Shown piece after piece: positions 1 through 64,000 of a stretch of 64,000 nucleotides of DNA (position 1 is its first letter; the number at the start of each line of letters is the position of its first letter). Source of the stretch: Flavobacterium johnsoniae (GTDB taxonomy: Bacteria; Bacteroidota; Bacteroidia; Flavobacteriales; Flavobacteriaceae); the NCBI RefSeq assembly GCF_030388325.1, contig NZ_CP103794.1:1116001-1180000 (forward strand). The letters run 5' to 3'. Position numbers and translations under genes: made by a program. The notes beneath the pieces are model-generated. The model had not been told where the DNA came from. It was given only the letters and a program-made list of their open reading frames with translations, and did not search any database.

Positions 1-695
1 GAAACGGAATTTTAAAAATCAAGATTTCTTATTTCGCACCAGATTTTACTCAAATAAGAGCTTTAGTAAAAATTGCAGCTCCAGGAATTTTGCAATTCGT
101 AATTGCTTCTTGCAGTTGGATTTTCTTAGCACAATTAGTAGCAACAACTGGCGGAGATCACGGTTCAGCAGGTTATCAAACGGCGCTTAGAATTATGATG
201 TTTTTTATTCTTCCGGCTTGGGGATTAAGTAATGCCGCTGCGACTTTGGTTGGACAGAATTTAGGTGCTAAACAAATTGAACGCGCCGAGAAATCTGTTA
301 TGACAACAGCAAGATATAATGTAATTTTCATGGCTTCAATTATGGTTATTACTTTGGTCTTTGGAAAATATATTATTTCATTTTTCACGAATGACGAACA
401 GGTTAAAACTATAGCAATCGAAGCGTTACAAATCATGAGCGTAGGTTTTATTTTCTACGGAATTGGAATGGTTTTAATCAATACTTTCAACGGAGCGGGA
501 GATACCTGGACACCAACCGGAATTAACTTTTTCGGTTTTTGGCTGTTTCAAATTCCGCTCGCTTTTGTATTAGCGAAACATTTCAATATGGGACCAACTG
601 GAGTTTTTATCGCTATTCCCGTTGCTGAAACTGCTATTACGCTTGCTGGAATTGTTTTTTATAAGAGAGGAAAGTGGAAGCGAGTTCAGGTTTAA
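1..695 (+). CDS. MATE-family multidrug/Na+ antiporter, 3' part only
   Basis: The reading frame is open from the first full codon of the window (position 3), so the gene starts upstream and only about 230 C-terminal residues are present. The first in-frame start-like codon inside the window (TTG at 90) is not the real start. The protein is very hydrophobic with about six membrane segments. Stretches such as PAWGLSNAAATLVGQNLGA and a later NTFNGAGDTWTPT are typical of the second half of MATE (NorM/DinF type) exporters, which extrude cationic drugs or metabolites using Na+ or H+ gradients. Family assignment is firm; the substrate cannot be read from the sequence. Confidence 0.85.
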   Translation, partial: NGILKIKISYFAPDFTQIRALVKIAAPGILQFVIASCSWIFLAQLVATTGGDHGSAGYQTALRIMMFFILPAWGLSNAAATLVGQNLGAKQIERAEKSVMTTARYNVIFMASIMVITLVFGKYIISFFTNDEQVKTIAIEALQIMSVGFIFYGIGMVLINTFNGAGDTWTPTGINFFGFWLFQIPLAFVLAKHFNMGPTGVFIAIPVAETAITLAGIVFYKRGKWKRVQV

Positions 696-754
696 TTTTG
701 TACAATATTTCTCAAAAATTTGCGTTGAATTTATTTAACCAAAAACATAGATTT

Positions 755-1357
755 ATGAAAACCAAGATCAAATTTTTAGTAGTTTTATCCCTAGTTGTAT
801 TTGCATTTATGGCCTTTAAGCCAGTAGATAAAAAAATAGTTGTAATAGATGCTGGTCATGGCGGAGATGACTTTGGTGCATCCTTGAATGGTTTGCAGGA
901 AAAAATAATCGTAGAAACAATTGCTAAAAAAATTAAAGCCCAGAATAAAAATGAGAACCTAGAAATTGTTTTGCTTCGTGAAGGTGATCATTTTATGGAA
1001 TTAAGTGAAAGAGTTTCTATCATCAATAACCTGAAACCGGATTTAGTAATTTCATTACATGTTTCTGTCAATCCAAATAATAAGACAAATGGAGTACAAG
1101 CTTTTATTTCGTCAAAAAAAACATTTTATGATCAGTCAAAAGAAATGGCTGAAAGTATGATAGACAATATCGCTGCAACGGGAAACCTTGCTAAAAGAAG
1201 GATAAGTGAAGCACCTTTCTACATTTTAAAAAATTCTGAATGCCCTTCAATGTTTTTAGAAATGGGCTTTTTATCTAATGAAAATGACAGAAGTTACATA
1301 ACCAGTGAAAAAGGGCAAGACGAAATTGCTACTAAAATCTTAGAATCACTAAAATAA
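755..1357 (+). CDS. Secreted N-acetylmuramoyl-L-alanine amidase (Amidase_3)
   Basis: A 200-residue protein starting at ATG 755 with a clear signal peptide (MKTKIKFLVVLSLVVFAFMAF). A GTG further upstream at 674 would overlap the MATE gene and add a non-signal-like leader, so ATG 755 is preferred. The Amidase_3 fold is shown by VVIDAGHGGDDFGA (first zinc His), GLQEK (zinc Glu), VISLHVSVNP (second zinc His) and MFLEMGFLSN with the catalytic Glu near the C-terminus. It should cleave the amide bond between MurNAc and L-Ala in periplasmic peptidoglycan, acting in cell separation or wall recycling. It is a minimal single-domain form with no SPOR or LysM domain. A strong hairpin terminator follows directly. 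Confidence 0.9.
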   Translation: MKTKIKFLVVLSLVVFAFMAFKPVDKKIVVIDAGHGGDDFGASLNGLQEKIIVETIAKKIKAQNKNENLEIVLLREGDHFMELSERVSIINNLKPDLVISLHVSVNPNNKTNGVQAFISSKKTFYDQSKEMAESMIDNIAATGNLAKRRISEAPFYILKNSECPSMFLEMGFLSNENDRSYITSEKGQDEIATKILESLK

Positions 1358-1362
1358 AACAT

Positions 1363-1394
1363 AAAAAGACCTTCAAATTTTTGAAGGTCTTTTT
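1363..1394. terminator. Rho-independent terminator after the amidase gene
   Basis: The stem AAAAAGACCTTCAAA pairs with TTTGAAGGTCTTTTT over a very short loop, with a T-run on either strand, starting six bases after the stop codon. The symmetric A/T flanks allow it to work in both directions, although dusB ends about 160 bases away. Confidence 0.85.
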
Positions 1395-1407
1395 TTATGA
1401 GCATTTT

Positions 1408-1507
1408 TGTCATTTCGACGAAGGAGAAATCTCCACGAGAAGCTCGACAAAGATTGGATTTTCGTTACGGAGTTACTTGCGGAGATTTCTCCTTCGTCGA
1501 AATGACA
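1408..1507. repeat. Intergenic 27-bp perfect inverted repeat
   Basis: The arms at 1408-1434 and 1481-1507 are perfect reverse complements over 27 bp (beginning TGTCATTTCGACGAAGGAG), separated by 46 bases. The element lies between the amidase terminator and the convergent dusB gene. It carries no open reading frame and resembles dispersed REP-like palindromic elements common in Flavobacterium spacers. Its function is unknown. Confidence 0.8.
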
Positions 1508-1551
1508 ATGATTGCGTTTAATTTTGTTTAAAATTAAAGTTTTTTAAAATT

Positions 1552-2544
1552 CTAAACAAACTCATATCCAGCATAAACCTCTTCAATCTCTTTCATAATT
1601 GCGAATAAATCTTCTGGAGCATCAGTTGTAACTAATTTTTGTTTGAATTCTTTAAACGAATGAATTCCTTTGAAATAATTGGTGTAATGACGACGCATTT
1701 CTACAATTCCCAAACGTTCCCCTTTCCAGTCCATTGACCATTGCAAATGATTTCTTGCAGCTTCAACGCGATCGATAACCGTTGGAGCAGGTAAGTGTTC
1801 ACCTGTTTTAAAGAAATGTTTGATTTCGTTAAAAATCCACGGATAACCAATCGCAGCGCGGCCAATCATGATTCCGTCAATTCCATATTCGTTTTTATAT
1901 TTTAATGCCTTTTCTGGACTGTCGATATCGCCATTTCCGAAAATCGGCATTGTAATTCTTGGATTGTTTTTTACACGTGCAATGTGCGACCAGTCAGAAT
2001 GACCTTTATACATTTGCGCACGAGTTCTAGCATGGATTGTTAAAGCTTGAACGCCAATGTCTTGAAGTCTTTCAGCAACTTCATCAATATTGATAGAGTT
2101 TTCATCCCAGCCCAAACGGGTTTTTACTGTAACAGGCAAATCAGTTCCTTTGATAACCGCTTGTGTCAAACGCACCATCAAATCAACATCTTTCAAAACT
2201 CCAGCTCCAGCACCACGGCAAACTACTTTTTTTACTGGGCATCCAAAATTAATGTCAACCAAATCAGGTTTTACAGTAGAAACAATTTTAGACGACATCT
2301 CCATTGCCTCTTCATCACCACCAAAAATCTGAATTCCGACAGGACGTTCGTAATCAAAAATATCCAGCTTCATACGGCTTTTTATAGCGTCACGAATTAA
2401 TCCTTCCGAAGAAATAAATTCAGAATACATCATGTCAGCACCATGCGTTTTGCATAATCTGCGAAACGGTGGATCACTAACATCTTCCATCGGAGCTAGT
2501 AATAAAGGAAATTCGGGTAATTCTATGTTGCCAATCTTGACCAT
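1552..2544 (-). CDS. dusB: tRNA-dihydrouridine synthase
   Basis: A 330-residue FMN enzyme that reduces uridines in the tRNA D-loop to dihydrouridine. The N-terminal LLLAPMEDVSDPPFR is the Dus barrel start. DINFGCPVKKVVCRGAGAG holds the catalytic Cys (about residue 102). TVKTRLGW and TIHARTRAQMYKG are the FMN/tRNA-binding strands, and NGDIDSPEKAL and IMIGRAAIGYPW close the barrel; a small helical domain follows. The ATG at 2544 is chosen because residues encoded further upstream do not resemble the family and lie in a likely promoter (TAATTTTG at 2560-2567, minus strand). It is monocistronic and convergent with the amidase. The dusB label is by resemblance; other Dus paralogues cannot be excluded. 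Confidence 0.9.
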   Translation of the reverse strand: MVKIGNIELPEFPLLLAPMEDVSDPPFRRLCKTHGADMMYSEFISSEGLIRDAIKSRMKLDIFDYERPVGIQIFGGDEEAMEMSSKIVSTVKPDLVDINFGCPVKKVVCRGAGAGVLKDVDLMVRLTQAVIKGTDLPVTVKTRLGWDENSINIDEVAERLQDIGVQALTIHARTRAQMYKGHSDWSHIARVKNNPRITMPIFGNGDIDSPEKALKYKNEYGIDGIMIGRAAIGYPWIFNEIKHFFKTGEHLPAPTVIDRVEAARNHLQWSMDWKGERLGIVEMRRHYTNYFKGIHSFKEFKQKLVTTDAPEDLFAIMKEIEEVYAGYEFV

Positions 2545-2614
2545 CTTCGTAATTTTTTGCAAAATTACAACTTTTCTTCGAATTGGCGTGATATTAGGTG
2601 CAAAGTGACATAGT

Positions 2615-2686
2615 GACAAAGTTGCAAAGGTTTTTCTATCAGCCTTTTACAAAACCTTTGTCCCTCTGAACCTTTGCAACTTTGTC
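2615..2686. repeat. Intergenic inverted repeat, 16-bp arms
   Basis: GACAAAGTTGCAAAGG at 2615-2630 is the perfect reverse complement of 2671-2686, with a partial third copy (ACCTTTGTCCC) inside the loop. It occupies the spacer between the pigment locus end and dusB and is one of several unrelated palindromic families in this window. Confidence 0.75.
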
Positions 2687-2695
2687 CCTAAAAAA

Positions 2696-3982
2696 TTATC
2701 TGTAATCAAAAAACCGAATTGGTTTTCTACTCATTGGATTAAAAACCAATGGATTCAAAACTTCTTTCGAAGCAAATTCAATTTTTGGAGTTACTCTCAG
2801 TTTGGCTCTAAAGTGATCTTTTATTTCCTGAAGAAATTCTGGAGTTTGATTTTTGGAAGCAATTTTAATTACAATTTCATCAGTACCTAAATCGTTTGTA
2901 GAGATTTCGATTAGATGATTTTCGATAGTATCAAAACTGCTTAAAACATCGTTCATCGCTGGCGGATAAAGGGTTGTTCCTTTGTATTTTATCATTTGTT
3001 TTTTACGCCCAACAACTGGGCCAACGCGCAACGTGTTTCGCCCGCAAGCGCAAGGTTCGTTGTGAAGTTGTACAATATCTCCGGTTTTAAAACGCAATAA
3101 AGGCATTGCTTCAATTCCTAAAGTAGTAAAAGTCAATTCGCCTGTTTCGCCATTTTTTACAGGAATATTATTTTCGTCTAAAACTTCAACAATAATCAAT
3201 TCTGGATGATGATGTCCGCCTTTTCCATGTTCACATTCTGTAAAAGCGGTGCTCATTTCTGTCGAAGCGTAAGTCGAAAACAACTTAATATTCCATTTAT
3301 CCGTGATTTTTTTAGATAGAATATTCATAGAAAAATCCTGTTCTCTCAAAGATTCTCCAATGCAAATTGCACCTTTTATGCTCGAATTATTATAATCGAT
3401 TCCATGAATTTCGGCATATTCAATTAATTTTAAAAGGAAAGAAGGAACTGTAATTAAATAACTCGGATTGTATTTTAAAATAGAATCCCACTGCATTTCT
3501 GGAATTCCCGCACCAACGCGAATAACGCCAACTTTCAATTTTCGAAGACCCAGAAAATAAGCCAAACCAGCCATAAATTTCCTGTCAATTGTTGTCATTA
3601 ATTGTACCACATCGCCTTCTGCAATTCCTGCACAGGCAAAAGAAATGGCTTCATTATAAGCCAAACGATCTAAATCAGAATCGGTTAAACCAAAAGTTAC
3701 AGGATCGCCTAAAGTTCCCGAAGTCGAAGCATAATCTATAATTTTATGTTGCGGAACACACAAAAAATCATCGTTATATTGTTGTAAATCTTCTTTGGTC
3801 GTAACAGGTAAATGTTGTAAATCTTCTAAAGTTTTAATTTTAGAAATATCAATATTTTGTCCGGCAAAAAGTCTTTTGTAAAAAGGAGAATTCTCGCTGA
3901 TATATGCTAAAAGTTCAACTAATTTTTGTTCTTGAAAAATTTTAATTTCTTCTAAAGAATCTTTTTCTATTGCTGGAATCAT
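2696..3982 (-). CDS. AMP-dependent aryl-acid ligase (phenylacetate-CoA ligase-like), flexirubin locus
   Basis: A 428-residue adenylate-forming enzyme of the PaaK-like branch. YASTSGTLGDPVTFGLT is the phosphate-binding loop, STYASTEMSTAF the A5-like motif, LLRFKTGDIV holds the ribose-binding Asp, and GRKKQMIKYKGTTLYPP leads to a small C-terminal domain. In pigment loci this enzyme activates 4-hydroxycinnamate for loading onto an acyl carrier protein, and the tyrosine ammonia-lyase at 33272-34792 would supply that acid. Its start overlaps the stop of the upstream C45-type gene by an ATGA, so the two are translationally coupled. It is the last gene of the pigment locus. The substrate is inferred from context. 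Confidence 0.85.
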   Translation of the reverse strand: MIPAIEKDSLEEIKIFQEQKLVELLAYISENSPFYKRLFAGQNIDISKIKTLEDLQHLPVTTKEDLQQYNDDFLCVPQHKIIDYASTSGTLGDPVTFGLTDSDLDRLAYNEAISFACAGIAEGDVVQLMTTIDRKFMAGLAYFLGLRKLKVGVIRVGAGIPEMQWDSILKYNPSYLITVPSFLLKLIEYAEIHGIDYNNSSIKGAICIGESLREQDFSMNILSKKITDKWNIKLFSTYASTEMSTAFTECEHGKGGHHHPELIIVEVLDENNIPVKNGETGELTFTTLGIEAMPLLRFKTGDIVQLHNEPCACGRNTLRVGPVVGRKKQMIKYKGTTLYPPAMNDVLSSFDTIENHLIEISTNDLGTDEIVIKIASKNQTPEFLQEIKDHFRAKLRVTPKIEFASKEVLNPLVFNPMSRKPIRFFDYR

Positions 3983-5643
3983 TTTAATTTTCTTTTGACT
4001 TTTTTTAAATATTTTTCAATCTTTTCTTTATCTGGAACTGTTGTAATTTCGTGGGTTAAAGCTTTTTCAAAATTAAGCTTTGCCTGCAAGAATTCCTTTT
4101 TTTGGTAAAAGTACAATCCTGCTTTATAATACACAACCCAATAATCAGGGTTTAATGATTGATAATATTGAAGAAACTCTGGAGAAATGGTTTCTTTGTT
4201 TTCTAGAAGCGAGTCCATTTTATGATCTTCAACTTTAAATTTTTTATAATTCTGAAAAGCAGTTGTTTCCAAAAAAGAATCTTTGGCAATATTTAGATTT
4301 TCTGTTTGAAATGATTGCGGAATATTTTTGTTTTGATTGAAAATTAAATTCAAATCATAACAAACAAATTCTCCCAATTGATACGGATTTGCAGAAACCC
4401 AAACCAATTTTTCTTTCGGTTTAAAGATAATTCCATGATGCGCCAGTAATTGATTTAGTGCTTTTTCATTTCCGAATCCTAATGGAATGTTTTTTAAACC
4501 TTCTTTATTTCGAAGAATTTCAGATGCAATTTTCGGATTCACTTTCGGATTTTCAGACAGCAATTCCTGCATTTTTTCAAATCGATATTCCGAATGGCTG
4601 TTTGCAATTTGTTCAAGATTTCTTTTATCTGTTGCAAAAGCTTCGCCTTGAAAATGATTCGAACAAATTAATTGATCAGAATTTGGAACATCGTAAACGT
4701 CCATTTTGTTTGGTGAAACTTCAATTAAAATGGCTTTATTATCGTTGGCGCTTCCAACCATAATCGATTCAGAAACAAACACTTTTCTGTGTTTTGCAAT
4801 GGCAATCGCCTCGTCTAAATTTTTAGCGTGCTGTAAAATTTCACGGGTTAAAATCGAAATCGGCGTTTTCGCGCTAAGCGGAATTTTAGATTTTGAAGCA
4901 TTTATCGTTACAGTCAAACCTTCTAGATTCATTCCAGAAACGGCTCCAATCATTCCGGGCCAAGTCACCATCATAAACGGGTTTCCTTTTTTCGGTTTTA
5001 TGAAAGCGGCTATTTTATTTTCCGCGAAAGCGTCATTCACATAAAAATCAAAATTTCGGGCGAGAATCAAATTTCCATCTTCCGATTTTTCATTCCAAGC
5101 CGCAAAAGAAGAACAGCCAACTAAAGCCAAATCTTGTAAAGCGTGCCCAATATCGTGCGCCGCGTGCAAATACAAACTGCGCTGATATTGTGGCGCGATA
5201 TTATCAAATTCGTTCGAAGTATATTGAGAAACACCGTAAATTTCGGTCTGATATTCGTTTGGAACATTCAAATACAATTTACGATTGAACCATTTTAAAA
5301 ACTGACGAAGTATTTTCTGTTGAAATTTTGACGGAACAAAATCGGTTATTTTGGAGAAAAAAATGCGCTGTTGTTTTTTTAAAAGCGAATCAGTTAAAGC
5401 GCCAGTTGTCAACCCAATTTCTAGCGGATCACCTTCAACGTACAATTCCCAAACGCCTTGTTTATTCTTTAAAAGTGAATTTTTTCCAGAGAAGAAAACG
5501 CTGTCTGAAACTTTCTCAACAATAGGTTTTGTAGTGTTGTAAGCAGTAAGATCTGGTTTATGATGTTTTGATTTGGAAGTGCCGCAGGAAGTGAGCAAAC
5601 TTAAAAAACCGATAAAAAAGAAGTATAGAATTCGGTTTTTCAT
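3979..5643 (-). CDS. C45-family NTN-hydrolase/acyltransferase lipoprotein with C-terminal TPR-like helices
   Basis: 554 residues. A lipoprotein signal ends at Cys20 (LLTSCGTSK), placing the protein in the envelope. The acyl-CoA:6-APA acyltransferase-like (peptidase C45) core shows VGCSSFAAW, where Cys177 would become the N-terminal nucleophile after self-cleavage, followed by ILARNFDFYVNDAF and WPGMIGAVSGMNLEGLTV. The last 70 residues (NPDYWVVYYKAGLYFYQK then FLQAKLNFEKAL) look like two TPR helices. Known relatives hydrolyse or form amide/ester bonds of acyl compounds. In a flexirubin locus it could act on the pigment ester or its precursors in the envelope; this is inference. It is coupled by ATGA to the ligase gene. 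Confidence 0.75.
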   Translation of the reverse strand: MKNRILYFFFIGFLSLLTSCGTSKSKHHKPDLTAYNTTKPIVEKVSDSVFFSGKNSLLKNKQGVWELYVEGDPLEIGLTTGALTDSLLKKQQRIFFSKITDFVPSKFQQKILRQFLKWFNRKLYLNVPNEYQTEIYGVSQYTSNEFDNIAPQYQRSLYLHAAHDIGHALQDLALVGCSSFAAWNEKSEDGNLILARNFDFYVNDAFAENKIAAFIKPKKGNPFMMVTWPGMIGAVSGMNLEGLTVTINASKSKIPLSAKTPISILTREILQHAKNLDEAIAIAKHRKVFVSESIMVGSANDNKAILIEVSPNKMDVYDVPNSDQLICSNHFQGEAFATDKRNLEQIANSHSEYRFEKMQELLSENPKVNPKIASEILRNKEGLKNIPLGFGNEKALNQLLAHHGIIFKPKEKLVWVSANPYQLGEFVCYDLNLIFNQNKNIPQSFQTENLNIAKDSFLETTAFQNYKKFKVEDHKMDSLLENKETISPEFLQYYQSLNPDYWVVYYKAGLYFYQKKEFLQAKLNFEKALTHEITTVPDKEKIEKYLKKVKRKLK

Positions 5644-5650
5644 AACTAAA

Positions 5651-7168
5651 CTATTCAGATGCTTTTTTAATTTTTTCCAGCAGATATTCTTTTCCTACAA
5701 TTTCTGAGCAAGTTACAACAGCTCCAACCGTAACACCCAAGACTCCGTGCATGTTAATACTTTGGCCTGTAAGATAAAGATTTTCTATCTTAGTTTTAGA
5801 AGGAATTAAAGTTTTCATCGGATTATTTGAATCTTTAACATATCCGTACATATTGCCGCCGTCACCGCCAATGTAATCGCGATAAGAAAGTGGTGTAGAA
5901 GTATGAACTGATTTTATACAATCTCTAATTCCTGGAAATTTCTTTTCTACTTCGTCTAAAAATTTAGCTGCTTTTTTGGCTTTGAAATCCTCATAAGTTT
6001 CTCCTCGTTCATTTTCGTCAAAAGTGGTGTTAAAGGTATTTTCCCAATCTTTAACTTCCTCGTATTTCATGTAAGTCAAAAACGTGATTCCGTCTGCCCA
6101 TTCTTCGTCTTTTTTTGACGGACTCATAGAAGCCATAAACGTTTTGGGCCATGAATTTTCATCATATTCATAAGAACTCCAAACATCGTTGCTACTTTTA
6201 AAATGGTAATAATTATGATTGATGTATTTGAAAGTTTTGGGTTTAAAAACGATGTACAAACTGAAAGCAGAAAGTACGCTGTCAAGATTTTGAATTCTAC
6301 TGAAAAAGGGTTTTCTAAAATTTTCCTGACCCGCCAATTTCAAAGTCGTTTTGGGTTCGATGTTAGAAATGAAATACGTTCCCGAAACTTCTGTTCCGTC
6401 TTTCATTTTCACCAAATTCACTTTATGATTTTCAATTTCAATTTTGGTGACTTCTTTATGTTTAAAAAATTCGCCACCGTATTTTTTAAGCTGTTTTAAA
6501 AGTTGTTTGGTAATCTGACTTCCGCCGTTTATACAGCGCCAAGAACTTTCGATATAAGAATTTACGATTAAGGCGTGAACGTAAAATGGCGATTTATCGG
6601 CAATTCCGGCGTACAGAAAATTGGAACCCGCCAAAACGGCTTTTAATTTTTCATTTTGTGTGAAAGAATCGATGGTTTCTTTTGCATTAAGCGTTAAAAC
6701 TTCATCGTTATATCTGCCTTCAGATTCGAGATTATAAAGAGGAAAAGCTTTGCAAACTTCTTTTATTTTTTGACAATATTGCTCCAGATTTTCTTTTTCT
6801 TCTGGGAAAAAATGCGTCAGTTTTTCAATGAAATTTTCGAAACCTTGTGCGTGCGGATATTCAGTTTTATCATCATCAAAAGAAATAATATCGAAACCAT
6901 TTTCATCTAATTTTTTGAGATTCAAATGATCCATTATTCCGATGTATTTGAAATATTGATAAAGATTTTGACCTTCGCCTAAACCACCGATATAATGAAT
7001 TCCAGTATCAAAAATGGTTTTATCTCGAACGAAAGTCTGAAGATTTCCTCCGTATTGATTGTTTTTTTCGAGTACACAAACGTTGTAGCCTTCTTTTGCC
7101 AGAATAACGGCAGAAACCAATCCGCCTAAACCGCTGCCAATTATGACTACATCGTACTCTTTTTTCAT
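5651..7168 (-). CDS. FAD-dependent phytoene-dehydrogenase-like oxidoreductase
   Basis: 505 residues. The N-terminal VVIIGSGLGGLVSAVILAKEGYNVCVLEKN is the FAD Rossmann motif, followed by QYGGNLQTF. The C-terminal LYLTGQSINMHGVLGVTVGAVVT is the second flavin contact found in the CrtI/retinol-saturase/COG1233 family. The substrate cannot be read. In dialkylresorcinol/flexirubin loci a flavin oxidoreductase is expected to aromatise the cyclohexenone made by DarA/DarB or to act on the polyene. No carotenoid genes are nearby, so carotenoid desaturation is unlikely. The start overlaps the stop of the upstream RND-acyltransferase gene by one base (TAATG), indicating a shared transcript. Confidence 0.8.
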   Translation of the reverse strand: MKKEYDVVIIGSGLGGLVSAVILAKEGYNVCVLEKNNQYGGNLQTFVRDKTIFDTGIHYIGGLGEGQNLYQYFKYIGIMDHLNLKKLDENGFDIISFDDDKTEYPHAQGFENFIEKLTHFFPEEKENLEQYCQKIKEVCKAFPLYNLESEGRYNDEVLTLNAKETIDSFTQNEKLKAVLAGSNFLYAGIADKSPFYVHALIVNSYIESSWRCINGGSQITKQLLKQLKKYGGEFFKHKEVTKIEIENHKVNLVKMKDGTEVSGTYFISNIEPKTTLKLAGQENFRKPFFSRIQNLDSVLSAFSLYIVFKPKTFKYINHNYYHFKSSNDVWSSYEYDENSWPKTFMASMSPSKKDEEWADGITFLTYMKYEEVKDWENTFNTTFDENERGETYEDFKAKKAAKFLDEVEKKFPGIRDCIKSVHTSTPLSYRDYIGGDGGNMYGYVKDSNNPMKTLIPSKTKIENLYLTGQSINMHGVLGVTVGAVVTCSEIVGKEYLLEKIKKASE

Positions 7169-10100
7169 TATTTTTTCTTTAAAACAAGTAAAGCATTTTC
7201 TTCCGAAATAATTTCAAAACTAGAATCAAACTGATTTTTCAAATTTGAACAATTCACTAAAATTACAAAAGAAACATTTAAACTGATTTTTTCTAAATCG
7301 TTTTGATAACTTTCATCAGAAATAAGCAGAACATCAAACTCATTTTCAAATGCCGATTCTAATTTGTCAACATAAATTATTTTTCTCTTTTTAAGGAAAT
7401 AATTTGTTTTGGCAACCAGTAATTTTTCTTCATCATTTATAAAAGAAACTATTTTTCGTTGTGGTTCTTGCAACGCTAATAAAACATCCAATTGCCCGTA
7501 ATCATTTGCTAAATGCAAGATTTTTGCTTTTGGCTGAATTTGTTTATTTAAATTATAATATGTTTCTAGATTTTGTTTCAGATCTTTTTTGACGCTGTTT
7601 CCAACTTCGATTTCTTTATAATCGTAACTGTTGATCAACATTGATTTGAAATAATCTGCGCCTTCAAGCTGTTCGCGAATTTTACGATATTCTGCTTTAA
7701 AGAACGAACTAATTTGTTTGGTTCTTTCGGCATAATTAGTTCCAAATGAAATATTTTCAGGAGTTATTCTTTCTAATATTGTAACGGTAAGTGAGCTTTT
7801 GTGAATGACAAAATCGCCTTTCGGAATCGCTTCTGAAGCACCGTGAATTACAACAGGAATAATATCTAATTTAAATTCTTCTGCCAAAAAGAAAGCTCCT
7901 TTATGAAATCTCTTGATTACATTATTTTCTGAGCGAGTTCCTTCTGGAAAAACCATTAATGAATATCCTTCGTTTACTTTTTTACGCAAATGTTCAACGC
8001 CGCCTTCGATTCCTTCTGAAACAGGATAAAAACCTGCTTTTCTAACAATTCCGCCAAAAATAGGAGAGTTGTAAACCCAGTCGCTTACCAGAAAAATGAT
8101 TTTTGGACTCAGACTTCCAATAGCTAAAATGTCGATAAAAGAGGAATGATTGGCAATAATTACGGCTGGTTTTTCGAAAGTTTCATTGTAATTATTGACG
8201 ATTTTTTTGCGAATGAAAGGATTTGAATATAAAACCGATTTCATCAATTTTGAAACTACATATCGAAAACCTTTCATTTTTGTTTTCGCGTCAAGCGGAA
8301 TAATCGGCATTAATGTAAAGCTGAAAATTGACATTACAATTCCGCCCAAACCATAATAGGCAAACGAAATAACACCATGAATAAAAGTGCGTAATTGAAA
8401 AGGCGGATTTCCTTTTTTAGAACGATTTGACAAAAATAATTTGAATAGAATCGGATAGAAAATAAACGTAATAATTAATGCTGCAAAAACTCCAATTAAT
8501 GAAACCGACGAAATAGATGTTAATGCTGGATGTTTTGCAAAAATCATCGCGCCAATTCCGAGAATGGTTGTAATTACCGCTAGAATAATTGACGTTCTAT
8601 AAATGGCAATTTCGTTTTTTCCGTTGGTATATTCTTTTTGAAGTGCGCTTGTCATAAAAATACTAAAATCGACTCCGTGACCAAAAATCAAAGTGCAGAC
8701 AATCATACTGAAAATATTCATTTGAATGCCAAAAACGCCCATAATTCCTGCGGTTACAATTCCTGTCAACGCAATTGGAATACAGCTGATAATAACCAAT
8801 TCGATTCTTCGGAAAAAGAAAAACAAAATCAGAATTACGGCAACAAAAGAATAATTGACAAGAGAATTAAAATCGGTTTTTAAAGTGCTGAAAAACGTTT
8901 CGTTCATTTGCTGACGATCGATTGCAATAACATTTTCTTTTGCTGAAGCTGATTTTACAAATGCATCTCGCTGTTCTGGCGTAACTTTTACTAAAGTAGA
9001 AATCGTATAAAAATCATTTTTTTCTGTAATGAATTCTTGTAATTGAAGCGCTTTAATTTTTAAAAATTCAGTTGCAGAAACAGGTTTGAAATCAAAATCT
9101 AAATGATCGAAAAATAAAGAATAAGTAGTTGGTTTAAAACCAAGTTTTGAACCTTCGGAAATCAATTCAGATTGTACGAATTGTTTTTTCTGTGAAGTCC
9201 AAAATGAATTCCATTTTTCAATTTTTTGTTGTTGTTCTTTTTGAGAAAGTACGATGCCGCCAACAGAACTAAAGTTTAGAATTTTATCTTGATTTTTTTC
9301 TTTTGATAAATCAGAAAAAAGTTGGCTATTATGTTGCAAAGCTTCTTCCATTGTTTTTCCATAAGAAGCGACATAAATCGTTTTGGAAGTTAAACTTGTG
9401 CTTTCTTCCAATTGTTTTTCGGCAGCTTTAATATCTTTTGGAATAAAATTTAGCTGAGACAAATCATTATTGAAACCAACATCATTATAAGTAAAACAAC
9501 AGATAATCGTGATGATAACACAAAGTCCGATTAAGATTTTATTGTTGTGAAATGAAAAATGCGCCATTTTATCAATCACATTTTTCTTATGTTCTGCCGG
9601 ATTTTCTTTTGGTTTGTATAAATGAGGAACAATTAAAAGAGAAAAAATAGCCGAAGCCATTACAATAACGGCGGCAAAAATTCCCAAATCATTCAGCGCG
9701 TCAGATTTTACAAAAAGCAGACATAAAAAAGCAACCGCAGTTGTAGAGCTACTCATTATTACAGGCATTGTGATGTCTTTGTATAAAGTCTTTACATCGC
9801 TGTTATGTTTGTAATGCGTGAGAATATGAATAGAATAATCGATTGTAATTCCCAATAAAATAGAACCAATTCCTAATGAAATTGCCGAAATCTGTTCTCT
9901 AACAAAATATAAAAATGCAACGGCAAATAAACCTCCAAAAACCGTCGGTAGAAAAATTATCAGCGGAATTAAAACTTTGCGGTAGAATAAAATCAGAATT
10001 AGCATTAAAGTAAACATCGCGATGGATGTTGTCAAAATAATATCGCCTTTTATCTGATTGGCATTTGCAACAGCAATTAAGGCAGAACCAAAATAACTAA

Positions 10101-10845
10101 TGGAAGTTTTTCCTTTAAATTTGGTATTTAAATTCTCTTGAACCGATTTTAGTTTTTCGGCAAAAATGGTGTTCTTTTCTGTTTCGCTAGACGGAATATT
10201 CGAAGTGATAAAAAGCAGTAATTTCTTTTTGTCCTTTGTCATTACAAAACCGTTTTCTAGTGTAAAATCGTCACCAATATTTAATTGCTGTAATTTTTTT
10301 AAGGCAATAAACGAAATACCAAACGGATCTTGTAGAATAAAGTCTTTGGTAACAAATCCAGAAGGTGAAATGATTGATTTGTAATTTCCTTGAACGGTTG
10401 CTGCAATACTGTCTTTTTGCAGTTTTTGTTCGATGTTTTTATAATCGTTATCCTCTAGAAAAAGCGGCAGATTATTATAAACAAAATCTATAGTTTCCTG
10501 AATGTTTTCTTCGTCGATTTTTCCTTGAATTCCTGTTATGTAAGGTTTGCAGGATTTAGAAACGCTGTCTGAAAATGCAGTTGCCATTTCTTTTAAATCT
10601 TCGGCAGAACCATTTTTTTCTAGTTTGAAAATTACGGTTGTTTTATCGGCAAAATTTAATTGTTTCAGCACTTTTGCCGTAACATCGGTTTTGTCGTTTG
10701 TTGGAATAAGTTTGGTAATATCTTCCTCAAATTTTAATCTCGAAGCAAAAAATCCAAAAACAAGAAGCATCAAAACAGCCAAAAAAACCGATAAAGATTT
10801 TCTTCGATTTACAAATAAATGAATGGCGTAGAAGTATTGATGCAT
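7168..10845 (-). CDS. RND/MMPL exporter fused to PlsC-type acyltransferase and a Rossmann-like tail
   Basis: 1225 residues in three parts. Residues 1-810 are an MMPL/RND exporter: a TM helix at about 15-35, a large periplasmic loop, a first TM block at about 270-410, TM 437-453, a second loop, and a second TM block at about 660-805 with GHGVDFSIF. Residues about 860-1080 are a lysophospholipid-type acyltransferase with NHSSFID (HX4D at 900-905) and FPEGTRS (966-972). Residues about 1105-1205 look like a degenerate methyltransferase-like Rossmann domain (ILHLANDYGQLDVLLAL). The protein probably exports or membrane-inserts acylated pigment. Separate RND and acyltransferase genes are usual in aryl polyene loci, so the fusion links the two steps. 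Confidence 0.85.
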   Translation of the reverse strand: MHQYFYAIHLFVNRRKSLSVFLAVLMLLVFGFFASRLKFEEDITKLIPTNDKTDVTAKVLKQLNFADKTTVIFKLEKNGSAEDLKEMATAFSDSVSKSCKPYITGIQGKIDEENIQETIDFVYNNLPLFLEDNDYKNIEQKLQKDSIAATVQGNYKSIISPSGFVTKDFILQDPFGISFIALKKLQQLNIGDDFTLENGFVMTKDKKKLLLFITSNIPSSETEKNTIFAEKLKSVQENLNTKFKGKTSISYFGSALIAVANANQIKGDIILTTSIAMFTLMLILILFYRKVLIPLIIFLPTVFGGLFAVAFLYFVREQISAISLGIGSILLGITIDYSIHILTHYKHNSDVKTLYKDITMPVIMSSSTTAVAFLCLLFVKSDALNDLGIFAAVIVMASAIFSLLIVPHLYKPKENPAEHKKNVIDKMAHFSFHNNKILIGLCVIITIICCFTYNDVGFNNDLSQLNFIPKDIKAAEKQLEESTSLTSKTIYVASYGKTMEEALQHNSQLFSDLSKEKNQDKILNFSSVGGIVLSQKEQQQKIEKWNSFWTSQKKQFVQSELISEGSKLGFKPTTYSLFFDHLDFDFKPVSATEFLKIKALQLQEFITEKNDFYTISTLVKVTPEQRDAFVKSASAKENVIAIDRQQMNETFFSTLKTDFNSLVNYSFVAVILILFFFFRRIELVIISCIPIALTGIVTAGIMGVFGIQMNIFSMIVCTLIFGHGVDFSIFMTSALQKEYTNGKNEIAIYRTSIILAVITTILGIGAMIFAKHPALTSISSVSLIGVFAALIITFIFYPILFKLFLSNRSKKGNPPFQLRTFIHGVISFAYYGLGGIVMSIFSFTLMPIIPLDAKTKMKGFRYVVSKLMKSVLYSNPFIRKKIVNNYNETFEKPAVIIANHSSFIDILAIGSLSPKIIFLVSDWVYNSPIFGGIVRKAGFYPVSEGIEGGVEHLRKKVNEGYSLMVFPEGTRSENNVIKRFHKGAFFLAEEFKLDIIPVVIHGASEAIPKGDFVIHKSSLTVTILERITPENISFGTNYAERTKQISSFFKAEYRKIREQLEGADYFKSMLINSYDYKEIEVGNSVKKDLKQNLETYYNLNKQIQPKAKILHLANDYGQLDVLLALQEPQRKIVSFINDEEKLLVAKTNYFLKKRKIIYVDKLESAFENEFDVLLISDESYQNDLEKISLNVSFVILVNCSNLKNQFDSSFEIISEENALLVLKKK

Positions 10846-10903
10846 GGTTTTGGTTTAAAATTTTTTTGCCACAGATTAAAGTGATTCGCACAGATTTTTT
10901 TTC

Positions 10904-10961
10904 GCCACGAATTTCACTAATTTCCACAAATTAATTCGTGATAATTCGTGAAATTCGTGGC
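10904..10961. repeat. Intergenic inverted repeat of the GCCACGAATTTCAC family
   Basis: GCCACGAATTTCAC (10904-10917) is perfectly complementary to 10948-10961. The same words, less perfectly arranged, recur at about 15530-15560 and 21555-21650, so this is a dispersed spacer family. A TATGTTTG on the minus strand at 10961-10968 could serve as a -7 element for the RND fusion gene, but it overlaps the repeat and may be accidental. Confidence 0.7.
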
Positions 10962-10970
10962 AAACATAAC

Positions 10971-12146
10971 TTAAATATTCGTTTTATTTTTAGAACTAAA
11001 AGCCGTTAAAAGCAAATAACTTATAAGACCAACTGATAGCGCTGAAACGGTTGCTAAAATAAGACTTCCGACAATATATTGAGCTGCATTTTTTTGAATA
11101 TCGTCAAACGTCATCGAACTATCTAAAATGAGCGGTGCATCTGAAGACACAAAATAGCTTCCTATTTTTAAGGACCCGAAAATGATAAACGGAATAAAAG
11201 GCGGAAAACTTACGTTAGAAGTCAAAAAAGCAATGACTTTGTTGAGCTTAAACAAAGCGGCTAAAGAAAAAAGCAATATGGTTTGAAATCCCCAGAAAGG
11301 CGAAAGTCCAATAAAAATTCCTAAAGCAATTGCAGCAGATTTTTTAAAATTAGAATCTGAACTTTCTAAAATATCTTCGAGAAAGAATTTCTTAAATCCT
11401 TTTTTTTTTGCGTTCCTAAAAAAATCCCTAGGCTTTATGTACAACAAAGTATTGGTTACCAAAACAGTATTCAAAATACTAATTCGGGTAAAATCCTGAA
11501 AAGGGCGAAAATGTGAAACTCTTTCAGCAGGATCATACAAAACCTGAATCGGAATATTTTTTACCACAATTCCTTTCCAAGCTGCACGAACAATTACTTC
11601 GATTTCAAATTCAAATTTATTGGTATAAAATCGTTTTGGCAATAATCGAAGCGGATACAATCTAAATCCAGATTGTGTGTCGTCGAGTTTGATTCCAGTT
11701 TCAAACTTGAACCAGAAATTAGAGAATTTGTTTCCGAAACTGCTTTTCTTCGGCACATTTTCTTGCGTCATGTTTCGGCTTCCGATTAAAAGCGAATTTG
11801 GATTATTTTGAATTTCTTCCAAAAAAACAGGAATATCAGAAGCAAAATGTTGTCCATCAGAATCAATTGTAATGGCGTATTCGAAGTTCAATTCTAAAGC
11901 TTTTCTAAAACCATTTCTCAGCGCACGTCCTTTTCCTAAATTTTGAGGATGGTGAATCTGCGTCAGCTGCGAATATTGTTTTAAAATTTCACTTGTCGAA
12001 TCGGTTGAACCGTCATTAACAATGATAATATTTGTGGTGAAATCTAAAATAGAATCCAGTACTTTTTTCAGTGTTTTCGGGTTATTGTAAGTGGGCACAA
12101 TAACGCAAAAGCTGATCGAATTAAGTAATTCCTGATGTGATTTCAT
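10971..12146 (-). CDS. GT2 glycosyltransferase with C-terminal DUF2062 membrane domain
   Basis: 391 residues. Residues about 10-230 are a GT-A family 2 domain: FCVIVPTYNNPKTLKKVLDS, IIIVNDGSTDST, ITIDSDGQHF (DXD-like metal site) and TQSGFRLYPL. Residues about 260-385 form a DUF2062 domain with three to four TM helices (LGLSPFWGFQTILLFSLAAL and VSFPPFIPFIIFG). This architecture resembles dolichyl-phosphate-mannose-type synthases and is regularly present in aryl polyene loci, where its product is not established. It may glycosylate a lipid carrier or the pigment head group. It sits between the RND fusion and a small exported protein on the same strand. Confidence 0.85.
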   Translation of the reverse strand: MKSHQELLNSISFCVIVPTYNNPKTLKKVLDSILDFTTNIIIVNDGSTDSTSEILKQYSQLTQIHHPQNLGKGRALRNGFRKALELNFEYAITIDSDGQHFASDIPVFLEEIQNNPNSLLIGSRNMTQENVPKKSSFGNKFSNFWFKFETGIKLDDTQSGFRLYPLRLLPKRFYTNKFEFEIEVIVRAAWKGIVVKNIPIQVLYDPAERVSHFRPFQDFTRISILNTVLVTNTLLYIKPRDFFRNAKKKGFKKFFLEDILESSDSNFKKSAAIALGIFIGLSPFWGFQTILLFSLAALFKLNKVIAFLTSNVSFPPFIPFIIFGSLKIGSYFVSSDAPLILDSSMTFDDIQKNAAQYIVGSLILATVSALSVGLISYLLLTAFSSKNKTNI

Positions 12147-12162
12147 GAGGTGTTTTTTGAGC

Positions 12163-12648
12163 TTACTTCACGAATTGCTTCTCTTTTTCTGAGAAACTTT
12201 TTGATTGTAAAACGAAGTCTTTAAGATATTCTTTCAAAGCCGCACCTTGTCCTGCATAATAGGTTGTGATGAACTTTTTGTCTTCTTTTATATTTTTTTT
12301 GTAACCCGTAATAGCAGGAACGTCTTCTTGAACGCTTAAACGAATCATTCGCATTTCTATATTACTTGGATCACTTTTAATTGTAGCTTCAAGAAGTTTT
12401 GCGCCTTCTTTAAAACGTTCAATTTTTTCGCCTAATTTTTTTTCAAATTTAGAATCTACTAAAATCGAAGCCGCTTTGTAAGCCACTAAAATTTTATCAT
12501 CATTATGAGAAACGGTTGCAAGTTTTGCCGCAAAATCTTTGGCATTTGCTTCTGATTTTGCAACATCAGAATACATTTTGCGTATTGAAGCCAAATCTGG
12601 CGTTCCAACAAAACTAATCCATAAAAATAATGTCAATAATACTTTCAT
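12163..12648 (-). CDS. Small exported protein of the pigment locus, unknown function
   Basis: 161 residues with a signal peptide (MKVLLTLFLWISFVGTPD) followed by an all-helical, lysine-rich domain with regularly spaced A and K residues (DVAKSEANAKDFAAKLA, then IKSDPSNIEMRMIRLSVQ). I do not recognise a named domain; the helical pairs are weakly TPR-like. It lies two bases from the dehydratase gene upstream and 16 bases from the glycosyltransferase downstream, so it is certainly part of the operon. A periplasmic helper in pigment or lipid handling is a reasonable guess only. Confidence 0.7.
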   Translation of the reverse strand: MKVLLTLFLWISFVGTPDLASIRKMYSDVAKSEANAKDFAAKLATVSHNDDKILVAYKAASILVDSKFEKKLGEKIERFKEGAKLLEATIKSDPSNIEMRMIRLSVQEDVPAITGYKKNIKEDKKFITTYYAGQGAALKEYLKDFVLQSKSFSEKEKQFVK

Positions 12649-12650
12649 AA

Positions 12651-13022
12651 TTATATTTTTTTGAACACTGTGCTCAATTTAAGTGCAGTCGTGTCGTTAA
12701 AGTAAGTCGTGTTTTTCACTTTTACTAAATTGTCTTCAGTTGCCGTAATGTCTAATTCTAAACGCAATTCTGGCGTAGCTTCAGGATTAATAAGCGCCAT
12801 GAATTTGACATTTGTCAATGTTTGAATTAACAAAGATTCTTGTGTGAATTTCTCTGTCAATTCTTTGATAATCTGAATCATGCAAACTCCTGGCATAATC
12901 GGATTTCCAGGAAAATGACCTTTGAAAACTTCATGTTTTTCATTAACCAAAATAGTAACATTATATTTTGAATCGGATACTTTTTCCTCCGATAGAACTT
13001 TGTAAAAATCGTTTAAAATCAT
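12651..13022 (-). CDS. Hotdog 3-hydroxyacyl-ACP dehydratase with intact catalytic His (ApeI/FabZ-like)
   Basis: 123 residues, a single hotdog domain. The FabA/FabZ signature FKGHFPGNPIMPGVCMIQII is present with the catalytic His in GHFPG. It should dehydrate 3-hydroxyacyl-ACP during polyene elongation. Of the three hotdog dehydratase-like genes in this locus it is the only one that keeps this His; the two others (25539-26006 and 26010-26441) have lost it. A heteromeric dehydratase, as known for aryl polyene ApeI/ApeP, is therefore plausible. The gene is tightly packed with neighbours (2 and 5 bases). Confidence 0.85.
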   Translation of the reverse strand: MILNDFYKVLSEEKVSDSKYNVTILVNEKHEVFKGHFPGNPIMPGVCMIQIIKELTEKFTQESLLIQTLTNVKFMALINPEATPELRLELDITATEDNLVKVKNTTYFNDTTALKLSTVFKKI

Positions 13023-13027
13023 ATTTT

Positions 13028-13636
13028 TTATTTTCCGAATGAATAGGAAATTCCTAGCTGAAAATTAATATTAGTATTATAATCTCCGAATAAATAATAA
13101 TTATTCGAGTCATTTTGATAATAATCACTGCTTAAAATATCAAGCAAACCTTTCTTAAAACGCGCTTCGAATGTTAAACCAGACGGAAGAGCATAAGCAA
13201 CTCCTAAAACTAAACCAAGATCATTTTGCGCTTTTCTAACCGCCAGATTATCATTCAATAAAATATCTAATGTTGGCCCAGCTTGAAATTGAATTCCTTG
13301 CGGTAAAGTAAATTTGTTCATTACCGAAAGTGACAAATAATTTATTTCAAGATCCAGATGTTCAGTTCTATTGGTCTGCGTGTTTTCATCAAAATAATTA
13401 CGGGCAACATTATTAGAACCTTGTCTGGTGTAATTAAGTTCTGGTTGAAGCGCATAAATTTTTGTAATCTTAATTTCAGAAAAACCACCAACATAAAAAT
13501 CAGTTTTATAATCGGCATGCATTTCAGAAATCGTCGAAAAACTAAATCCGCCTCTTAAACCAGGTTTAACACTTATTTGAGCTTGTATATTTAAAACTGT
13601 AAAAACAGCAATAAAGAAAAGGACTCTTTTTTTCAT
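13028..13636 (-). CDS. Outer-membrane beta-barrel protein (porin family), copy 2
   Basis: 202 residues with a Sec signal (MKKRVLFFIAVFTVLNIQAQ) followed by alternating amphipathic strands and a C-terminal aromatic strand (INFQLGISYSFGK), as in small outer-membrane barrels (OMP_b-brl family). It is a diverged tandem copy of the next gene (13640-14236): both share the KPGLRGG/SPGLRGG start, TDFYVGG, LQPE-TRQG, LAGP/QAGPTLD and GLTFEARxKxGLxDI. Only three bases separate the two. It presumably sits in the outer membrane near the pigment; no substrate can be inferred. Confidence 0.8.
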   Translation of the reverse strand: MKKRVLFFIAVFTVLNIQAQISVKPGLRGGFSFSTISEMHADYKTDFYVGGFSEIKITKIYALQPELNYTRQGSNNVARNYFDENTQTNRTEHLDLEINYLSLSVMNKFTLPQGIQFQAGPTLDILLNDNLAVRKAQNDLGLVLGVAYALPSGLTFEARFKKGLLDILSSDYYQNDSNNYYLFGDYNTNINFQLGISYSFGK

Positions 13637-13639
13637 GCA

Positions 13640-14236
13640 TTATTTTGTTTTAAAAGTATAGCTAATACCAATTTGAAAAACCTGATTTAAAATTGCATCA
13701 TTAGTGTAGTATCCATCGTTATCGTAATAATCGTAACCATAAATATCTACCAATCCTTGTTTAATTCTCGCTTCAAATGTCAAACCATTTGGTAATGTAT
13801 AACCAATACCTCCAACTATCGCCAAGTCAAAATCTTCAGGATTAGAATTGATGTAATTATCACCAACTTTTAAATCTAAAGAAGGTCCTGCCAATAGATG
13901 AAAACCGCCACCATTAAAGTTAAATTTTGCAACTGCTCCAAGTGTTATATAATTTAGCTCATAATTTATATTACGATAACTACCGTTGTTAAAATATTCT
14001 CTTCCTTCATCGCCTTGTCTTGAGTACGTAATCTCTGGCTGTAAAGAAAAGAACTTATTAAATTTAATGTTTACTAATCCACCAACATAGAAATCTGTTT
14101 TTGAATTATTGTCGTCTATATTCGTTAACGTTGATACGTTCAAACCGCCTCGAAGTCCTGGACTAACTTTTACTTGTGCTTGAGAATATTGAATTCCAAA
14201 TAACAAAACAAATGCAATTAAAGTTATTTTTTTCAT
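13640..14236 (-). CDS. Outer-membrane beta-barrel protein (porin family), copy 1
   Basis: 198 residues with signal peptide MKKITLIAFVLLFGIQYSQAQ, then VKVSPGLRGGLNVSTL and about eight amphipathic strands ending in FQIGISYTFKTK. It is a paralogue of the downstream gene, made by tandem duplication (same length, shared blocks throughout). The Asp/Asn/Tyr-rich loops (YDYYDNDGYYTND) would face the cell exterior. In the pigment operon it may anchor or organise flexirubin in the outer membrane, which is inference from position. Confidence 0.8.
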   Translation of the reverse strand: MKKITLIAFVLLFGIQYSQAQVKVSPGLRGGLNVSTLTNIDDNNSKTDFYVGGLVNIKFNKFFSLQPEITYSRQGDEGREYFNNGSYRNINYELNYITLGAVAKFNFNGGGFHLLAGPSLDLKVGDNYINSNPEDFDLAIVGGIGYTLPNGLTFEARIKQGLVDIYGYDYYDNDGYYTNDAILNQVFQIGISYTFKTK

Positions 14237-14273
14237 CTTGGGATTAGTTTAGTTTTACGGTTAGTTTAATTTT

Positions 14274-14909
14274 CTATTCTGATTTAAAATAATTCAGCTC
14301 AATTTTAAGCTTAATATTTTGATGAATAATCTGAATGTTTTCAGCAAAAATATTGTTTTCTGAATTGAAAAGCAGTGTAAATTTTTCTTTTGTTTTAGAA
14401 GAATGAACGATCTTTTCTAGTTTTTGATCTTTTTTGGAGATAAAAATGTAATTATCCCTTTTGCCGTCTTTAGATTTATAAATATCAGAAGATTCATTTT
14501 CAAATTGTTCCTGAATTACGTATTCCTTTTTTAAAAGCAATCGAAAATCTTCTTTTAAAGTATTAATTAAGATTTTTCGATCTAATTCTGAAACAATAGA
14601 ATTGACTTTAAAATCATTTTCAGAAATTTCAAAATCCATTAATTTGTTTCCGAATTCTGTTGTAAAAACAATTCTGTGTGTTGTATCGTTTATCTTTTTT
14701 GCAATGAAAATTCCTGATATTTCGTTTCCGTAAACGCTGATATTGGTTTTATAAACATAATCAGTTTTTGAATCTGCAAAATAGGGAACTGCATAAGACG
14801 TTTTGTCTAATTTTTTAGGCGTATAGTTTTTTGTGACCGAGCCACAAGAGATTAAAACAATCGCTAAAAAGCAATTAATTAGTAAAAACTGAATCGTCGA
14901 TTTTTGCAT
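14274..14909 (-). CDS. Predicted lipoprotein of the pigment locus, unknown function
   Basis: 211 residues. The N-terminus MQKSTIQFLLINCFLAIVLISCGS is a lipoprotein signal with the lipobox Cys at residue 22. The remainder is beta-rich and lysine-rich, without a domain I recognise. Its start lies inside the 3' end of the LolA-like gene (35-base overlap), so the two are co-translated. Pairing of a LolA-like carrier with a lipoprotein recalls LolA/LolB and suggests a LolB-like receptor role, but there is no sequence motif to prove that. Confidence 0.7.
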   Translation of the reverse strand: MQKSTIQFLLINCFLAIVLISCGSVTKNYTPKKLDKTSYAVPYFADSKTDYVYKTNISVYGNEISGIFIAKKINDTTHRIVFTTEFGNKLMDFEISENDFKVNSIVSELDRKILINTLKEDFRLLLKKEYVIQEQFENESSDIYKSKDGKRDNYIFISKKDQKLEKIVHSSKTKEKFTLLFNSENNIFAENIQIIHQNIKLKIELNYFKSE

Positions 14910-15501
14910 TGATCACTTTATTTTTAAGCACAATTCTGGTATAATCTTCAGATGATTCTAATAATTTTACCTGAACCACCGTTGCTTCTTCTTTATCAAA
15001 AGTCAGTTCAATTTGTTTTATGTATTTTTTCAAAGTCGCATCTTTCGGAATAAATTTCGCTAGGTTTTGACCTTTCAATTTAAAATACGAAATCGTAAAT
15101 TCTTTATCGTCAAACATATTTCCGCTTACGCTTCCAACAATTAATTTATTGATGCGAGCAAAGATTTTGCTGTTTCCAATATCAACGGCGCTTTTCTTTC
15201 CTTCGTCGTTAATTAGGATTTTTCCATTTTTGAAAGTGATGCTATAATTGTACGGTTTTTTATATTGCCATTGCAAAAGTGCAGGTTCCTTAAAAAACAT
15301 TTTTCCAGATGTTTCAATATCTTTCGACAAAAAATCCAAATGTTTGTACTGAACAAAATCAGTACTTAAGGTTTTGATTTTTTTCGCCACAACATTTACA
15401 TCTTCTTTAAATTGAGCAATTTCTGCAACAGTCATTTTTTGTTCTTGAGCGAACAAACTGCCTGAAATAAAAAGAATAAGTATAACTAATTTAGTTTTCA
15501 T
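14875..15501 (-). CDS. LolA-like outer-membrane lipoprotein carrier
   Basis: 208 residues from ATG 15501; signal peptide MKTKLVILILFISGSLFAQ. An in-frame upstream start would add a non-signal leader running into a repeat, so it is rejected. The body matches the LolA fold: DFVQYKHLDFLSKDIETSGK, FFKEPALLQWQYKKPYNYSITF and KILINDEGKK. LolA-like proteins carry acylated molecules across the periplasm. In aryl polyene loci such a gene is standard and is thought to carry the polyene lipid, not lipoproteins. It overlaps the lipoprotein gene downstream. Confidence 0.85.
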   Translation of the reverse strand: MKTKLVILILFISGSLFAQEQKMTVAEIAQFKEDVNVVAKKIKTLSTDFVQYKHLDFLSKDIETSGKMFFKEPALLQWQYKKPYNYSITFKNGKILINDEGKKSAVDIGNSKIFARINKLIVGSVSGNMFDDKEFTISYFKLKGQNLAKFIPKDATLKKYIKQIELTFDKEEATVVQVKLLESSEDYTRIVLKNKVINAKIDDSVFTN

Positions 15502-15608
15502 ATTTTTAAGATTGTGCTTATTATTTTTGCCACGAATTACACCAATTTTCACGAATTTTAATTAAATAAAACCCGTCTAATCCGCGTCTTCGCATAAGCG
15601 AATCTGTT

Positions 15609-16394
15609 TCATCCGCGTTCAATTTCATAAGCATTAAGATTCAGTAATTCTTCAATAGAAATCACTTCATAATTATTTTGCTGTAAAAATTGCAAAAACT
15701 GTTCCAAGACCAAAACGGAATGTTTTCCCGTATCGTGCAAAAGTACAATTCCGCCAAGAGAAACACGTTTTTTAATTCGATTCAAAATCGATTCTACATT
15801 TGTTGTTCCTCCGTCAAGCGAACGAATATTCCAGCCGATAACTTTATGATTTGTTTTTTTTAAAGCTCTTCGAATCGAAGGCGTCGTAACTCCATAAGGC
15901 GGACGAAAAAAGTTTATCTTTTTTGAAGTGAATTTTTCCAGCAATTGATCTGTTTTACGAAGTTCCTTCGTTATTTTATCTTCATGATAAAAATCGAAAA
16001 ATTTAGAATGAGAATACGAGTGATTTCCAACCAAATGACCTTCGGTAATAATTTGTTTTACAATTTCGGGATGCTTTTCGATGTTTTTTCCAATGCAGAA
16101 AAAAGTCGCTTTGGCATTGTATTTTTTTAGAAGTTCTAAAACTTCCAAAGTAAACTCACTCGGACCATCATCAAAAGTTAAGGCAATTTTTTTCTCCGTT
16201 TCCAGCGGATTATTGCAGAAAGCTTTTACATGATAATTAGAAGAAATTCTCGAAGAACCAGCAGCATTTATTCCGATCCAAGTTACAACGATTCCTAAAA
16301 ACCAAAGAAAATTTATTGTTATATAAAGATTCAAGAGGTTCAGAAGAATCAATAAAATGATAAAAAATATCGAAATGTTTTTATGCGTTATCAT
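15609..16394 (-). CDS. Membrane-anchored polysaccharide deacetylase (NodB domain)
   Basis: 261 residues. Two N-terminal hydrophobic segments (residues about 8-45) anchor a NodB/CE4 domain: ALTFDDGPSEFT (catalytic Asp pair), VGNHSYSH (metal His pair), NFFRPPYG and GGIVLLHDTG. CE4 enzymes deacetylate GlcNAc residues in chitin, peptidoglycan or surface glycans. Its start overlaps the stop of the chain-length-factor gene by ATGA, so it belongs to the pigment operon despite its carbohydrate theme. The target in this pathway is not obvious. Confidence 0.85.
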   Translation of the reverse strand: MITHKNISIFFIILLILLNLLNLYITINFLWFLGIVVTWIGINAAGSSRISSNYHVKAFCNNPLETEKKIALTFDDGPSEFTLEVLELLKKYNAKATFFCIGKNIEKHPEIVKQIITEGHLVGNHSYSHSKFFDFYHEDKITKELRKTDQLLEKFTSKKINFFRPPYGVTTPSIRRALKKTNHKVIGWNIRSLDGGTTNVESILNRIKKRVSLGGIVLLHDTGKHSVLVLEQFLQFLQQNNYEVISIEELLNLNAYEIERG

Positions 16395-17452
16395 TTTGAA
16401 AGTAACGTAAAACTATGATTTTTTCCGTTTAATTGATTGTAAAGTAAAACCGTTTTGTAAGCTGGTTTTGTAACCGAATTTACGTTTATGATTTCTGGAA
16501 TTTCTTGCGTTTTTAAAATCTTTGCCGCCACCCAAAAAGCAAAAGCTGAAGCCGTATCATATTCGCCGCTCAAATGTTTGTAGTACAAAACAGGAGTTTT
16601 TGCAAATGCATTTTCGGCAAGATTTCTATAATAATTTTCGAAAAAAGCATTTCCATCAAAACCTAAAACCAAAGCATCAATATCCGAAATTTCTAAATTA
16701 TTAGATTTCAAAAAGGATTTAATTTTAGATTCTACTTCATTTACTTCAAGAGTATTTACAATAGCAACATCCAAAAGTTCAGCATAAGTATTCTCTTTTC
16801 TTTCATTTTCTAAAACAAAAAAACTAGCGCCTTCTCCATAAACAGCTCCACTTGTTGTAGAAGTTAAAACATCATAAGGAGCAGAATTATCTTTTTTGAT
16901 GCGTCCGTTTAATTTGAAAAGGGCAGTTGTATAATCGCCGTTTTCATCAACTCCACCAACCAAAATTGAATTGGCTTCGTCTTCTTCAATTTGCATTTTT
17001 GCATCAATCAAAGCCGATTCAAAAGAAACTGCACCATTCACGTAAGTAAAATTATAACCTTTACATTGCTGTAAAAGTGCAATTTGCGCGCCAACTGTAT
17101 TATGAGTTGACTGAATAAAAGAAGTCGGAGTCAGAAACTCTTCTTTATTATCTAAAATGCTTTTCAGGAATTTTTCAGAATCTTCGATACAGCCCAAACC
17201 AGTTCCAGTAATAATCGCATCGACATTTTCGACATTCGCATCTTTCATTGCTAAAGCCGAAGCTACGATTCCGTTTTTTACACCTTTAGCCATTCTTCTG
17301 CTGGCAGCTGGCGAAATGTATTCTTTGTACGCAGGCGGAACAATTGCCAACACATTTTCATCGTGATTTACATTGGCTTCTTCTAAAAAAACAGTATCAA
17401 ATGTTTTTTGAGTCGAAATACAGCCTACTCCATTTATATATGTTTTTTTCAT
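16391..17452 (-). CDS. Ketosynthase-like chain-length factor (no active-site Cys)
   Basis: 353 residues from ATG 17452, whose first base is shared with the stop of the active ketosynthase gene upstream (TAATG). The thiolase-fold KS family is recognisable (IITGTGLGCIEDSEKFL, TSTTSGAVYGEGASFFVLEN), but the nucleophile motif reads YVNGAVSFESAL, with Val where Cys is expected, and the usual HGT and GH motifs are absent. That is the pattern of a chain-length factor. The next gene is a complete KS, so the pair probably forms a KS-CLF heterodimer as described for aryl polyene synthases (ApeO-ApeC). Its role would be to set polyene length. Confidence 0.8.
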   Translation of the reverse strand: MKKTYINGVGCISTQKTFDTVFLEEANVNHDENVLAIVPPAYKEYISPAASRRMAKGVKNGIVASALAMKDANVENVDAIITGTGLGCIEDSEKFLKSILDNKEEFLTPTSFIQSTHNTVGAQIALLQQCKGYNFTYVNGAVSFESALIDAKMQIEEDEANSILVGGVDENGDYTTALFKLNGRIKKDNSAPYDVLTSTTSGAVYGEGASFFVLENERKENTYAELLDVAIVNTLEVNEVESKIKSFLKSNNLEISDIDALVLGFDGNAFFENYYRNLAENAFAKTPVLYYKHLSGEYDTASAFAFWVAAKILKTQEIPEIINVNSVTKPAYKTVLLYNQLNGKNHSFTLLSK

Positions 17453-18651
17453 TAGCTTTTTGAAAATATAAGGGTTGAACAATTTCCTCCAAATCCGAAA
17501 GAATTAGATAAAACGTGTTCGATATTTGCATTTTTTAAAGTAGTCTGCGGTGTCAAATCGAATTCTTCCATTTGAGTTTCAAAATTCAAATTCGGATAAA
17601 CCACATTATTCTGAATTGCCAAAACACTGTAAACAGCTTCAATCGCAGCCGCAGCCGCCAAAGTATGACCTGTAAACGGTTTTGTCGAACTAAAATCTGG
17701 AACTTTTTCTTCTTCGTAAATACGTCGTAAAGCTCTTCCTTCAGATAAATCGTTGTTTGGCGTTGCAGTTCCGTGAACGTTGATGTAGTCAATTTGCGAA
17801 GGCTTTAAACCCGAAACTTCAAACGCTTTTTTCATTGCTAAATAAGCGCCGTCTCCATTTTCTGAAGAAGCCGTTTGGTGAAAAGCATCATTTGCATTTC
17901 CGTAACCCGAAACTCTAGCCAACACTTTTTTGTTTTGTTTGGCCACAATTTCATCTGATTCTAAAACTAAAAAAGCGGCAGCTTCGCCCAGATTCAATCC
18001 TTTTCTATTATTGTCAAAAGGTTTGTTGTAATCGTCAGATAAAATCATCAGAGTTTTAAATCCGTTGATGGTGAATTTAGCCAAAGCATCGGCTCCGCCT
18101 ACAATTACGCGATCTAATTTTCCAGTTTTGATTAATCTCGCGCCCAACATAATCGAATTTGCCGCAGAAGAACAAGCTGTAGAAATAGTAGTTACCATTC
18201 CTTTCAAACCTAATTCTTCGGCTATTTTTTCGGCAACATCACCGCCGTCGTGACAAGTGATATATTTAACCAATTCTGGTTTTTCGAAATAATCGTAATA
18301 ATGTTTCTCCGTCATGTCCATTCCGCCCACACTGGTAGCCGAAATAAGTCCGGTTCTAAATTCGTTGATTGAGGTAATGCCAGCATTTTCAACAGCTTGT
18401 TTTGCTGCCAAAGTACCAATCATAGCGGTTCTCGAAAAATTATTATCGCTGTTTAATCCCAGTTCGCTGATAAGCTCATAGTTGGTTTTTTTGATTTCAC
18501 CCACTTTGATAACATCTGCATGAACTGTAGAAATATTGGAGATGCGAGAAACCCCGATTTTATTTTCGATTAAGGAATGATAATTTTCCTCAACCGAATT
18601 TCCGATTGCGGAGATAATTCCCATTCCCGTAATTGCAACACCTTTTGCCAT
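17452..18651 (-). CDS. Beta-ketoacyl-ACP synthase II-type, catalytically complete
   Basis: 399 residues from ATG 18651 (MAKGVAITGMGIISAIG), chosen because longer in-frame extensions run into the palindromic repeat upstream. The active-site Cys160 lies in TISTACSSAANS, with the two His in NVHGTATPNND and KPFTGHTLAA. It condenses malonyl-ACP with the growing aryl-polyenoyl-ACP. It is coupled one base from the chain-length-factor-like gene, and an ACP gene lies upstream. The polyene rather than the fatty-acid role rests on context. Confidence 0.88.
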   Translation of the reverse strand: MAKGVAITGMGIISAIGNSVEENYHSLIENKIGVSRISNISTVHADVIKVGEIKKTNYELISELGLNSDNNFSRTAMIGTLAAKQAVENAGITSINEFRTGLISATSVGGMDMTEKHYYDYFEKPELVKYITCHDGGDVAEKIAEELGLKGMVTTISTACSSAANSIMLGARLIKTGKLDRVIVGGADALAKFTINGFKTLMILSDDYNKPFDNNRKGLNLGEAAAFLVLESDEIVAKQNKKVLARVSGYGNANDAFHQTASSENGDGAYLAMKKAFEVSGLKPSQIDYINVHGTATPNNDLSEGRALRRIYEEEKVPDFSSTKPFTGHTLAAAAAIEAVYSVLAIQNNVVYPNLNFETQMEEFDLTPQTTLKNANIEHVLSNSFGFGGNCSTLIFSKS

Positions 18652-18670
18652 TTTAGATTTTAGATTAAAA

Positions 18671-18764
18671 ACTTTGCGACTTCGCATCTTTGCGAGCAAA
18701 TTTCTCGTTGCTAAGAAAAAAAAGCTTTGTGATTTAATCTCGCAAAGTCGCAGAGTCGCCAAGT
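18671..18764. repeat. Imperfect inverted repeat, CTCGCAAAG family
   Basis: Arms 18671-18696 and 18739-18764 pair over 26 positions with a few mismatches (ACTTTGCGACTTCGCATCTT against CTCGCAAAGTCGCAGAGTCG). It belongs to the same family as the repeats at 31100-31178 and 60113-60169. It lies between the KS gene and its upstream ACP gene, i.e. inside an apparent operon. Confidence 0.75.
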
Positions 18765-18813
18765 TTTATAAGCATTACTTTAAGTTAGAAACTCTTTGTC
18801 AAAGTTTATGTAA

Positions 18814-19071
18814 CTACTTAGTTCTATTCGCGCTAATGTAAGCTGCCATAGTTTCGATAGATTGGAAAATTGTTTTCCCTTCTTTCGGATCTACTAATTT
18901 AATTCCGTAATCTTTATCTAAAATCACGATCAATTCAAGTGCATCAATCGAGTCTAAACCTAAACCATCTCCAAACAAAGGATCGTTATCAGCAATGTCT
19001 TCAATTGCGATATCTTCAAGGTTTAAAGTAGTTATGATTTTATTTTTTAATTCTTCTTTTAATGCTTCCAT
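18814..19071 (-). CDS. Acyl carrier protein (pigment locus, first copy)
   Basis: 85 residues. The phosphopantetheine attachment motif GDGLGLDSIDALELIVIL has the modified Ser at residue 41, flanked by the four-helix ACP pattern and an acidic composition. It carries the growing chain for the ketosynthases next to it. A second, distinct ACP sits at 29532-29786, so polyene and resorcinol branches (or loading and elongation) may use different carriers. Two bases separate it from the ketosynthase N-domain-like gene upstream. Confidence 0.93.
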   Translation of the reverse strand: MEALKEELKNKIITTLNLEDIAIEDIADNDPLFGDGLGLDSIDALELIVILDKDYGIKLVDPKEGKTIFQSIETMAAYISANRTK

Positions 19072-19073
19072 GA

Positions 19074-19691
19074 TTATTTATTGTATAATGTATTGATAGT
19101 TTCGTTTTTATATTCTGTGTTTTCTGCTGTACTAATCGTACAAAGAAAAGCTTTATAATTGTCATTGAAAAATTCTACCCAGCCGCACAAAACCGTATCT
19201 GCCTTATTCGTATTCAGAAGAATATTGGAATAATTGGACATAAATTCTGCGTTAAAGGTTTCAAATATAAAGAAAGAATTTTCACTTTTCAGCTGATGAC
19301 GGATACTTATTTCGCCCAAACAGATATTTGGCAGCGTATAAACAAAAACAGCTGGACTCGGAAAATAGTTTTCTTTGTCTGAAATAGATTCCTGATATTT
19401 TACATCGGTATCTAAACTGGACGATTTATTAGCCAAAACTAAAGCGATATTGTTTTCTTTTTCTTCTGAAGTTATCGGACTCAAAAGCAATTCAGATCCT
19501 AAAAAAGCCAGTTTGCTCAAAGCATCCATTTTGAAAAACTTTGGATATTGCATTTCAAAATTACGATACGCTTGTTTAGAGAAATCTGCAAAATCGGTTG
19601 GTTCGATTTTGAATACAGAAGTACCGTTCAAAACAATTTCGTTGTTTTGGATGGTGATGTAGGATTGTATGTGGGTTTTTTGATTAAACAT
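19074..19691 (-). CDS. Ketosynthase N-terminal-domain-like protein (stand-alone)
   Basis: 205 residues, about half a ketosynthase. NNIALVLANKSSSLDTDVKYQ and FPSPAVFVYTLPNICLGEISIRHQLK resemble the stand-alone 'beta-ketoacyl synthase N-terminal-like' family found in aryl polyene and pigment clusters. There is no active-site Cys in a KS context and no His motifs, so it cannot condense alone. It probably partners a full-length KS or ACP. It is adjacent to the ACP gene (2 bases). The upstream neighbour is an unrelated AT-rich gene. Confidence 0.7.
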   Translation of the reverse strand: MFNQKTHIQSYITIQNNEIVLNGTSVFKIEPTDFADFSKQAYRNFEMQYPKFFKMDALSKLAFLGSELLLSPITSEEKENNIALVLANKSSSLDTDVKYQESISDKENYFPSPAVFVYTLPNICLGEISIRHQLKSENSFFIFETFNAEFMSNYSNILLNTNKADTVLCGWVEFFNDNYKAFLCTISTAENTEYKNETINTLYNK

Positions 19692-19720
19692 TTATTTTTT
19701 AATCTGAGTAAATTTAATTA

Positions 19721-20380
19721 TTATGATAAAAGAGCAGTTATTATCGAAGTTATAATAGCGGTAAATATTGCAGTGATAATTACAAGTAAGATGGAATCTT
19801 TATTGTTTTTTAAAAAGCTACTCTCATGTCTTCTTTTTAATTCTATTTTACCATTAGAATTTTTATTTAATAGAGTAAAAAATAATATTACAAACCATAG
19901 AACTATTGGCCATAGGTTTTGTTTAATATTTACAATTTCTTTTAAGTAATATGTTTTATAACAATAAATTAAGCAAGATATTGTAGTTATGGTTATAATG
20001 TTGTAAACGGCATTTTTAGGATTAAAAAAATATCTAATTAACGGACTGTTTTTTCGTTTCAAGAATATTTTTTCAATTTCGTATGCTATTTTATTTTGTT
20101 TTTCTCCATAAGAACTGACAGATCCTAAATCTTCGACTATTCTAACATATAAAAAATTAAAACTACCTACTTCATTTTTTAATTCAATCTTAATAATCTT
20201 AGGATTATTTCCTTTATAATGTTTTAACTCTTCTAAATTTTCATAAATGTTATCATCATCAAATAATATGTAATTTTCATTCAGAGCTGAAAATTTGGAT
20301 AAAATTAGCTCAATATCATCTAAAAATAATTTAATGCCAGATATAGTAGATGAAAATTTATTTTGTTCGATAGGTTTCAT
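19721..20380 (-). CDS. Orphan AT-rich membrane protein interrupting the pigment operon
   Basis: 219 residues, not recognised. The N-terminal half (1-125) is soluble and charged, with no signal peptide. Three hydrophobic helices follow at about 128-147, 156-172 and 197-218. The base composition differs from its surroundings: two 60-base lines counted by hand inside the gene contain 13 and 11 G+C, against 23 in a line of the neighbouring ketosynthase. The gene is intact and on the operon strand, only 12 bases after the next ketosynthase's start side. It is probably an insertion that the pigment operon tolerates. An N-terminal sensor plus C-terminal TM layout is seen in some defence effectors, but nothing here proves that. 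Confidence 0.65.
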   Translation of the reverse strand: MKPIEQNKFSSTISGIKLFLDDIELILSKFSALNENYILFDDDNIYENLEELKHYKGNNPKIIKIELKNEVGSFNFLYVRIVEDLGSVSSYGEKQNKIAYEIEKIFLKRKNSPLIRYFFNPKNAVYNIITITTISCLIYCYKTYYLKEIVNIKQNLWPIVLWFVILFFTLLNKNSNGKIELKRRHESSFLKNNKDSILLVIITAIFTAIITSIITALLS

Positions 20381-20392
20381 ATTTATATAAAT

Positions 20393-21541
20393 TTATCTGA
20401 ATGATTTCACTTTCTCAAAAACCACTGCCGTATTACAACCTCCAAAACCAGAAGCTGTTTTCAAAAAATACTCAATAGTTGCCTCTTCATTTTTCTCAAT
20501 AACATTTACTGCTTCACTAACACCAATTTCATCAAATCCTTTCGATTCAAAAAGCATATTTCTATTCGCAGATTCAATCGCAATTACCGTTTCCAATAAT
20601 CCTGAAGCGCCTAATGTATGACCGTAAAAACCTTTTAAACTATTTACAGGAACATTTTGCAAACCTAAACGATTTAAGGCAATTGCTTCCATTTCGTCGT
20701 TGAATGGAGTTGCTGTTCCGTGTGCTGAAATATAATCTAATTTGTTGGCTTCGATTTGAGCTTCTTTCAAAGCATTCCGAATACTTCTAAACAAACCTTC
20801 ACCAGTTCTAGACGGACCCGAAATATGATTCGCATCGTTTATCGAACTGTCGCCAATTACTTTTATTTTTGCGTTTTGGGCTTCCGCCGAAACTAAAACT
20901 GCTGCTGTCGCTTCGCCTAAACTTACTCCTGTTCTGTTTTTAGAATACGGTTTACAAGGCAATTCACTCATGGCTTGAAAAGCATTAAAACCAGATAAAA
21001 CAAATTCTGAAACTTCATCGCCAGCGACTACAAAAACATTGTCATAAAGTTCAGATTGAATCATTCTTTTGGCAATTGAAACGGCCAAAATTCCCGAAAC
21101 GCAAGCATTTGAAACCACAATTGGCTGTATTTTGAATCCGAAGAAATCTGAAATGTTTTTTGCTAAAACATCTAAATGTGCATTATTGAAACTTTCTTCA
21201 GAATCATTTTGTAAAGCCGTAATATTTCCTTTTGTGGTAGAAAGTATAAATGCCGTTTTTGAATTTAATTCAATTCCAGAATTTTTGATAATCGGCTCTA
21301 AAGCCAAAATCATCATTTTCTCTAGACGCGAATATTGGGTTTCAGTACTAATTTTTGAAAAAGCGCTATTTATTTTTTCATCTGAAATAATCGAAGCATA
21401 AAATGAATTCGGCATCAAAGAAATATCACTATGAAGTTGAATTCCCGAATCGCCACGCAAAATCGCTTCGATGTTCGATTCAACATCAAAACCTAAAGGC
21501 GTGATACAATTTGTTTCGGTGATGTATATTTCTCTTAACAT
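20393..21541 (-). CDS. Beta-ketoacyl-ACP synthase II-type, second active copy
   Basis: 382 residues, starting MLREIYITETNCITPLGF. The nucleophile Cys lies in VVSNACVSGILAVS, and the two His in SAHGTATPFND and KGFYGHTLGASG. All catalytic residues are present, so this is an active elongation KS. It is diverged from the copy at 17452-18651 and may act on a different chain length or on the alkyl precursors of the resorcinol. The AT-rich orphan gene follows it directly. Confidence 0.87.
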   Translation of the reverse strand: MLREIYITETNCITPLGFDVESNIEAILRGDSGIQLHSDISLMPNSFYASIISDEKINSAFSKISTETQYSRLEKMMILALEPIIKNSGIELNSKTAFILSTTKGNITALQNDSEESFNNAHLDVLAKNISDFFGFKIQPIVVSNACVSGILAVSIAKRMIQSELYDNVFVVAGDEVSEFVLSGFNAFQAMSELPCKPYSKNRTGVSLGEATAAVLVSAEAQNAKIKVIGDSSINDANHISGPSRTGEGLFRSIRNALKEAQIEANKLDYISAHGTATPFNDEMEAIALNRLGLQNVPVNSLKGFYGHTLGASGLLETVIAIESANRNMLFESKGFDEIGVSEAVNVIEKNEEATIEYFLKTASGFGGCNTAVVFEKVKSFR

Positions 21542-21647
21542 TTTATGATTTTAATTTCGTGAAATTTTTGCTCGCAGATTTGGCAGATTAAGCAGATTTA
21601 TTACGATTTTACAATTTTTAATTCGTGAAAATTTGTGAAATTCGTGG

Positions 21648-22097
21648 CTACTTCAACAATCCCACTTTTCGTTTCCATTCCTCATAAAAAGGCGGATTCG
21701 TCAACATCAAATTTCCTGCTGCATCTAAAAAAACCTGAGTTGTTTCTCCTGTGCAGGCAACTTCTCCTTTTTCATCAATAATTTTAAAACGGTAAATCAT
21801 TTTGGCAGCTGGCGTGTCTACAACCGTTGTTTCGATTGTTACCACATCGCCGTAACGCAAAGACAATTTATGTTCGCAAGTCGATTTTACAATTGGAGTT
21901 GTGTAACCAGTTGCCGCAATATCTAAATATGTAAGTCCGTGTTGGCGGCCAAACGCTTCACGTCCATCTTCGAAATAAGTAATATAGTTTCCGTGCCAAA
22001 CAATTCCAAGCGGATCTGTTTCGTTAAAACGAATTCTGATTTCGTGTGAAACGGTCAAGTCTGTAGCCTCGTTAAACTGCTCTTTTCTTTTTATCAT
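21648..22097 (-). CDS. Hotdog acyl-ACP/CoA thioesterase (4HBT family)
   Basis: 149 residues. The 4-hydroxybenzoyl-CoA thioesterase signature is clear: FNETDPLGIVWHGNYITYFEDGREAF, with the conserved Asp at the start. It would release acyl groups from ACP or CoA, either as an editing enzyme or as final release of the polyenoic acid. Its start lies 26 bases inside the 3' end of the ABC permease gene, so translation is coupled. Confidence 0.87.
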   Translation of the reverse strand: MIKRKEQFNEATDLTVSHEIRIRFNETDPLGIVWHGNYITYFEDGREAFGRQHGLTYLDIAATGYTTPIVKSTCEHKLSLRYGDVVTIETTVVDTPAAKMIYRFKIIDEKGEVACTGETTQVFLDAAGNLMLTNPPFYEEWKRKVGLLK

Positions 22098-23355
22098 AAA
22101 ATAATGCGATGGAAGTTGTAATAATGAAAAACAAAAATAATAAACTTATTTCTGGAATGATTTCTAAGAACGAAACGCTGCGCAATAAAACGTCGTAAAA
22201 CGCCTCTAATGCCCAGTTCATTGGTGAAGATTTAGCAATAATCTGCATAATTTTTGGCATGGCAAAAACGGGAACCCAAACGCCACCAACGGCAGCTAAA
22301 ATAATCACACTTGTTGCGCCAAAAGGAGCTGATTGTTCTTGTGTGCTTGCTACGGTTCCTAATAAAATTCCGAATCCGATTGCTGCAAAACCTGAAAATA
22401 AAGCCACAACACTCATCATCAATAAATGTCCTTCAATATTTAAAGAAGGCAATCCGATAGACGGAAATAAGAATACGGCAACAGCAACCATCATGTAAAA
22501 CTGAATCATACAAATGATCGAGTAGGTAATAGTTTTTCCAATAATAACAACCAAATTAGAAACTGGATTGGTTCTTAATCGAACAAAAGTTCCTTGTGAT
22601 TTTTCTTTTACAATATTAATAGATAACGGAATTACAATAAAAAAGATTGCAAAAAGTGTCCATGCCGGAACATTGTGTTGCGTCGAATTAGGACGAATCT
22701 CTTTGTTATTAATCTTCGGAATTATTTCTTTAAAACTGATGAAATTTTTCTGCTCAAAATCGATAGTTTCTTCTCCTAATTGTTTTTGAAAAGTGCTGTA
22801 AATTGATTTTGTTTCAATCTGCGAAATCATTTTGTCAATCGAACTCATAACTGCATTTTTGAAACTCATTTGAACCGCTGGATCAAAATATAGTTTTACC
22901 TCTTTTTCTTTTATAATGCGTTGAGGTTCGCTTGTTGCAGTGCTATCTGTCAAACCTAAATTGCTCACAATTTTTTCTACATTCTGATCTACTTTTGTCT
23001 GTAAGTCAGAACTTAGGTTTTGTGGAATTACAATTGCCAATTGAAATTTTCCTTTGTAAACATTTTCTTTGGCAATTTCTTCTGTTACAGGTTTGTTGTC
23101 AATTTTAGTTACTACTGTAAACAAATTGCTTTTTTCTAAATTTTCAAAAACCGTTTTTGCAACAGAACCTTTGTCATTATCGACAATTAGAATCTGAATT
23201 TTAGAATCGGTTACAGCTTTAAAAGTGCTGTCTTGAATTAAAGTCACAGTAATCACCAAAACCAAAGGCATTATAAATAAAATAATCAATCCGCCTAAAT
23301 CTCTTTTTAGCAAAAGGAATTCTTTTACCACCGACATCCAAATTTTATATATCAT
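22072..23355 (-). CDS. ABC-2 type permease
   Basis: 427 residues. An N-terminal TM helix (GLIILFIMPLVLVITVTLI) is followed by an extracytoplasmic domain of about 200 residues, then five TM helices at about 225-425, the usual ABC2_membrane_3 layout (YhhJ/DrrB-like). LGTVASTQEQSAPFGATSVIILAAVGGVWVP is the family's conserved loop. It forms an exporter with the ATPase encoded immediately upstream (11-base overlap), likely moving the pigment or a precursor across the inner membrane. Confidence 0.88.
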   Translation of the reverse strand: MIYKIWMSVVKEFLLLKRDLGGLIILFIMPLVLVITVTLIQDSTFKAVTDSKIQILIVDNDKGSVAKTVFENLEKSNLFTVVTKIDNKPVTEEIAKENVYKGKFQLAIVIPQNLSSDLQTKVDQNVEKIVSNLGLTDSTATSEPQRIIKEKEVKLYFDPAVQMSFKNAVMSSIDKMISQIETKSIYSTFQKQLGEETIDFEQKNFISFKEIIPKINNKEIRPNSTQHNVPAWTLFAIFFIVIPLSINIVKEKSQGTFVRLRTNPVSNLVVIIGKTITYSIICMIQFYMMVAVAVFLFPSIGLPSLNIEGHLLMMSVVALFSGFAAIGFGILLGTVASTQEQSAPFGATSVIILAAVGGVWVPVFAMPKIMQIIAKSSPMNWALEAFYDVLLRSVSFLEIIPEISLLFLFFIITTSIALFYDKKKRAV

Positions 23356-24097
23356 CTCTCAACGCTTTTCCGGTTAATGAAATAAAAACATCTTCGAGAT
23401 TTCGGGCATCTTTCGTAGCTTCAATTAATGCCAATGGAGTATCTTGTGCATAAATCTGTCCTTGATCTAAAATAGCGATCTGCGTGCAGAAATCTTCGGC
23501 TTCAGCCAAATGATGCGAAGTATAAATAATGGTCGTTCCGCTTTCGTTTAAAACTTTCAAATAATCGATAATCGCAGCTTTAGAATGCACATCGACACCA
23601 ACTGTTGGTTCATCTAAAAACAACACTTTTGGTTTGTGCAGAATTCCAGCAATTAGATTAACGCGACGTTTCATTCCGCCCGAAAAAGTCTGAACTTGTT
23701 TATCTGCAAATTTCAATAAACCCAAAAGATCCAAAGCTTCGATTACTTTGTCTTTTAGATCAGAACCTTTCAAACCGTACATACTTCCAAAATAATGCAG
23801 ATTTTCTCTCGCCGTTAAAGTCGGATATAAAGCATATTCCTGAGGAACAACACCAATAATTTTTTTAATTTTTGAAGCCTGATGCTGATAATCTAAACCA
23901 TCAATTGAAAAATGTCCAGAAGTTGGTTTTACCAATCCGCAGAGCATGGAAATTAAAGTAGTTTTTCCAGCTCCGTTTGGACCTAATAAACCAAAAATCT
24001 GACCTTCGTTTATGTTTAGCGAAACGTTGTTCAAAGAATACATTTCTGCATTTTTGTACTTTTTCGAAAGGGATTCTATTTGAATGATAGACTGCAA
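23345..24097 (-). CDS. ABC transporter ATP-binding protein
   Basis: 250 residues with all nucleotide-binding motifs: Walker A LLGPNGAGKTTLIS, Q-loop VVPQEYALYP, signature TFSGGMKRRVNL, Walker B KVLFLDEPTVGVD and the H-loop IIYTSHHLAEAE. It energises the permease encoded next. It is nine bases downstream of the BtrH-like gene, so export and the candidate acyl-transfer step share a transcript. Confidence 0.92.
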   Translation of the reverse strand: MQSIIQIESLSKKYKNAEMYSLNNVSLNINEGQIFGLLGPNGAGKTTLISMLCGLVKPTSGHFSIDGLDYQHQASKIKKIIGVVPQEYALYPTLTARENLHYFGSMYGLKGSDLKDKVIEALDLLGLLKFADKQVQTFSGGMKRRVNLIAGILHKPKVLFLDEPTVGVDVHSKAAIIDYLKVLNESGTTIIYTSHHLAEAEDFCTQIAILDQGQIYAQDTPLALIEATKDARNLEDVFISLTGKALRDDI

Positions 24098-24106
24098 AAT
24101 ATATTC

Positions 24107-25105
24107 TTAGCTAATCGCTTTTTTTAATTTTTTGAAAAAGATTTCTTCTCTATTCGCAATGTCCAAAAGTTCATCGGCAATAGTGTTGTACGCATCTTCT
24201 TTGGCGCTTCTGTTTTTATAAATTCTTGAAGCTTCAACAGCAAAATCTCGCCATGAATCGCCAATTTTTGTCATTTCTTTTGAAAGTTCTTTTAGTTCTT
24301 CATTACCTAAAATAACCGAAGCTTCCTGTAAAAATGCTGCATAAATAAAACGGAAACCCCCGCCTCCAGTTCCAATTTCTTCTTGCATACGAACCATTTG
24401 CGCCAAATAATGATTGGCTTTTTTGGTTCCGTGTTTTATAGGCCATTTTCTAATTTGCTTAGAAACAAATTTGATTCCGCGAACACCGACAATTGGCATT
24501 GGCGCCAACATATCCCGACACGTATTTTTTATTCCTTTAATAATGGCGCTTTTTAAATCGACGTCTTTCGGAACTTGAATTGGATAATACATTTGTCCGC
24601 GCGGTGCAAAAGCACCTTTAGCAAAACGAACTTTGTCTAATTCTTCGTGTGTTAATGTTGTAACGGTTTCCATAACTGGATCGCTCACTAAATAATCAGT
24701 TTCGGTTTTGCCATAAACGACTAAATTGTGCGCGTTGAAATGAAAACGATATTCGTCTGGAAAGTAGCTTAAATTGTAAACGCCAACTTGTAATCCCGTT
24801 GGAATATTATTTTTTAAATTTTCATCTAAAGCTTTATTCGCGTTTGAAACTGATGAAAATTTTTGTCTTTTTATTTTTAAATTTAAACGAGTTGCCACTT
24901 TATTAAAAATCTGTCCAGGCAAAGTTCTGTAGCTGATTGCCGGAGCATAATTGACTTTTATAAAAGGCAGGTATACAAAAAATAAACCTGAGCCAATACC
25001 AAAAACCATCGGTTCGCTGATGTTTAGTCCGCTATTTTTTAGCAGATTTGACGCTACTCCATTCTCGCAATGAGCAGACTGATGATGTGTGAAAGTTAAT
25101 TCCAT
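24107..25105 (-). CDS. BtrH-like acyltransferase (C39-type papain fold), candidate flexirubin ester synthase
   Basis: 332 residues. The N-terminal domain matches the BtrH_N family: HHQSAHCENGVASNLL has the nucleophile Cys13, FNAHNLVVYG the His126 and YLVSDPVMETV the Asp142, together a papain-like triad. The C-terminal 150 residues are helical. BtrH transfers an acyl group from an acyl carrier protein to an amine in butirosin synthesis. By analogy this enzyme could move the aryl polyene acyl chain from ACP to a hydroxyl of the dialkylresorcinol, the ester bond that defines flexirubin. That role is inferred. It abuts a 134-residue unknown gene and the ABC exporter. Confidence 0.75.
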   Translation of the reverse strand: MELTFTHHQSAHCENGVASNLLKNSGLNISEPMVFGIGSGLFFVYLPFIKVNYAPAISYRTLPGQIFNKVATRLNLKIKRQKFSSVSNANKALDENLKNNIPTGLQVGVYNLSYFPDEYRFHFNAHNLVVYGKTETDYLVSDPVMETVTTLTHEELDKVRFAKGAFAPRGQMYYPIQVPKDVDLKSAIIKGIKNTCRDMLAPMPIVGVRGIKFVSKQIRKWPIKHGTKKANHYLAQMVRMQEEIGTGGGGFRFIYAAFLQEASVILGNEELKELSKEMTKIGDSWRDFAVEASRIYKNRSAKEDAYNTIADELLDIANREEIFFKKLKKAIS

Positions 25106-25510
25106 TTATTTGGTAATGCTGTTTTTTAATTCTTCAATTGAAATCTCAAAAGTATCGGCGTATTTCTGCAAAATTTTATGACTTAATGTTGCAAAAACAC
25201 TTGGTTTAAAATGTCTTTTTACGCGCCATTTCCAAAAACCTACATAACTAGACAAAATAGTAAGATCCATTTTGTTGACTTCCATAAAATACACAATCGG
25301 ACTTGCTTCGCCATTTAAAACTTGTTGTTTGGCATCGGCAATTCTTTCGTTTATTTCGTCGATAGAATTTGAAAGTGCAATTGTTTTGGGTTCCCAGCCA
25401 GTGCTTAATGTTGTGGTATAATTGCCATTTTCATCTGTAGCGTACAAAAGCTCTTTTACGTTGTTTTTTGTTAAGTTACTTTGATCCTGAGGTACTTTAT
25501 CTTTTTCCAT
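25106..25510 (-). CDS. Small conserved-looking cytoplasmic protein of the pigment locus, unknown
   Basis: 134 residues, no signal peptide or TM segment. The middle part (FMEVNKMDLTILSSYVGFWKWRVKRHF) and the C-terminal helix pair (LSHKILQKYADTFEISIEEL) suggest a small helical protein with a DNA-binding-like or adaptor-like end. I do not recognise a family. Its stop codon directly abuts the start of the BtrH-like gene, so both are probably made in fixed ratio and may interact. Confidence 0.65.
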   Translation of the reverse strand: MEKDKVPQDQSNLTKNNVKELLYATDENGNYTTTLSTGWEPKTIALSNSIDEINERIADAKQQVLNGEASPIVYFMEVNKMDLTILSSYVGFWKWRVKRHFKPSVFATLSHKILQKYADTFEISIEELKNSITK

Positions 25511-25538
25511 TACCTAGTTATATTTTCAAGAGGAATTG

Positions 25539-26006
25539 TTACGAAACCGAAACCGTTTTTTGAATAAACAAGTTGATTTCGCATTCTAAGAGTATCTGAT
25601 TTTCGACAGAACTGTTACAGCTCATCGTGCATAAAGTGTAATCGTCGCCAGCAAATTTTGAAACTAAATTTGCTTTGGTAATTATGGTTTCGCCGACTTT
25701 TGGCAACGAATGAATTTTTACATTTTTTAAGGCACTGATAAATCCAATTACATTTACGTTTTCATTTTCTGTTCCGTCTTCGTCAAAAAAGTATTTTTTT
25801 CCAACAATAGACGAACAAGTCTGCGCCGTATTTTCTATTAAACCTGCTTCGATAAAAACATTATTCTGAACAAAAATATTGTCTTGTTTTATCAAAAAGA
25901 TGGTTTCTACAAAGTTGGCATCAATATCCAAAATTAAATCGACCATAAGCATTGGCGCTCGGTGCGGTAAATAATTTTGTATGTCAACTCCGGTATTCAA
26001 AATCAT
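25539..26006 (-). CDS. Hotdog dehydratase-like protein, catalytic His missing (ApeP-like), copy A
   Basis: 155 residues with the FabZ-like opening LPHRAPMLMVDLILDI. At the active site the segment IFVQNNVFIEAGLIENTAQT replaces the usual HFPGxPxMPG block: the His is gone while the Glu/Gln of the helix (ENTAQ) is kept. This looks like an ApeP-type subunit that needs a partner, or a binding-only hotdog. It is a paralogue of the next gene upstream (26010-26441), with shared LP-P-MVD and EAGLIE-AQ blocks. Confidence 0.75.
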   Translation of the reverse strand: MILNTGVDIQNYLPHRAPMLMVDLILDIDANFVETIFLIKQDNIFVQNNVFIEAGLIENTAQTCSSIVGKKYFFDEDGTENENVNVIGFISALKNVKIHSLPKVGETIITKANLVSKFAGDDYTLCTMSCNSSVENQILLECEINLFIQKTVSVS

Positions 26007-26009
26007 ATA

Positions 26010-26441
26010 TTATTTGGCTAAAACGGTTTTCATTTGTCCGTTTGCAATTTCTTCATTATTTAATTTCGTGACAATATTCACTAAAGTGATTCCTGCAAAC
26101 TCTTGCAAAATAGTTACTTCAGACTGAATATTGTCGTTTAATTGAGGCAGTTTTTTAATTTCAATTTCCTTAATAGAACCAATATATCCCGTTGGAGCAA
26201 TTTCATTTTTTAGAAAAAATTGATATCCAGTATGCAAAGCAACAGATTGTGCCATATGTTCAATTAAACCAGCTTCAAGAAAAATGTCATTTTTTACGAA
26301 AATATTATCCTGCTGAATCTTTAAACCAGAAACCAAAGAAGTTTCAGTGTAAGAATGCATAGCATCAACCATTACAAAAGGGAACTTTTGAGGCAATAAA
26401 TTTTCGACCGTTTCTTTTTCTAAAAGCGCCATTGTTTCCAT
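26010..26441 (-). CDS. Hotdog dehydratase-like protein, catalytic His missing (ApeP-like), copy B
   Basis: 143 residues from ATG 26441. This start is preferred over an upstream TTG because it overlaps the darB stop by one base (TAATG). The opening is LLPQKFPFVMVDAMHSY; the active-site block is IFVKNDIFLEAGLIEHMAQS, again without the FabZ His. It forms a tandem pair with the preceding entry. A His-bearing hotdog protein encoded at 12651-13022 could complete the active enzyme. Confidence 0.75.
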   Translation of the reverse strand: METMALLEKETVENLLPQKFPFVMVDAMHSYTETSLVSGLKIQQDNIFVKNDIFLEAGLIEHMAQSVALHTGYQFFLKNEIAPTGYIGSIKEIEIKKLPQLNDNIQSEVTILQEFAGITLVNIVTKLNNEEIANGQMKTVLAK

Positions 26442-27574
26442 TAGCAAACTGTTAAATACGCATACGCGAAAGAAAATCTTCCACTTTCTGGAACTGATAA
26501 AAGAATTTTATCTCCTTTTTTTAAGTTTCCAGAATTCATTAATTCTTCTAAAGCCAGATAAATAGAGGCAGAACCTACATTTCCAACTCTAGAAAGATTC
26601 ATGAACCATTTATCATCGCTCATCCCGATTCCTTTTTCTGTTAATCCTTTCTTTAATCCTTCAACAAAGAAATTAGAAGAAACGTGAGGAATAAAATACG
26701 TAATATCGTCAGATTTGATGTTGTTTTTATCCATTGCGTCTTTCATGCTTTCTGCACCTTTAGACAGGATAAATTCATCTAGTAATTTTACATCTTGCTT
26801 AATTGAGAAAACAGATTCGTTCAGCCATTGTTCTGGTGCATAATCGCTCCAACTTTTTATTTCTCCGTTTTCCAATTTATCTCCTCCAGCGTACATGCAG
26901 GTTTCTAATTCGTATGCATACGAAAAAGCTTCCATCCATTCTATTTTCAGTGAAATTGGTCCACGTGGTTTGTTTTCTAATAAAAAAGCACCCGCACCGT
27001 CAGATAACATCCAACGAAGGAAATCTTTTTTGAAAGCAATAATAGGTTGTTCTTCAAGGCTTTTTAAATTATCAGCCTCATGATTGTATTTTTGAGCATT
27101 CAGCCAAGTAGAAACTTTTTCTGATCCTGTGCAGATTGCATTTTTTGAATTTCCAGATTTTATAGAAAGATAACCAAACTTCAATGAGTTCATTCCAGCG
27201 CAGCAAACTCCAGTTGAAGAGTTTAATTCTACCGATTTATTTTTTAGCAAACCATGAACCATTGCAGCGTGTGAAGGCAAAAAAATATCCGGAGTTGAGG
27301 TTCCGCATGAAAGTACTTCTAAATCTTGAGGTGTAAAATCTTGATCGAATAACGGTAAAATGGCATTTTTTGTTAATTCGGCATTACTGTGAGTGCTTTT
27401 TCCTTCTTTATCAACAGCGTAATATCGGCTTGTAATTTTATTATTGCGCAAAATAATACGTCTTGCTTTTGAAGCAGTATCGTTGATAAGACCTAAATAG
27501 GCTTCCATTTCGTCATTAGAAACAGCTTCATTTGGCAAATATTTTGCAGCTTTTGTAATATATACTTCAAACAT
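26441..27574 (-). CDS. darB: DarB, ketosynthase III-like enzyme of dialkylresorcinol synthesis
   Basis: 377 residues with the KAS III fold. The nucleophile is in NSSTGVCCAGMNSL (Cys125 of the CAG), the His in YFIPHVSSNFF and the Asn in MNLSRVGNVGSAS. DarB condenses a beta-ketoacyl chain with a second acyl unit so that DarA can cyclise the product to a 2,5-dialkylcyclohexane-1,3-dione/resorcinol, the alcohol half of flexirubin. The order darA-darB with 17 bases between them is the diagnostic arrangement. Family and context agree. Confidence 0.87.
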   Translation of the reverse strand: MFEVYITKAAKYLPNEAVSNDEMEAYLGLINDTASKARRIILRNNKITSRYYAVDKEGKSTHSNAELTKNAILPLFDQDFTPQDLEVLSCGTSTPDIFLPSHAAMVHGLLKNKSVELNSSTGVCCAGMNSLKFGYLSIKSGNSKNAICTGSEKVSTWLNAQKYNHEADNLKSLEEQPIIAFKKDFLRWMLSDGAGAFLLENKPRGPISLKIEWMEAFSYAYELETCMYAGGDKLENGEIKSWSDYAPEQWLNESVFSIKQDVKLLDEFILSKGAESMKDAMDKNNIKSDDITYFIPHVSSNFFVEGLKKGLTEKGIGMSDDKWFMNLSRVGNVGSASIYLALEELMNSGNLKKGDKILLSVPESGRFSFAYAYLTVC

Positions 27575-27591
27575 AATTTAAATTTCGTCTT

Positions 27592-28494
27592 CTAAACTCC
27601 CTGATAATATTGAGTTTCTTTTTTTATAGATTTTAACTTAAGCGGATAGGTAATAAGGTGCAATATATACACTATTGGTGAAATTAACCATATCGCAAGG
27701 AATAAATAAACATTAAATACTTTAAGTAGTTGTTTTCGGTTTTTTTGATTTTTAGAAATGATGTTCGACCATTTGGTAAAAATTTTATTTGCCGTTTTGT
27801 CAACAGTTACTAAATATGAACTTATTTTTACTGCACCAGCGTTTACTAATTTTGGTTGCAATTCGGTAAAATTATTTTTTTGCAAAGAATCCAGCATGAT
27901 TTCTCCAAATTTATCTGATTCTTGTATGTCTTTTTCTGAAACTCCAGGAAGCGGAAAAACACCTAAATATTTTTTCTTAACTCCCGAAAACATCCATTCT
28001 ACAATTGTAATCACGCTGATTAAATTTCCAACGCGATCGACCAAAGCTACATTTCCAACCAAATTGGCATTGGCTTTTCTCAATAAAACTTTGATTTTTT
28101 CCTGCGCCATAATCCACATATTTCTAGAACCGCTGATCGTAATTACAGGCGTATTATTTAATATTTTTTTGGCGTCATCACTTTTCAAAAATGAATTAAT
28201 CGGAATTGAAGGTGATAAATACCAAACCTGATAATGAAATAAGACCAAATCAAATTTTGTATTTAAAATTTCTTCTGGAACTGGTTTTAATGCTGTCGGA
28301 ATCTGTAAAAAAGATTCTGGAAAAGCATCAAAAAACGAATCTTTATTCCACGGAAACGGAAACGGTTTTTCTAGTTGTATTTCGTGAAAAGTGAGATTTA
28401 TTTCTTCTGAGTTTAGAAATGGTTTTGCAATGTTTCTTGCAATAGATTCCAGTTGTCCAGACTGAGAATAATAAATTATGAGAACATTTTTCAT
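27592..28494 (-). CDS. darA: DarA, dialkylresorcinol condensing enzyme
   Basis: 300 residues. The start NVLIIYYSQSGQLESIARNIAKPF resembles a flavodoxin phosphate loop. A central segment is FHYQVWYLSPSIPINSFL, and a C-terminal TM helix pair (VFNVYLFLAIWLISPIVYILHLITYPL) anchors the protein. This combination is what I know as DarA, which with DarB joins two fatty-acid-derived chains to the resorcinol ring. A minus-strand -7 element (TATTTTTG) lies 27 bases upstream, so it probably heads the transcript darA-darB-hotdogs-BtrH-ABC. Confidence 0.85.
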   Translation of the reverse strand: MKNVLIIYYSQSGQLESIARNIAKPFLNSEEINLTFHEIQLEKPFPFPWNKDSFFDAFPESFLQIPTALKPVPEEILNTKFDLVLFHYQVWYLSPSIPINSFLKSDDAKKILNNTPVITISGSRNMWIMAQEKIKVLLRKANANLVGNVALVDRVGNLISVITIVEWMFSGVKKKYLGVFPLPGVSEKDIQESDKFGEIMLDSLQKNNFTELQPKLVNAGAVKISSYLVTVDKTANKIFTKWSNIISKNQKNRKQLLKVFNVYLFLAIWLISPIVYILHLITYPLKLKSIKKETQYYQGV

Positions 28495-28520
28495 TTAGGT
28501 TTTCTGGCTTTGGTGGTTAG

Positions 28521-28528
28521 CAAAAATA
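28521..28528 (-). promoter_or_regulatory. Putative -7 element of the darA operon
   Basis: CAAAAATA on the plus strand reads TATTTTTG on the minus strand, matching the Bacteroidota TAnnTTTG -7 consensus. It ends 27 bases before the darA start. No convincing TTG -33 element is found at the usual distance, so support is moderate. Confidence 0.45.
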
Positions 28529-28625
28529 GGTAAATTTATTTAAACGAATTTTCTTATCTCTGCGATTCATCCAGAATTGACGATTTTTTAATTTATTGCA
28601 AAAAATCGGGTAAAAACAAGGTGTT

Positions 28626-29531
28626 TCAGTATTGTTTTGACAATGAATTCTTGTTTTCTATTTGATTCCAAAAATCAAAATAATTGAACCATTGTAAAGG
28701 ATATCGATCTAGAATGCTTTCTAGACTTTTTACATATTCTTTTAAAAGCGCTTTTTCGTCTCGATGTTTTACTTCGGCTTCTCTTGCATACAAATGATAG
28801 TGAAGATTTGGTTCTTTCATTACGTAAACAAAAACCACAGGAACTTTTAATCGTGAGGCAATTAAAAATGGTCCGGCCGGAAAGTTGGCTTCTTGACCTA
28901 AAAGATTTTCTGAAAGCGATTTTGTTCCTTCAAAATAACGATCGCCCGTAAAACAGATTAATTCGTTATTTGCCAGCGCCGCATTGATCTCAAAAATATG
29001 CGATAAATCTTCTCTGATAATGATGAATTTTACCGTAGGTTTTTTAGAAACACTTTCGAGATAATTTTTGATGGCAGAATGTTCTAAATCTGTCGTCACT
29101 AAATTGATTTGAAAATCGAGATCGATTTCTCCGAAAAAGTGTTCTGCAATTTCAAAATTTCCAACGTGTGCGCTAATTAAAACACCGCCTTTTTTCTCGG
29201 CAAGTAATTTTTTGAGCGTTTCGATTCCGTCAAATTCGTAGGTGAATTTATTTCGCAATCCAGCCGAAATGGAAATCTTATCAATGATAGTTTGTCCAAA
29301 ATTGTAGTAACTTTTGAAAACCATTTTTTTAGATTTGAAATAGGAGTATTGAAGTCTTTCTTTAAAATAATAGAAAATAGCTTTATTGCTTTTTCTTAAA
29401 AATAAAAAATAATAAGAAGCAACAAAGTAAAGTAAACCATAAGCGGCTTTTACACCCGCTTTCTGAATCAAAAAAACGAATATTCTATACCCTAAAACAG
29501 TTCCTTTGGATTTACCATCCCATTGACTCAT
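28626..29531 (-). CDS. LpxL/HtrB-type lysophospholipid acyltransferase
   Basis: 301 residues. An N-terminal hydrophobic stretch (AAYGLLYFVASYYFLFL) anchors the protein. The HX4E acyltransferase motif lies in LISAHVGNFEIAEHFFG, followed by CFTGDRYFEGTKSL, NFPAGPFLIASRLKVPVVFVYV and LDRYPLQWFNYFDFW. The family transfers acyl chains from acyl-ACP to lipid A or related acceptors at the inner membrane. In this locus it is directly next to an ACP gene (adjacent stop and start). It is another candidate for joining the polyene to its lipid or resorcinol partner. Confidence 0.85.
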   Translation of the reverse strand: MSQWDGKSKGTVLGYRIFVFLIQKAGVKAAYGLLYFVASYYFLFLRKSNKAIFYYFKERLQYSYFKSKKMVFKSYYNFGQTIIDKISISAGLRNKFTYEFDGIETLKKLLAEKKGGVLISAHVGNFEIAEHFFGEIDLDFQINLVTTDLEHSAIKNYLESVSKKPTVKFIIIREDLSHIFEINAALANNELICFTGDRYFEGTKSLSENLLGQEANFPAGPFLIASRLKVPVVFVYVMKEPNLHYHLYAREAEVKHRDEKALLKEYVKSLESILDRYPLQWFNYFDFWNQIENKNSLSKQY

Positions 29532-29786
29532 TTAAGCTGATTTGGCTTTTATTTTGGTTTCGATAAGGTCATAGAAACTTTGAAAATCAGAAATTCCAAC
29601 AAAATCTGCTTCAACTAGTTTTACACCAAAGTTTGCTTCAATTGAAACTACCAAGTCAACATAATCCAGACTATCTAACCCAAGTGTATCTTTTAAATTA
29701 GCATTTGGTTCAATGTCGTCATTGTCTACTTCAAATTCATCAACTAAAAAACCATTTATTTTTGCTATAATATCTTCTTTATTCAT
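29532..29786 (-). CDS. Acyl carrier protein (pigment locus, second copy)
   Basis: 84 residues, acidic; LKDTLGLDSLDYVDLVVSIE carries the phosphopantetheine Ser39. Its start overlaps the end of the ketosynthase gene by eight bases, and its stop touches the acyltransferase gene. The KS-ACP-acyltransferase trio is therefore one translational unit, suggesting this ACP delivers its acyl chain to the neighbouring LpxL-type enzyme. Confidence 0.92.
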   Translation of the reverse strand: MNKEDIIAKINGFLVDEFEVDNDDIEPNANLKDTLGLDSLDYVDLVVSIEANFGVKLVEADFVGISDFQSFYDLIETKIKAKSA

Positions 29787-31014
29787 CGTTCAATTTAAAC
29801 TTTTTAACCACCAACGCAGAGTTGGTTCCTCCGAACCCGAAAGAATTGGACAAAAATATGTCAAATTTTTTGTTTAACGTAGTTTTAACTAAATTTAATT
29901 TTGAAGCATCTTCATCTGGATTTTCCAAATTGATGTTTGGTGCAATGAAATCGTTCTGCATCATTAAGATAGAGTAAATAATTTCGCTTGCTCCAGCCAT
30001 CCAGCATTCGTGCCCTGTCATCGATTTTGTAGAACTTACAGGAGGATTCTTTTCGCCAAAAACTTCAAAAATAGCTTTTGCTTCGTTTGCATCGCCAACT
30101 GGAGTTGAGGTTGCGTGTGCGTTTATATATTCAATATCTGAGGCTTTTAAATTTGCATCATCCAATGCGCGTTTCATTGCTGTTGCTGGTCCTTCGACGT
30201 TTGGAGTAGAAATATGTCCTCCGTTTGAAGAAAATCCGTAACCGCTAATTTCTGCAATAATATTGGCTCCGCGAGCAATGGCAGATTCATAACTTTCTAA
30301 AATTAAGGTTGCGCCACCGCCACTCGGAATTAATCCGTCGCGACCAGAATCGAAAGGTCTTGAGGCTTTTTCTGGATCACTTTCTCTATTAGAAAAAACA
30401 CCTAATCCGTCAAAACTGCTCATCGCATATTTATTGATTTCCTGAGCGCCGCCAGTAATTATAATGTCTTGAAAACCACTTTTGATTAAAAAATAAGCCA
30501 ATCCGATAGAATGAGAACCGCTTGCGCAAGCTGCACTTACAGTAAGATTGATTCCTCGAAGTTTAAAAATCGTCGAAAGATTCATTGTTACCGTAGAATT
30601 CATCGACTTAAAAATTGCACCAGAACCAATTAACGCCGTGTCTTTTTTCTCGCGAACAATGTCTGTAGCATCAATAATAGCTTTAGAAACACTATCGTTT
30701 CCGTACATAATTCCGACTTCGTGTTCATCAAAAAAAGCATCGTCGATGTTGGCATTTTTTAATGCTTCTATAGTTGCCATATAAGCATATTCGGTTTCTT
30801 CACCGATGCTCATACGTTGTCTTCGCGTCAATAAATTTTTAAGATCGGCTTTCGGAATCATTCCGGTCAAAGCAGATTGGAAACCAAATTCTTTTCTTTC
30901 AGAATCAAACTGAATACCAGATTTTCCTTCGTATAACGAATCTTTTACTTCGTTTAAAGAAGTTCCGATACAAGAATAAATTCCCATTCCAGTAATTACA
31001 ACTCTTCTATTCAT
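29779..31014 (-). CDS. Beta-ketoacyl-ACP synthase II-type (FabF-like)
   Basis: 411 residues. MNRRVVITGMGIYSCIG is followed by the nucleophile Cys in TVSAACASGSHSIG; the His motifs are NAHATSTPVGD (Ala instead of Gly in HGT) and KSMTGHECWMAGAS. It is complete and presumably active. It is distinct from the two other active KS genes of the locus. It heads the KS-ACP-acyltransferase unit, about 200 bases downstream of a candidate promoter. Confidence 0.88.
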   Translation of the reverse strand: MNRRVVITGMGIYSCIGTSLNEVKDSLYEGKSGIQFDSERKEFGFQSALTGMIPKADLKNLLTRRQRMSIGEETEYAYMATIEALKNANIDDAFFDEHEVGIMYGNDSVSKAIIDATDIVREKKDTALIGSGAIFKSMNSTVTMNLSTIFKLRGINLTVSAACASGSHSIGLAYFLIKSGFQDIIITGGAQEINKYAMSSFDGLGVFSNRESDPEKASRPFDSGRDGLIPSGGGATLILESYESAIARGANIIAEISGYGFSSNGGHISTPNVEGPATAMKRALDDANLKASDIEYINAHATSTPVGDANEAKAIFEVFGEKNPPVSSTKSMTGHECWMAGASEIIYSILMMQNDFIAPNINLENPDEDASKLNLVKTTLNKKFDIFLSNSFGFGGTNSALVVKKFKLNDE

Positions 31015-31099
31015 CGTCTTTCAAAGTAATTTTTTATCCTTAAAGTGTCATTTTTAAAACTAATGCACAAAGTTTTTTATCTATTTTTTATTTTTTAAT

Positions 31100-31178
31100 C
31101 TCGCAAAGACGCAGAGTCGCAAAGTGCTTTTTTATTTAAGGTTTTTAATAAAACTTTGCGACTCTGCGTCTTTGCGAG
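31100..31178. repeat. Perfect 26-bp inverted repeat, CTCGCAAAG family
   Basis: Arms 31100-31125 and 31153-31178 are perfect reverse complements over 26 bp (CTCGCAAAGACGCAGAGTCG at the left end), with a 27-base AT-rich loop. It sits in the 220-base spacer between the FabG-like and FabF-like genes. A minus-strand transcript starting near 31213 would carry this hairpin in its leader. Confidence 0.85.
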
Positions 31179-31219
31179 CAATTTTCGTTGTTAAATAAAA
31201 AACTTAAAAACAAACTTCG

Positions 31220-31227
31220 CAAACATA
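31220..31227 (-). promoter_or_regulatory. Putative -7 element upstream of the KS-ACP-acyltransferase unit
   Basis: CAAACATA on the plus strand is TATGTTTG on the minus strand, a match to TAnnTTTG. Transcription from here would give an approximately 200-base leader containing the perfect palindrome at 31100-31178. No clear -33 TTG was found. Confidence 0.35.
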
Positions 31228-31234
31228 GTATTCT

Positions 31235-31966
31235 TTAAGAATATATTCCTCCGTTAATATTGATAATTTCTCCTGTAATATAACTTGCTTTTTTAGAAAT
31301 CAAAAAGCTTACCAAATCTGCAACTTCTTCGGCTTCGCCAAAACGATTTACTGGAATAAGTTTCAATAATTCTTTTTCGTCCAATTCACTCGTCATATCT
31401 GTTTTGATAAAACCTGGAGCAACAGCATTTACCGTAATATTTCGTTTTGCTACTTCTTGTGCCAAGGCTTTTGTAGCAGCAACAATAGCACCTTTTGCAG
31501 CCGAATAATTAGTTTGTCCTGCAGTTCCTTTTACTCCAGATACAGAAACGATATTTACAATTCGACCATATTTATTGCGAAGCATTTTTTGGATGAAAAA
31601 CTGCGTCACATTAAAGAATCCGTTTGTGCTTGTATTCATTACGCTGCTCCAGTCTTGTGGTGTCATCCACATAAAAAGACCATCTTTTGTAATTCCGGCA
31701 TTATTTACAATCGCTTCAACCAATTTTTCAGGATTTTCTTCCTGCCATTTGTTTAAGACGTTTTGTACTTGCTCAAAATCTGCAACGTCAAAACCTAAGA
31801 TTTCTCCTGTTGCGCCTAATTTTTGTATTTCTTGTAATGTTTCTTCGGCAGCCGTTTTATTCGAATGATAATTAATCAGAATATGATAATCGGATTCTAC
31901 GGCTAATTTTTTACAAATAGCACTTCCAATTCCTCTAGAACCGCCTGTTACTAATACACACTTCAT
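31235..31966 (-). CDS. 3-oxoacyl-ACP reductase (FabG/ApeQ-like SDR)
   Basis: 243 residues, classical short-chain dehydrogenase: VTGGSRGIGSAICKKL (NADPH loop), IVNNAGITKDG, NIVSVSGVKG (catalytic Ser) and YSAAKGAIVAATKAL (Tyr and Lys), ending in YITGEIININGGIYS. All catalytic residues are present. It reduces the beta-keto group in each polyene elongation cycle before the hotdog dehydratases act. The spacer to the next ketosynthase gene carries a large palindrome. Confidence 0.9.
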   Translation of the reverse strand: MKCVLVTGGSRGIGSAICKKLAVESDYHILINYHSNKTAAEETLQEIQKLGATGEILGFDVADFEQVQNVLNKWQEENPEKLVEAIVNNAGITKDGLFMWMTPQDWSSVMNTSTNGFFNVTQFFIQKMLRNKYGRIVNIVSVSGVKGTAGQTNYSAAKGAIVAATKALAQEVAKRNITVNAVAPGFIKTDMTSELDEKELLKLIPVNRFGEAEEVADLVSFLISKKASYITGEIININGGIYS

Positions 31967-31975
31967 AAGTGAAAT

Positions 31976-33202
31976 TTATTTCTTTTTCTTGGCTGCTGGT
32001 TTCGGTGTCGATTTTGCAGCTGGTTTGGTTGTTTTTGTTTCTTGTTTTGGAGCTTCGGCAGGAGTAGCAATAGGTTGAGGTTTTTCAGATTTCGAAAATA
32101 GTTCAGCATTTTCAAACCATTGATTCGCTAAAACCGTTCCGTCTGGGTTAAGAAATCCCCATTTTCCTTCGTTTTTAACTCTTGCAACGCCACCAATAAA
32201 TCCTTTATCTTGTTGTGTAAACATGGCGATAATTCCATTAGTAGTAATTCCATATTGTGTTGGAATAACTAATTTTCCAGATTCATTGATGAATCCCCAA
32301 TTGCTTTCTTTTACTGGAGCAAGACCGTTTTTACTAAAAACTTCTGCATCGCTGTAAGTTGGTTCAATCACAAATTTTCCTTCTGGATTAATGAATCCCC
32401 ATTTTTTTCCAACTAAAACTGGCGCTAGATTTTTGGAGAAAGCTTTTCCTTTATCATAAATAGGAAGAATTGCCCAGTTTCCTTTCAAATCGATATAACC
32501 AATTTTTCCGTTTTTCTTAGCAAAAGTCAAATCTTGAGTTTCGAAATCCCAGATTTTTTCGGCTCCATCAACAGGAATAAATTTTCCACCGCTTACCAAT
32601 CCGAAAGTTTTGTCTTTTCTTGCCCAGGTTGTTCCTTTAAAATAATTTCCGATTTCAGCATAAGCAGGTTCAACTAGTTCTTTTCCGTTAGTATCGATAA
32701 TTCCCCAGTTTTTGTTTAATTCTACTCTTGCAAAACCATTTTCAAATGGCTTGATCTGATCATATTTTGGTTCCAGAACAACAGTCATTTTATTGTTGAT
32801 TAAACCTACTTTATTGTTTTGTCTGATGAAAGCAACGCCGTCATTAAAATCAAATACTTTGTCAGATGTAGGCGCTTTTTGGATTTCTCCTTTCGTATTA
32901 ATATACACCCATTCTTTATCTTTTTGCACAACGGCAATTCCGTTGTTAAAATCTTTGGCATCTTTAAAGTCGGCTGGAATTACCCAAGTTCCTTTTGCAT
33001 CAATAAATCCCCATTTGCCACCGTTTTCTACAGCGGCCAAACCTTCAGAAAAACTTCTAGCCGATTTGTATTGAGGTTCGATTTTAAAAGATCCATCTTT
33101 AGAAAGATATCCAATTTTGGAATTCTTTTTAACTAATGCCAATTCTTGACTATTAACAAATTGAATACTTACCAGCAACAAAAAAATAAGTGTCTTTTTC
33201 AT
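31976..33202 (-). CDS. Exported WG-repeat protein with Lys/Pro/Ala-rich tail
   Basis: 408 residues. The signal peptide is MKKTLIFLLLVSIQFVNSQ. Residues about 25-370 contain roughly ten to twelve WG repeats (units such as GKWGFIDAKGTWVIP and KKWGFINPEGKFVIEP), a beta-hairpin repeat of unknown ligand. The tail from about 375 is low-complexity (TKTTKPAAKSTPKPAAKKKK) and very basic. It lies between the FabG-like gene and the tyrosine ammonia-lyase. WG-repeat proteins are common envelope proteins in Bacteroidota, so a direct role in pigment synthesis is not proven. Confidence 0.88.
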   Translation of the reverse strand: MKKTLIFLLLVSIQFVNSQELALVKKNSKIGYLSKDGSFKIEPQYKSARSFSEGLAAVENGGKWGFIDAKGTWVIPADFKDAKDFNNGIAVVQKDKEWVYINTKGEIQKAPTSDKVFDFNDGVAFIRQNNKVGLINNKMTVVLEPKYDQIKPFENGFARVELNKNWGIIDTNGKELVEPAYAEIGNYFKGTTWARKDKTFGLVSGGKFIPVDGAEKIWDFETQDLTFAKKNGKIGYIDLKGNWAILPIYDKGKAFSKNLAPVLVGKKWGFINPEGKFVIEPTYSDAEVFSKNGLAPVKESNWGFINESGKLVIPTQYGITTNGIIAMFTQQDKGFIGGVARVKNEGKWGFLNPDGTVLANQWFENAELFSKSEKPQPIATPAEAPKQETKTTKPAAKSTPKPAAKKKK

Positions 33203-33271
33203 GATTTTAAAAATTCAATGTTTAATGATTAAAAAACTAAAACTCTTTGGGGCAAATTTGTAAATCAATTT

Positions 33272-34792
33272 TTAACTGTTGATCAAATAATCTTTAACTT
33301 TTTGAACAAAAGGATACATTACTTGGTCTTCCTTAAATTCAGGAATTATATTTCTGATATCGTCATACCATTTTTTAGTTGTAGACGAAATTTGATCTTT
33401 TTGTTTTAAATAATCAATCGCCTGAACAATTGTAATTAATTCGATTGCTAAAACTTCAAAAGAGTTTTCAATTACTTTTGATGTAATTACCGCGGCGTTT
33501 GTTCCCATACTTACAATGTCTTGATTGTCATTGTTGTTTGGAATACTATGAACGTACATTGGATTTGATAACATTTGATTTTCAGCAGTTGTTGAAGTGG
33601 CAACGAATTGAACGCCTTGCATTCCGAAATTAAATCCTAACGTTCCTAAGTTTACGAATGGAGGTAAAATTTCGTTGATTTTTGAATTCAATAAATAATT
33701 CAATTGACGTTCTGCAAGCATCGTTAATTTGGTAATAACGATTTTCAATTTATCCATTTCAAGCGAAATATAATCTCCGTGGAAATTTCCGCCGTGGTAA
33801 ACGTGTTTGTTTTTTACGTCGATGATTGGGTTATCGTTTGCCGAATTAAATTCGTCTTCCAAAATAGAAGCGACATTATTGATAGTTTCTAAAACTGGTC
33901 CTAAAATTTGAGGAACACATCTTAGTGAATAATATTCTTGAACTTTTTCTTTGAAGATTTCTTCGGTGTTTTCACCAGAATATAAATGGTCTTCTCTTTT
34001 GCGGATTAAAGTACTGTCAGAAAGATTTTTTCTCATTCTTTCTGCAATTTCCTGCTGTCCTTTATGACGTTTGGTTTGATTTAATTCTTCAGAGAAATGA
34101 TCATCATAAGCTTGAACTAATTCGTTAATCGCACAAGAAGCTTTTAACGACCAGTCTAATAATTTTTGGGCATAATGCACATTTACAACTCCAATTCCTG
34201 TCATAACAGAAGTTCCGTTGATTAATGCCAAACCTTCTCTAATTTCTACTTGAATTGGTTTTAAACCTTCGATTTCAAAAACTTCTGGAGTTGGGCGTCT
34301 TTCCCCTTTATAAAAAACTTCGCCTTCGCCAATTAAAACCAAAGCTAAATGCGATAATTGAACTAAATCTCCACTGGCACCAACACCGCCGTGTTCAAAA
34401 ATTAAAGGCGTAATATCTCTGTTGATTAATTCTGCCATTAAATGAACTACAGAAGAATGAACGCCAGAATTACCTAAAGAAAGTGTATTTAATCTTGCTA
34501 AAATGGCTGCTTTTGCGCACTCAGCGTTTAAAGGTTTTCCTGTTCCAGAAGAGTGGCTTCTAATTAAATTATATTGCAGCTGAATTTGATCTGACTCTTT
34601 AATTCTATATTGAGCCATTGGACCAAAGCCAGTATTTACTCCGTAGATTACTTTGTTTCCTGAGAATTCTTTCAAGAAATTAAAACTTTCGTTTACTCGA
34701 TTTAAAACCACATCGCTTATGGCAACTTTATTTTTTCCAAAAATTATGGCTTCAAATTCTGCTAAACTTAAATATTCATTTATTGTATTCAT
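33272..34792 (-). CDS. Tyrosine ammonia-lyase (HAL/PAL family), starter for flexirubin
   Basis: 506 residues from ATG 34792; a TTG three bases upstream is not used because the F. johnsoniae TAL, as I recall it, begins MNTINEYLSL. The MIO prosthetic group forms from Ala139-Ser140-Gly141 in GGVGASGDLVQLSHLAL. YGVNTGFG carries the catalytic Tyr. The selectivity region reads SGVHSSVVHL, with the His expected for tyrosine rather than phenylalanine. It deaminates L-tyrosine to 4-coumarate, the aryl head of the polyene. The alternative, histidine ammonia-lyase of the hut pathway, is unlikely as no hut genes are present. Confidence 0.92.
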   Translation of the reverse strand: MNTINEYLSLAEFEAIIFGKNKVAISDVVLNRVNESFNFLKEFSGNKVIYGVNTGFGPMAQYRIKESDQIQLQYNLIRSHSSGTGKPLNAECAKAAILARLNTLSLGNSGVHSSVVHLMAELINRDITPLIFEHGGVGASGDLVQLSHLALVLIGEGEVFYKGERRPTPEVFEIEGLKPIQVEIREGLALINGTSVMTGIGVVNVHYAQKLLDWSLKASCAINELVQAYDDHFSEELNQTKRHKGQQEIAERMRKNLSDSTLIRKREDHLYSGENTEEIFKEKVQEYYSLRCVPQILGPVLETINNVASILEDEFNSANDNPIIDVKNKHVYHGGNFHGDYISLEMDKLKIVITKLTMLAERQLNYLLNSKINEILPPFVNLGTLGFNFGMQGVQFVATSTTAENQMLSNPMYVHSIPNNNDNQDIVSMGTNAAVITSKVIENSFEVLAIELITIVQAIDYLKQKDQISSTTKKWYDDIRNIIPEFKEDQVMYPFVQKVKDYLINS

Positions 34793-34828
34793 CAAATCTA
34801 TTTTGGTTGCGCTAATTTAATTTTATTT

Positions 34829-34854
34829 ATCAAAATAATTGTAGTTATTTTGAT
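34829..34854. promoter_or_regulatory. Perfect palindrome in the TAL/oxidoreductase divergent promoter, probable operator
   Basis: ATCAAAATAA at 34829-34838 pairs perfectly with TTATTTTGAT at 34845-34854 around a 6-base centre (TTGTAG). It lies in the 101-base spacer between the divergent TAL and flavoenzyme genes, just beyond a minus-strand -7 match (TACATTTG at 34860-34867), so it would cover the TAL transcription start. Its size and symmetry suit a dimeric repressor. No candidate regulator is encoded in the pigment locus. Confidence 0.55.
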
Positions 34855-34859
34855 GATGG

Positions 34860-34867
34860 CAAATGTA
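34860..34867 (-). promoter_or_regulatory. Putative -7 element for the tyrosine ammonia-lyase gene
   Basis: CAAATGTA on the plus strand gives TACATTTG on the minus strand (TAnnTTTG consensus), about 70 bases upstream of the TAL start. No good TTG at the expected distance. The adjacent palindrome at 34829-34854 supports regulated initiation here. Confidence 0.45.
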
Positions 34868-34893
34868 GGTTAATTAATGATAATAATTCTAAT

Positions 34894-36144
34894 ATGACAA
34901 AGGAGTTTGTTGATGTTTTAGTGATTGGTGCAGGACCATCTGGATGTGTTTCGGCATCTTATCTGTTTAAAAACAATGTTAAAGTTAAAGTTGTAGAAAA
35001 ACAAAAGTTTCCGAGACTTGTTGTTGGAGAAAGCCTTATTCCGCGTGTAATGGACCATTTTGCTGAGGCAGAATTGTTTGAGGCGCTTGATGCAATGAAC
35101 TTCGAGAAAAAATTAGGAGCTCGTTTTATCAGAGGTGAAGAAATTTGCAATTTCGATTTCAGCAAAAAATTTGGAGAAGGCTGGGATTGGACTTGGCAAG
35201 TTCCAAGAGCTGATTTTGACAACACAATGGCGCAAGAAATTGTGCGAAAAGGAATTGATCTGGAATTTGAAAGCGAAGTTCTGGAAGTTTCTTTTGAAGG
35301 AAAAAAATCAAAAACGATTGTAAAAGATAAAGATGGAAATCTAAAAGAAATTCACGCCAACTTTATCATTGATTCTAGTGGATACGGACGCGTTTTACCA
35401 AGACTTTTAGATTTAGATACGCCATCAAAATTAGATCCGCATTCTTCGATTTTTACGCATGTTAAAGATATTAATAGACCAGAAGGCGAAGAAGGAACCC
35501 AGATTTCTTTTGATATTTTGGAGACTGAAGTTTGGCTTTGGGTAATTCCATTTTCTAACGGAAATACAAGTTTAGGCGTTGTTGGTCCAACAGATTTTAT
35601 CAATTCGCTTTCTGAAAATAAAGACAATGCCGAGGCTTTAAAAAATGCCATTCAGAAATCGGATTATTATATTAAAAGATTTGCTGGAACAGAATTTTTG
35701 TTTGAGCCAGTTAAATTAGAAAACTATTCAAGAGCCGTAAAAAGAATGTACGGAGACGGTTTTGCTTTAACAGGAAACAGTTCAGAATTCTTAGATCCAG
35801 TTTTTTCTTCAGGAGTGGCTTTTGCAACTGAATCTGGAATGCTGGCAGCCAAATTATATTTAAAAGAATCACAAGGAATTCCTGTTGATTGGGAAGTTGA
35901 ATTTACCCAATATATGAAACGCGGTATCGCCGTTTTCACAACTTATGTACAAGAATGGTACACAGGAAATTTACAAACGCTGTTTTTCCATCAGCCTGAA
36001 AATCCAGAAGTAAAAGAAAAAATATGTGCTGTTTTAGCAGGTTATGTTTGGAACGAAGAAAATTCGTTTGTCAAAAAACATGATCACGTAATTGCAAATA
36101 TGGCGTATTTATTAAATATGCAAAAAGAACAAAGCCCTGAATAA
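34894..36144 (+). CDS. Flavin-dependent halogenase-like monooxygenase, divergent from TAL
   Basis: 416 residues and the only plus-strand gene of the pigment locus. VLVIGAGPSGCVSASYLF is the FAD loop and FPRLVVGESLIPRVMDHF the second flavin motif. EKKLGARFIRG places Lys residues (73/74) where flavin halogenases keep their catalytic Lys, and VWLWVIPFSNG contains WxWxIP (residues 214-219), the signature that separates halogenases from ordinary monooxygenases. Chlorinated flexirubins are known, so aryl chlorination is plausible; hydroxylation or desaturation by a halogenase-like oxidase remains possible. The stop codon lies within a terminator hairpin, and the gene is convergent with an exported protein gene. 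Confidence 0.8.
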   Translation: MTKEFVDVLVIGAGPSGCVSASYLFKNNVKVKVVEKQKFPRLVVGESLIPRVMDHFAEAELFEALDAMNFEKKLGARFIRGEEICNFDFSKKFGEGWDWTWQVPRADFDNTMAQEIVRKGIDLEFESEVLEVSFEGKKSKTIVKDKDGNLKEIHANFIIDSSGYGRVLPRLLDLDTPSKLDPHSSIFTHVKDINRPEGEEGTQISFDILETEVWLWVIPFSNGNTSLGVVGPTDFINSLSENKDNAEALKNAIQKSDYYIKRFAGTEFLFEPVKLENYSRAVKRMYGDGFALTGNSSEFLDPVFSSGVAFATESGMLAAKLYLKESQGIPVDWEVEFTQYMKRGIAVFTTYVQEWYTGNLQTLFFHQPENPEVKEKICAVLAGYVWNEENSFVKKHDHVIANMAYLLNMQKEQSPE

Positions 36145-36154
36145 TCAGGGCTTT
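36131..36154. terminator. Bidirectional terminator overlapping the stop codon
   Basis: AAAGCCCTGA (36131-36140) pairs with TCAGGGCTTT (36145-36154) around a 4-base loop that contains the end of the halogenase-like gene's stop codon (36142-36144). It is flanked by an A-run and a T-rich tract, and separates two convergent genes. Confidence 0.8.
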
Positions 36155-36159
36155 TGCTT

Positions 36160-36762
36160 TTATTTCGTTTTCTTTATAATAAGTTTAGACATCGATTTTG
36201 CCGTTTTTGCATAACCTTCTCCAAGTCGAGATTCATTACTAAAATTGCTTCCCCATTGATCGCCGGGCGCTTCGTCGCTGGTAATTTCTAACAACACATT
36301 TGATTTATTAGCGGAGTCAACAAATTTTAGATTCGTTGTAACTTTTGCAGGTTGTTTCATAATTCCTGCATCCCAGCCAGGGAAAAGCCAAACTGTTTTT
36401 ACGATAAGTGTGTAAGGTGTTTTTAATCCTTCTTGAAAATTTAAATCTTTTTTCTCTTTGGTTAAAACGGTATTGGCAATTTCTAAAAATTTAGGAGTCC
36501 AGATTTGTTCTCTTGCTGCAATCCATTTTTTCTCCCAGATATTTCCGTTGCCTTTTGCTTTTTTATCTAAATCTGCTTTGTGTTCTTGAACGTATTGTGC
36601 TTCAGGCATTTTTTCTTTCATCATAGTAAAATCACTGTAATCAAATGATACGTTGACTTCTTTTTGGTCTTTTAAAAAGTCAAAATTTCCCTGAACAACA
36701 TTCATGTCCTGAGCAAAAATAGCTCCAGATATAAAAAAGCATGCAATAATAAGTTTTTTCAT
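36160..36762 (-). CDS. Exported protein of unknown function at the edge of the pigment locus
   Basis: 200 residues. The signal peptide MKKLIIACFFISGAIFAQ is followed by a mixed alpha/beta domain. I recognise no family. Conserved-looking features are NVSFDYSDFTMMKEKMPEAQYV, IWEKKWIAAREQIWTPKFLE and WLFPGWDAGIMKQPAKVTTNLKF. The tryptophan- and lysine-rich middle and the closing basic strand suggest a periplasmic lipid- or glycan-associated protein. It is convergent with the halogenase-like gene and separated by a terminator hairpin from the fucose operon upstream. Membership of the pigment locus is uncertain. Confidence 0.7.
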   Translation of the reverse strand: MKKLIIACFFISGAIFAQDMNVVQGNFDFLKDQKEVNVSFDYSDFTMMKEKMPEAQYVQEHKADLDKKAKGNGNIWEKKWIAAREQIWTPKFLEIANTVLTKEKKDLNFQEGLKTPYTLIVKTVWLFPGWDAGIMKQPAKVTTNLKFVDSANKSNVLLEITSDEAPGDQWGSNFSNESRLGEGYAKTAKSMSKLIIKKTK

Positions 36763-36867
36763 TTGTTGATTAATTAAGGTTAATTTTCAATAATTTAAAA
36801 TTAATTAAAAACATTAATAAACAACATATTACGTGTTAAAATAATATTGCCATTTTGTTTTAAAAAC

Positions 36868-36901
36868 AAAAAGAGGATTCCAAAATTGAAATCCTCTTTT
36901 T
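36868..36901 (-). terminator. Terminator at the end of the deoxysugar operon
   Basis: AAAAAGAGGATT (36868-36879) pairs with AATCCTCTTTTT (36890-36901) around a 10-base loop, with T-runs on both strands. On the minus strand it follows the mutarotase gene (ends 36928), closing the deoxysugar operon before the next gene's promoter. Confidence 0.82.
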
Positions 36902-36927
36902 TATTTTTTTTAACGAAAATTTGAATA

Positions 36928-37263
36928 TTACAATCCAAAAATCTTATCCATTAAAATCCATTTTTGTCCCGGTTTTGCCCACGGTAAAGCCAGCTGGAAT
37001 TTCCACATTAAAGTTTCCCATTCCTGAACTTTTTCGTTTGCTGCATCAGCCGCATCTTTCTTTTCGAAAGTAAAATCGGCATCCGCTTCAATGATCATGA
37101 ACAATCGGTTTCCAGTGCAGTAAATATCCAGAACTAAAATTCCAGCATCTTGAAGGCTTTTTTTAATTTCTGGCCATACATTTTCATGCAGTTCTTTGTA
37201 TTCTGCAATTAATTCTACATCATCTTTTAGGTCTAAAGCCAGACAGAATTTTTGAGTTGCCAT
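36928..37263 (-). CDS. L-rhamnose/L-fucose mutarotase (RhaM family)
   Basis: 111 residues. A dimeric alpha+beta barrel of the RhaM (DUF718) family: EYKELHENVWPEIKKSLQDAGI carries the conserved His, followed by LDIYCTGNRLFMIIEAD and WETLMWKFQLALPWAKPGQKW. It interconverts the alpha and beta anomers of a 6-deoxyhexose so that the dehydrogenase at 41976 receives the right form. Whether the sugar is L-fucose or L-rhamnose cannot be decided from this gene. It is 13 bases downstream of the FAH-type hydrolase gene. Confidence 0.88.
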   Translation of the reverse strand: MATQKFCLALDLKDDVELIAEYKELHENVWPEIKKSLQDAGILVLDIYCTGNRLFMIIEADADFTFEKKDAADAANEKVQEWETLMWKFQLALPWAKPGQKWILMDKIFGL

Positions 37264-37276
37264 AATCTTAAATTTA

Positions 37277-38128
37277 TTATTTGTAAGCTACAGCTGTTTG
37301 TTTACTTGTCCCTAAACCTTCAATTCCTAATTCGATTACGTCTCCTGCTTTAATGTAAATTGGGTCTGGTTTGATTCCCAATCCAACTCCCGGAGGTGTT
37401 CCTGTACTGATAACATCGCCAGGAAGCAATGTCATAAACTGACTTAAGTAATGAACCAAAAATGGAATTTTAAAAATCAAGTTTGATGTATTACTGTTTT
37501 GGAACGTTTTTCCGTTAACCGTAAGCCACATTTTTAGATTGTTTACATCACCAACTTCATCTGGAGTTGCCATAATTGGACCAAGAGGAGCGAAGGTATC
37601 AGAACCTTTTCCTTTTGCCCATTGTCCGCCGCGCTCGATTTGGAATGCTCTTTCGCTGTAATCATTTAAAAGGCAATATCCAGCGATATAGTTTGGTGCA
37701 TCTTCTTCAGAAACGTAGCTTGCTTTTTTACCCACAACAAAAGCCAATTCCACTTCCCAATCTGTTTTTTCACTGTTTTTTGGAATGATCAAATTGTCAT
37801 TTGGTCCGCATAAAGAAGTGGTTGATTTAAAGAAAATAATTGGTTCTTCTGGAATTGCAGCACCAGTTTCTTCGCAGTGATCTACATAATTTAATCCGAT
37901 GCAGATAATTTTTGAAGGACGGGCAACTGGCGAACCTAAACGTATTGAATCGCTAACTTCTGGCAATGCTGGATTATTTTTTAAAGCTTCTTCTAATTTT
38001 GCTAAACCGTCATTTTCAAAAAAAGCTTCGTTGTAATCTGTTACAATAGACGAAACATCATATCTTTTTTCATTTAGTAAAACTCCTGGTTTTTCCTTTC
38101 CTTCTTCTCCGAATCTAATAAGTTTCAT
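37277..38128 (-). CDS. FAH-family hydrolase, probably 2,4-diketo-3-deoxy-L-fuconate hydrolase
   Basis: 283 residues. The fumarylacetoacetate hydrolase fold is shown by CIGLNYVDHCEETG, IIFFKSTTSLCGPND, WEVELAFVVGKKA (metal-binding Glu pair), GYCLLNDYSERAFQ, KGSDTFAPLGP and GDVISTGTPPGVG. In non-phosphorylative 6-deoxysugar pathways such enzymes cleave the 2,4-diketo acid to pyruvate and L-lactate. The neighbouring UxaA-type dehydratase and two SDRs support that assignment over aromatic catabolism. Confidence 0.85.
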   Translation of the reverse strand: MKLIRFGEEGKEKPGVLLNEKRYDVSSIVTDYNEAFFENDGLAKLEEALKNNPALPEVSDSIRLGSPVARPSKIICIGLNYVDHCEETGAAIPEEPIIFFKSTTSLCGPNDNLIIPKNSEKTDWEVELAFVVGKKASYVSEEDAPNYIAGYCLLNDYSERAFQIERGGQWAKGKGSDTFAPLGPIMATPDEVGDVNNLKMWLTVNGKTFQNSNTSNLIFKIPFLVHYLSQFMTLLPGDVISTGTPPGVGLGIKPDPIYIKAGDVIELGIEGLGTSKQTAVAYK

Positions 38129-38161
38129 ATTTTAATTTTTTTAGTAATGTGTTTTTTTTTA

Positions 38162-38309
38162 GCCACAGATTTAAAGGATTAAAATGATTTCTTTAGGTTG
38201 TCACCCTGAGCGAAGTCGAAGGGCGTTCCAATTGGACGTGGGCTTCGACTTCGCTCAGCCTGACAGCAGTTATGATATAAAAATCCTTTTAATCTTTTAA
38301 ATCTGTGGC
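38162..38309. repeat. Nested composite inverted repeat, copy 1
   Basis: Outer arms GCCACAGATTTAAA (38162-38175) and its complement (38296-38309) enclose an inner, nearly perfect palindrome at 38199-38265. The inner unit is 67 bp, opening TGTCACCCTGAGCGAAGTCG and closing with its near-complement ending TGACA. Two more copies of the same inner unit, also exactly 67 bp, occur at 41858-41924 and 42835-42901. The spacer lies within the deoxysugar gene group. Confidence 0.85.
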
Positions 38310-38321
38310 AAAATTTTTTTT

Positions 38322-39086
38322 TTAGTTGTTCAATTTAATGAATCCACCATCAATTGGGTAATCTGAACCTGTGATGAAAGACGATTCGTCACTGCATAAA
38401 AATAATGCTAAAGTTGCGATTTCTTCTGGTTTTCCCATTCTTCCAATCGGCTGTGATTGAGAAAGTTTTTCGAAAATTTCTTCTTCTTTTCCAGGGTAAT
38501 TTTTAGCGATAAAACCATCTACGAAAGGCGTGTGAACTCTTGCAGGGGAAATAGAATTACATCTGATTTTATCATTCAAATAATCTTTTGCAACCGATAA
38601 AGTCATTGCCATAACTGCACCTTTTGCAGTAGAATAAGCAAAACGATCTGGAATTCCAACCCAGCATGCAATTGAAGCTAAGTTCAAAATCACACCTCCG
38701 CCAGAATTTCTTAGCGCTGGAATCGAAGCGTGAAGACAGTTGTAAACTCCTTTTACGTTTACATTCATGATGCGGTCAAAATCAGATTCTGATGTTGTAT
38801 CTACTTTTCCCACATGTGCAATTCCGGCATTGTTTACCAGAATATTGATATTTCCGATTTTCTCGAAAGTTGAGTTTACTTGTTCATGGTTTGAAACGTC
38901 GCAGGCATGAGCAAAAACATTTCCGCCAGCGGATTTAATTTCTTCTACTGTTTCTTTTGCGCTTTCTTCCGTCAATTCTAAAATATGAACTTCAGCTCCT
39001 TGTTTAGCAAATAAAACCGAAATCGCTCTTCCAATTCCGCTTCCACCGCCGGTGATAATTGCTTTTTTATTTTGTAATGAAAACAT
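38322..39086 (-). CDS. SDR dehydrogenase, probably 2-keto-3-deoxy-L-fuconate dehydrogenase
   Basis: 254 residues with all classical SDR features: ITGGGSGIGRAISVLFAK, LVNNAGIAHVG, LNLASIACWVG with the catalytic Ser, YSTAKGAVMAMTLSVAKD with Tyr and Lys, and ITGSDYPIDGGF. It lies between the UxaA-type dehydratase and the FAH hydrolase genes, so it should oxidise the 2-keto-3-deoxy acid to the 2,4-diketo acid with NAD+. A composite palindrome separates it from the FAH gene. Confidence 0.83.
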   Translation of the reverse strand: MFSLQNKKAIITGGGSGIGRAISVLFAKQGAEVHILELTEESAKETVEEIKSAGGNVFAHACDVSNHEQVNSTFEKIGNINILVNNAGIAHVGKVDTTSESDFDRIMNVNVKGVYNCLHASIPALRNSGGGVILNLASIACWVGIPDRFAYSTAKGAVMAMTLSVAKDYLNDKIRCNSISPARVHTPFVDGFIAKNYPGKEEEIFEKLSQSQPIGRMGKPEEIATLALFLCSDESSFITGSDYPIDGGFIKLNN

Positions 39087-39123
39087 TTGATATAAATTTT
39101 TATGAGTTATTTTTAATAGTCTT

Positions 39124-40779
39124 TTACAAAGATACGCCGCGTTTCCACGGAATAAAATCGTCTTGGTTTAATTGAACCGCTTTCGGAATAATTTCGCCGC
39201 TTGCTGCTTTGATGCAATATTCTAAAATTTCCTCGCCCATTTCTTCAATAGATTTTTCTCCACTAATGATTGGTCCGCAGTCAATATCGATAATGTCTTT
39301 CATTCGAGTTGCTAAAACCGAATTTGTTGCCACTTTAATTACAGGACAAACTGGGTTTCCTGTCGGAGTTCCTAATCCAGTTGTAAACAAAATTAAAGTT
39401 GCACCAGAAGCTGCTTTTCCAGTTGTTGCTTCTACATCATTTCCTGGCGTACAAACCAAACTTAAACCTGGTTTTGTAACCAATTCGGTATAATCTAAAA
39501 CATCAACAACAGGAGAAGTTCCGCCTTTTTTGGCTGCTCCAGCGCTTTTGATGGCGTCAGTAATTAAACCATCTTTGATATTTCCTGGAGATGGATTCAT
39601 ATGAAAACCAGAACCTACTTTATGTGCCAGTTCATCATAAGATTCCATTAAATCTATGAATTTTTTAGCGTTATCTTCCGTAATGCATCTGTCAATTAAA
39701 TTTTGCTCCGCACCGCATAATTCTGGGAATTCAGCCAAAAGAATTTTTCCGCCTAACGCTATTACTAAATCTGAAGTATAACCCACAGCAGGATTTGCAG
39801 AAACACCGCTAAAACCATCGCTTCCGCCACATTTTACACCAATACATAAATCGCTCAAAGGCGCATCTGTTCTTTCGTATTTATTGATTTCGATTAAACC
39901 TTCAAACGTTTTTTTGATGGCATTTGTAATCAAAACTTCTTCGCTTTCGGTCTGTTGCTGTTCAAAAATAAACAATGGTTTGTCGAACTCTGGGTTTTGT
40001 CTTTTTACATCGTTTACAAAATCCTGAACTTGTAAATGCTGGCATCCTAAACTCAAAAGCGTAATTCCGCCCACGTTTGGATGATTAGCGTAAGAAGCCA
40101 ATAAAGCGCTCAAAGTAGACGCGTCCTGACGTGTTCCGCCACAACCGCCTTGGTGATTTAAGAATTTAATTCCGTCTACATTTTCAAAAACACGTTTATT
40201 TTTTGGAGTTGGATTTAATTCAATATTGATATCGTTAATATCATTTCCGTTCAAATAACCTTCCAGTAATTCGTGTGTAAATTGGTTGTATTTGTCTGTT
40301 ACAGCATAACCCAATTGTTTGTGTAAGGCTTCTCTGATAACATCTAAATTTCTGTTTTCACAAAAAACAGTCGGAACAAAAAGCCAGTAGTTTGCCGTTC
40401 CAACGCGTCCGTCTTTTCTTTTATAACCTTTGAAAGTTCTGTTTTCGAATTTTGAAACATCAGGCGCATTCCATTCGTATGAAGCGTTTCTGTACGCATA
40501 AGGATCCGCGGCATGTTTAAGGTTTTCGGTTGTCATTAAACTTCCTTTTGTCAAATCGTTTTGCACTTTTCCAACCAAAACACCGTACATATTTACTTCT
40601 TCTCCCTGCTTCATGTCCTGCATGTAGAATTTATGTTTGGCTTTGATGAGGTCTTGTAAAACGTAAGTTTCGTTTTCAAAAAGAATGGTTTCTCCTTTTT
40701 GAAGATCGGTTAAGGCAACCAATACATTATCGTCTGGATGTAGTTTTACAACCAGTTTTTTTGTGTTATTCTCAGACAT
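39124..40779 (-). CDS. UxaA/altronate-dehydratase-family sugar acid dehydratase
   Basis: 551 residues from ATG 40779; a GTG at 40812 would add eleven unconserved residues. The N-terminal SAF-like domain (residues about 10-90, KLVVKLHPDDNVLVALTDL) precedes the large UxaA domain: LSLGCQHLQVQDFV, IGVKCGGSDGFSGVSANPAVG, LAEFPELCGAEQNL and FTTGLGTPTGNPVCPVIKVATNS, with the iron-ligating Cys pattern. The family dehydrates altronate, galactarate and related acids. Here it most likely dehydrates L-fuconate (or L-rhamnonate) to the 2-keto-3-deoxy acid, replacing the enolase-type FucD used in other bacteria. Confidence 0.85.
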   Translation of the reverse strand: MSENNTKKLVVKLHPDDNVLVALTDLQKGETILFENETYVLQDLIKAKHKFYMQDMKQGEEVNMYGVLVGKVQNDLTKGSLMTTENLKHAADPYAYRNASYEWNAPDVSKFENRTFKGYKRKDGRVGTANYWLFVPTVFCENRNLDVIREALHKQLGYAVTDKYNQFTHELLEGYLNGNDINDINIELNPTPKNKRVFENVDGIKFLNHQGGCGGTRQDASTLSALLASYANHPNVGGITLLSLGCQHLQVQDFVNDVKRQNPEFDKPLFIFEQQQTESEEVLITNAIKKTFEGLIEINKYERTDAPLSDLCIGVKCGGSDGFSGVSANPAVGYTSDLVIALGGKILLAEFPELCGAEQNLIDRCITEDNAKKFIDLMESYDELAHKVGSGFHMNPSPGNIKDGLITDAIKSAGAAKKGGTSPVVDVLDYTELVTKPGLSLVCTPGNDVEATTGKAASGATLILFTTGLGTPTGNPVCPVIKVATNSVLATRMKDIIDIDCGPIISGEKSIEEMGEEILEYCIKAASGEIIPKAVQLNQDDFIPWKRGVSL

Positions 40780-40937
40780 TGTGTTGTTTGTTTTTTCTTT
40801 TTTTGATGTCACTGCTTTGATTTTATAACAATTTAATCCTTTGATTTTGTATAGAATTCGGGCAGTTAACGAAAAATAAAATTAGCCTTTTTACAAATTG
40901 ATTAATAGTCCAATATTATCCGTATCTAATCTTTAAT

Positions 40938-40945
40938 TATCTTTG
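40938..40945 (+). promoter_or_regulatory. -7 promoter element almost touching the AraC start codon
   Basis: TATCTTTG matches TAnnTTTG and ends five bases before ATG 40950. Initiation at the usual distance would put the first transcribed base at or next to the ATG, implying a leaderless or nearly leaderless transcript. No TTG at the normal -33 distance is apparent. Confidence 0.45.
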
Positions 40946-40949
40946 CAGT

Positions 40950-41840
40950 ATGAAATTGGAACAAACCAAAATAGCGTCTTATCTTAACACCAAAGTTTCG
41001 GTGCTCAATCGTATTGAACCGTTTTTTCAAGCGCCGTTTCATTCGCATCCCGAATTGGAATTAGTATATGTAAAAGAGAGTTTTGGCAAACGAATTATAG
41101 GAAATTCGGTGATGCAGTTTGAACCAGGAGATATGGTTTTTTTAGGTTCTGATATTCCGCACGTTTGGCTGAATGACGAAAAATATTATCAGGGAATTGA
41201 GGATTTGAAAGCCAATTCGATTGTCGTATATTTTCATAAAGATATTTTCGGACCGACTTTTTATGAATTAAAAGAAACCCAAAAAATCAACGAACTTTTT
41301 TTTCAAGCCGGAAAAGGAATTTCGATTATTGGAAAAACGAATAAACAGATTGCTAAAAAACTAGAGAAGTTAGTTGCTAAAAAAGACTTCGAAGTTATTG
41401 TCGGACTTTTTGAGATTTTGTCTATTCTTTCTGAAAGTCAGGATAAAATTTATATCAATGATGAAATTTATTCTTTGATGCAGAAAGATTCGAAAGAAGA
41501 TCGTCTTTCTGAAGTTTTTCAATATGTCAATAAAAATTATAAAAAGAATATTTCACTCGAAGAAATTGCCGCTGTCGCGAATATGACTCGAACTTCTTTC
41601 TGCAGAATGTTCAGGGCAAAAACGAAAAAGAATTTTGTAGATTATCTGCACGAAATTAGAATTTCAAATGCCTGCAAATTATTGTTAGAAACTGATAAAA
41701 GCATGTCTGAGATTGCATATGAATGCGGTTATAAAACGGCTTCGAACTTTAATAAACTCTTCAAAAAAGTTAAGGGAATTACGCCTTCAGATTTTAAAAA
41801 TAATGCGAAGGTTAGTTTTGCCACAGATTATAAAGATTAA
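40950..41840 (+). CDS. AraC-family regulator of the deoxysugar genes
   Basis: 296 residues. The N-terminal cupin (FHSHPELELVYVKESFGKRI, then FEPGDMVFLGSDIPHVW) would bind the sugar or an intermediate. The C-terminal double helix-turn-helix is NISLEEIAAVANMTRTSFCRMFRAKTKK and SEIAYECGYKTASNFNKLFKKVKGITPSDF. It is divergent from the dehydratase operon and upstream of the second SDR gene, so it probably activates both. The last residues (FATDYKD) are encoded by the left arm of a dispersed palindrome that also supplies the stop codon. Confidence 0.88.
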   Translation: MKLEQTKIASYLNTKVSVLNRIEPFFQAPFHSHPELELVYVKESFGKRIIGNSVMQFEPGDMVFLGSDIPHVWLNDEKYYQGIEDLKANSIVVYFHKDIFGPTFYELKETQKINELFFQAGKGISIIGKTNKQIAKKLEKLVAKKDFEVIVGLFEILSILSESQDKIYINDEIYSLMQKDSKEDRLSEVFQYVNKNYKKNISLEEIAAVANMTRTSFCRMFRAKTKKNFVDYLHEIRISNACKLLLETDKSMSEIAYECGYKTASNFNKLFKKVKGITPSDFKNNAKVSFATDYKD

Positions 41841-41966
41841 AAGGATTCCCTTTAGTTTGTCACCCTGAGCGAAGTCGAAGGGCGTTCCAATTGGACGTGG
41901 GCTTCGACTTCGCTCAGCCTGACAAAAATGGATGTAAAAATCATTGTAATCCTTTTAATCTGTGGC
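41820..41966. repeat. Nested composite inverted repeat, copy 2 (overlaps the AraC 3' end)
   Basis: Outer arms GCCACAGATTA (41820-41830) and its complement at 41956-41966 enclose the 67-bp inner palindrome 41858-41924, which is almost identical in sequence to copy 1 at 38199-38265. The left outer arm overlaps the last seven codons of the AraC gene. Confidence 0.85.
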
Positions 41967-41975
41967 AAAAATATT

Positions 41976-42755
41976 TTAAATAGAACGATCTAAATGCGTA
42001 TAACCACCATCAACATAAATAATCTGTCCAGTAGTATGGCTTGATTTTTCAGACAATAAAAAAACCACCATATTCGCGATTTCTTCTGCTGTTGTCATTC
42101 TGTTTTCTAAAGGAATATTTTTGGTGATTGCAGCCAATTTTTCTTCTTTGTTTTCAAAAGTATTTATCCACGTTTCGTAAAGTGGCGTGTAACATTCTGC
42201 TACAATTACAGCGTTTACGCGGATGCTATATTTTAGTAATTCAACCGCCCATTCTCTGGTTAAAGCATTTCTTCCACCGTTTGAAGCTGCGTAAGCTGAG
42301 GTTCCGCCTTGACCAGTTTCGGCAGTTTTAGAACCAATGTTTACAATGGCTCCTTTCGATTCTTTTAGATATGGAAGTGCGTGTTGCGCCATTAAATAAT
42401 AATGCACTAAATTTTTGTGAAGCGAAGCGGCGAAATCTTCATAATTTCCGTTTTCTAATCCAACACCGTCATTAACGCCGGCATTATTTACAAGTCCGTC
42501 AATTCTTCCGAATTTTGCGATAACGGCTTCAACGGCTTTTTTGCAGTCTTCAGGTTTTGTCAAATCGGCGGCAACTTGATGCGCTTCTTTTCCAATGGCT
42601 TTTAATTCTTCTACGGCTTTTAGGTTATCATTTTCGTTACGTCCAACGATAAACGGAATGGCATTTTCTTCGGCCAGAACCTTAACGATTCCTAAACCGA
42701 TTCCTTTTGCGCCTCCCGTAACGATAATGATTTTTTGGGTTAATGATAACTGCAT
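41976..42755 (-). CDS. SDR sugar dehydrogenase (L-fucose dehydrogenase-like) with Lys-to-Asn at the active site
   Basis: 259 residues. VTGGAKGIGLGIVKVL, LVNNAGVNDG, VNIGSKTAETG and TGQIIYVDGGYTHLD are regular SDR motifs. TREWAVELLKYSIRVNAVIVAECYTP resembles, from memory, L-fucose dehydrogenases of oxidative pathways. The catalytic YxxxK reads YAASN: Tyr155 is present but residue 159 is Asn instead of Lys. The codon is AAC on the coding strand, so a single-base change does not trivially explain it. It would oxidise the pyranose at C1 to the lactone. The gene is isolated between two composite palindromes. Confidence 0.75.
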   Translation of the reverse strand: MQLSLTQKIIIVTGGAKGIGLGIVKVLAEENAIPFIVGRNENDNLKAVEELKAIGKEAHQVAADLTKPEDCKKAVEAVIAKFGRIDGLVNNAGVNDGVGLENGNYEDFAASLHKNLVHYYLMAQHALPYLKESKGAIVNIGSKTAETGQGGTSAYAASNGGRNALTREWAVELLKYSIRVNAVIVAECYTPLYETWINTFENKEEKLAAITKNIPLENRMTTAEEIANMVVFLLSEKSSHTTGQIIYVDGGYTHLDRSI

Positions 42756-42793
42756 GATTTTAATTATTATAATTTATTGCTAATATTTTTTTT

Positions 42794-42931
42794 GCCACAG
42801 ATTAAAGGGATTAAAATGATTTTACTTTGCTGTTTGTCAGGCTGAGCGAAGTCGAAGCCCGATTCCAATTGGAATGCCCTTCGACTTCGCTCAGGGTGAC
42901 AATCTAATTCATAAATCTTTTAAATTAGTGG
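42794..42931. repeat. Nested composite inverted repeat, copy 3 (inverted orientation)
   Basis: It begins with GCCACAGATTAAAGG and contains the 67-bp inner palindrome at 42835-42901, here in the opposite orientation to copies 1 and 2 (TGTCAGGCTGAGCG on the left, AGGGTGACA on the right). The right outer arm is degenerate. It lies between the SDR gene and the symporter terminator. Confidence 0.8.
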
Positions 42932-42966
42932 TTTTTATTTTTATGTTTTAGAACTTTTTTTAAAAA

Positions 42967-43003
42967 TTTACAGCTGTTGTTCATGACAAACAACAGCTGT
43001 AAA
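42967..43003 (-). terminator. Terminator of the symporter gene
   Basis: TTTACAGCTGTTGTT (42967-42981) pairs perfectly over 15 bp with 42989-43003 around a 7-base loop. On the minus strand it follows the symporter stop (43031) by about 28 bases and is followed by a T-run. Confidence 0.8.
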
Positions 43004-43030
43004 AATAGAGAGAATTGAACTGATAATTTA

Positions 43031-44716
43031 TTACCAGAACTTAACATAAAGCGCCACAATAATCAGTAATGTAATTACGATTAAAACCGTAGTTTGCGGC
43101 TGTACTTTGAACATTCCAGGTTCTGTCTCGAATGCTTTTGGGTTTACTTTTGGACCAGCGAAACTCATCAAGATCATCACCAACATTGTGAAGAAGAATG
43201 ATAATCCCATACAAATGTGGAATGGAATTTCGAAAGCTCCTTTTCCGTTAGGGTAAGCTGTGTATAAAAGTGTATCGTTTCCAAATAAAGCAGGAGCATA
43301 TTCGTTGAATAAAACAGATAATAAGAATCCTAAAATTACCCCAACAATTGCTGCAGCTCCAGTAGTTCTTTTCCAGAACATACCTAAAAAGAACATTGCG
43401 AAAACTCCAGGGCTAATAAATCCAGTGTATTTTTGGATGTAAGTGAATCCTCCAACACCACCAATTCCTAAAACGTCATTCCAAGTAAATAAAACAGCTA
43501 AAAGCATTGCTGCAAAAACGGCAAGTCTACCAATGTTTACCTGTTGTTTTTCACCAGCTTCTTTTTGAATGTATTTTTTATGAATATCTAATGTATAAAT
43601 TGTAGAAATACTGTTTACTTTTCCAGCCAAAGAAGCTACAATTGCTGCAGTTAAAGCCGCAACAGAAAGTCCTTTTAATCCAGTTGGAAGGAAGGTTAAT
43701 ACAGCAGAATAAGCACCATCTTTTCCTCCAACTAATTGTGGTAAATGTCCGTTTGTGTATAAAACATAAGCAGCAATTCCAGGAAGCATTACGATAAGCG
43801 GCATTAATAATTTTAACATACCAGCAAATAAAATACCTGTACGAGCTGTTTGTAAATCTGCTCCAAGTGCTCTTTGCGTAATGTATTGGTTACATCCCCA
43901 GTAGTTTAAGTTGATGATCCAGATACCAGCAGCATAAGATAACAATCCTGGGAAAGTTAAATATTTATCGATTTCTAATTGTGAAGAAGTTGCAGTTGGT
44001 TTTGGAATAATCATTTTGAAGTGCTCCGGAGCTTCTTTCATTAAAACTTTGAAACCAGCAATTGCATTTTCACCAACACCAAAGTATTGACCAACTGTTG
44101 TCAAAGCGATATAAGAAGTTACCAAACCTCCGATAATCAATACAGCAACCTGAATTACGTCTGTATACGCCACAACTTTCATTCCTCCAAGAGAAATAAA
44201 TAAAGCAAAAACAGCCAATCCGATCATGATTGCGTGAAGATATTCTCCTCCAGCAAGACCGTTAATCGCAACAGCTCCTAAATAAAGAATCGAAGTTAAG
44301 TTTACAAAAACATACAAAAACAACCAGAAAACCGCCATAATCAAAGCAGTAGATTCGTTGTAACGTGTTTTTAAGAACTGAGGCATAGTGTAAATCTTGT
44401 TTTTAAGATATACAGGAATAAACCATACAGCCACAATAATAAGTGCAATAGCAGCAAGCCATTCGTAAGCAGCAACAGCGATTCCTAAGAAGAAACCTTC
44501 ACCACTCATACCGATGAATTGTTCTGCAGAGATGTTAGAAGCAATAAGAGAAGCTCCAATTGCCCACCATGTTAAATTTCCTTCAGCCAAAAAGTAAGCT
44601 TTAGCATCTTGTTCGTCTTGTTTACGTTTGCGGTAAACCGTGTAACCGTAGACCGAGACTACGATAAAATAGATAATAAAAACCGCATAATCTGCGAAAG
44701 CGAGGTTTTGGTTCAT
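43031..44716 (-). CDS. Sodium/sugar symporter (SSS family), probably for L-arabinose
   Basis: 561 residues with 13-14 TM helices of the solute:sodium symporter family (vSGLT type). LTWWAIGASLIASNISAEQFIGMSGEG is the sodium-site TM1, followed by GGMKVVAYTDVIQV and AGKVNSISTIYTLDI. Galactose genes lie upstream and fucose genes downstream, yet its own promoter carries the 21-bp palindrome shared by araR, GH51 and araB (44883-44903), which points to arabinose uptake. It is monocistronic, with its own terminator. Confidence 0.82.
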   Translation of the reverse strand: MNQNLAFADYAVFIIYFIVVSVYGYTVYRKRKQDEQDAKAYFLAEGNLTWWAIGASLIASNISAEQFIGMSGEGFFLGIAVAAYEWLAAIALIIVAVWFIPVYLKNKIYTMPQFLKTRYNESTALIMAVFWLFLYVFVNLTSILYLGAVAINGLAGGEYLHAIMIGLAVFALFISLGGMKVVAYTDVIQVAVLIIGGLVTSYIALTTVGQYFGVGENAIAGFKVLMKEAPEHFKMIIPKPTATSSQLEIDKYLTFPGLLSYAAGIWIINLNYWGCNQYITQRALGADLQTARTGILFAGMLKLLMPLIVMLPGIAAYVLYTNGHLPQLVGGKDGAYSAVLTFLPTGLKGLSVAALTAAIVASLAGKVNSISTIYTLDIHKKYIQKEAGEKQQVNIGRLAVFAAMLLAVLFTWNDVLGIGGVGGFTYIQKYTGFISPGVFAMFFLGMFWKRTTGAAAIVGVILGFLLSVLFNEYAPALFGNDTLLYTAYPNGKGAFEIPFHICMGLSFFFTMLVMILMSFAGPKVNPKAFETEPGMFKVQPQTTVLIVITLLIIVALYVKFW

Positions 44717-44846
44717 TGTTAGTAGTATTTTAAATAATTATTATAGGGTTAAAATTTGTTTATTTGGTTTTATGCTTTATAATCTTGTTAAAAATGCAAG
44801 ATGTGTTTTATTTCTGTTATTTTTTTATGAAAATAAAAGTGGAAGC

Positions 44847-44875
44847 CAAATGTAAAATAAAAATTTATAAATCAA
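44847..44875 (-). promoter_or_regulatory. Promoter of the symporter gene
   Basis: On the minus strand a TTG (complement of CAA 44873-44875) is followed after 18 bases by TACATTTG (complement of 44847-44854), a full Bacteroidota -33/-7 pair. The leader to the symporter start is about 125 bases. The AraR-type palindrome lies immediately upstream. Confidence 0.65.
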
Positions 44876-44882
44876 CTATCAG

Positions 44883-44903
44883 CAAATGTGTTTTTTACAT
44901 TTA
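44883..44903. promoter_or_regulatory. AraR-type operator upstream of the symporter
   Basis: CAAATGT-N7-ACATTTA, a 21-bp palindrome with the same half-sites and spacing as those at 50342, 50729, 54521 and 54610. It lies just upstream of the symporter's -33 element. Confidence 0.7.
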
Positions 44904-44958
44904 TCTAATGGTAATTCTGTTAAATTTTACTTTTTTGACTTCATTCATCTTATAATTC

Positions 44959-46017
44959 TTAAGCTTTAACCAGACTTTTATAATGCACTTCAGACAATTG
45001 TCTTAAAATTTCAGCACTTTTTTCGGGTGTAATATCACGTTGCGATTCGCCCAACATTTCGTATCCAACCATAAATTTTTTTACTGTTGCCGATCTTAAC
45101 AAAGGCGGATAAAAATGCATGTGGAAATGCCATTCAGGATGATCTAGACCATCTGTTGGAGATTGGTGAATTCCTGAAGAATATGGAAAAGAAGTATTGA
45201 ATAAATTATCGTACTTAGTCGTTAATTGCTTTAGAATTTTAGCGAAAGCAGCACTTTCTTCAGCAGTAAAATTGGTGATTTTGTTTACCGCTCTTTTGCT
45301 TACAATCATGGTTTCGTAAGGCCAGATTGCCCAAAAAGGAACTAAAGCTACAAAATGATCGTTTTCGATTACGATTCTTTCTCCAGCTTTCAATTCAGCT
45401 TCAACATAATCTTCTAAAAGTGTTCTTTTATTTTTATCGTAATATGATTTTAAGCTATTTTGTGTTTTTTCAACCTGCGTTGGCAACGAAGACTGTGCCC
45501 AAATTTGTCCGTGCGGATGCGGATTGCTACAACCCATTACGCTTCCTTTATTTTCAAAAATCTGAACGTGATTAATGTATTTTATATTTCCTAAATCTGT
45601 GTATTCTCTCTGCCAAGTTTTGATAATATTTTCGATATCGGCAATTTCCATTTCTGGAAGAGTCAAATCGTGACGTGGAGAAAAACAAACTACTCTAGAA
45701 ATTCCTTGTTCTGGTTTTGCTTTAAAAAAAGTATGTTTGATATCATCTTCAAAAATAATTTCATCCTGTTTCATTGCGGCAAAATCATTTTCAAAAACAA
45801 AACTGCTTTCGTATGCTGGATTATTTACGCCATTTGCACGAACATTTCCTGGACATAAATAACATGTCGGATCGTATTTTGGAAGTTGTTCTGTTGAAAT
45901 GGTTTCATTTTGCCCCTGCCAAGGACGTTTTGCACGATGTGGCGAAACTAATACCCATTCGTTAATCAATGGATTGAAGCGTCTGTGCGGATCTTCGTTA
46001 ATGTCAAAATTTTTCAT
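44959..46017 (-). CDS. galT: Galactose-1-phosphate uridylyltransferase
   Basis: 352 residues. The catalytic HxHxQ motif appears in MGCSNPHPHGQIWAQSSLP, with the nucleotide-binding N-terminal RRFNPLINEWVLVSPHRAKRPWQG and zinc-site residues CYLCPG. The C-terminal GIHQSPTDGLDHPEWHFHMHFYPPLLRSATVKKF is equally conserved. It exchanges galactose-1-phosphate with UDP-glucose in the Leloir pathway. It is the last gene of galM-galK-galT, 17 bases after galK. No epimerase (galE) is in the window. Confidence 0.95.
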   Translation of the reverse strand: MKNFDINEDPHRRFNPLINEWVLVSPHRAKRPWQGQNETISTEQLPKYDPTCYLCPGNVRANGVNNPAYESSFVFENDFAAMKQDEIIFEDDIKHTFFKAKPEQGISRVVCFSPRHDLTLPEMEIADIENIIKTWQREYTDLGNIKYINHVQIFENKGSVMGCSNPHPHGQIWAQSSLPTQVEKTQNSLKSYYDKNKRTLLEDYVEAELKAGERIVIENDHFVALVPFWAIWPYETMIVSKRAVNKITNFTAEESAAFAKILKQLTTKYDNLFNTSFPYSSGIHQSPTDGLDHPEWHFHMHFYPPLLRSATVKKFMVGYEMLGESQRDITPEKSAEILRQLSEVHYKSLVKA

Positions 46018-46034
46018 TGTAGTGTGTTGTGGTG

Positions 46035-47195
46035 TTAAAGTAGCGTTGTTCCGTTTGAGATTTTTACATCATAGAATTTTAATTCAATTCCAAATGTATC
46101 TAAATAAAGTTTCGAAAACTTACTTTTTACCTCATTTTCATGTCCTTTTTTAACTAAATTAATAGTGCAACCTCCGAAACCGCCGCCCATTAGCCTTGAG
46201 CCAATAATTGCGTCATCTTCTTTTGCCGTATCAACAAGCATATCTAATTCTTCACAGCTTACCTCATATTCTTTAGATAAACCATAATGTGTTTCAAAAA
46301 GCAATTCGCCCAAAAGTTCGATGTTTCCTGCGTCTAAAGCTTCGCACGCTTTTATTACGCGATTAATTTCTTTTACAACAAAATGAACTCGGTCAAAAAC
46401 TTTCTCGCTCATTTTATCTTTCAGACTTAAAATTTGTTCTACAGAAGAATCTCTAAAACTTTTTACTTCTGGAAAATGACTTTTTATGATAGATAAACCT
46501 TCTTCACATTCAATTCTTCTCGTATTATATTCTGAAGTAAAAAGCGAATGTTTTACATTAGAATCAAACAGAATCAAAGAATAATCTTTGAAATCGGCGT
46601 TGTGATATTCAAAATCTAAAGTATTGCAATCCAGTTTTATTACTTTATTTTCCAAACCATGAACGCTCGAAAACTGATCCATAATTCCGCAATTGATTCC
46701 AACCCAATGTTCTGCTTTTTGTCCTAATAAAGAAATATCAACTTTTTCAATTTTTAAATCAAAAAGAGATTTGATTCCGAAAATGGTTCCGCATTCTAAA
46801 GCCGCAGAAGAAGATAATCCAGAACCAACCGGAATATTACTGCTGAAAACACAGTTGAAACCTTCAAACGAAAATCCGTTATCTTGCAATTGTTTAATTA
46901 CGCCTCGAATGTAATTTGTCCAAACGACATCGCTCAATTTTACTTCTTTAGTCAAATCGATTTCAAATTCTTCGTTCAAATCGATGGCGATTATTTTAGA
47001 AGTTTTAGTGTTGTTTTTAGAAAAAGCAAAACAAATTACTTTGTCAATTGCTGCAGGCAAAACATAACCGTCATTGTAGTCAATATGTTCTCCGATAATG
47101 TTAATTCTACCTGGAGAAAGTACCGTTTTTTCTGGAGAAGAACCGAAAGATTTTTCGAAAAAAGTAACGGTATTTTGTATTAAAATATCATTCAT
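46035..47195 (-). CDS. galK: Galactokinase
   Basis: 386 residues of the GHMP kinase family. The galactose signature is GRINIIGEHIDYNDGYVLPAA, the ATP loop NIPVGSGLSSSAALECG, the catalytic Asp lies in GINCGIMDQFSSVHG, and the C-terminal GHMP motif is GSRLMGGGFGGCTINLV. It phosphorylates alpha-D-galactose at C1. Short spacers on both sides place it in an operon between galM and galT. Confidence 0.95.
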   Translation of the reverse strand: MNDILIQNTVTFFEKSFGSSPEKTVLSPGRINIIGEHIDYNDGYVLPAAIDKVICFAFSKNNTKTSKIIAIDLNEEFEIDLTKEVKLSDVVWTNYIRGVIKQLQDNGFSFEGFNCVFSSNIPVGSGLSSSAALECGTIFGIKSLFDLKIEKVDISLLGQKAEHWVGINCGIMDQFSSVHGLENKVIKLDCNTLDFEYHNADFKDYSLILFDSNVKHSLFTSEYNTRRIECEEGLSIIKSHFPEVKSFRDSSVEQILSLKDKMSEKVFDRVHFVVKEINRVIKACEALDAGNIELLGELLFETHYGLSKEYEVSCEELDMLVDTAKEDDAIIGSRLMGGGFGGCTINLVKKGHENEVKSKFSKLYLDTFGIELKFYDVKISNGTTLL

Positions 47196-47231
47196 TATAT
47201 AGTTAGTTGTATTGTGGTTTTTAGGATTTTA

Positions 47232-48284
47232 TTAATTTAAACTTTCAAATTTGTAAAGCGTTTTTTGCGTGTATTCTTCGCTTTTTTTCAAAACGGCATT
47301 CGGAAAATGAGCGTGATTTGGCGCATCTGGAAAATTTTGTGTTTCAAAACAAATTCCGCTTTGCGCATTATAATCTACATTTTCTTTTCCTTTTAATTTT
47401 CCGAAACAATTTCCGCCTACATATATATGTACACTCGGCTGATCGGTATAAACATTCATTCTTAAATTATTTTTCAAACTAATTAGTTGCGCCACAATTT
47501 CAGTTTTAGAATTTACAACGAATGAATTGTCAATTGGAAACGGACAGTTTTTTGGATTTCTGAAATCAAAATCATGATTTGCCAAATCGGTATAATTTCC
47601 TGTCGGAATATTATCAGAATTTGTTTCCAGCATTTTTGCCGATTTGATAAACATTTGCTGTTCTAAAACATTCGCGTCGTGTCCGTCAAGATTAAAATAA
47701 CTATGATGCGTCAAATTGACAACCGTATCTTCTGTTGACGTTGCTTTATATTCTAATTTTAATTCATTTTCTTCTGTCAAAGTATAAGTCAAATAAACCG
47801 TCATTTCTCCAGGAAAATTCTCGTCTAAATGTGCGCTCAAAAGCCCAAAAGTAATCGATGGATTTTCGTCAGAAGTCGCATTAACGACACGCCAAGCTTT
47901 TCTTCCAAATCCCATAACTCCGCCGTGAAGCGTGTTGCCGTTATTGTTTCCATCAAGCTGAAATTTGTTTCCATCCAAACTAAAAGACCCTTTATGAATA
48001 CGTCCGGCATAACGCCCGACAGTTGTTCCGAAATAAGGAGCGCTTGGCAAATTATACGATTCTAAATACGCTTCTAAATTGTCAAACCCTAATACAACAT
48101 CGGTTAATTTTCCATTTACAGGAATTTGAATTGAGGTTACAGTTGCACCATAATTAATGATTTGAACTTTCATTCCGTTTTTATTAACTAATTCAAAAGA
48201 ATAAATTTCTTCTTTATTAGGCATTAAACCGAATAATTTGCAATTATGAATCTCATTTAAATGCGATATGTGTTTTATTTCCAT
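47232..48284 (-). CDS. galM: Aldose 1-epimerase (galactose mutarotase), cytoplasmic
   Basis: 350 residues from ATG 48284; an upstream in-frame start would read through the promoter. The mutarotase catalytic residues appear in GRYAGRIHKGSFSLDG, TLHGGVMGFGRKAW, NLTHHSYFNLDGHD (His) and GICFETQNFPDAPNH (Glu). There is no signal peptide, so it is cytoplasmic, unlike the second epimerase at 58832. It is the first gene of the gal operon, divergent from the GntR regulator, whose operator-like palindrome lies 55 bases upstream. Confidence 0.92.
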   Translation of the reverse strand: MEIKHISHLNEIHNCKLFGLMPNKEEIYSFELVNKNGMKVQIINYGATVTSIQIPVNGKLTDVVLGFDNLEAYLESYNLPSAPYFGTTVGRYAGRIHKGSFSLDGNKFQLDGNNNGNTLHGGVMGFGRKAWRVVNATSDENPSITFGLLSAHLDENFPGEMTVYLTYTLTEENELKLEYKATSTEDTVVNLTHHSYFNLDGHDANVLEQQMFIKSAKMLETNSDNIPTGNYTDLANHDFDFRNPKNCPFPIDNSFVVNSKTEIVAQLISLKNNLRMNVYTDQPSVHIYVGGNCFGKLKGKENVDYNAQSGICFETQNFPDAPNHAHFPNAVLKKSEEYTQKTLYKFESLN

Positions 48285-48308
48285 ATAATTTTTAACAAAA
48301 ATGAAATC

Positions 48309-48316
48309 CAAAAGTA
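48309..48316 (-). promoter_or_regulatory. Putative -7 element of the gal operon
   Basis: CAAAAGTA on the plus strand is TACTTTTG on the minus strand (TAnnTTTG), 25 bases upstream of the galM start. The GntR-type palindrome at 48340-48353 occupies the region where the -33 element would be; no clear TTG is present. Confidence 0.45.
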
Positions 48317-48327
48317 GAAACATTCTT

Positions 48328-48335
48328 TATATTTG
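48328..48335 (+). promoter_or_regulatory. -7 element of the GntR regulator gene
   Basis: TATATTTG matches the TAnnTTTG consensus on the plus strand, 50 bases before ATG 48386. The palindrome at 48340-48353 begins five bases downstream and would cover the transcription start, which suggests autorepression. Confidence 0.55.
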
Positions 48336-48339
48336 CATA

Positions 48340-48353
48340 CCAGTACCTACCAG
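48340..48353. promoter_or_regulatory. GntR-type operator between galM and the regulator gene
   Basis: CCAGTACCTACCAG has a symmetric core GTA-N2-TAC with an outer C...G pair, the GT...AC geometry typical of GntR-family operators. The half site CCAGT is also directly repeated at a 10-base step. It lies between two divergent -7 elements, so one bound dimer could control both the gal operon and the regulator. Confidence 0.55.
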
Positions 48354-48385
48354 TTTTTAATATTAATAGTCAAAATGACTTTATT

Positions 48386-49384
48386 ATGAACATCATTTCA
48401 ATTCAAAATAATATTGGTCTTCCAAAATATAAGCAGATTATTCTTTCAATAGAAAAAGCTATAGAAGTAGGAAAATTAATAAAAGGCGATCGGCTTCCGT
48501 CGGTAAATAAAGTCTGTCTAGCATTTTCGTTGTCGCGAGATACGGTCTTATTAGCGTATGATGAACTCAAGAAAAGAGGAATTATTTATGCCATTCCTGG
48601 AAAAGGATATTATGTTAAAAGTATTGAAATCACTATAACTCAGAAGGTTTTTTTGCTTTTTGATGAGCTAAATATTTTTAAAGAAGATATTTATAATTCG
48701 TTTTTGCAGAATATTGGAAAAAATGTTCAGGTTGATATTTTCTTTCATCATTTTAATGTTCAAGTTTTTAAAAAACTGATTAATGACAGCAATGGAAATT
48801 ACACCAAATATATTATCATGCCAACCAACTTAAACGATATAGTTGATTCGATAAAAACCCTACCAGTAAATGATGTAATTATTTTAGACCAGACCAATTC
48901 GGACTTAAAAATGTTTCCAGCGATTTACCAAAATCACCAGAGAGATATTTATGAAGGTTTAATAAAAGGAAAATCCAGATTATCAAAATACAAAAAACTG
49001 ATTCTTATTTTTCCAGGTTTTAGAGAACCTCCCGGAATGAAAATTGGTTTCGAATATTTTTGTAAAGAATATAAATACGATTATGAAATTATTTCCGATT
49101 TCAGCAATCAATCTATTGCGCTCGGAGATTTGTATATTATTCCGCACGATCGCGATTTGCTTTCGGTTATAGAAAATGCAATGGGAAGAAATTTGAAATT
49201 AGGAGAAGATTTCGGAATCATTTCTTATAATGAAACACCACTGAAGAAAATCGCCGCAAACGGAATTACCACAATTTCGACCAATTTTGAATTAATGGGA
49301 AAAATTCTCGCGGATATGGTTTTCAATGGAAAAAAAGAGCAGATCGAAAATAGATCTGCTCTTATATTGAGGAATTCTTTGTGA
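48386..49384 (+). CDS. GntR-family regulator with LacI-type sugar-binding domain
   Basis: 332 residues. The N-terminal winged helix-turn-helix of GntR type reads LPKYKQIILSIEKAIEVGKLIKGDRLPSVNKVCLAFSLSRDTVLLAYDELKKRGI, followed by a degenerate periplasmic-binding-protein domain (GLIKGKSRLSKYKKLILIFPGF, then LKLGEDFGIISYNETPLKKIAANGITTIS). This layout is typical of Bacteroidota sugar regulators. Divergence from galM and the palindrome in the shared promoter argue that it represses galMKT until galactose binds. The last ten codons form a strong hairpin (49335-49363). Confidence 0.85.
   Translation: MNIISIQNNIGLPKYKQIILSIEKAIEVGKLIKGDRLPSVNKVCLAFSLSRDTVLLAYDELKKRGIIYAIPGKGYYVKSIEITITQKVFLLFDELNIFKEDIYNSFLQNIGKNVQVDIFFHHFNVQVFKKLINDSNGNYTKYIIMPTNLNDIVDSIKTLPVNDVIILDQTNSDLKMFPAIYQNHQRDIYEGLIKGKSRLSKYKKLILIFPGFREPPGMKIGFEYFCKEYKYDYEIISDFSNQSIALGDLYIIPHDRDLLSVIENAMGRNLKLGEDFGIISYNETPLKKIAANGITTISTNFELMGKILADMVFNGKKEQIENRSALILRNSL
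49335..49363. terminator. Hairpin inside the 3' end of the GntR coding region
   Basis: AAGAGCAGATC (49335-49345) pairs perfectly with GATCTGCTCTT (49353-49363) around a 7-base loop, entirely within coding sequence about 20 bases before the stop. The preceding A-run (on the minus strand, a T-run after the stem) would make it a better terminator for minus-strand transcripts arriving from araR than for the GntR gene itself. Confidence 0.5.
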
Positions 49385-49489
49385 AATAAAAATAACCCGT
49401 TGGGAATAATTATTTTTTAACACATAGAAATATAGATTTTGGTTTTAAATAAAAAAGAGGTAAAAGAAAAAACCAGTTTTCACACATAG

Positions 49490-49505
49490 TCCCGAAGCTT
49501 CGGGA
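49490..49505. repeat. 16-bp perfect palindrome in the GntR-araR spacer
   Basis: TCCCGAAGCTTCGGGA is self-complementary over all 16 bases, in the 212-base spacer between two convergent genes. Surrounding words (ACACATAGAAATATAG, TGTATCTATGTATT) also form loose complements. I see no gene or other feature in this spacer. Confidence 0.6.
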
Positions 49506-49596
49506 TGTATTTAAAAAAGTGAAACGTCTTGTATGCACAAAGAAAAGCTATGTATCTATGTATTAAATTAAATTTTGTTCAATTTCAACCATAAGG

Positions 49597-50286
49597 TTAT
49601 AAATTAAGCACAAAATTGTTTAATAATTTTTCTTCGTATTTCTCTTTATTAAAAGTATATAAATAAGAGCCTTTTCGAGAAGACTGCATATCTTTTTCGT
49701 CTAGTTTATTTAAGATTTCAAGAGAATTGATTTTGCTGATGAAATTTCTTTTATCCAATTCTTTGCTCAAAATGGCTTCATACAATTCTAAAAGCTGACG
49801 CATAGTGAATTTTTCTGGAAGCAATTCAAAACCAATTGGTTTGATCGAAGTTTTGTAACGAAGACGTTTAATAGCATTTTGAACCATTTCATTATGGTCA
49901 AAAATCAGATTAGGCGCGTCGTTAATAGGAAACCATTCTGCATGATAATTTTGAATCAATTCTTCATTATGGTTTTCGATATTAATCAAAGCAAAGTAAG
50001 AAACCGAAATGGTTCTTTCAACAGGATCACGATCGATTTCACTGTAAGCATACAATTGCTCCATATAAATGTCGTTTAGACCCGTATAAGTGTTTAAGAT
50101 TCTTGTGGCTGCAGCATCTAGCACTTCATCGCGTTTTAGAAAACCTCCAATCAAAGACCATTTTCCCTTTTCAGGTTCAAAATCTCTCTGAATTAAAAGT
50201 ATTTTCAGACCTTCGTGATCAAATCCGAAAATGATGCAGTCAACCGCCAATAAGACTTTATCAGCAGAGCTATAACTATTTAGCAT
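49597..50286 (-). CDS. araR: AraR, Nudix-type transcriptional regulator of arabinose genes
   Basis: 229 residues. A Nudix fold (CIIFGFDHEGLKILLIQRDFEPEKGKWSLIGGFLKRDE) is followed by a C-terminal winged helix (FTMRQLLELYEAILSKELDKRNFISKI). The Nudix box lacks the catalytic Glu pair: after GGFLKRDEVLDAAATR the sequence is ILNTYTG where an active enzyme has REUxEE. It is therefore a ligand sensor, as in the NrtR/AraR regulators described for Bacteroides. Divergence from GH51 and a palindrome upstream of its own gene (50342-50362) support control of the arabinose genes. Confidence 0.85.
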   Translation of the reverse strand: MLNSYSSADKVLLAVDCIIFGFDHEGLKILLIQRDFEPEKGKWSLIGGFLKRDEVLDAAATRILNTYTGLNDIYMEQLYAYSEIDRDPVERTISVSYFALINIENHNEELIQNYHAEWFPINDAPNLIFDHNEMVQNAIKRLRYKTSIKPIGFELLPEKFTMRQLLELYEAILSKELDKRNFISKINSLEILNKLDEKDMQSSRKGSYLYTFNKEKYEEKLLNNFVLNL

Positions 50287-50341
50287 ATATAATTAATTTG
50301 GATGGTAAATATATAAACTTCTTAAAACGTTTCATAATTTA

Positions 50342-50362
50342 TTAATGTTGATTTTACACTTA
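50342..50362. promoter_or_regulatory. AraR-type operator upstream of araR
   Basis: TTAATGT-N7-ACACTTA, 55 bases upstream of the araR start codon. The spacer 50287-50827 (541 bases) holds this site, the one at 50729 and a possible minus-strand -7 element (TACCTTTG, complement of 50466-50473). I see no gene in it. Confidence 0.65.
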
Positions 50363-50728
50363 TGTTAAAATTGAAACAAATAACAAGCTGCATTGATTGA
50401 TTTATCTACTAAAATCAGGTTTTTTAAGTCCAAAATTTCTTCAATTATATCCCAAAAATACGAGCCAAAGGTAGAAACATTTTCAAAAGAGCATTAAACA
50501 GTTAGCTATATTTTGTAATTGAATGCTTAAAAGTTACATTTTTTGTTACAAAGCGATGCTATTTTATATTTTTTTGTCAATTTTTTGAGATTTCTAACTT
50601 TTCAAAAATCGTATAAAATTCCTTTGTTAGTACTGCTTTTCGAATATTTCTATTGCTAAATCTGTTTTTTACAACCAGTTGTTCTGCGATTTTAATTTTT
50701 TTATGAGACTTTTTTTTCTTTAAATTTA

Positions 50729-50749
50729 CAAATGTTAAACAAACACTTA
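50729..50749. promoter_or_regulatory. AraR-type operator upstream of the GH51 gene
   Basis: CAAATGT-N7-ACACTTA, about 80 bases before ATG 50828. It shares half-sites and 7-base spacing with four other sites in the window. No clear TAnnTTTG element was found between it and the gene. Confidence 0.65.
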
Positions 50750-50827
50750 TAAAATCTAAAAATCACAAATCGTTATAAAATATGTAAACCACCGTATTTT
50801 TTAACAACCAAAAACCACAAAAAACTT

Positions 50828-52372
50828 ATGAAAAAACCACTTTTATTACTGGTTATGGCGCTTTGCATGCAAACTATAACCGCCCAAAAAGATGCTGTAA
50901 TTATTGCCGTGAAGAGTGATGCATCTGCACCAACAATCAATAAAAATATTTATGGTCATTTTGCCGAACATTTAGGACATTGTATTTACGGTGGATTTTT
51001 TGTTGGAGATACTTCTAAAATTCCAAATACAAACGGAGTGCGAAATGATATTATTAAAGCATTGAAAGATTTAAAAATTCCGAATTTAAGATGGCCCGGC
51101 GGATGTTTTGCCGATACATACCATTGGAAAGACGGAATTGGGCCAAAAGAACAGCGACCGACAATTGTAAATCAATGGTGGGGAGGAGTTACAGAAGATA
51201 ATAGTTTTGGAACACATGATTTTTTGAATATGTGCGAATTGCTTGGCGCTGAACCTTATTTGTCAGGAAATGTTGGTAGCGGAACCGTTCAAGAATTAGC
51301 AGACTGGGTTCAGTATACGAATTTTGGAGGTAAAAGTCCGATGAGTGATCTTCGAAGAAAAAACGGACGAACAGAACCTTGGAAAGTAAAATATTGGGGA
51401 ATTGGAAATGAAGCTTGGGGTTGCGGCGGAAATATGACAGCAGATTATTATGCAAATGAATACCGCAAGTTTGCCACTTTTATGTCAGATTGGAGTAATA
51501 CGGGAGGAATTACAAGAATTGCTTCAGGATCAAATAGTTCAGATTATAATTGGACAGAAGTTTTAATGAAAAATATTCCGTTGCATATGTTAGGTGGATT
51601 GGGAGTTCATCACTACGCTGTAATAAATTGGGACAAAAAAGAATCAGATGTTAATTTTACAGAAAAAGAATATTTCCTGACGATGCAATCTGCATTAAAA
51701 ATGGAAGAATTAGTAACTAAACATGCCGCAATTATGGATAAATACGATCCTGAGAAAAAAGTGGCAATGATTGTAGACGAATGGGGCGGTTGGTACGAAG
51801 TTCAAAAAGGAACAAATCCAGGGTTTTTATATCAGCAAAATACAATGCGTGACGCGGTTTTGGCTGGGGCAACTTTGAATATTTTCAATAATCATTCAGA
51901 TCGAGTTCGTATGGCAAATTTGGCGCAATGTGTAAATGTACTTCAAGCCGTAATTTTAACTGACAAAGCTAAAATGATTACGACTCCAACTTACAGCGTT
52001 ATGAAAATGTACAGCGTGCATCAAGATGCAAAATTGCTTCCAGTAGATTTCAAATCGCCTTCTTATACTTATAATGGCCAAACAATTCCAGCAGTTTCGG
52101 CTTCGGTTTCAAAAGATAATGCTGGAGCTATTCATATTTCATTGGTAAATATTGATGCTGTAAATAAAAACAAAATCGAAATTGACACTAAAGATCTTGG
52201 CGTGAAAAATTTTACTGGAACAATTATTACATCTCAAAAATTACAAGATTATAATTCTTTCGAAAATCCGAATAAAATTGTTCCTGTTGCTTTTAAAGGT
52301 TTTGAAAACAAAAAAGGAAAGTTAGAAATAACACTTCCACCTTTTTCTGTATTGGTTTTAGAAGGAAAATAA
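50828..52372 (+). CDS. Secreted GH51 alpha-L-arabinofuranosidase
   Basis: 514 residues with signal peptide MKKPLLLLVMALCMQTITAQ. The GH51 (beta/alpha)8 barrel shows LRWPGGCFADTYHWKDGIG, acid/base Glu in YWGIGNEAWGCGGNM and nucleophile Glu in MIVDEWGGWYEV, followed by a C-terminal beta domain (HISLVNIDAVN). It removes alpha-L-arabinofuranosyl units from arabinan, arabinoxylan or oligosaccharides, here in the periplasm. It is nine bases from the GH127 gene. An AraR-type palindrome upstream indicates arabinose induction. Confidence 0.93.
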   Translation: MKKPLLLLVMALCMQTITAQKDAVIIAVKSDASAPTINKNIYGHFAEHLGHCIYGGFFVGDTSKIPNTNGVRNDIIKALKDLKIPNLRWPGGCFADTYHWKDGIGPKEQRPTIVNQWWGGVTEDNSFGTHDFLNMCELLGAEPYLSGNVGSGTVQELADWVQYTNFGGKSPMSDLRRKNGRTEPWKVKYWGIGNEAWGCGGNMTADYYANEYRKFATFMSDWSNTGGITRIASGSNSSDYNWTEVLMKNIPLHMLGGLGVHHYAVINWDKKESDVNFTEKEYFLTMQSALKMEELVTKHAAIMDKYDPEKKVAMIVDEWGGWYEVQKGTNPGFLYQQNTMRDAVLAGATLNIFNNHSDRVRMANLAQCVNVLQAVILTDKAKMITTPTYSVMKMYSVHQDAKLLPVDFKSPSYTYNGQTIPAVSASVSKDNAGAIHISLVNIDAVNKNKIEIDTKDLGVKNFTGTIITSQKLQDYNSFENPNKIVPVAFKGFENKKGKLEITLPPFSVLVLEGK

Positions 52373-52381
52373 TACGATAGA

Positions 52382-54361
52382 ATGAAAAAGTATATTTTTT
52401 ATTTATTGATTTTCTGCTTGTCGATTTTGATTTCCTGTAAAGAAACCAAAAACAATTTGGTGCAATCTGATGATAAAACGTCTGTGTTAAAAGCGGGATA
52501 TCAAATCGAACCGGTTAACATTCAAAATGTAAAATTGACCGATTCTTTTTGGCTTCCAATTATCAAAAGAGTACAAGAAATCACGATTCAATATGCGATA
52601 AAAAAATGCGATGAAGAAGGACGTTTTGAGAATTTTTTAATTGCAGGAAAACAAAAAACAGGAACAACAAGAGGCGAAATGCCTTTTGATGATACCGATG
52701 TTTATAAGATTATCGAAGGCGCTTCGAATACTTTAATCAGTGCACCAAATCCGAAACTGGAAAGAGTTCTGGATTCGATGATTGCCATTGTAAAAATTGG
52801 TCAGGAACCAGACGGATATATTACAACTTGGAGAACTATAAATCCAGCAAAACCGCCTGCAACTTGGGTTCCCGTTATTGAAGGAAAACGTTGGGAATCG
52901 TTGCAGATTAGCCACGAATTATATAATCCAGGACATTTAATTGAAGCAGCAATTGTACATTATGAAGCAACTGGAAAAACTAATTTTCTGGAAATCGCCA
53001 TAAAAGCTGCCGATATGCTGGTTCGAACTTTTGGCGATAATCCAGGACAAGTAAAAGGCGTTCCGGGACATCAAATTGTAGAAACGGGTTTGCTGAAATT
53101 GTATCAGATTACGGGAAAAAAAGAATATCTAAATCTGGCAAAATATTATTTAGACAATCGCGGAAATCCAAATAATCATAAATTGTATGGAGAATATGCG
53201 CAAGATCATATGCCAATTTTAGAACAAAAAGAAGCTGTTGGTCATGCCGTAAGAGCGGTGTATATGTACGCGGGAATGACAGATATTGTGGCTTTGATGA
53301 AAGATAAAGGTTATGAAAATGCCGTAAATAATCTGTGGGAAAACATGGTAAACAAAAAAATGTATATCACAGGCGGAATTGGTTCCAGACACGACGGCGA
53401 AGCTTTTGGAGCAAATTACGAATTGCCAAATTTAACCGCATATAATGAAACGTGTGCTGCAATTGGCGATGTATATTGGAATCACAGATTGCATAATTTA
53501 TACGGAGCTTCTAAGTATTTTGATGTTATCGAAAGAACAATGTACAACGGATTAATATCGGGAATTTCGCTTGACGGAAAACAATTTTTCTACCCAAATG
53601 CGTTGGAAGCAGATGGCGTTTACAAATCAAATCGCGGCTCTTGCACACGACAAGGTTGGTTTGACTGTTCTTGCTGTCCAACCAATTTGATTCGTTTTAT
53701 TCCGTCAATTCCGGGATTGATTTATTCGAAAACAAACGATGTTTTGTATGTCAATTTATATGCTTCGAACAATGCCTCTTTCCAATTAGGGAAAACAGAT
53801 TTACAGATTTCACAACAGACTTCTTATCCTTGGAATGGGAAAATTGCGATTTCGGTCAATCCAAAAAAAGAAAGTCAGTTTACCATTAAATTTCGTGTTC
53901 CGGGTTGGTCTAGAAATGAAGTTTTGCCTGGAGATTTATACAGTTATAAAAAGGCTTCAACTCAAAAAGCAACAATTAGTTTAAATGGAGAAACTCTAGC
54001 AATTCAGCCAGAAAATGGTTATTTCAACATTAATAGAAAGTGGAAAAAAGGAGATAAAATTAGCCTTAATCTTCCGATGGATGTTCAAGAAGTGCAGACG
54101 AGTTCAAAAGTTGTAACGAATGCAAACAAAGTTTCTTTAGAATACGGACCAATAGTTTATGCGGTTGAAGAAATGGATAACAAAAACAACTTCGATAAAA
54201 TTGATATAAGCGCTTCTGATACTTTCAAAGTAAAAAAAGAAGCTAATTTATTGCAAGGAGTAAATGTAATTGAGAACTCAAAGTTGAAAGCAATTCCATA
54301 TTATTCTTGGTCAAATCGAGGAGTTGGAAAAATGAAAGTTTGGTTAGATTATAAGAACTGA
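52382..54361 (+). CDS. GH127 beta-L-arabinofuranosidase lipoprotein
   Basis: 659 residues. The lipoprotein signal LLIFCLSILISCKET is followed by an (alpha/alpha)6 barrel of the former DUF1680 family: GEMPFDDTDVYKIIEGAS, GHLIEAAIVHYEATG and YNETCAAIGDVYWNHRL. The zinc-thiolate active site is visible in GWFDCSCCPTNLIRF, whose Cys cluster includes the nucleophile. The C-terminal half is beta-sandwich. It removes beta-L-arabinofuranose, for example from hydroxyproline-rich glycoproteins, complementing the alpha-specific GH51 just upstream. Both enzymes feed the araBDA genes that follow. Confidence 0.92.
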   Translation: MKKYIFYLLIFCLSILISCKETKNNLVQSDDKTSVLKAGYQIEPVNIQNVKLTDSFWLPIIKRVQEITIQYAIKKCDEEGRFENFLIAGKQKTGTTRGEMPFDDTDVYKIIEGASNTLISAPNPKLERVLDSMIAIVKIGQEPDGYITTWRTINPAKPPATWVPVIEGKRWESLQISHELYNPGHLIEAAIVHYEATGKTNFLEIAIKAADMLVRTFGDNPGQVKGVPGHQIVETGLLKLYQITGKKEYLNLAKYYLDNRGNPNNHKLYGEYAQDHMPILEQKEAVGHAVRAVYMYAGMTDIVALMKDKGYENAVNNLWENMVNKKMYITGGIGSRHDGEAFGANYELPNLTAYNETCAAIGDVYWNHRLHNLYGASKYFDVIERTMYNGLISGISLDGKQFFYPNALEADGVYKSNRGSCTRQGWFDCSCCPTNLIRFIPSIPGLIYSKTNDVLYVNLYASNNASFQLGKTDLQISQQTSYPWNGKIAISVNPKKESQFTIKFRVPGWSRNEVLPGDLYSYKKASTQKATISLNGETLAIQPENGYFNINRKWKKGDKISLNLPMDVQEVQTSSKVVTNANKVSLEYGPIVYAVEEMDNKNNFDKIDISASDTFKVKKEANLLQGVNVIENSKLKAIPYYSWSNRGVGKMKVWLDYKN

Positions 54362-54392
54362 AAATAGATTGTAGAAACAAGAGACAAGATTT

Positions 54393-54439
54393 CACAGATT
54401 AAAAGGATTAAAAAAGGATTTAAATTCTTTTAATCTGTG
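54393..54439. repeat. Inverted repeat of the CACAGATTAAAAG family
   Basis: CACAGATTAAAAG (54393-54405) pairs perfectly with 54427-54439. It is the same arm family that forms the outer arms of the composite elements near 38.2, 41.8 and 42.8 kb, here without the inner 67-bp unit. It follows the GH127 gene by about 30 bases and may act as a processing or stop signal; the tail after it is A-rich rather than T-rich. Confidence 0.7.
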
Positions 54440-54520
54440 GCAAAAAAATAAAATTCAGTACGATTTTAAAGCACGATTCAATAACGATTTGAAGATTAAG
54501 CTGAAATAATCGCAACATTA

Positions 54521-54541
54521 TAAATGTATTGTTAACATTTA
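54521..54541. promoter_or_regulatory. AraR-type operator, distal site upstream of araB
   Basis: TAAATGT-N7-ACATTTA with perfect 7-bp arms; the match extends to 8 bp (ATAAATGT / ACATTTAT). Its centre is 89 bases upstream of the centre of the proximal site (54610-54630). Between them 54556-54585 holds a looser palindrome (AAATGC-N9-GCATTT) with a similar half-site. Confidence 0.7.
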
Positions 54542-54609
54542 TTTTTTAAAAAGATGCTAAAATGCTGTTTTAATGCATTTATAGCAAAAATTAATTATGC
54601 AATTTCAAT

Positions 54610-54630
54610 TAAGTGTTTTTTGTACACTTA
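54610..54630. promoter_or_regulatory. AraR-type operator overlapping the araB promoter
   Basis: TAAGTGT-N7-ACACTTA, perfect 7-bp arms. It overlaps the TTG (54620-54622) of the araB promoter, so binding would block RNA polymerase. Confidence 0.72.
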
Positions 54631-54653
54631 TAAAATATTTATATCTATATTTG
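54620..54653 (+). promoter_or_regulatory. Promoter of the araBDA operon
   Basis: TTG at 54620-54622 and TATATTTG at 54646-54653 are separated by 23 bases, within the range known for Flavobacterium promoters. The likely transcription start is near 54660, giving a short leader before ATG 54678. It is the strongest promoter-like sequence of the arabinose region. Confidence 0.65.
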
Positions 54654-54677
54654 TCAATATTTTAAAAATAAAATAGA

Positions 54678-56369
54678 ATGAAAAATTATGTAATAGGATT
54701 GGACTACGGAACAGATTCTGTTCGTGCGGTGCTGATTGACGCTGAAAATGGACAAGAGTTGGCATCGAATGTTTCTCATTACAAAAGATGGAAAAACAAA
54801 CAATATTGTGACGCATCGATAAACCAATTTCGTCAGCATCCTTTGGATCATATCGAAGGATTGGAAATTACAATTCAAAATGTAGTTAAAGAAAGTAAAG
54901 TTGATCCTTCTTTAGTAAAAGGAATTTGTATTGACACAACGGGATCTTCTCCGGTTCCAGTTACAAAAGACGGAACGCCATTGGCATTGACAAAAGGTTT
55001 TGAAGAAAATCCAAATGCGATGATGGTTTTATGGAAAGACCATACTTCTATAAATGAAGCAAACGAAATCAACGAATTAGCAGTTAGTTGGGGCGGAGAA
55101 GACGTTACAAAATATGTTGGAGGAATTTATTCTTCGGAATGGTTTTGGGCAAAAATTCTTCACATTGCAAGACAAGATGAAGCAGTTCGAAATGCAGCGC
55201 ACACTTGGATGGAACACTGCGATTTAATGACGTATTTGTTGATTGAAGATAAAGATTTAAAAACCTTCAAAAGAAGCCGTTGCGCAGCTGGACACAAAGC
55301 GATGTGGCATACAGGCTGGAACGGACTTCCTCCAGTTGAATTCTTAGAAAAATTACATCCGTATTTGGCTCAACTTCGCGGAAACTTATATGATGAAACG
55401 TATACATCAGATTTAGTTGCTGGAAAACTAAGTCAAGAATGGGCAGATCGTTTAGGACTTTCGACAGAAACAGTTGTGGCTGTTGGAACTTTTGATGCAC
55501 ATTCTGGAGCAGTTGGAGCTAAAATCGAAGAAAACACTTTAGTTCGCGTTATGGGAACTTCAACTTGTGATATTCTAGTTGGTTCTTATGATGAAGTGGG
55601 AACAAAAACCGTTCGCGGAATCTGCGGACAAGTTGATGGTTCGGTTATTCCAGGATTTATTGGTTTAGAAGCTGGACAATCTGCTTTTGGAGATTTATTG
55701 GCTTGGTACAAAGAACTTTTAATGTGGCCGACAGAACATTTATTAGGTTCTTCAAATCTTTTAAATGATGCTCAAAAAGACCAATTAAGAGAAGAATTCA
55801 GCGATAAATTAATTGTAGAATTAACGAAAGAAGCAGAGAAAATTCCAGTTTCAGAAAGCCTTCCAATTGCCCTAGACTGGATTAACGGACGTAGAACTCC
55901 AGATGCCAATCAGGAAGTGAAAAGCGCGATTTCGAACCTTTCTTTAGGAACAAAAGCGCCTCATATTTTTAAAGCTTTAGTAAACGCAATTTGTTTTGGA
56001 GCGAAGAAAATTGTAGATCGTTTTGAAGAAGAAGGCGTAAAAATTGACAGCGTTATCGGAATTGGCGGTGTGGCTCGTAAATCTCCTTTTATCATGCAGA
56101 CTTTGGCAAACGTTTTAAACAAGCCAATTAAAATTGCAGCTTCAGACCAAACTCCTGCTTTAGGTGCGGCAATTTATGCAGCTGTTGCAGCTGGAATTTA
56201 TCCAAACGTAATCGAAGCAAGCCAAAAAATCGGAAGTGATTTTGATGGAGAATATTTCCCTCAGACCGATAAAGTAGAAGCGTATCATAAACTGCTTTTA
56301 GCATACGAACAATTGAGTGCTTTTGCAGATCCAACCATTAAAATTTCTCAAAATGAGTTCTCTTTATAA
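54678..56369 (+). CDS. araB: Ribulokinase
   Basis: 563 residues of the FGGY kinase family. The N-terminal YVIGLDYGTDSVRAVLIDAENG is the phosphate-binding start; MGTSTCDILVG and GQSAFGDLLAWYK are ribulokinase-type. The C-terminal FGGY signature region is GVKIDSVIGIGGVARKSPFIMQTLAN with DQTPALGAAIYAAVAAG. It phosphorylates L-ribulose made by AraA. The 3' end overlaps araD by 17 bases, so the two are translationally coupled. Confidence 0.94.
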   Translation: MKNYVIGLDYGTDSVRAVLIDAENGQELASNVSHYKRWKNKQYCDASINQFRQHPLDHIEGLEITIQNVVKESKVDPSLVKGICIDTTGSSPVPVTKDGTPLALTKGFEENPNAMMVLWKDHTSINEANEINELAVSWGGEDVTKYVGGIYSSEWFWAKILHIARQDEAVRNAAHTWMEHCDLMTYLLIEDKDLKTFKRSRCAAGHKAMWHTGWNGLPPVEFLEKLHPYLAQLRGNLYDETYTSDLVAGKLSQEWADRLGLSTETVVAVGTFDAHSGAVGAKIEENTLVRVMGTSTCDILVGSYDEVGTKTVRGICGQVDGSVIPGFIGLEAGQSAFGDLLAWYKELLMWPTEHLLGSSNLLNDAQKDQLREEFSDKLIVELTKEAEKIPVSESLPIALDWINGRRTPDANQEVKSAISNLSLGTKAPHIFKALVNAICFGAKKIVDRFEEEGVKIDSVIGIGGVARKSPFIMQTLANVLNKPIKIAASDQTPALGAAIYAAVAAGIYPNVIEASQKIGSDFDGEYFPQTDKVEAYHKLLLAYEQLSAFADPTIKISQNEFSL

Positions 56370-57054
56370 AGATTTAAAACAAGAATGTTACGAAGCCAAC
56401 ATGCAATTAAATGCACTGAATTTGGTGGTGTATACTTTCGGAAATGTGAGCGCTGTTGACAGAAAAAATGGTGTTTTTGCCATTAAACCAAGCGGTGTTC
56501 CTTACGAAGATTTAAAACCGGAAGATATCGTAATTGTCGATTTTGATAATAACGTTATTGAAGGAACTATGCGTCCGTCATCAGACACGAAAACGCATGC
56601 TTATTTATATAAAAACTGGCCAAATATTGGAGGCGTTGCACATACGCACGCAACGTATTCTGTAGCTTGGGCGCAGTCTCAGCAAGATATTCCAATTTTT
56701 GGAACAACGCATGCAGATCATTTAACAGCTGATATTCCGTGCGCACCGCCAATGGCAGATCATTTAATCGAAGGAAACTACGAACACAATACGGGAATTC
56801 AGATTCTAGATTGTTTCAAAGAAAAGAATCTTTCTTACGAAGAAGTAGAAATGGTTTTAATTGGAAATCACGGTCCGTTTGCATGGGGAAAAAACGCTGC
56901 AAAAGCAGTTTACAACAGTAAAGTTTTAGAAGTTGTGGCAGAAATGGCTTATCTGACTTTACAAATCAACCCAAACGCACCAAGATTAAAAGATTCATTA
57001 ATAAAGAAACATTACAACCGCAAACACGGAAAAGATTCGTATTACGGACAGTAG
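56353..57054 (+). CDS. araD: L-ribulose-5-phosphate 4-epimerase
   Basis: 233 residues from ATG 56353 (MSSLYKDLKQECYEANMQL), inside the araB 3' end; the longer frame start at 56317 is not family-like. The class II aldolase/adducin fold with its zinc His residues is visible in VAHTHATYSVAWAQ and FGTTHADHLTADIPCAPP and in VLIGNHGPFAWGKNA. It converts L-ribulose-5-phosphate to D-xylulose-5-phosphate, which enters the pentose phosphate pathway. Confidence 0.94.
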   Translation: MSSLYKDLKQECYEANMQLNALNLVVYTFGNVSAVDRKNGVFAIKPSGVPYEDLKPEDIVIVDFDNNVIEGTMRPSSDTKTHAYLYKNWPNIGGVAHTHATYSVAWAQSQQDIPIFGTTHADHLTADIPCAPPMADHLIEGNYEHNTGIQILDCFKEKNLSYEEVEMVLIGNHGPFAWGKNAAKAVYNSKVLEVVAEMAYLTLQINPNAPRLKDSLIKKHYNRKHGKDSYYGQ

Positions 57055-57061
57055 AAATTTT

Positions 57062-57128
57062 GTTTCAGGTTTCAGGTTTTTTTTGTTTCAGGTTGTTGGA
57101 ACGTAACTTGAAACCTGAAACCTGAAAC
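57062..57128. repeat. Inverted repeat built of TTTCAGG units between araD and araA
   Basis: GTTTCAGGTTTCAGGTTT (57062-57079) pairs perfectly over 18 bp with 57111-57128. Further copies of TTGAAAC/GTTTCA words follow up to 57200. The spacer separates araD from araA in an otherwise compact operon, so the hairpin may affect relative expression or mRNA stability. Confidence 0.75.
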
Positions 57129-57214
57129 TTGAAACAAATAATAAATAACAAAAGTTTTCCGAATTTCAACAACTTGAAACTTGAAACAAAGAAAACTTGA
57201 AACAAAATAAAAAA

Positions 57215-58723
57215 ATGATAGATATATCTCAAAAAGAAGTATGGTTTGTAGTAGGAAGCCAAGAATTATATGGTGAAGAAACGCTTAGAAAAGTAGCAGA
57301 ACATTCACAGATTATTGCAAAAGGATTAGATGCTTCGTCTTCAATTCCGGTAAAAGTAGTTTATAAAGATGTGGTAAAATCACCTTCGCAGATTCTTGAT
57401 GTTTGTTTGGCAGCAAACTCTGCTAAAAACTGTATCGGAATTATTGCTTGGATGCATACTTTCTCTCCAGCAAAAATGTGGATTGGCGGATTAAATATCC
57501 TTAAAAAACCATTGTGCCACTTGCATACACAATACAATGCTGAAATTCCGTGGGGAAGCATCGACATGGATTTCATGAATTTAAATCAATCGGCACACGG
57601 AGATCGTGAATTCGGTTTTATCATGTCTAGATTACGTAAAAAACGTAAAGTTGTAGTTGGACATTGGGAAGACCAAAGAGTTCAAAAACAATTAGGAATC
57701 TGGTCAAGAGTGGTTTTAGGATGGGACGAACTTCAAAACCTAAAAGTAGCTCGTATTGGAGACAATATGCGTGAAGTTGCCGTAACAGAAGGTGACAAAG
57801 TGGAAGCGCAAATTCGTTTCGGAATGTCTGTAAACGGATATGATTCTTCAGATGTTACAAAGCACATTGAAAAAGTAACAGACAAAGAATTAAACGATTT
57901 ATTAGCAGTTTACGAACAATCATACAACTTAACTGACTCTTTAAAAGAAGGCGGTGCACAAAGAAGTTCATTAGTTGAAGCAGCAAAAATCGAATTAGGA
58001 TTAAGAGCTTTCCTTGAAGAAGGAGGTTTCGGAGCTTTCACAGATACATTTGAAAACCTTGGTGTTTGGAAACAATTACCAGGAATCGCAACCCAAAGAT
58101 TAATGGCCGATGGTTATGGTTTTGGTGGAGAAGGAGACTGGAAAACAGCTGCAATGGTTCGTGCATTAAAAGTAATGTGTGTAGGTTTAGAAGGAGGAAC
58201 TTCTTTCATGGAAGATTATACGTACCACTTCACGCCACAAAAATCATATGTTTTAGGTTCTCACATGTTAGAAATCTGTCCATCTATTGCTGACGGAAAA
58301 CCTTCTTGCGAAGTTCATCCGTTAGGAATTGGAGGAAAAGAAGATCCAGCTCGTTTGGTGTTTAATTCGCCTGCAGGAGACGCAATCAATGTTTCTTTGG
58401 TTGATATGGGAACACGTTTCCGTTTAATTGTAAACGAAGTTGAAGCAATTAAACCAATGGCAGAATTACCAAAACTTCCAGTTGCACGTGTTCTTTGGGA
58501 TTGTAAACCAAATTTAGAAGTTGCTGCAACAGCTTGGATTTTGGCTGGTGGAGCGCATCACACAGTTTACAGTCAGTCGATTACAACAGAATATATGGAA
58601 GATTTCGCAGACATCGCAGGAATCGAATTATTAGTTATTGACGAAAAAACAACGGTAAGAGAGTTTAAAGATAAAATTAACGCCAACGAAGCATATTTCC
58701 ATTTGTTTCAGCATGGACTATAA
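57215..58723 (+). CDS. araA: L-arabinose isomerase
   Basis: 502 residues from ATG 57215 ([24 protein letters not shown]). An in-frame TTG at 57197 lies within spacer repeats and is rejected. The family blocks are [48 protein letters not shown], the metal-ligand Glu in [14 protein letters not shown] and [24 protein letters not shown]. It interconverts L-arabinose and L-ribulose in the cytoplasm. Length matches the family. Confidence 0.95.
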
Positions 58724-58726
58724 ATT

Positions 58727-58798
58727 AGTCAAAAGTTGAAAGTCATAAAGTCCGAAAGTTTTAGTTACTTTGAAGAAAAGACTTTATGACTTTTGACT
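58727..58798. repeat. Inverted repeat between araA and the second aldose epimerase
   Basis: The inner arms GTCATAAAGTC (58742-58752) pair with 58780-58790, extended by outer AGTCAAAAG (58727-58735) with 58790-58798. Its sequence (AGTCATAAAGTC / AAAAGTC words) is unrelated to the other spacer repeats, though its design is the same. Confidence 0.7.
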
Positions 58799-58831
58799 TT
58801 AAAACTTTACTAACTAAAAAATAAACCATTT

Positions 58832-60016
58832 ATGAATGTATTAAAACGTTGTGTTTTCGGATTAAGCCTTTTGAGTTTGGCTGCAGTTTCAGTTCAATGT
58901 AAAGGCGATAAAAAAGCTGACACAGAAAAAGTTGCTACTGATGAAAAAGCTTTAGTAACGATTGAAAAATCTGAATACGGAACCACTGCAAAAGGTGAAA
59001 AAGTGGACAGCTATAAACTGAAAAACCAAAATGGGATGGAAGTGGATATCATCACTTTTGGTGGAAGAATTACAGATTTGAAAGTGCCAAATAAAGCGGG
59101 TGTTTCAGAAAATGTAGTAATTGGCTTTAATTCTTTGGCACAATACGAAAAAGAAAATCCTTTCTTCGGAGCTTTAATTGGAAGATACGGAAATAGAATT
59201 GCAAAAGGAAAATTTTCGCTTGACGAAAAAGAATATCAGTTGGCAATCAACAATGCGCCAAATGCTTTGCACGGCGGACCACAAGGATTTTTTAATGTGG
59301 TTTGGAAAGCAGATGAGGTTAAATCTGGTGAAACAGCTTCTTTAAAATTGTCTTATTTAAGTAAAGATATGGAAGAAGGTTATCCTGGAAATCTGAAAGT
59401 TTTTGTGACTTATACATTGACAAATGACAATCAATTAGAAGTTTTGTATGAAGCGACAACAGATAAAAAAACGGTTGTTAATTTGACACAGCATTCTTAT
59501 TTCAATTTATCAGGAGATTTTACAAAAACAATCTTAGATCACGAATTGACTTTAAATGCTGATAAATTAGTTCCAGTTGATGCAACATTAATTCCTACAG
59601 GAAAATTAGATGATGTGGCTGGAACTCCTTTTGATTTCAGAACTCCAAAATTAATTGGAAAAGATATCAATGCTAAAAATGAGCAGCTAGAAAGAGGAAA
59701 AGGTTACGATCATTGCTGGGTATTGAACAATCCTGAAAAAGGAAAAACAATTATTGCAAAAGTATACCATGCAGCAAGCGGAAGAGTTATGGAAATGACA
59801 ACAGACGAACCTGGAATTCAGTTCTATTCTGGAAATTTCCTTGACGGAACTTTACCAATGCCAAACGGAGGAACTTTTGCTCACAGAACAGGATTATGTC
59901 TAGAAACAGAACATTATCCAGATTCTCCAAACCAGAAAAATTTCCCAACAACGGTTTTAAACCCGGGAGAAAATTATAAAACGAAAACTACATTTAAGTT
60001 CTCAGTGAAGAAATAA
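58832..60016 (+). CDS. Exported aldose 1-epimerase (mutarotase), lipoprotein-like signal
   Basis: 394 residues. The N-terminal MNVLKRCVFGLSLLSLAAVSVQCKGDKK is a signal with a Cys at residue 23, probably lipidated, so the enzyme acts outside the cytoplasm. The mutarotase residues are IGRYGNRIAKGKFSL, ALHGGPQGFFNVVW, NLTQHSYFNLSGD (His) and GLCLETEHYPDSPNQ (Glu). In the arabinose operon it should equilibrate anomers of the sugar released by GH51/GH127 before uptake. A strong terminator follows. Confidence 0.9.
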   Translation: MNVLKRCVFGLSLLSLAAVSVQCKGDKKADTEKVATDEKALVTIEKSEYGTTAKGEKVDSYKLKNQNGMEVDIITFGGRITDLKVPNKAGVSENVVIGFNSLAQYEKENPFFGALIGRYGNRIAKGKFSLDEKEYQLAINNAPNALHGGPQGFFNVVWKADEVKSGETASLKLSYLSKDMEEGYPGNLKVFVTYTLTNDNQLEVLYEATTDKKTVVNLTQHSYFNLSGDFTKTILDHELTLNADKLVPVDATLIPTGKLDDVAGTPFDFRTPKLIGKDINAKNEQLERGKGYDHCWVLNNPEKGKTIIAKVYHAASGRVMEMTTDEPGIQFYSGNFLDGTLPMPNGGTFAHRTGLCLETEHYPDSPNQKNFPTTVLNPGENYKTKTTFKFSVKK

Positions 60017-60044
60017 TTTAGAATTTGTTAATTAGTTTAGTTCT

Positions 60045-60082
60045 TTAAAAAACCTCGAAAGCATTACTTTCGAGGTTTTTTT
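60045..60082 (+). terminator. Terminator of the arabinose operon
   Basis: AAAAACCTCGAAAG pairs with CTTTCGAGGTTTTT around a 5-base loop, followed by a T-run, about 30 bases after the epimerase stop codon. Confidence 0.88.
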
Positions 60083-60112
60083 ATTTACGATTTAAATAAA
60101 GTAATTTTTTTG

Positions 60113-60169
60113 AATCTCGCAAAGGCGCAGAGCCGCAAAGTTTTAATTTCTTGGCGACTTTGCGAGATT
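60113..60169. repeat. Inverted repeat, CTCGCAAAG family, third copy
   Basis: AATCTCGCAAAGGCGC at 60113 pairs, with mismatches, with the complement ending CTTTGCGAGATT at 60169. The right arm is shorter than in the copies at 18671 and 31100. It lies between the arabinose terminator and the OsmC gene. Confidence 0.65.
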
Positions 60170-60204
60170 AATTCTTTTAACGTTTAAAATCTTAACTTAG
60201 CAAA

Positions 60205-60666
60205 ATGAAACATTTATTCAAAGCAAATTTAAACTGGAATTCAAAGCAAAAACATGAATTATCTAAGAAATTCTACAGCAAAACCCATCAAATAAAAGTT
60301 GAAGGAAAATCCATTTTAGACGTTTCGGCAGCAAAAGCTTTCAAAGGTGATCCTTCTTTGTACAATCCCGAAGATTTATTGTTAAGCAGTTTGGTTTCTT
60401 GCCATATGATGTCATATTTATATGTCTGTTCGCAAAATGGAATTGAGGTTCTTGAATATTTAGATAACGCCGAAGCAATTTTAGAAGTAAATCCAGATGG
60501 AAGCGGTCGTTTTGTTGAAGTAAAATTATTTCCGAAAGTAAAAATTTCAAACCCAGATCAAATTGAATTGGCTTTAAAATTACATCAGAAAGCAAATCAA
60601 TTGTGCTTTATAGCTAATTCGTGCAATTTTCCTGTTTTGCATAATGCGAGTTGTGAGGTGTTTTAA
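60205..60666 (+). CDS. OsmC-family peroxide-detoxifying protein
   Basis: 153 residues. The two redox Cys of the OsmC/Ohr family are at residue 66 (LLSSLVSCHMMSYLYV) and residue 140 (CFIANSCNFPVLHNA). The N-terminal beta region (HQIKVEGKSILDVSAAKAFKGDPSLYNPEDLLL) fits the OsmC type that takes the substrate in a dimer cleft. It reduces organic hydroperoxides with thiols in the cytoplasm. It is monocistronic, with no visible link to neighbours. Confidence 0.88.
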   Translation: MKHLFKANLNWNSKQKHELSKKFYSKTHQIKVEGKSILDVSAAKAFKGDPSLYNPEDLLLSSLVSCHMMSYLYVCSQNGIEVLEYLDNAEAILEVNPDGSGRFVEVKLFPKVKISNPDQIELALKLHQKANQLCFIANSCNFPVLHNASCEVF

Positions 60667-60747
60667 AACCTTAATCTCGGTTAAATCAAAAACGCGATAA
60701 TAGTTGTTTCTTTGCGATGCTTTTACATAAAATAATATATCACTTAA

Positions 60748-61893
60748 ATGAATAATTTAAATCCGCTATTTGCTCTTTTAATGATTCTTATAGCTTGTTT
60801 AACGGCTTACTTCATCAACTTAAAATATAAGATAAAATACGAATCTTCACGATATGAATCTGTCGATGGACTTAGAGGATTTTTAGCAATAAGTGTATTT
60901 ATTTCGCATGCAAGTGTTTGGTATCAATATATTCAGGAAGGAAAATGGATTTCTAAATCTTATTTATATTCGCAATTAGGATCTACAAGTGTTGCATTTT
61001 TTTTCATGATTTCAAGTTTTTTATTCATTTCAAAACTTTTAAATTCAAGAGAAAAAGAATTCAGCTGGAAAGCATTTTTTATTTCTAGATTTTTTAGGCT
61101 AGCTCCCATGTATTATTTTTCAGTTGCTATAATTGTATTGTTTGCAATGGGTATTACACATTGGGAATTAAAAGCAGGATTATTCGAGTTTTTTCATGAA
61201 ATGTTTTTATGGGCAACTTTTACGGTTATACGCGGCAGCAGTATTAATGGTTTTGATTTTACTTATTTGATAAATGCTGGAGTAGCTTGGTCACTTCCTT
61301 TTGAATGGTTGTTTTATTTTAGTCTCCCTATAATTTCACTTTTAATTTTAAAGAGAAAACCGTCTGTTTTCTATGTCCTAATTGGGGTTTTATTTATCTG
61401 GGGATTTTTTTATGTAAATGGAATAAATGTTCAGCATTTGCTTTCGTTTGTTGGAGGGGCTTTAGGGGCGGTTTTGTTAAAATATAAACCGCTAAAAAAT
61501 GTAGAAAATCCTGTTTTTAGTATTTTAATTTTAATCTGTCTGGTTTTGATTGTTCAGTTTGAAAAATCTACAAACATGCCCTGCAAGATTTTAATCACAA
61601 TCATATTTATATTCATATCGTCTGGAAACACCTTGTTTGGAATTTTAAAAACCTCCACATTAAAATTATTGGGAGAGATTTCATACAGCACTTATTTACT
61701 TCACGGGATTGTTCTTTTCGTAGTTTTTTATTTCGGTTTTGGATTAGAAAATGCTAAAAAATTATCTCCTTCAGAATATTGTCAGGTTGTTTTTTTAATA
61801 ACACCAATTGTTGTATTGCTAAGTTTTGTAGGATATAAATGTATTGAAAAACCATTTATGGATATTTCAAAAAAGTATTTCAATAAAAATTAA
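60748..61893 (+). CDS. Acyltransferase 3 (OafA/NodX-type) membrane protein
   Basis: 381 residues with about ten TM helices. The start YESVDGLRGFLAISVFISHASVW holds the family's conserved Arg/His. RFFRLAPMYYFSVA and LLGEISYSTYLLHGIVLFVVF are further signatures. These enzymes O-acetylate surface polysaccharide, LPS or peptidoglycan from acetyl-CoA. No glycan operon is adjacent, so the acceptor is unknown. Its terminator is shared with the convergent tRNA-Leu gene. Confidence 0.88.
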   Translation: MNNLNPLFALLMILIACLTAYFINLKYKIKYESSRYESVDGLRGFLAISVFISHASVWYQYIQEGKWISKSYLYSQLGSTSVAFFFMISSFLFISKLLNSREKEFSWKAFFISRFFRLAPMYYFSVAIIVLFAMGITHWELKAGLFEFFHEMFLWATFTVIRGSSINGFDFTYLINAGVAWSLPFEWLFYFSLPIISLLILKRKPSVFYVLIGVLFIWGFFYVNGINVQHLLSFVGGALGAVLLKYKPLKNVENPVFSILILICLVLIVQFEKSTNMPCKILITIIFIFISSGNTLFGILKTSTLKLLGEISYSTYLLHGIVLFVVFYFGFGLENAKKLSPSEYCQVVFLITPIVVLLSFVGYKCIEKPFMDISKKYFNKN

Positions 61894-61942
61894 TGAAAGT
61901 AAGCCAGTTGAAAATTGGCTTTTTAAAAATATAAAGCATAAA

Positions 61943-61970
61943 AAAACCTCTTCTGTTAAGAAGAGGTTTT
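61943..61970. terminator. Bidirectional terminator between the acyltransferase and tRNA-Leu
   Basis: AAAACCTCTTC (61943-61953) pairs with GAAGAGGTTTT (61960-61970) around a 6-base loop. It serves the plus-strand acyltransferase gene and lies three bases beyond the 3' end of the convergent tRNA. Confidence 0.85.
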
Positions 61971-61973
61971 AAG

Positions 61974-62053
61974 TACCCGGAGCCGGAGTCGAACCGGCAC
62001 GGTTTCCCACAGGTGTTTGAGACCAGCGCGTCTACCAATTCCGCCATCCGGGC
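61974..62053 (-). tRNA. tRNA-Leu (anticodon CAA)
   Basis: Reading the minus strand, the gene is 80 bases and runs from GCCCGGA (62053) to TCCGGGT plus discriminator A (61974); no CCA is encoded. The D-arm GCGGAATTGGTAGACGC, the anticodon loop CTCAAAC (CAA, decoding UUG), a class II variable arm (TGGGAAACCG) and the T-arm GCCGG-TTCGACT-CCGGC are all present. The acceptor stem ends in a G1-U72 wobble. The anticodon stem CTGGT/ACCTG contains one T-T mismatch (second pair). A TACATTTG promoter lies upstream. Confidence 0.95.
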
Positions 62054-62137
62054 TTAGCAGACGAAAAAACAATCAAAAGAGATTATTTTAACGCAATAGA
62101 ATGAAGTCATAAATGGCGTCATTCCTTTAACACGGTG

Positions 62138-62164
62138 CAAATGTAAAAAATAAAATTAAACCAA
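62138..62164 (-). promoter_or_regulatory. Promoter of tRNA-Leu
   Basis: On the minus strand TTG (complement of 62162-62164) is followed after 16 bases by TACATTTG (complement of 62138-62145). The tRNA begins about 85 bases downstream. The spacing is slightly short for the consensus. Confidence 0.5.
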
Positions 62165-62211
62165 CTACTAAAAATACTTAAATTTTTCCTTTCAGTGTCC
62201 AATAAATTTTA

Positions 62212-62219
62212 TAAATTTG
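62212..62219 (+). promoter_or_regulatory. -7 element of the prs gene
   Basis: TAAATTTG fits TAnnTTTG. It would start a leader of about 115 bases before ATG 62342. The stretch 62054-62341 contains no gene: it holds the tRNA promoter, this element and the prs leader, where CCTCG (62222) and CGAGG (62262) could pair weakly. Confidence 0.5.
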
Positions 62220-62341
62220 CACCTCGTTAAAACGAAGCACACACAACTAACTACATTCGAGGCATTTATAAGGTTTTTTTCTTTGTTAGAAATAATAATA
62301 ATAAAATTAGATAAATGTAGCGGAGCAAAAACAACAATATA

Positions 62342-63283
62342 ATGTCGCACCTAGAACCAGAAGCTAAAATTTTTGCTTGTTCACAAAGTGTTTATCTTGC
62401 AGAAAAAATTGCAAAAGACTACGGAATTCCGTTAGGAAAAGTAACGATGTCAACGTATAGCGATGGAGAATTTCAGCCATCTTACGAAGAATCGATTAGA
62501 GGTTTACGAGTTTTCATCGTATGTTCAACTTTTCCAAGTGCAGATAATCTGATGGAATTGTTGTTGATGATTGATGCGGCAAAACGTGCATCAGCAAGAC
62601 ACATTACAGCTGTTATGCCTTATTTTGGTTGGGCAAGACAAGATAGAAAAGACAAACCAAGAGTTCCGATTGGAGCTAAGTTAGTAGCAAATCTACTAAC
62701 AGCTGCAGGAGCAACAAGAATCATGACAATGGATTTGCATGCAGATCAAATTCAAGGATTCTTCGAAAAACCAGTAGATCACTTATTTGCATCTACAATC
62801 TTTTTACCATACGTAGAAAGTTTAAATTTAGAAAATCTGACAATTGCATCTCCAGATATGGGAGGTTCAAAAAGAGCATATGCTTACTCTAAGTTTTTAG
62901 AATCAGATGTAGTAATCTGTTACAAACAAAGAAAAGCAGCCAACGTTATCGATACTATGGAGCTAATTGGTGAAGTAAAAGGTCGTAACGTAATCTTAGT
63001 AGACGACATGATCGATACGGGAGGAACTTTAGCGAAAGCTGCCGACCTAATGATCGAAAAAGGAGCGCTAAGTGTAAGAGCAATTTGTACGCACGCTATT
63101 TTATCTGGCGGAGCATACGAAAAAATTGAAAACTCAAAATTGACAGAATTAATCGTAACAGATTCAATTCCGTTAAAGAAAGAGTCAAAAAAGATAAAAG
63201 TGGTAAGCTGTGCGCCTCTATTTGCTGAGGTTATGCAGATGGTTCACCACAACAATTCCATCAGTGGAAAATTCATTATGTAA
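62342..63283 (+). CDS. prs: Ribose-phosphate pyrophosphokinase
   Basis: 313 residues, the usual class I length. KVTMSTYSDGEFQPSYEESIRG, MPYFGWARQDRKDKPRVPIGAKLVANLL (the ATP/flexible loop region), MTMDLHADQIQGFF and the PRPP loop VILVDDMIDTGGTLAKAADL are all present. It makes PRPP from ribose-5-phosphate and ATP for nucleotide, His and Trp synthesis. It is followed by rplY, the common order in many bacteria; a loosely repetitive spacer of about 120 bases separates them. Confidence 0.96.
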   Translation: MSHLEPEAKIFACSQSVYLAEKIAKDYGIPLGKVTMSTYSDGEFQPSYEESIRGLRVFIVCSTFPSADNLMELLLMIDAAKRASARHITAVMPYFGWARQDRKDKPRVPIGAKLVANLLTAAGATRIMTMDLHADQIQGFFEKPVDHLFASTIFLPYVESLNLENLTIASPDMGGSKRAYAYSKFLESDVVICYKQRKAANVIDTMELIGEVKGRNVILVDDMIDTGGTLAKAADLMIEKGALSVRAICTHAILSGGAYEKIENSKLTELIVTDSIPLKKESKKIKVVSCAPLFAEVMQMVHHNNSISGKFIM

Positions 63284-63404
63284 AAGCAGTAAGCTGTAGG
63301 CATTAGGCCGTAAGCTTATTTACTTTGCATAAAAAGCCTAAAGCATATTGCTTAAAGCTTAAACAAAATAGAATATTTATATTAATAACTATATTTTTTT
63401 TACA

Positions 63405-64000
63405 ATGAAATCGATTACAATTAAAGGATCAGAAAGAGAAAGCGTGGGCAAAGTGTCAACTAAAGCCTTACGTAATGCTGGAGCGGTTCCTTGCGTGTTA
63501 TACGGAGGAAATCAAGCAGTGCACTTCTCAGCAGACGCTGCAGCGTTCAAAAACTTGGTTTACACTCCAAATGCACACACAGTTGTGATTGAGCTTGGAA
63601 AAGGAAAATCATTCAATGCAATTTTGCAAGATATCCAAGTTCACCCAGTATCAGACAAAATTTTACACATTGACTTCTTCCAATTATTTGATGATAAAGA
63701 AATCACTATGGAAGTTCCTGTGAAAATCGTTGGTACATCTAAAGGTGTTCTTGCGGGAGGTGTTTTACGTTTGAACCAACGTAAATTAAAAGTTAAAGCT
63801 TTACCAGCAAATCTTCCTGATTTCGTTGAAGCTGACATCACTCCACTTGAAATGGGTAACAAATTATACGTTACTAAAGTTGGTGCTCCAGAATACAAAA
63901 TTATGCACCCAGACAACACAGTTGTTGCTCAAGTAAGAATTTCTCGTGCTGCTATGAAAGCTGCTCAAGAAGCTGCAAAAGCTGCAAAAGCTCCTGCAAA
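63405..64000 (+). CDS. rplY: 50S ribosomal protein L25/Ctc, 5' part
   Basis: ATG 63405 opens [19 protein letters not shown]; the frame runs 198 codons to the window edge without a stop, so the gene is truncated here. The N-terminal L25 domain binds 5S rRNA ([14 protein letters not shown], then [19 protein letters not shown]), followed by the TL5/Ctc beta domain ([19 protein letters not shown]). The visible tail is Ala/Lys-rich ([14 protein letters not shown]), as in long Bacteroidota L25 proteins. A minus-strand frame inside it (63641-63919) is a shadow. Confidence 0.95.

Follow-up and report, generated by a model that had tools for sequence, protein, structure and literature searches.

Palindromes before arabinose genes of Flavobacterium johnsoniae are predicted operators of a Nudix-type AraR repressor

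We analysed a 64,000-nucleotide stretch of the Flavobacterium johnsoniae genome (hereafter the window) and conclude, from sequence comparisons, that five palindromes within it are very probably operators for AraR, a Nudix-type repressor whose gene lies at 49597-50286 and which L-arabinose would release. The result extends a known regulator to a new group: a sugar switch described in Bacteroides and Prevotella of the gut is now carried to Flavobacterium and related genera, for whose arabinose genes it supplies a tested search motif, and it suggests that a plant-polysaccharide locus is under the control of a monosaccharide sensor. In the relatives, one repressor family is apparently changing its sugar and its operator together, and the crystal structure allows step-by-step tests. 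We found no literature on the regulation of these genes in F. johnsoniae itself.

Palindromes in the window

The sequence-only reading had listed five palindromes with 7-base centres, all upstream of arabinose genes or of araR. Each was recovered where it had been placed, before the symporter gene, araR, the GH51 gene and araB (two sites), and two of them are perfect palindromes (Table 1).

Table 1. Predicted operators and neighbouring genes in the window
Feature	Position	Strand	Remarks
SSS sodium:solute symporter	43031..44716	-	PF00474, TIGR00813
Operator-like second copy, imperfect	44847..44867	.	CAAATGTAAAATAAAAATTTA; weaker; not among the five
AraR operator before symporter (predicted)	44883..44903	.	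166 bp upstream of start codon
GntR-type protein	48386-49384		adjoins gal genes
araR, Nudix-like domain + NrtR/AraR winged helix	49597..50286	-	PF00293, PF21906, PF19368 above cut-offs
araR operator (predicted)	50342..50362	.	55 bp upstream of araR start
GH51 operator (predicted)	50729..50749	.	78 bp upstream of GH51 start
GH51 alpha-L-arabinofuranosidase	50828..52372	+	PF06964, PF22848
GH127-family hydrolase	52382..54361	+	PF07944; NCBIfam aceric acid hydrolase below cut-off only
Distal araB operator (predicted)	54521..54541	.	perfect palindrome; 89 bp upstream of proximal one
Proximal araB operator (predicted)	54610..54630	.	perfect palindrome; 47 bp upstream of start codon
araB ribulokinase	54678..56369	+	TIGR01234 above cut-off
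araD ribulose-5-phosphate 4-epimerase	56356..57054	+	NF006047 above cut-off
araA arabinose isomerase	57197..58723	+	NF002795 above cut-off
Aldose 1-epimerase, probable araM	58832..60016	+	PF01263

The five palindromes are not chance occurrences. A motif search of the window returned 7 strand-matches at these 5 places, with 0.04 expected per window and none of 100 shuffles reaching 7. Intergenic DNA makes up 8.4% of the window according to the open reading frame map, yet all five sites are intergenic, and a Markov-1 model of the 5,394 intergenic bases yielded a mean of 0.024 loose-form sites (500 runs). Spacings from 2 to 15 other than N7 gave no intergenic match in the window and one coding match each for N10 and N14. 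A sixth, looser match at 25183, inside a predicted gene, was dismissed as chance.

The symporter is a probable importer of arabinose or arabino-oligosaccharides: a relative with 69% identity to it sits behind araB-araD-araA-araM in locus L096. The GH127-family gene, which starts 9 bp behind the GH51 gene, likely shares its transcript. No operator of its own was found in the window for araA, which would be transcribed from the araB promoter.

The AraR protein and its known counterpart

The araR product matches BtAraR (BT0354) of Bacteroides thetaiotaomicron (structure 5bs6) with an E value of 3e-68; its best NCBIfam model, NtrR, scores far below its cut-off. The Nudix catalytic box is degenerate in the translation, the REUXEEXGU stretch reading RILNTYTGL with three Glu replaced. 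Both proteins combine a Nudix domain with a winged helix, and both systems have tandem sites before the ara operon. BtAraR, a member of the NrtR family (Chang et al. 2015; PMC4666351), shares with the window protein the 21-bp N7 palindrome, the arabinose residues and the control of GH51 and SusC/D genes; it gel-shifts two oligonucleotides, BT0356 (two predicted sites) and BT0365 (one), all GTGT-N7-ACAC, and is released from its operator by L-arabinose. In vivo, in a setting that includes the activator BT0366, it represses arabinose genes and also acts on polysaccharide genes (Schwalm et al. 2016; PMC5061871), a double role that the window's AraR would share. The two systems differ at half-site position 4, where the window has A or G and the three Bacteroides oligonucleotide sites have G (RTGT-N7-ACAY versus GTGT-N7-ACAC), in the substitutions K184S, K204R/R205K and V92T, and in promoter layout, the window having several ara promoters and B. 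thetaiotaomicron one araMPRDAB operon. NrtR proper, which senses ADP-ribose and controls NAD genes, has the same protein architecture as AraR and a different ligand pocket.

We aligned 79 AraR sequences (the window protein and those of 78 of the 80 loci described below). The L-arabinose residues R34, R86 and H131 are present in all 79, as are the DNA-contact residues K179, R180 and N181. K184 is replaced by S or N in 75 rows and by S, N or T in 76 (Ser in the window protein); position 204 is R in 65 rows and K in 11, and position 205 is K throughout; K204 and R205 are swapped in the window protein. In PMC4666351, K179, R180, N181, K184, K204 and R205 are called invariant among Bacteroidetes AraR; judged from our alignment, this does not hold for the flavobacterial clade. 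In the tree, BtAraR falls outside that clade, weakly (93/61) beside a gal-linked clade. This placement and the changes at positions 184, 204 and 205 weigh against the AraR reading.

Conservation and genome-wide distribution

We searched 80 AraR loci from other genomes for RTGT-N7-ACAY. The motif occurred 202 times in intergenic against 8 times in coding DNA and was present between genes in 72 of the 80 loci (8 had no intergenic site), while the other spacings from 2 to 15 gave 0-1 intergenic match. Even the 39 most distant loci showed the bias (48 versus 2, in 32/39 loci). RTGT-N5-ACAY (49 intergenic matches) was rejected, all 25 cases listed being inner registers of N7 sites; an N9 signal (48) overlapped an N7 site in 30 cases, and this control was set aside. 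The reversed pattern gave 1 intergenic match at N7, but at N2, N6 and N12 it gave 20, 8 and 6; the 10 N2 cases listed of the 20 are TTTACATTTGTAAA-like junctions of a -7 box and a half-site.

The sites precede araR, GH51, araB, symporter, SusC and transketolase genes, with mostly arabinose genes as neighbours, and adjoin araR in 65 and an SSS gene in 25 of the 80 loci. The comparison with relatives proposed by the sequence-only reading thus came out in its favour, the same kinds of genes being preceded by the motif in distant AraR-bearing genomes. Among 11 relatives compared, L094 (a 6-kb contig) had no intergenic site of this kind; L095 has one at GH51 and none at its araR. Across 60 genomes, F. 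johnsoniae included, AraB was found in 11 and AraR in 12, and all 11 AraB genomes have AraR.

The genome scan suggested by the same reading showed no over-representation: the signal lies in clustering, position and conservation, and not in abundance. The loose motif occurred 21 times against 23 for its reversed control, and the full consensus at up to two mismatches 503 against 722 times; with no excess of the loose motif over its reverse, whole-genome enrichment is not usable as evidence. There was little enrichment in other genomes either, the forward/control counts being 27/24, 15/15, 28/21, 16/7, 14/6, 20/15, 23/12 and 13/9 in eight AraR-bearing relatives and 12/15 in a relative with no AraR hit. 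Of the 21 loose matches in F. johnsoniae, 8 conform to the full consensus in either direction: the window's five, 3045444, 4149206 and 4506850 (inside a gene). A conserved operator-like site precedes the SusC gene of a pectin locus away from the window, and the same AraR probably gates that locus as well; of the proposed local regulon, the five clustered sites stand, and distal sites probably belong to the regulon as well. We make no claim for the candidates at 4193030 (MaoC), 4495843 (BadF-like), 5016938 (DUF4625/hybrid sensor), 566899 (Zn peptidase), 175575 (SusC), 3883160 (GH27) or 3244211 (6-phosphogluconate dehydrogenase).

The equality of the genome-wide count and its reversed control is what could be said for the palindromes being chance AT-rich sequence. 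We give this explanation practically no weight: the window shuffles and the intergenic model speak against it, and the spacing test in the 80 loci refutes it. The sites could instead belong to the GntR-type protein, a Crp-like factor or an NrtR paralogue, with AraR a bystander. Indeed, the symporter operator (44883) falls within a gal gene cluster, and a GntR gene lies near araR in 6 of the 11 relatives' loci (L088-L093). We nevertheless consider another regulator very unlikely, because the sites accompany araR in 20-kb loci in which neither a gal gene nor a GntR relative was recognised (e.g. L096, L097, L220-L223) and the motif matches the proven BtAraR operator (PMC4666351). Nor do the paralogues qualify: the four in this genome have no R34, and the 59 kb around these NrtR-type regulators contain no intergenic site at a score of at least 12 (two lie inside genes). 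An NrtR-like paralogue at 757 kb adjoins genes that, on visual inspection, look NAD- and PRPP-related, and its 20-kb stretch contains no intergenic AraR-type operator. The BtAraR oligonucleotide sites, the distant AraR loci and the empty paralogue surroundings together support the earlier proposal that the motif is the Flavobacterium AraR operator.

Mode of action

Without L-arabinose, an AraR dimer would sit on each palindrome, its two winged helices each taking one RTGT half-site, and would keep down the symporter, GH51-GH127, araBDA(M) and, through the 50342 site, araR itself. By analogy with BtAraR, L-arabinose bound at R34, R86 and H131 would swing the winged helices and free the promoters. 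At araB, the proximal operator (54610) overlaps the expected -33 region, the predicted -7 box being TATATTTG (54646-54653); at GH51, the 50729 operator starts directly downstream of the predicted -7 box TAAATTTA (50721-50728) and would cover the start point; the box's offset of -9 is shared by 22 of 32 non-redundant GH51 promoters. These positions make blocking of RNA polymerase the likely step.

For araR and the symporter, the predicted promoter would lie downstream of the operator, a point against the repressor model. AraR might work in two ways: as a block at araB and GH51, and from an upstream position (about -62 to -44) at the other two genes, where it could serve as an activator or cooperate with a distant site by looping. 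The upstream arrangement recurs: at offset +48, a TAnnTTT[AG] box is present in 22 of 35 araR promoters and a TAnnTTTG box in 10 of 14 SSS promoters (both sets non-redundant). Paired sites recur as well, 89 bp apart at araB (the window and at least 4 further loci) and 99 bp apart at SusC (at least 4 loci). The boxes are predictions, however, and not mapped start sites, and PMC5061871 describes plain derepression of araM in a Bacteroides araR mutant; we regard two modes as unlikely and retain repression throughout. The araR-adjoining sites include 42 site-gene pairs within 75 bp. The left half of the 44847 copy (44847-44854, minus strand TACATTTG) doubles as the predicted symporter -7 box.

A gal-linked sister clade

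An AraR offshoot in the relatives is monophyletic and lies mostly beside galK. R34, R86 and H131 are conserved in 30/30 of its members, with F36 changed to V, I or L, G48 to S, T or A, and F129 mostly to L. In BtAraR, the wall at F36/G48/F129 packs against arabinose; in the gal-linked clade these substitutions would open it. Galactose is arabinose plus C6. The operator pattern here is AAYGT-N7-ACRTT, and its site tally is descriptive, as the pattern was picked after inspection of the loci. K179, through which BtAraR recognises the G at base 4 of the half-site, is lost in this clade, where G is rare at that base. We lean towards the view that this Flavobacteriaceae sister clade has been re-tuned to D-galactose, with R180G and the change at base 5 forming a natural experiment on arginine intercalation. 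Arg180 of BtAraR intercalates between half-site bases 5 and 6, and it is Gly in part of the clade; the genomes with Gly have the operator TAAAAGT, where a purine replaces the pyrimidine at base 5 (YpG to RpG), in 9/9 genomes. This association is possibly one evolutionary event (p-AU 0.554 for a single origin of R180G). Two loci with R180, L247 and L248, each have a site in which one half carries A at base 5.

Palindromes in the window and chance expectation

The sequence-only reading had described five 21-bp palindromes of consensus YWARTGT-N7-ACAYTTA as the operators of a local AraR regulon. All five were found in the window exactly as written there, and all five are intergenic. By chance, 0.04 consensus matches would be expected in the window (100 shuffles), and 0.024 matches to the looser form WARTGT-N7-ACAYTW in its 5,394 intergenic bases (Markov-1 model). 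The palindromes are confirmed as an observation and their interpretation as AraR operators is supported, this being a known mechanism extended here to Flavobacterium. A sixth match, inside a predicted gene, is probably due to chance.

We also scanned the genome (a single contig, 5,324,536 bases) for the loose form. This returned 21 sites versus 23 for the reversed pattern, i.e. no excess over the control; such a scan alone would miss the regulon. The window accounts for six of the 21 (the five palindromes and one site within a gene); the other 15 are centred between predicted genes (7, one of them, 4193030, at the extreme end of a predicted gene) or inside genes (8).

Features discussed in the text (window positions unless a genome contig, G000:C1, or a fetched locus, L, is named)
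Feature	Position	Remark
Five palindromes	44883, 50342, 50729, 54521, 54610	
Weaker operator-like copy	44847	outside the five
Sixth motif match	25183-25203	inside predicted gene
araR	49597-50286	Nudix domain and NrtR/AraR winged helix
AraR-type site	G000:C1:4149206	~100 bp before SusC gene
AraR-type site	G000:C1:4172366	before alpha-rhamnosidase-like gene
AraR-type site	G000:C1:3045444	~125 bp before pectate lyase; DUF2157 gene on other side
Four further NrtR-type regulators	G000:C1:801460-802849, 757298-757954, 1681228-1681920	two in tandem
Sister-clade AraR homologues	L219 9589-10361; L098 10310-12583; L238-L266	mostly beside galK(-galT)
R180G loci	L242, L246, L255, L267-L271, L273	recognition helix

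The regulator

The closest solved structure to the window AraR is Bacteroides thetaiotaomicron AraR (BtAraR; E 3e-68), in whose crystal R34, R86 and H131 (BtAraR numbering) hold the arabinose hydroxyls (PMC4666351). These residues, as well as K179, R180 and N181, are kept in 79 of 79 AraR rows, which comprise the window protein and 78 of the best 80 of at least 584 confirmed loci (two loci yielded no row). Unlike BtAraR, the window protein has Ser for K184 and reads RK at K204-R205, contrary to the statement that K184, K204 and R205 are invariant in Bacteroidetes AraR (PMC4666351). In the 59 kb around the four NrtR-type paralogues encoded elsewhere in the genome, no intergenic site scored 12 or more, and two such sites fell within genes. 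As read by eye, one of these paralogues adjoins NAD- and PRPP-related genes; one adjoins a GH3-like end.

In a literature search covering few subscription papers, no report of AraR in Flavobacterium or of F. johnsoniae arabinose regulons, nor of NrtR/Nudix-type galactose regulators, was among the papers listed. PMC4666351 reports AraR in 17 species of Bacteroides and 15 of Prevotella. The proteins called AraR in PMC5507952 come from Halomonas and belong to the LysR and GntR types.

The motif in AraR loci of relatives

BtAraR oligonucleotides proven by gel shift contain GTGT-N7-ACAC (PMC4666351). We searched the best 80 of the at least 584 AraR loci (judging from the titles, chiefly Flavobacterium and further Flavobacteriaceae, together with some Saprospirales and other Bacteroidetes): 1,583,298 bases, 163,707 of them intergenic on our own ORF map. 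The loose form occurs 202 times between genes versus 8 times within them, and in 72 of the 80 loci (none in L128, L162, L164, L165, L168, L169, L175 and L178). Spacings of 2-6 and 8-15 gave intergenic counts of 0 or 1, and the reversed pattern gave 1 at N7 (20 at N2, 8 at N6, 6 at N12). The 39 loci of lowest identity among the 80 (L144-L182, at most 75%) provide a fairer figure, since close relatives have sites in common by descent: 48 versus 2 for N7, in 32 of the 39.

Among the best 80 loci, genes reading away from an adjoining site are araR (65 loci), GH51 (33), SusC (29), araB (26), the symporter (25), transketolase (10), transaldolase (3), one GH127 and a few unnamed genes. Genes were named by BLAST against the window genes and against Pfam-typed genes and counted per locus, a site between divergent genes being credited to both. 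Among 60 genomes (own included), AraB was found in 11 (E 1e-150) and AraR in 12 (E 1e-60), all 11 AraB-bearing genomes having AraR. On this evidence, the motif is very probably what AraR binds as its operator.

A site precedes the transketolase-transaldolase pair of L091 (12310-15026; Pfam-typed in this locus only), L092 and L093, which connects the pentose phosphate pathway with arabinose in these relatives. In L114 (10917), L120 (10815) and L123 (11002), an operator stands where the 3' ends of araR and gntR converge, and no called gene follows it; by eye, the L123 DNA resembles the transketolase promoter of other loci, and may be a remnant of an operon since lost. In L213 and L215 (two genomes, one genus), the AraR-homologue match crosses a TAA, perhaps merely an upstream extension of the match.

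Promoter geometry

Bacteroidetes promoters carry TTG and TAnnTTTG boxes. Offsets of predicted boxes relative to the operator were counted on non-redundant promoters. TAnnTTT[AG] lies at -9 in 22 of 32 GH51, 10 of 28 SusC and 9 of 9 transketolase promoters, with TTG at -33 in 10, 11 and 8 of these promoters, respectively. In 10 of 22 araB cases, counting both sites of that gene, TAnnTTTG lies at +34 or +35; in 10 of 14 symporter promoters it lies at +48. TAnnTTT[AG] lies at +48 in 22 of 35 araR promoters. From these offsets, an AraR dimer would cover the start point at GH51 and the -33 region at araB, and would sit upstream of the promoter at araR and the symporter, an upstream placement that leaves open a second mode of AraR action at these two genes. 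The symporter's predicted -7 box doubles as half of the weak copy.

Sites outside the window

The regulon had been called local; it probably has targets far from the window too. The site at 4149206 stands ahead of a pectin-locus SusC gene, accompanied by SusD, a pectinesterase and a second GH127. This SusC has a homologue in four of six relatives searched, and TAAATGT-N7-ACATTTA precedes it in three of the four, two of the three site-bearing proteins being only 65-67% identical; no such site precedes the gene in G005 (70% identical). Among the matches listed, the site of the rhamnosidase-like gene recurs in two genomes (G006, G015) at the distance from the SusC site observed here (23.1-23.2 kb), and the pectate lyase site in G015, these recurrences being judged by the site itself. 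Recurrence alone is weak evidence: 4193030 recurs as well, and so does 4073271, which falls within a GH3 gene.

A sister clade linked to galK

Genome G038 has an AraR homologue and no AraB match; the homologue precedes galK-galT, with the site TAAATGTAAATTGTACATTTA. The L219 protein, a second of this kind, matched 49 genomes (E 1e-75, its own included) out of 397 in the family to which the window belongs; part of the 49 were typed. galK is present in 20 of the 29 other loci retrieved (L238-L266), and the galK of L219 and L098 scores above the TIGR00131 cut-off. In a tree of 77 of 130 rows, one side of a branch (support 98/92) consists of thirty proteins: 28 of the 29 from L238-L266, those with a called ORF, plus L219 and L098. 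All 30 keep R34, R86 and H131, and all 30 have lost K179. Their pocket has changed (F36 to V/I/L and G48 to S/T/A, 30/30 each; F129 to L/M, 29/30), and they further show Y97 to Q/H/K (29/30) and Cys at residue 92 (27/30). The members of this clade, which merits following, are candidate galactose-sensing repressors; D-galactose would be the ligand.

AAYGT-N7-ACRTT, a pattern picked after viewing the same loci, occurs 21 times between genes and never in coding DNA, in 18 of 31 sister-clade loci (other spacings 0 or 1). Of the sister-clade cases with T as base 5 of the half-site, 15 of 18 have A as base 4 (G does occur, in L247, L260 and L261), versus A in 207 and G in 202 of 416 in AraR loci.

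Gly replaces R180 in every one of seven genomes from one genus; in a second genus, six genomes include two carriers, both with Gly. All nine have a TAAAAGT half-site, although one half in L271 deviates (ACCATTA). A script read the helix in 28 of 36 loci (the other eight being R180 by alignment). Base 5 there is T18 C9 A1 in the 20 loci with R180, of which 14 have a site, and A15 G1 in the 8 with G180, each of which has one; the ninth G180 locus, L273, lies beyond this tally and has TAAAAGT sites too. Among the half-sites of AraR loci, 380 of 386 carry T or C as base 5. R180 of BtAraR intercalates between oligonucleotide base pairs 8 and 9 (PMC4666351), exactly where the R180G-linked base change falls. 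A single origin of R180G was not rejected in a tree test, and the joint change may represent a single evolutionary event. In L228, araA, araD, an araR homologue and galK stand in one row on the same strand, bringing ara and gal genes together.
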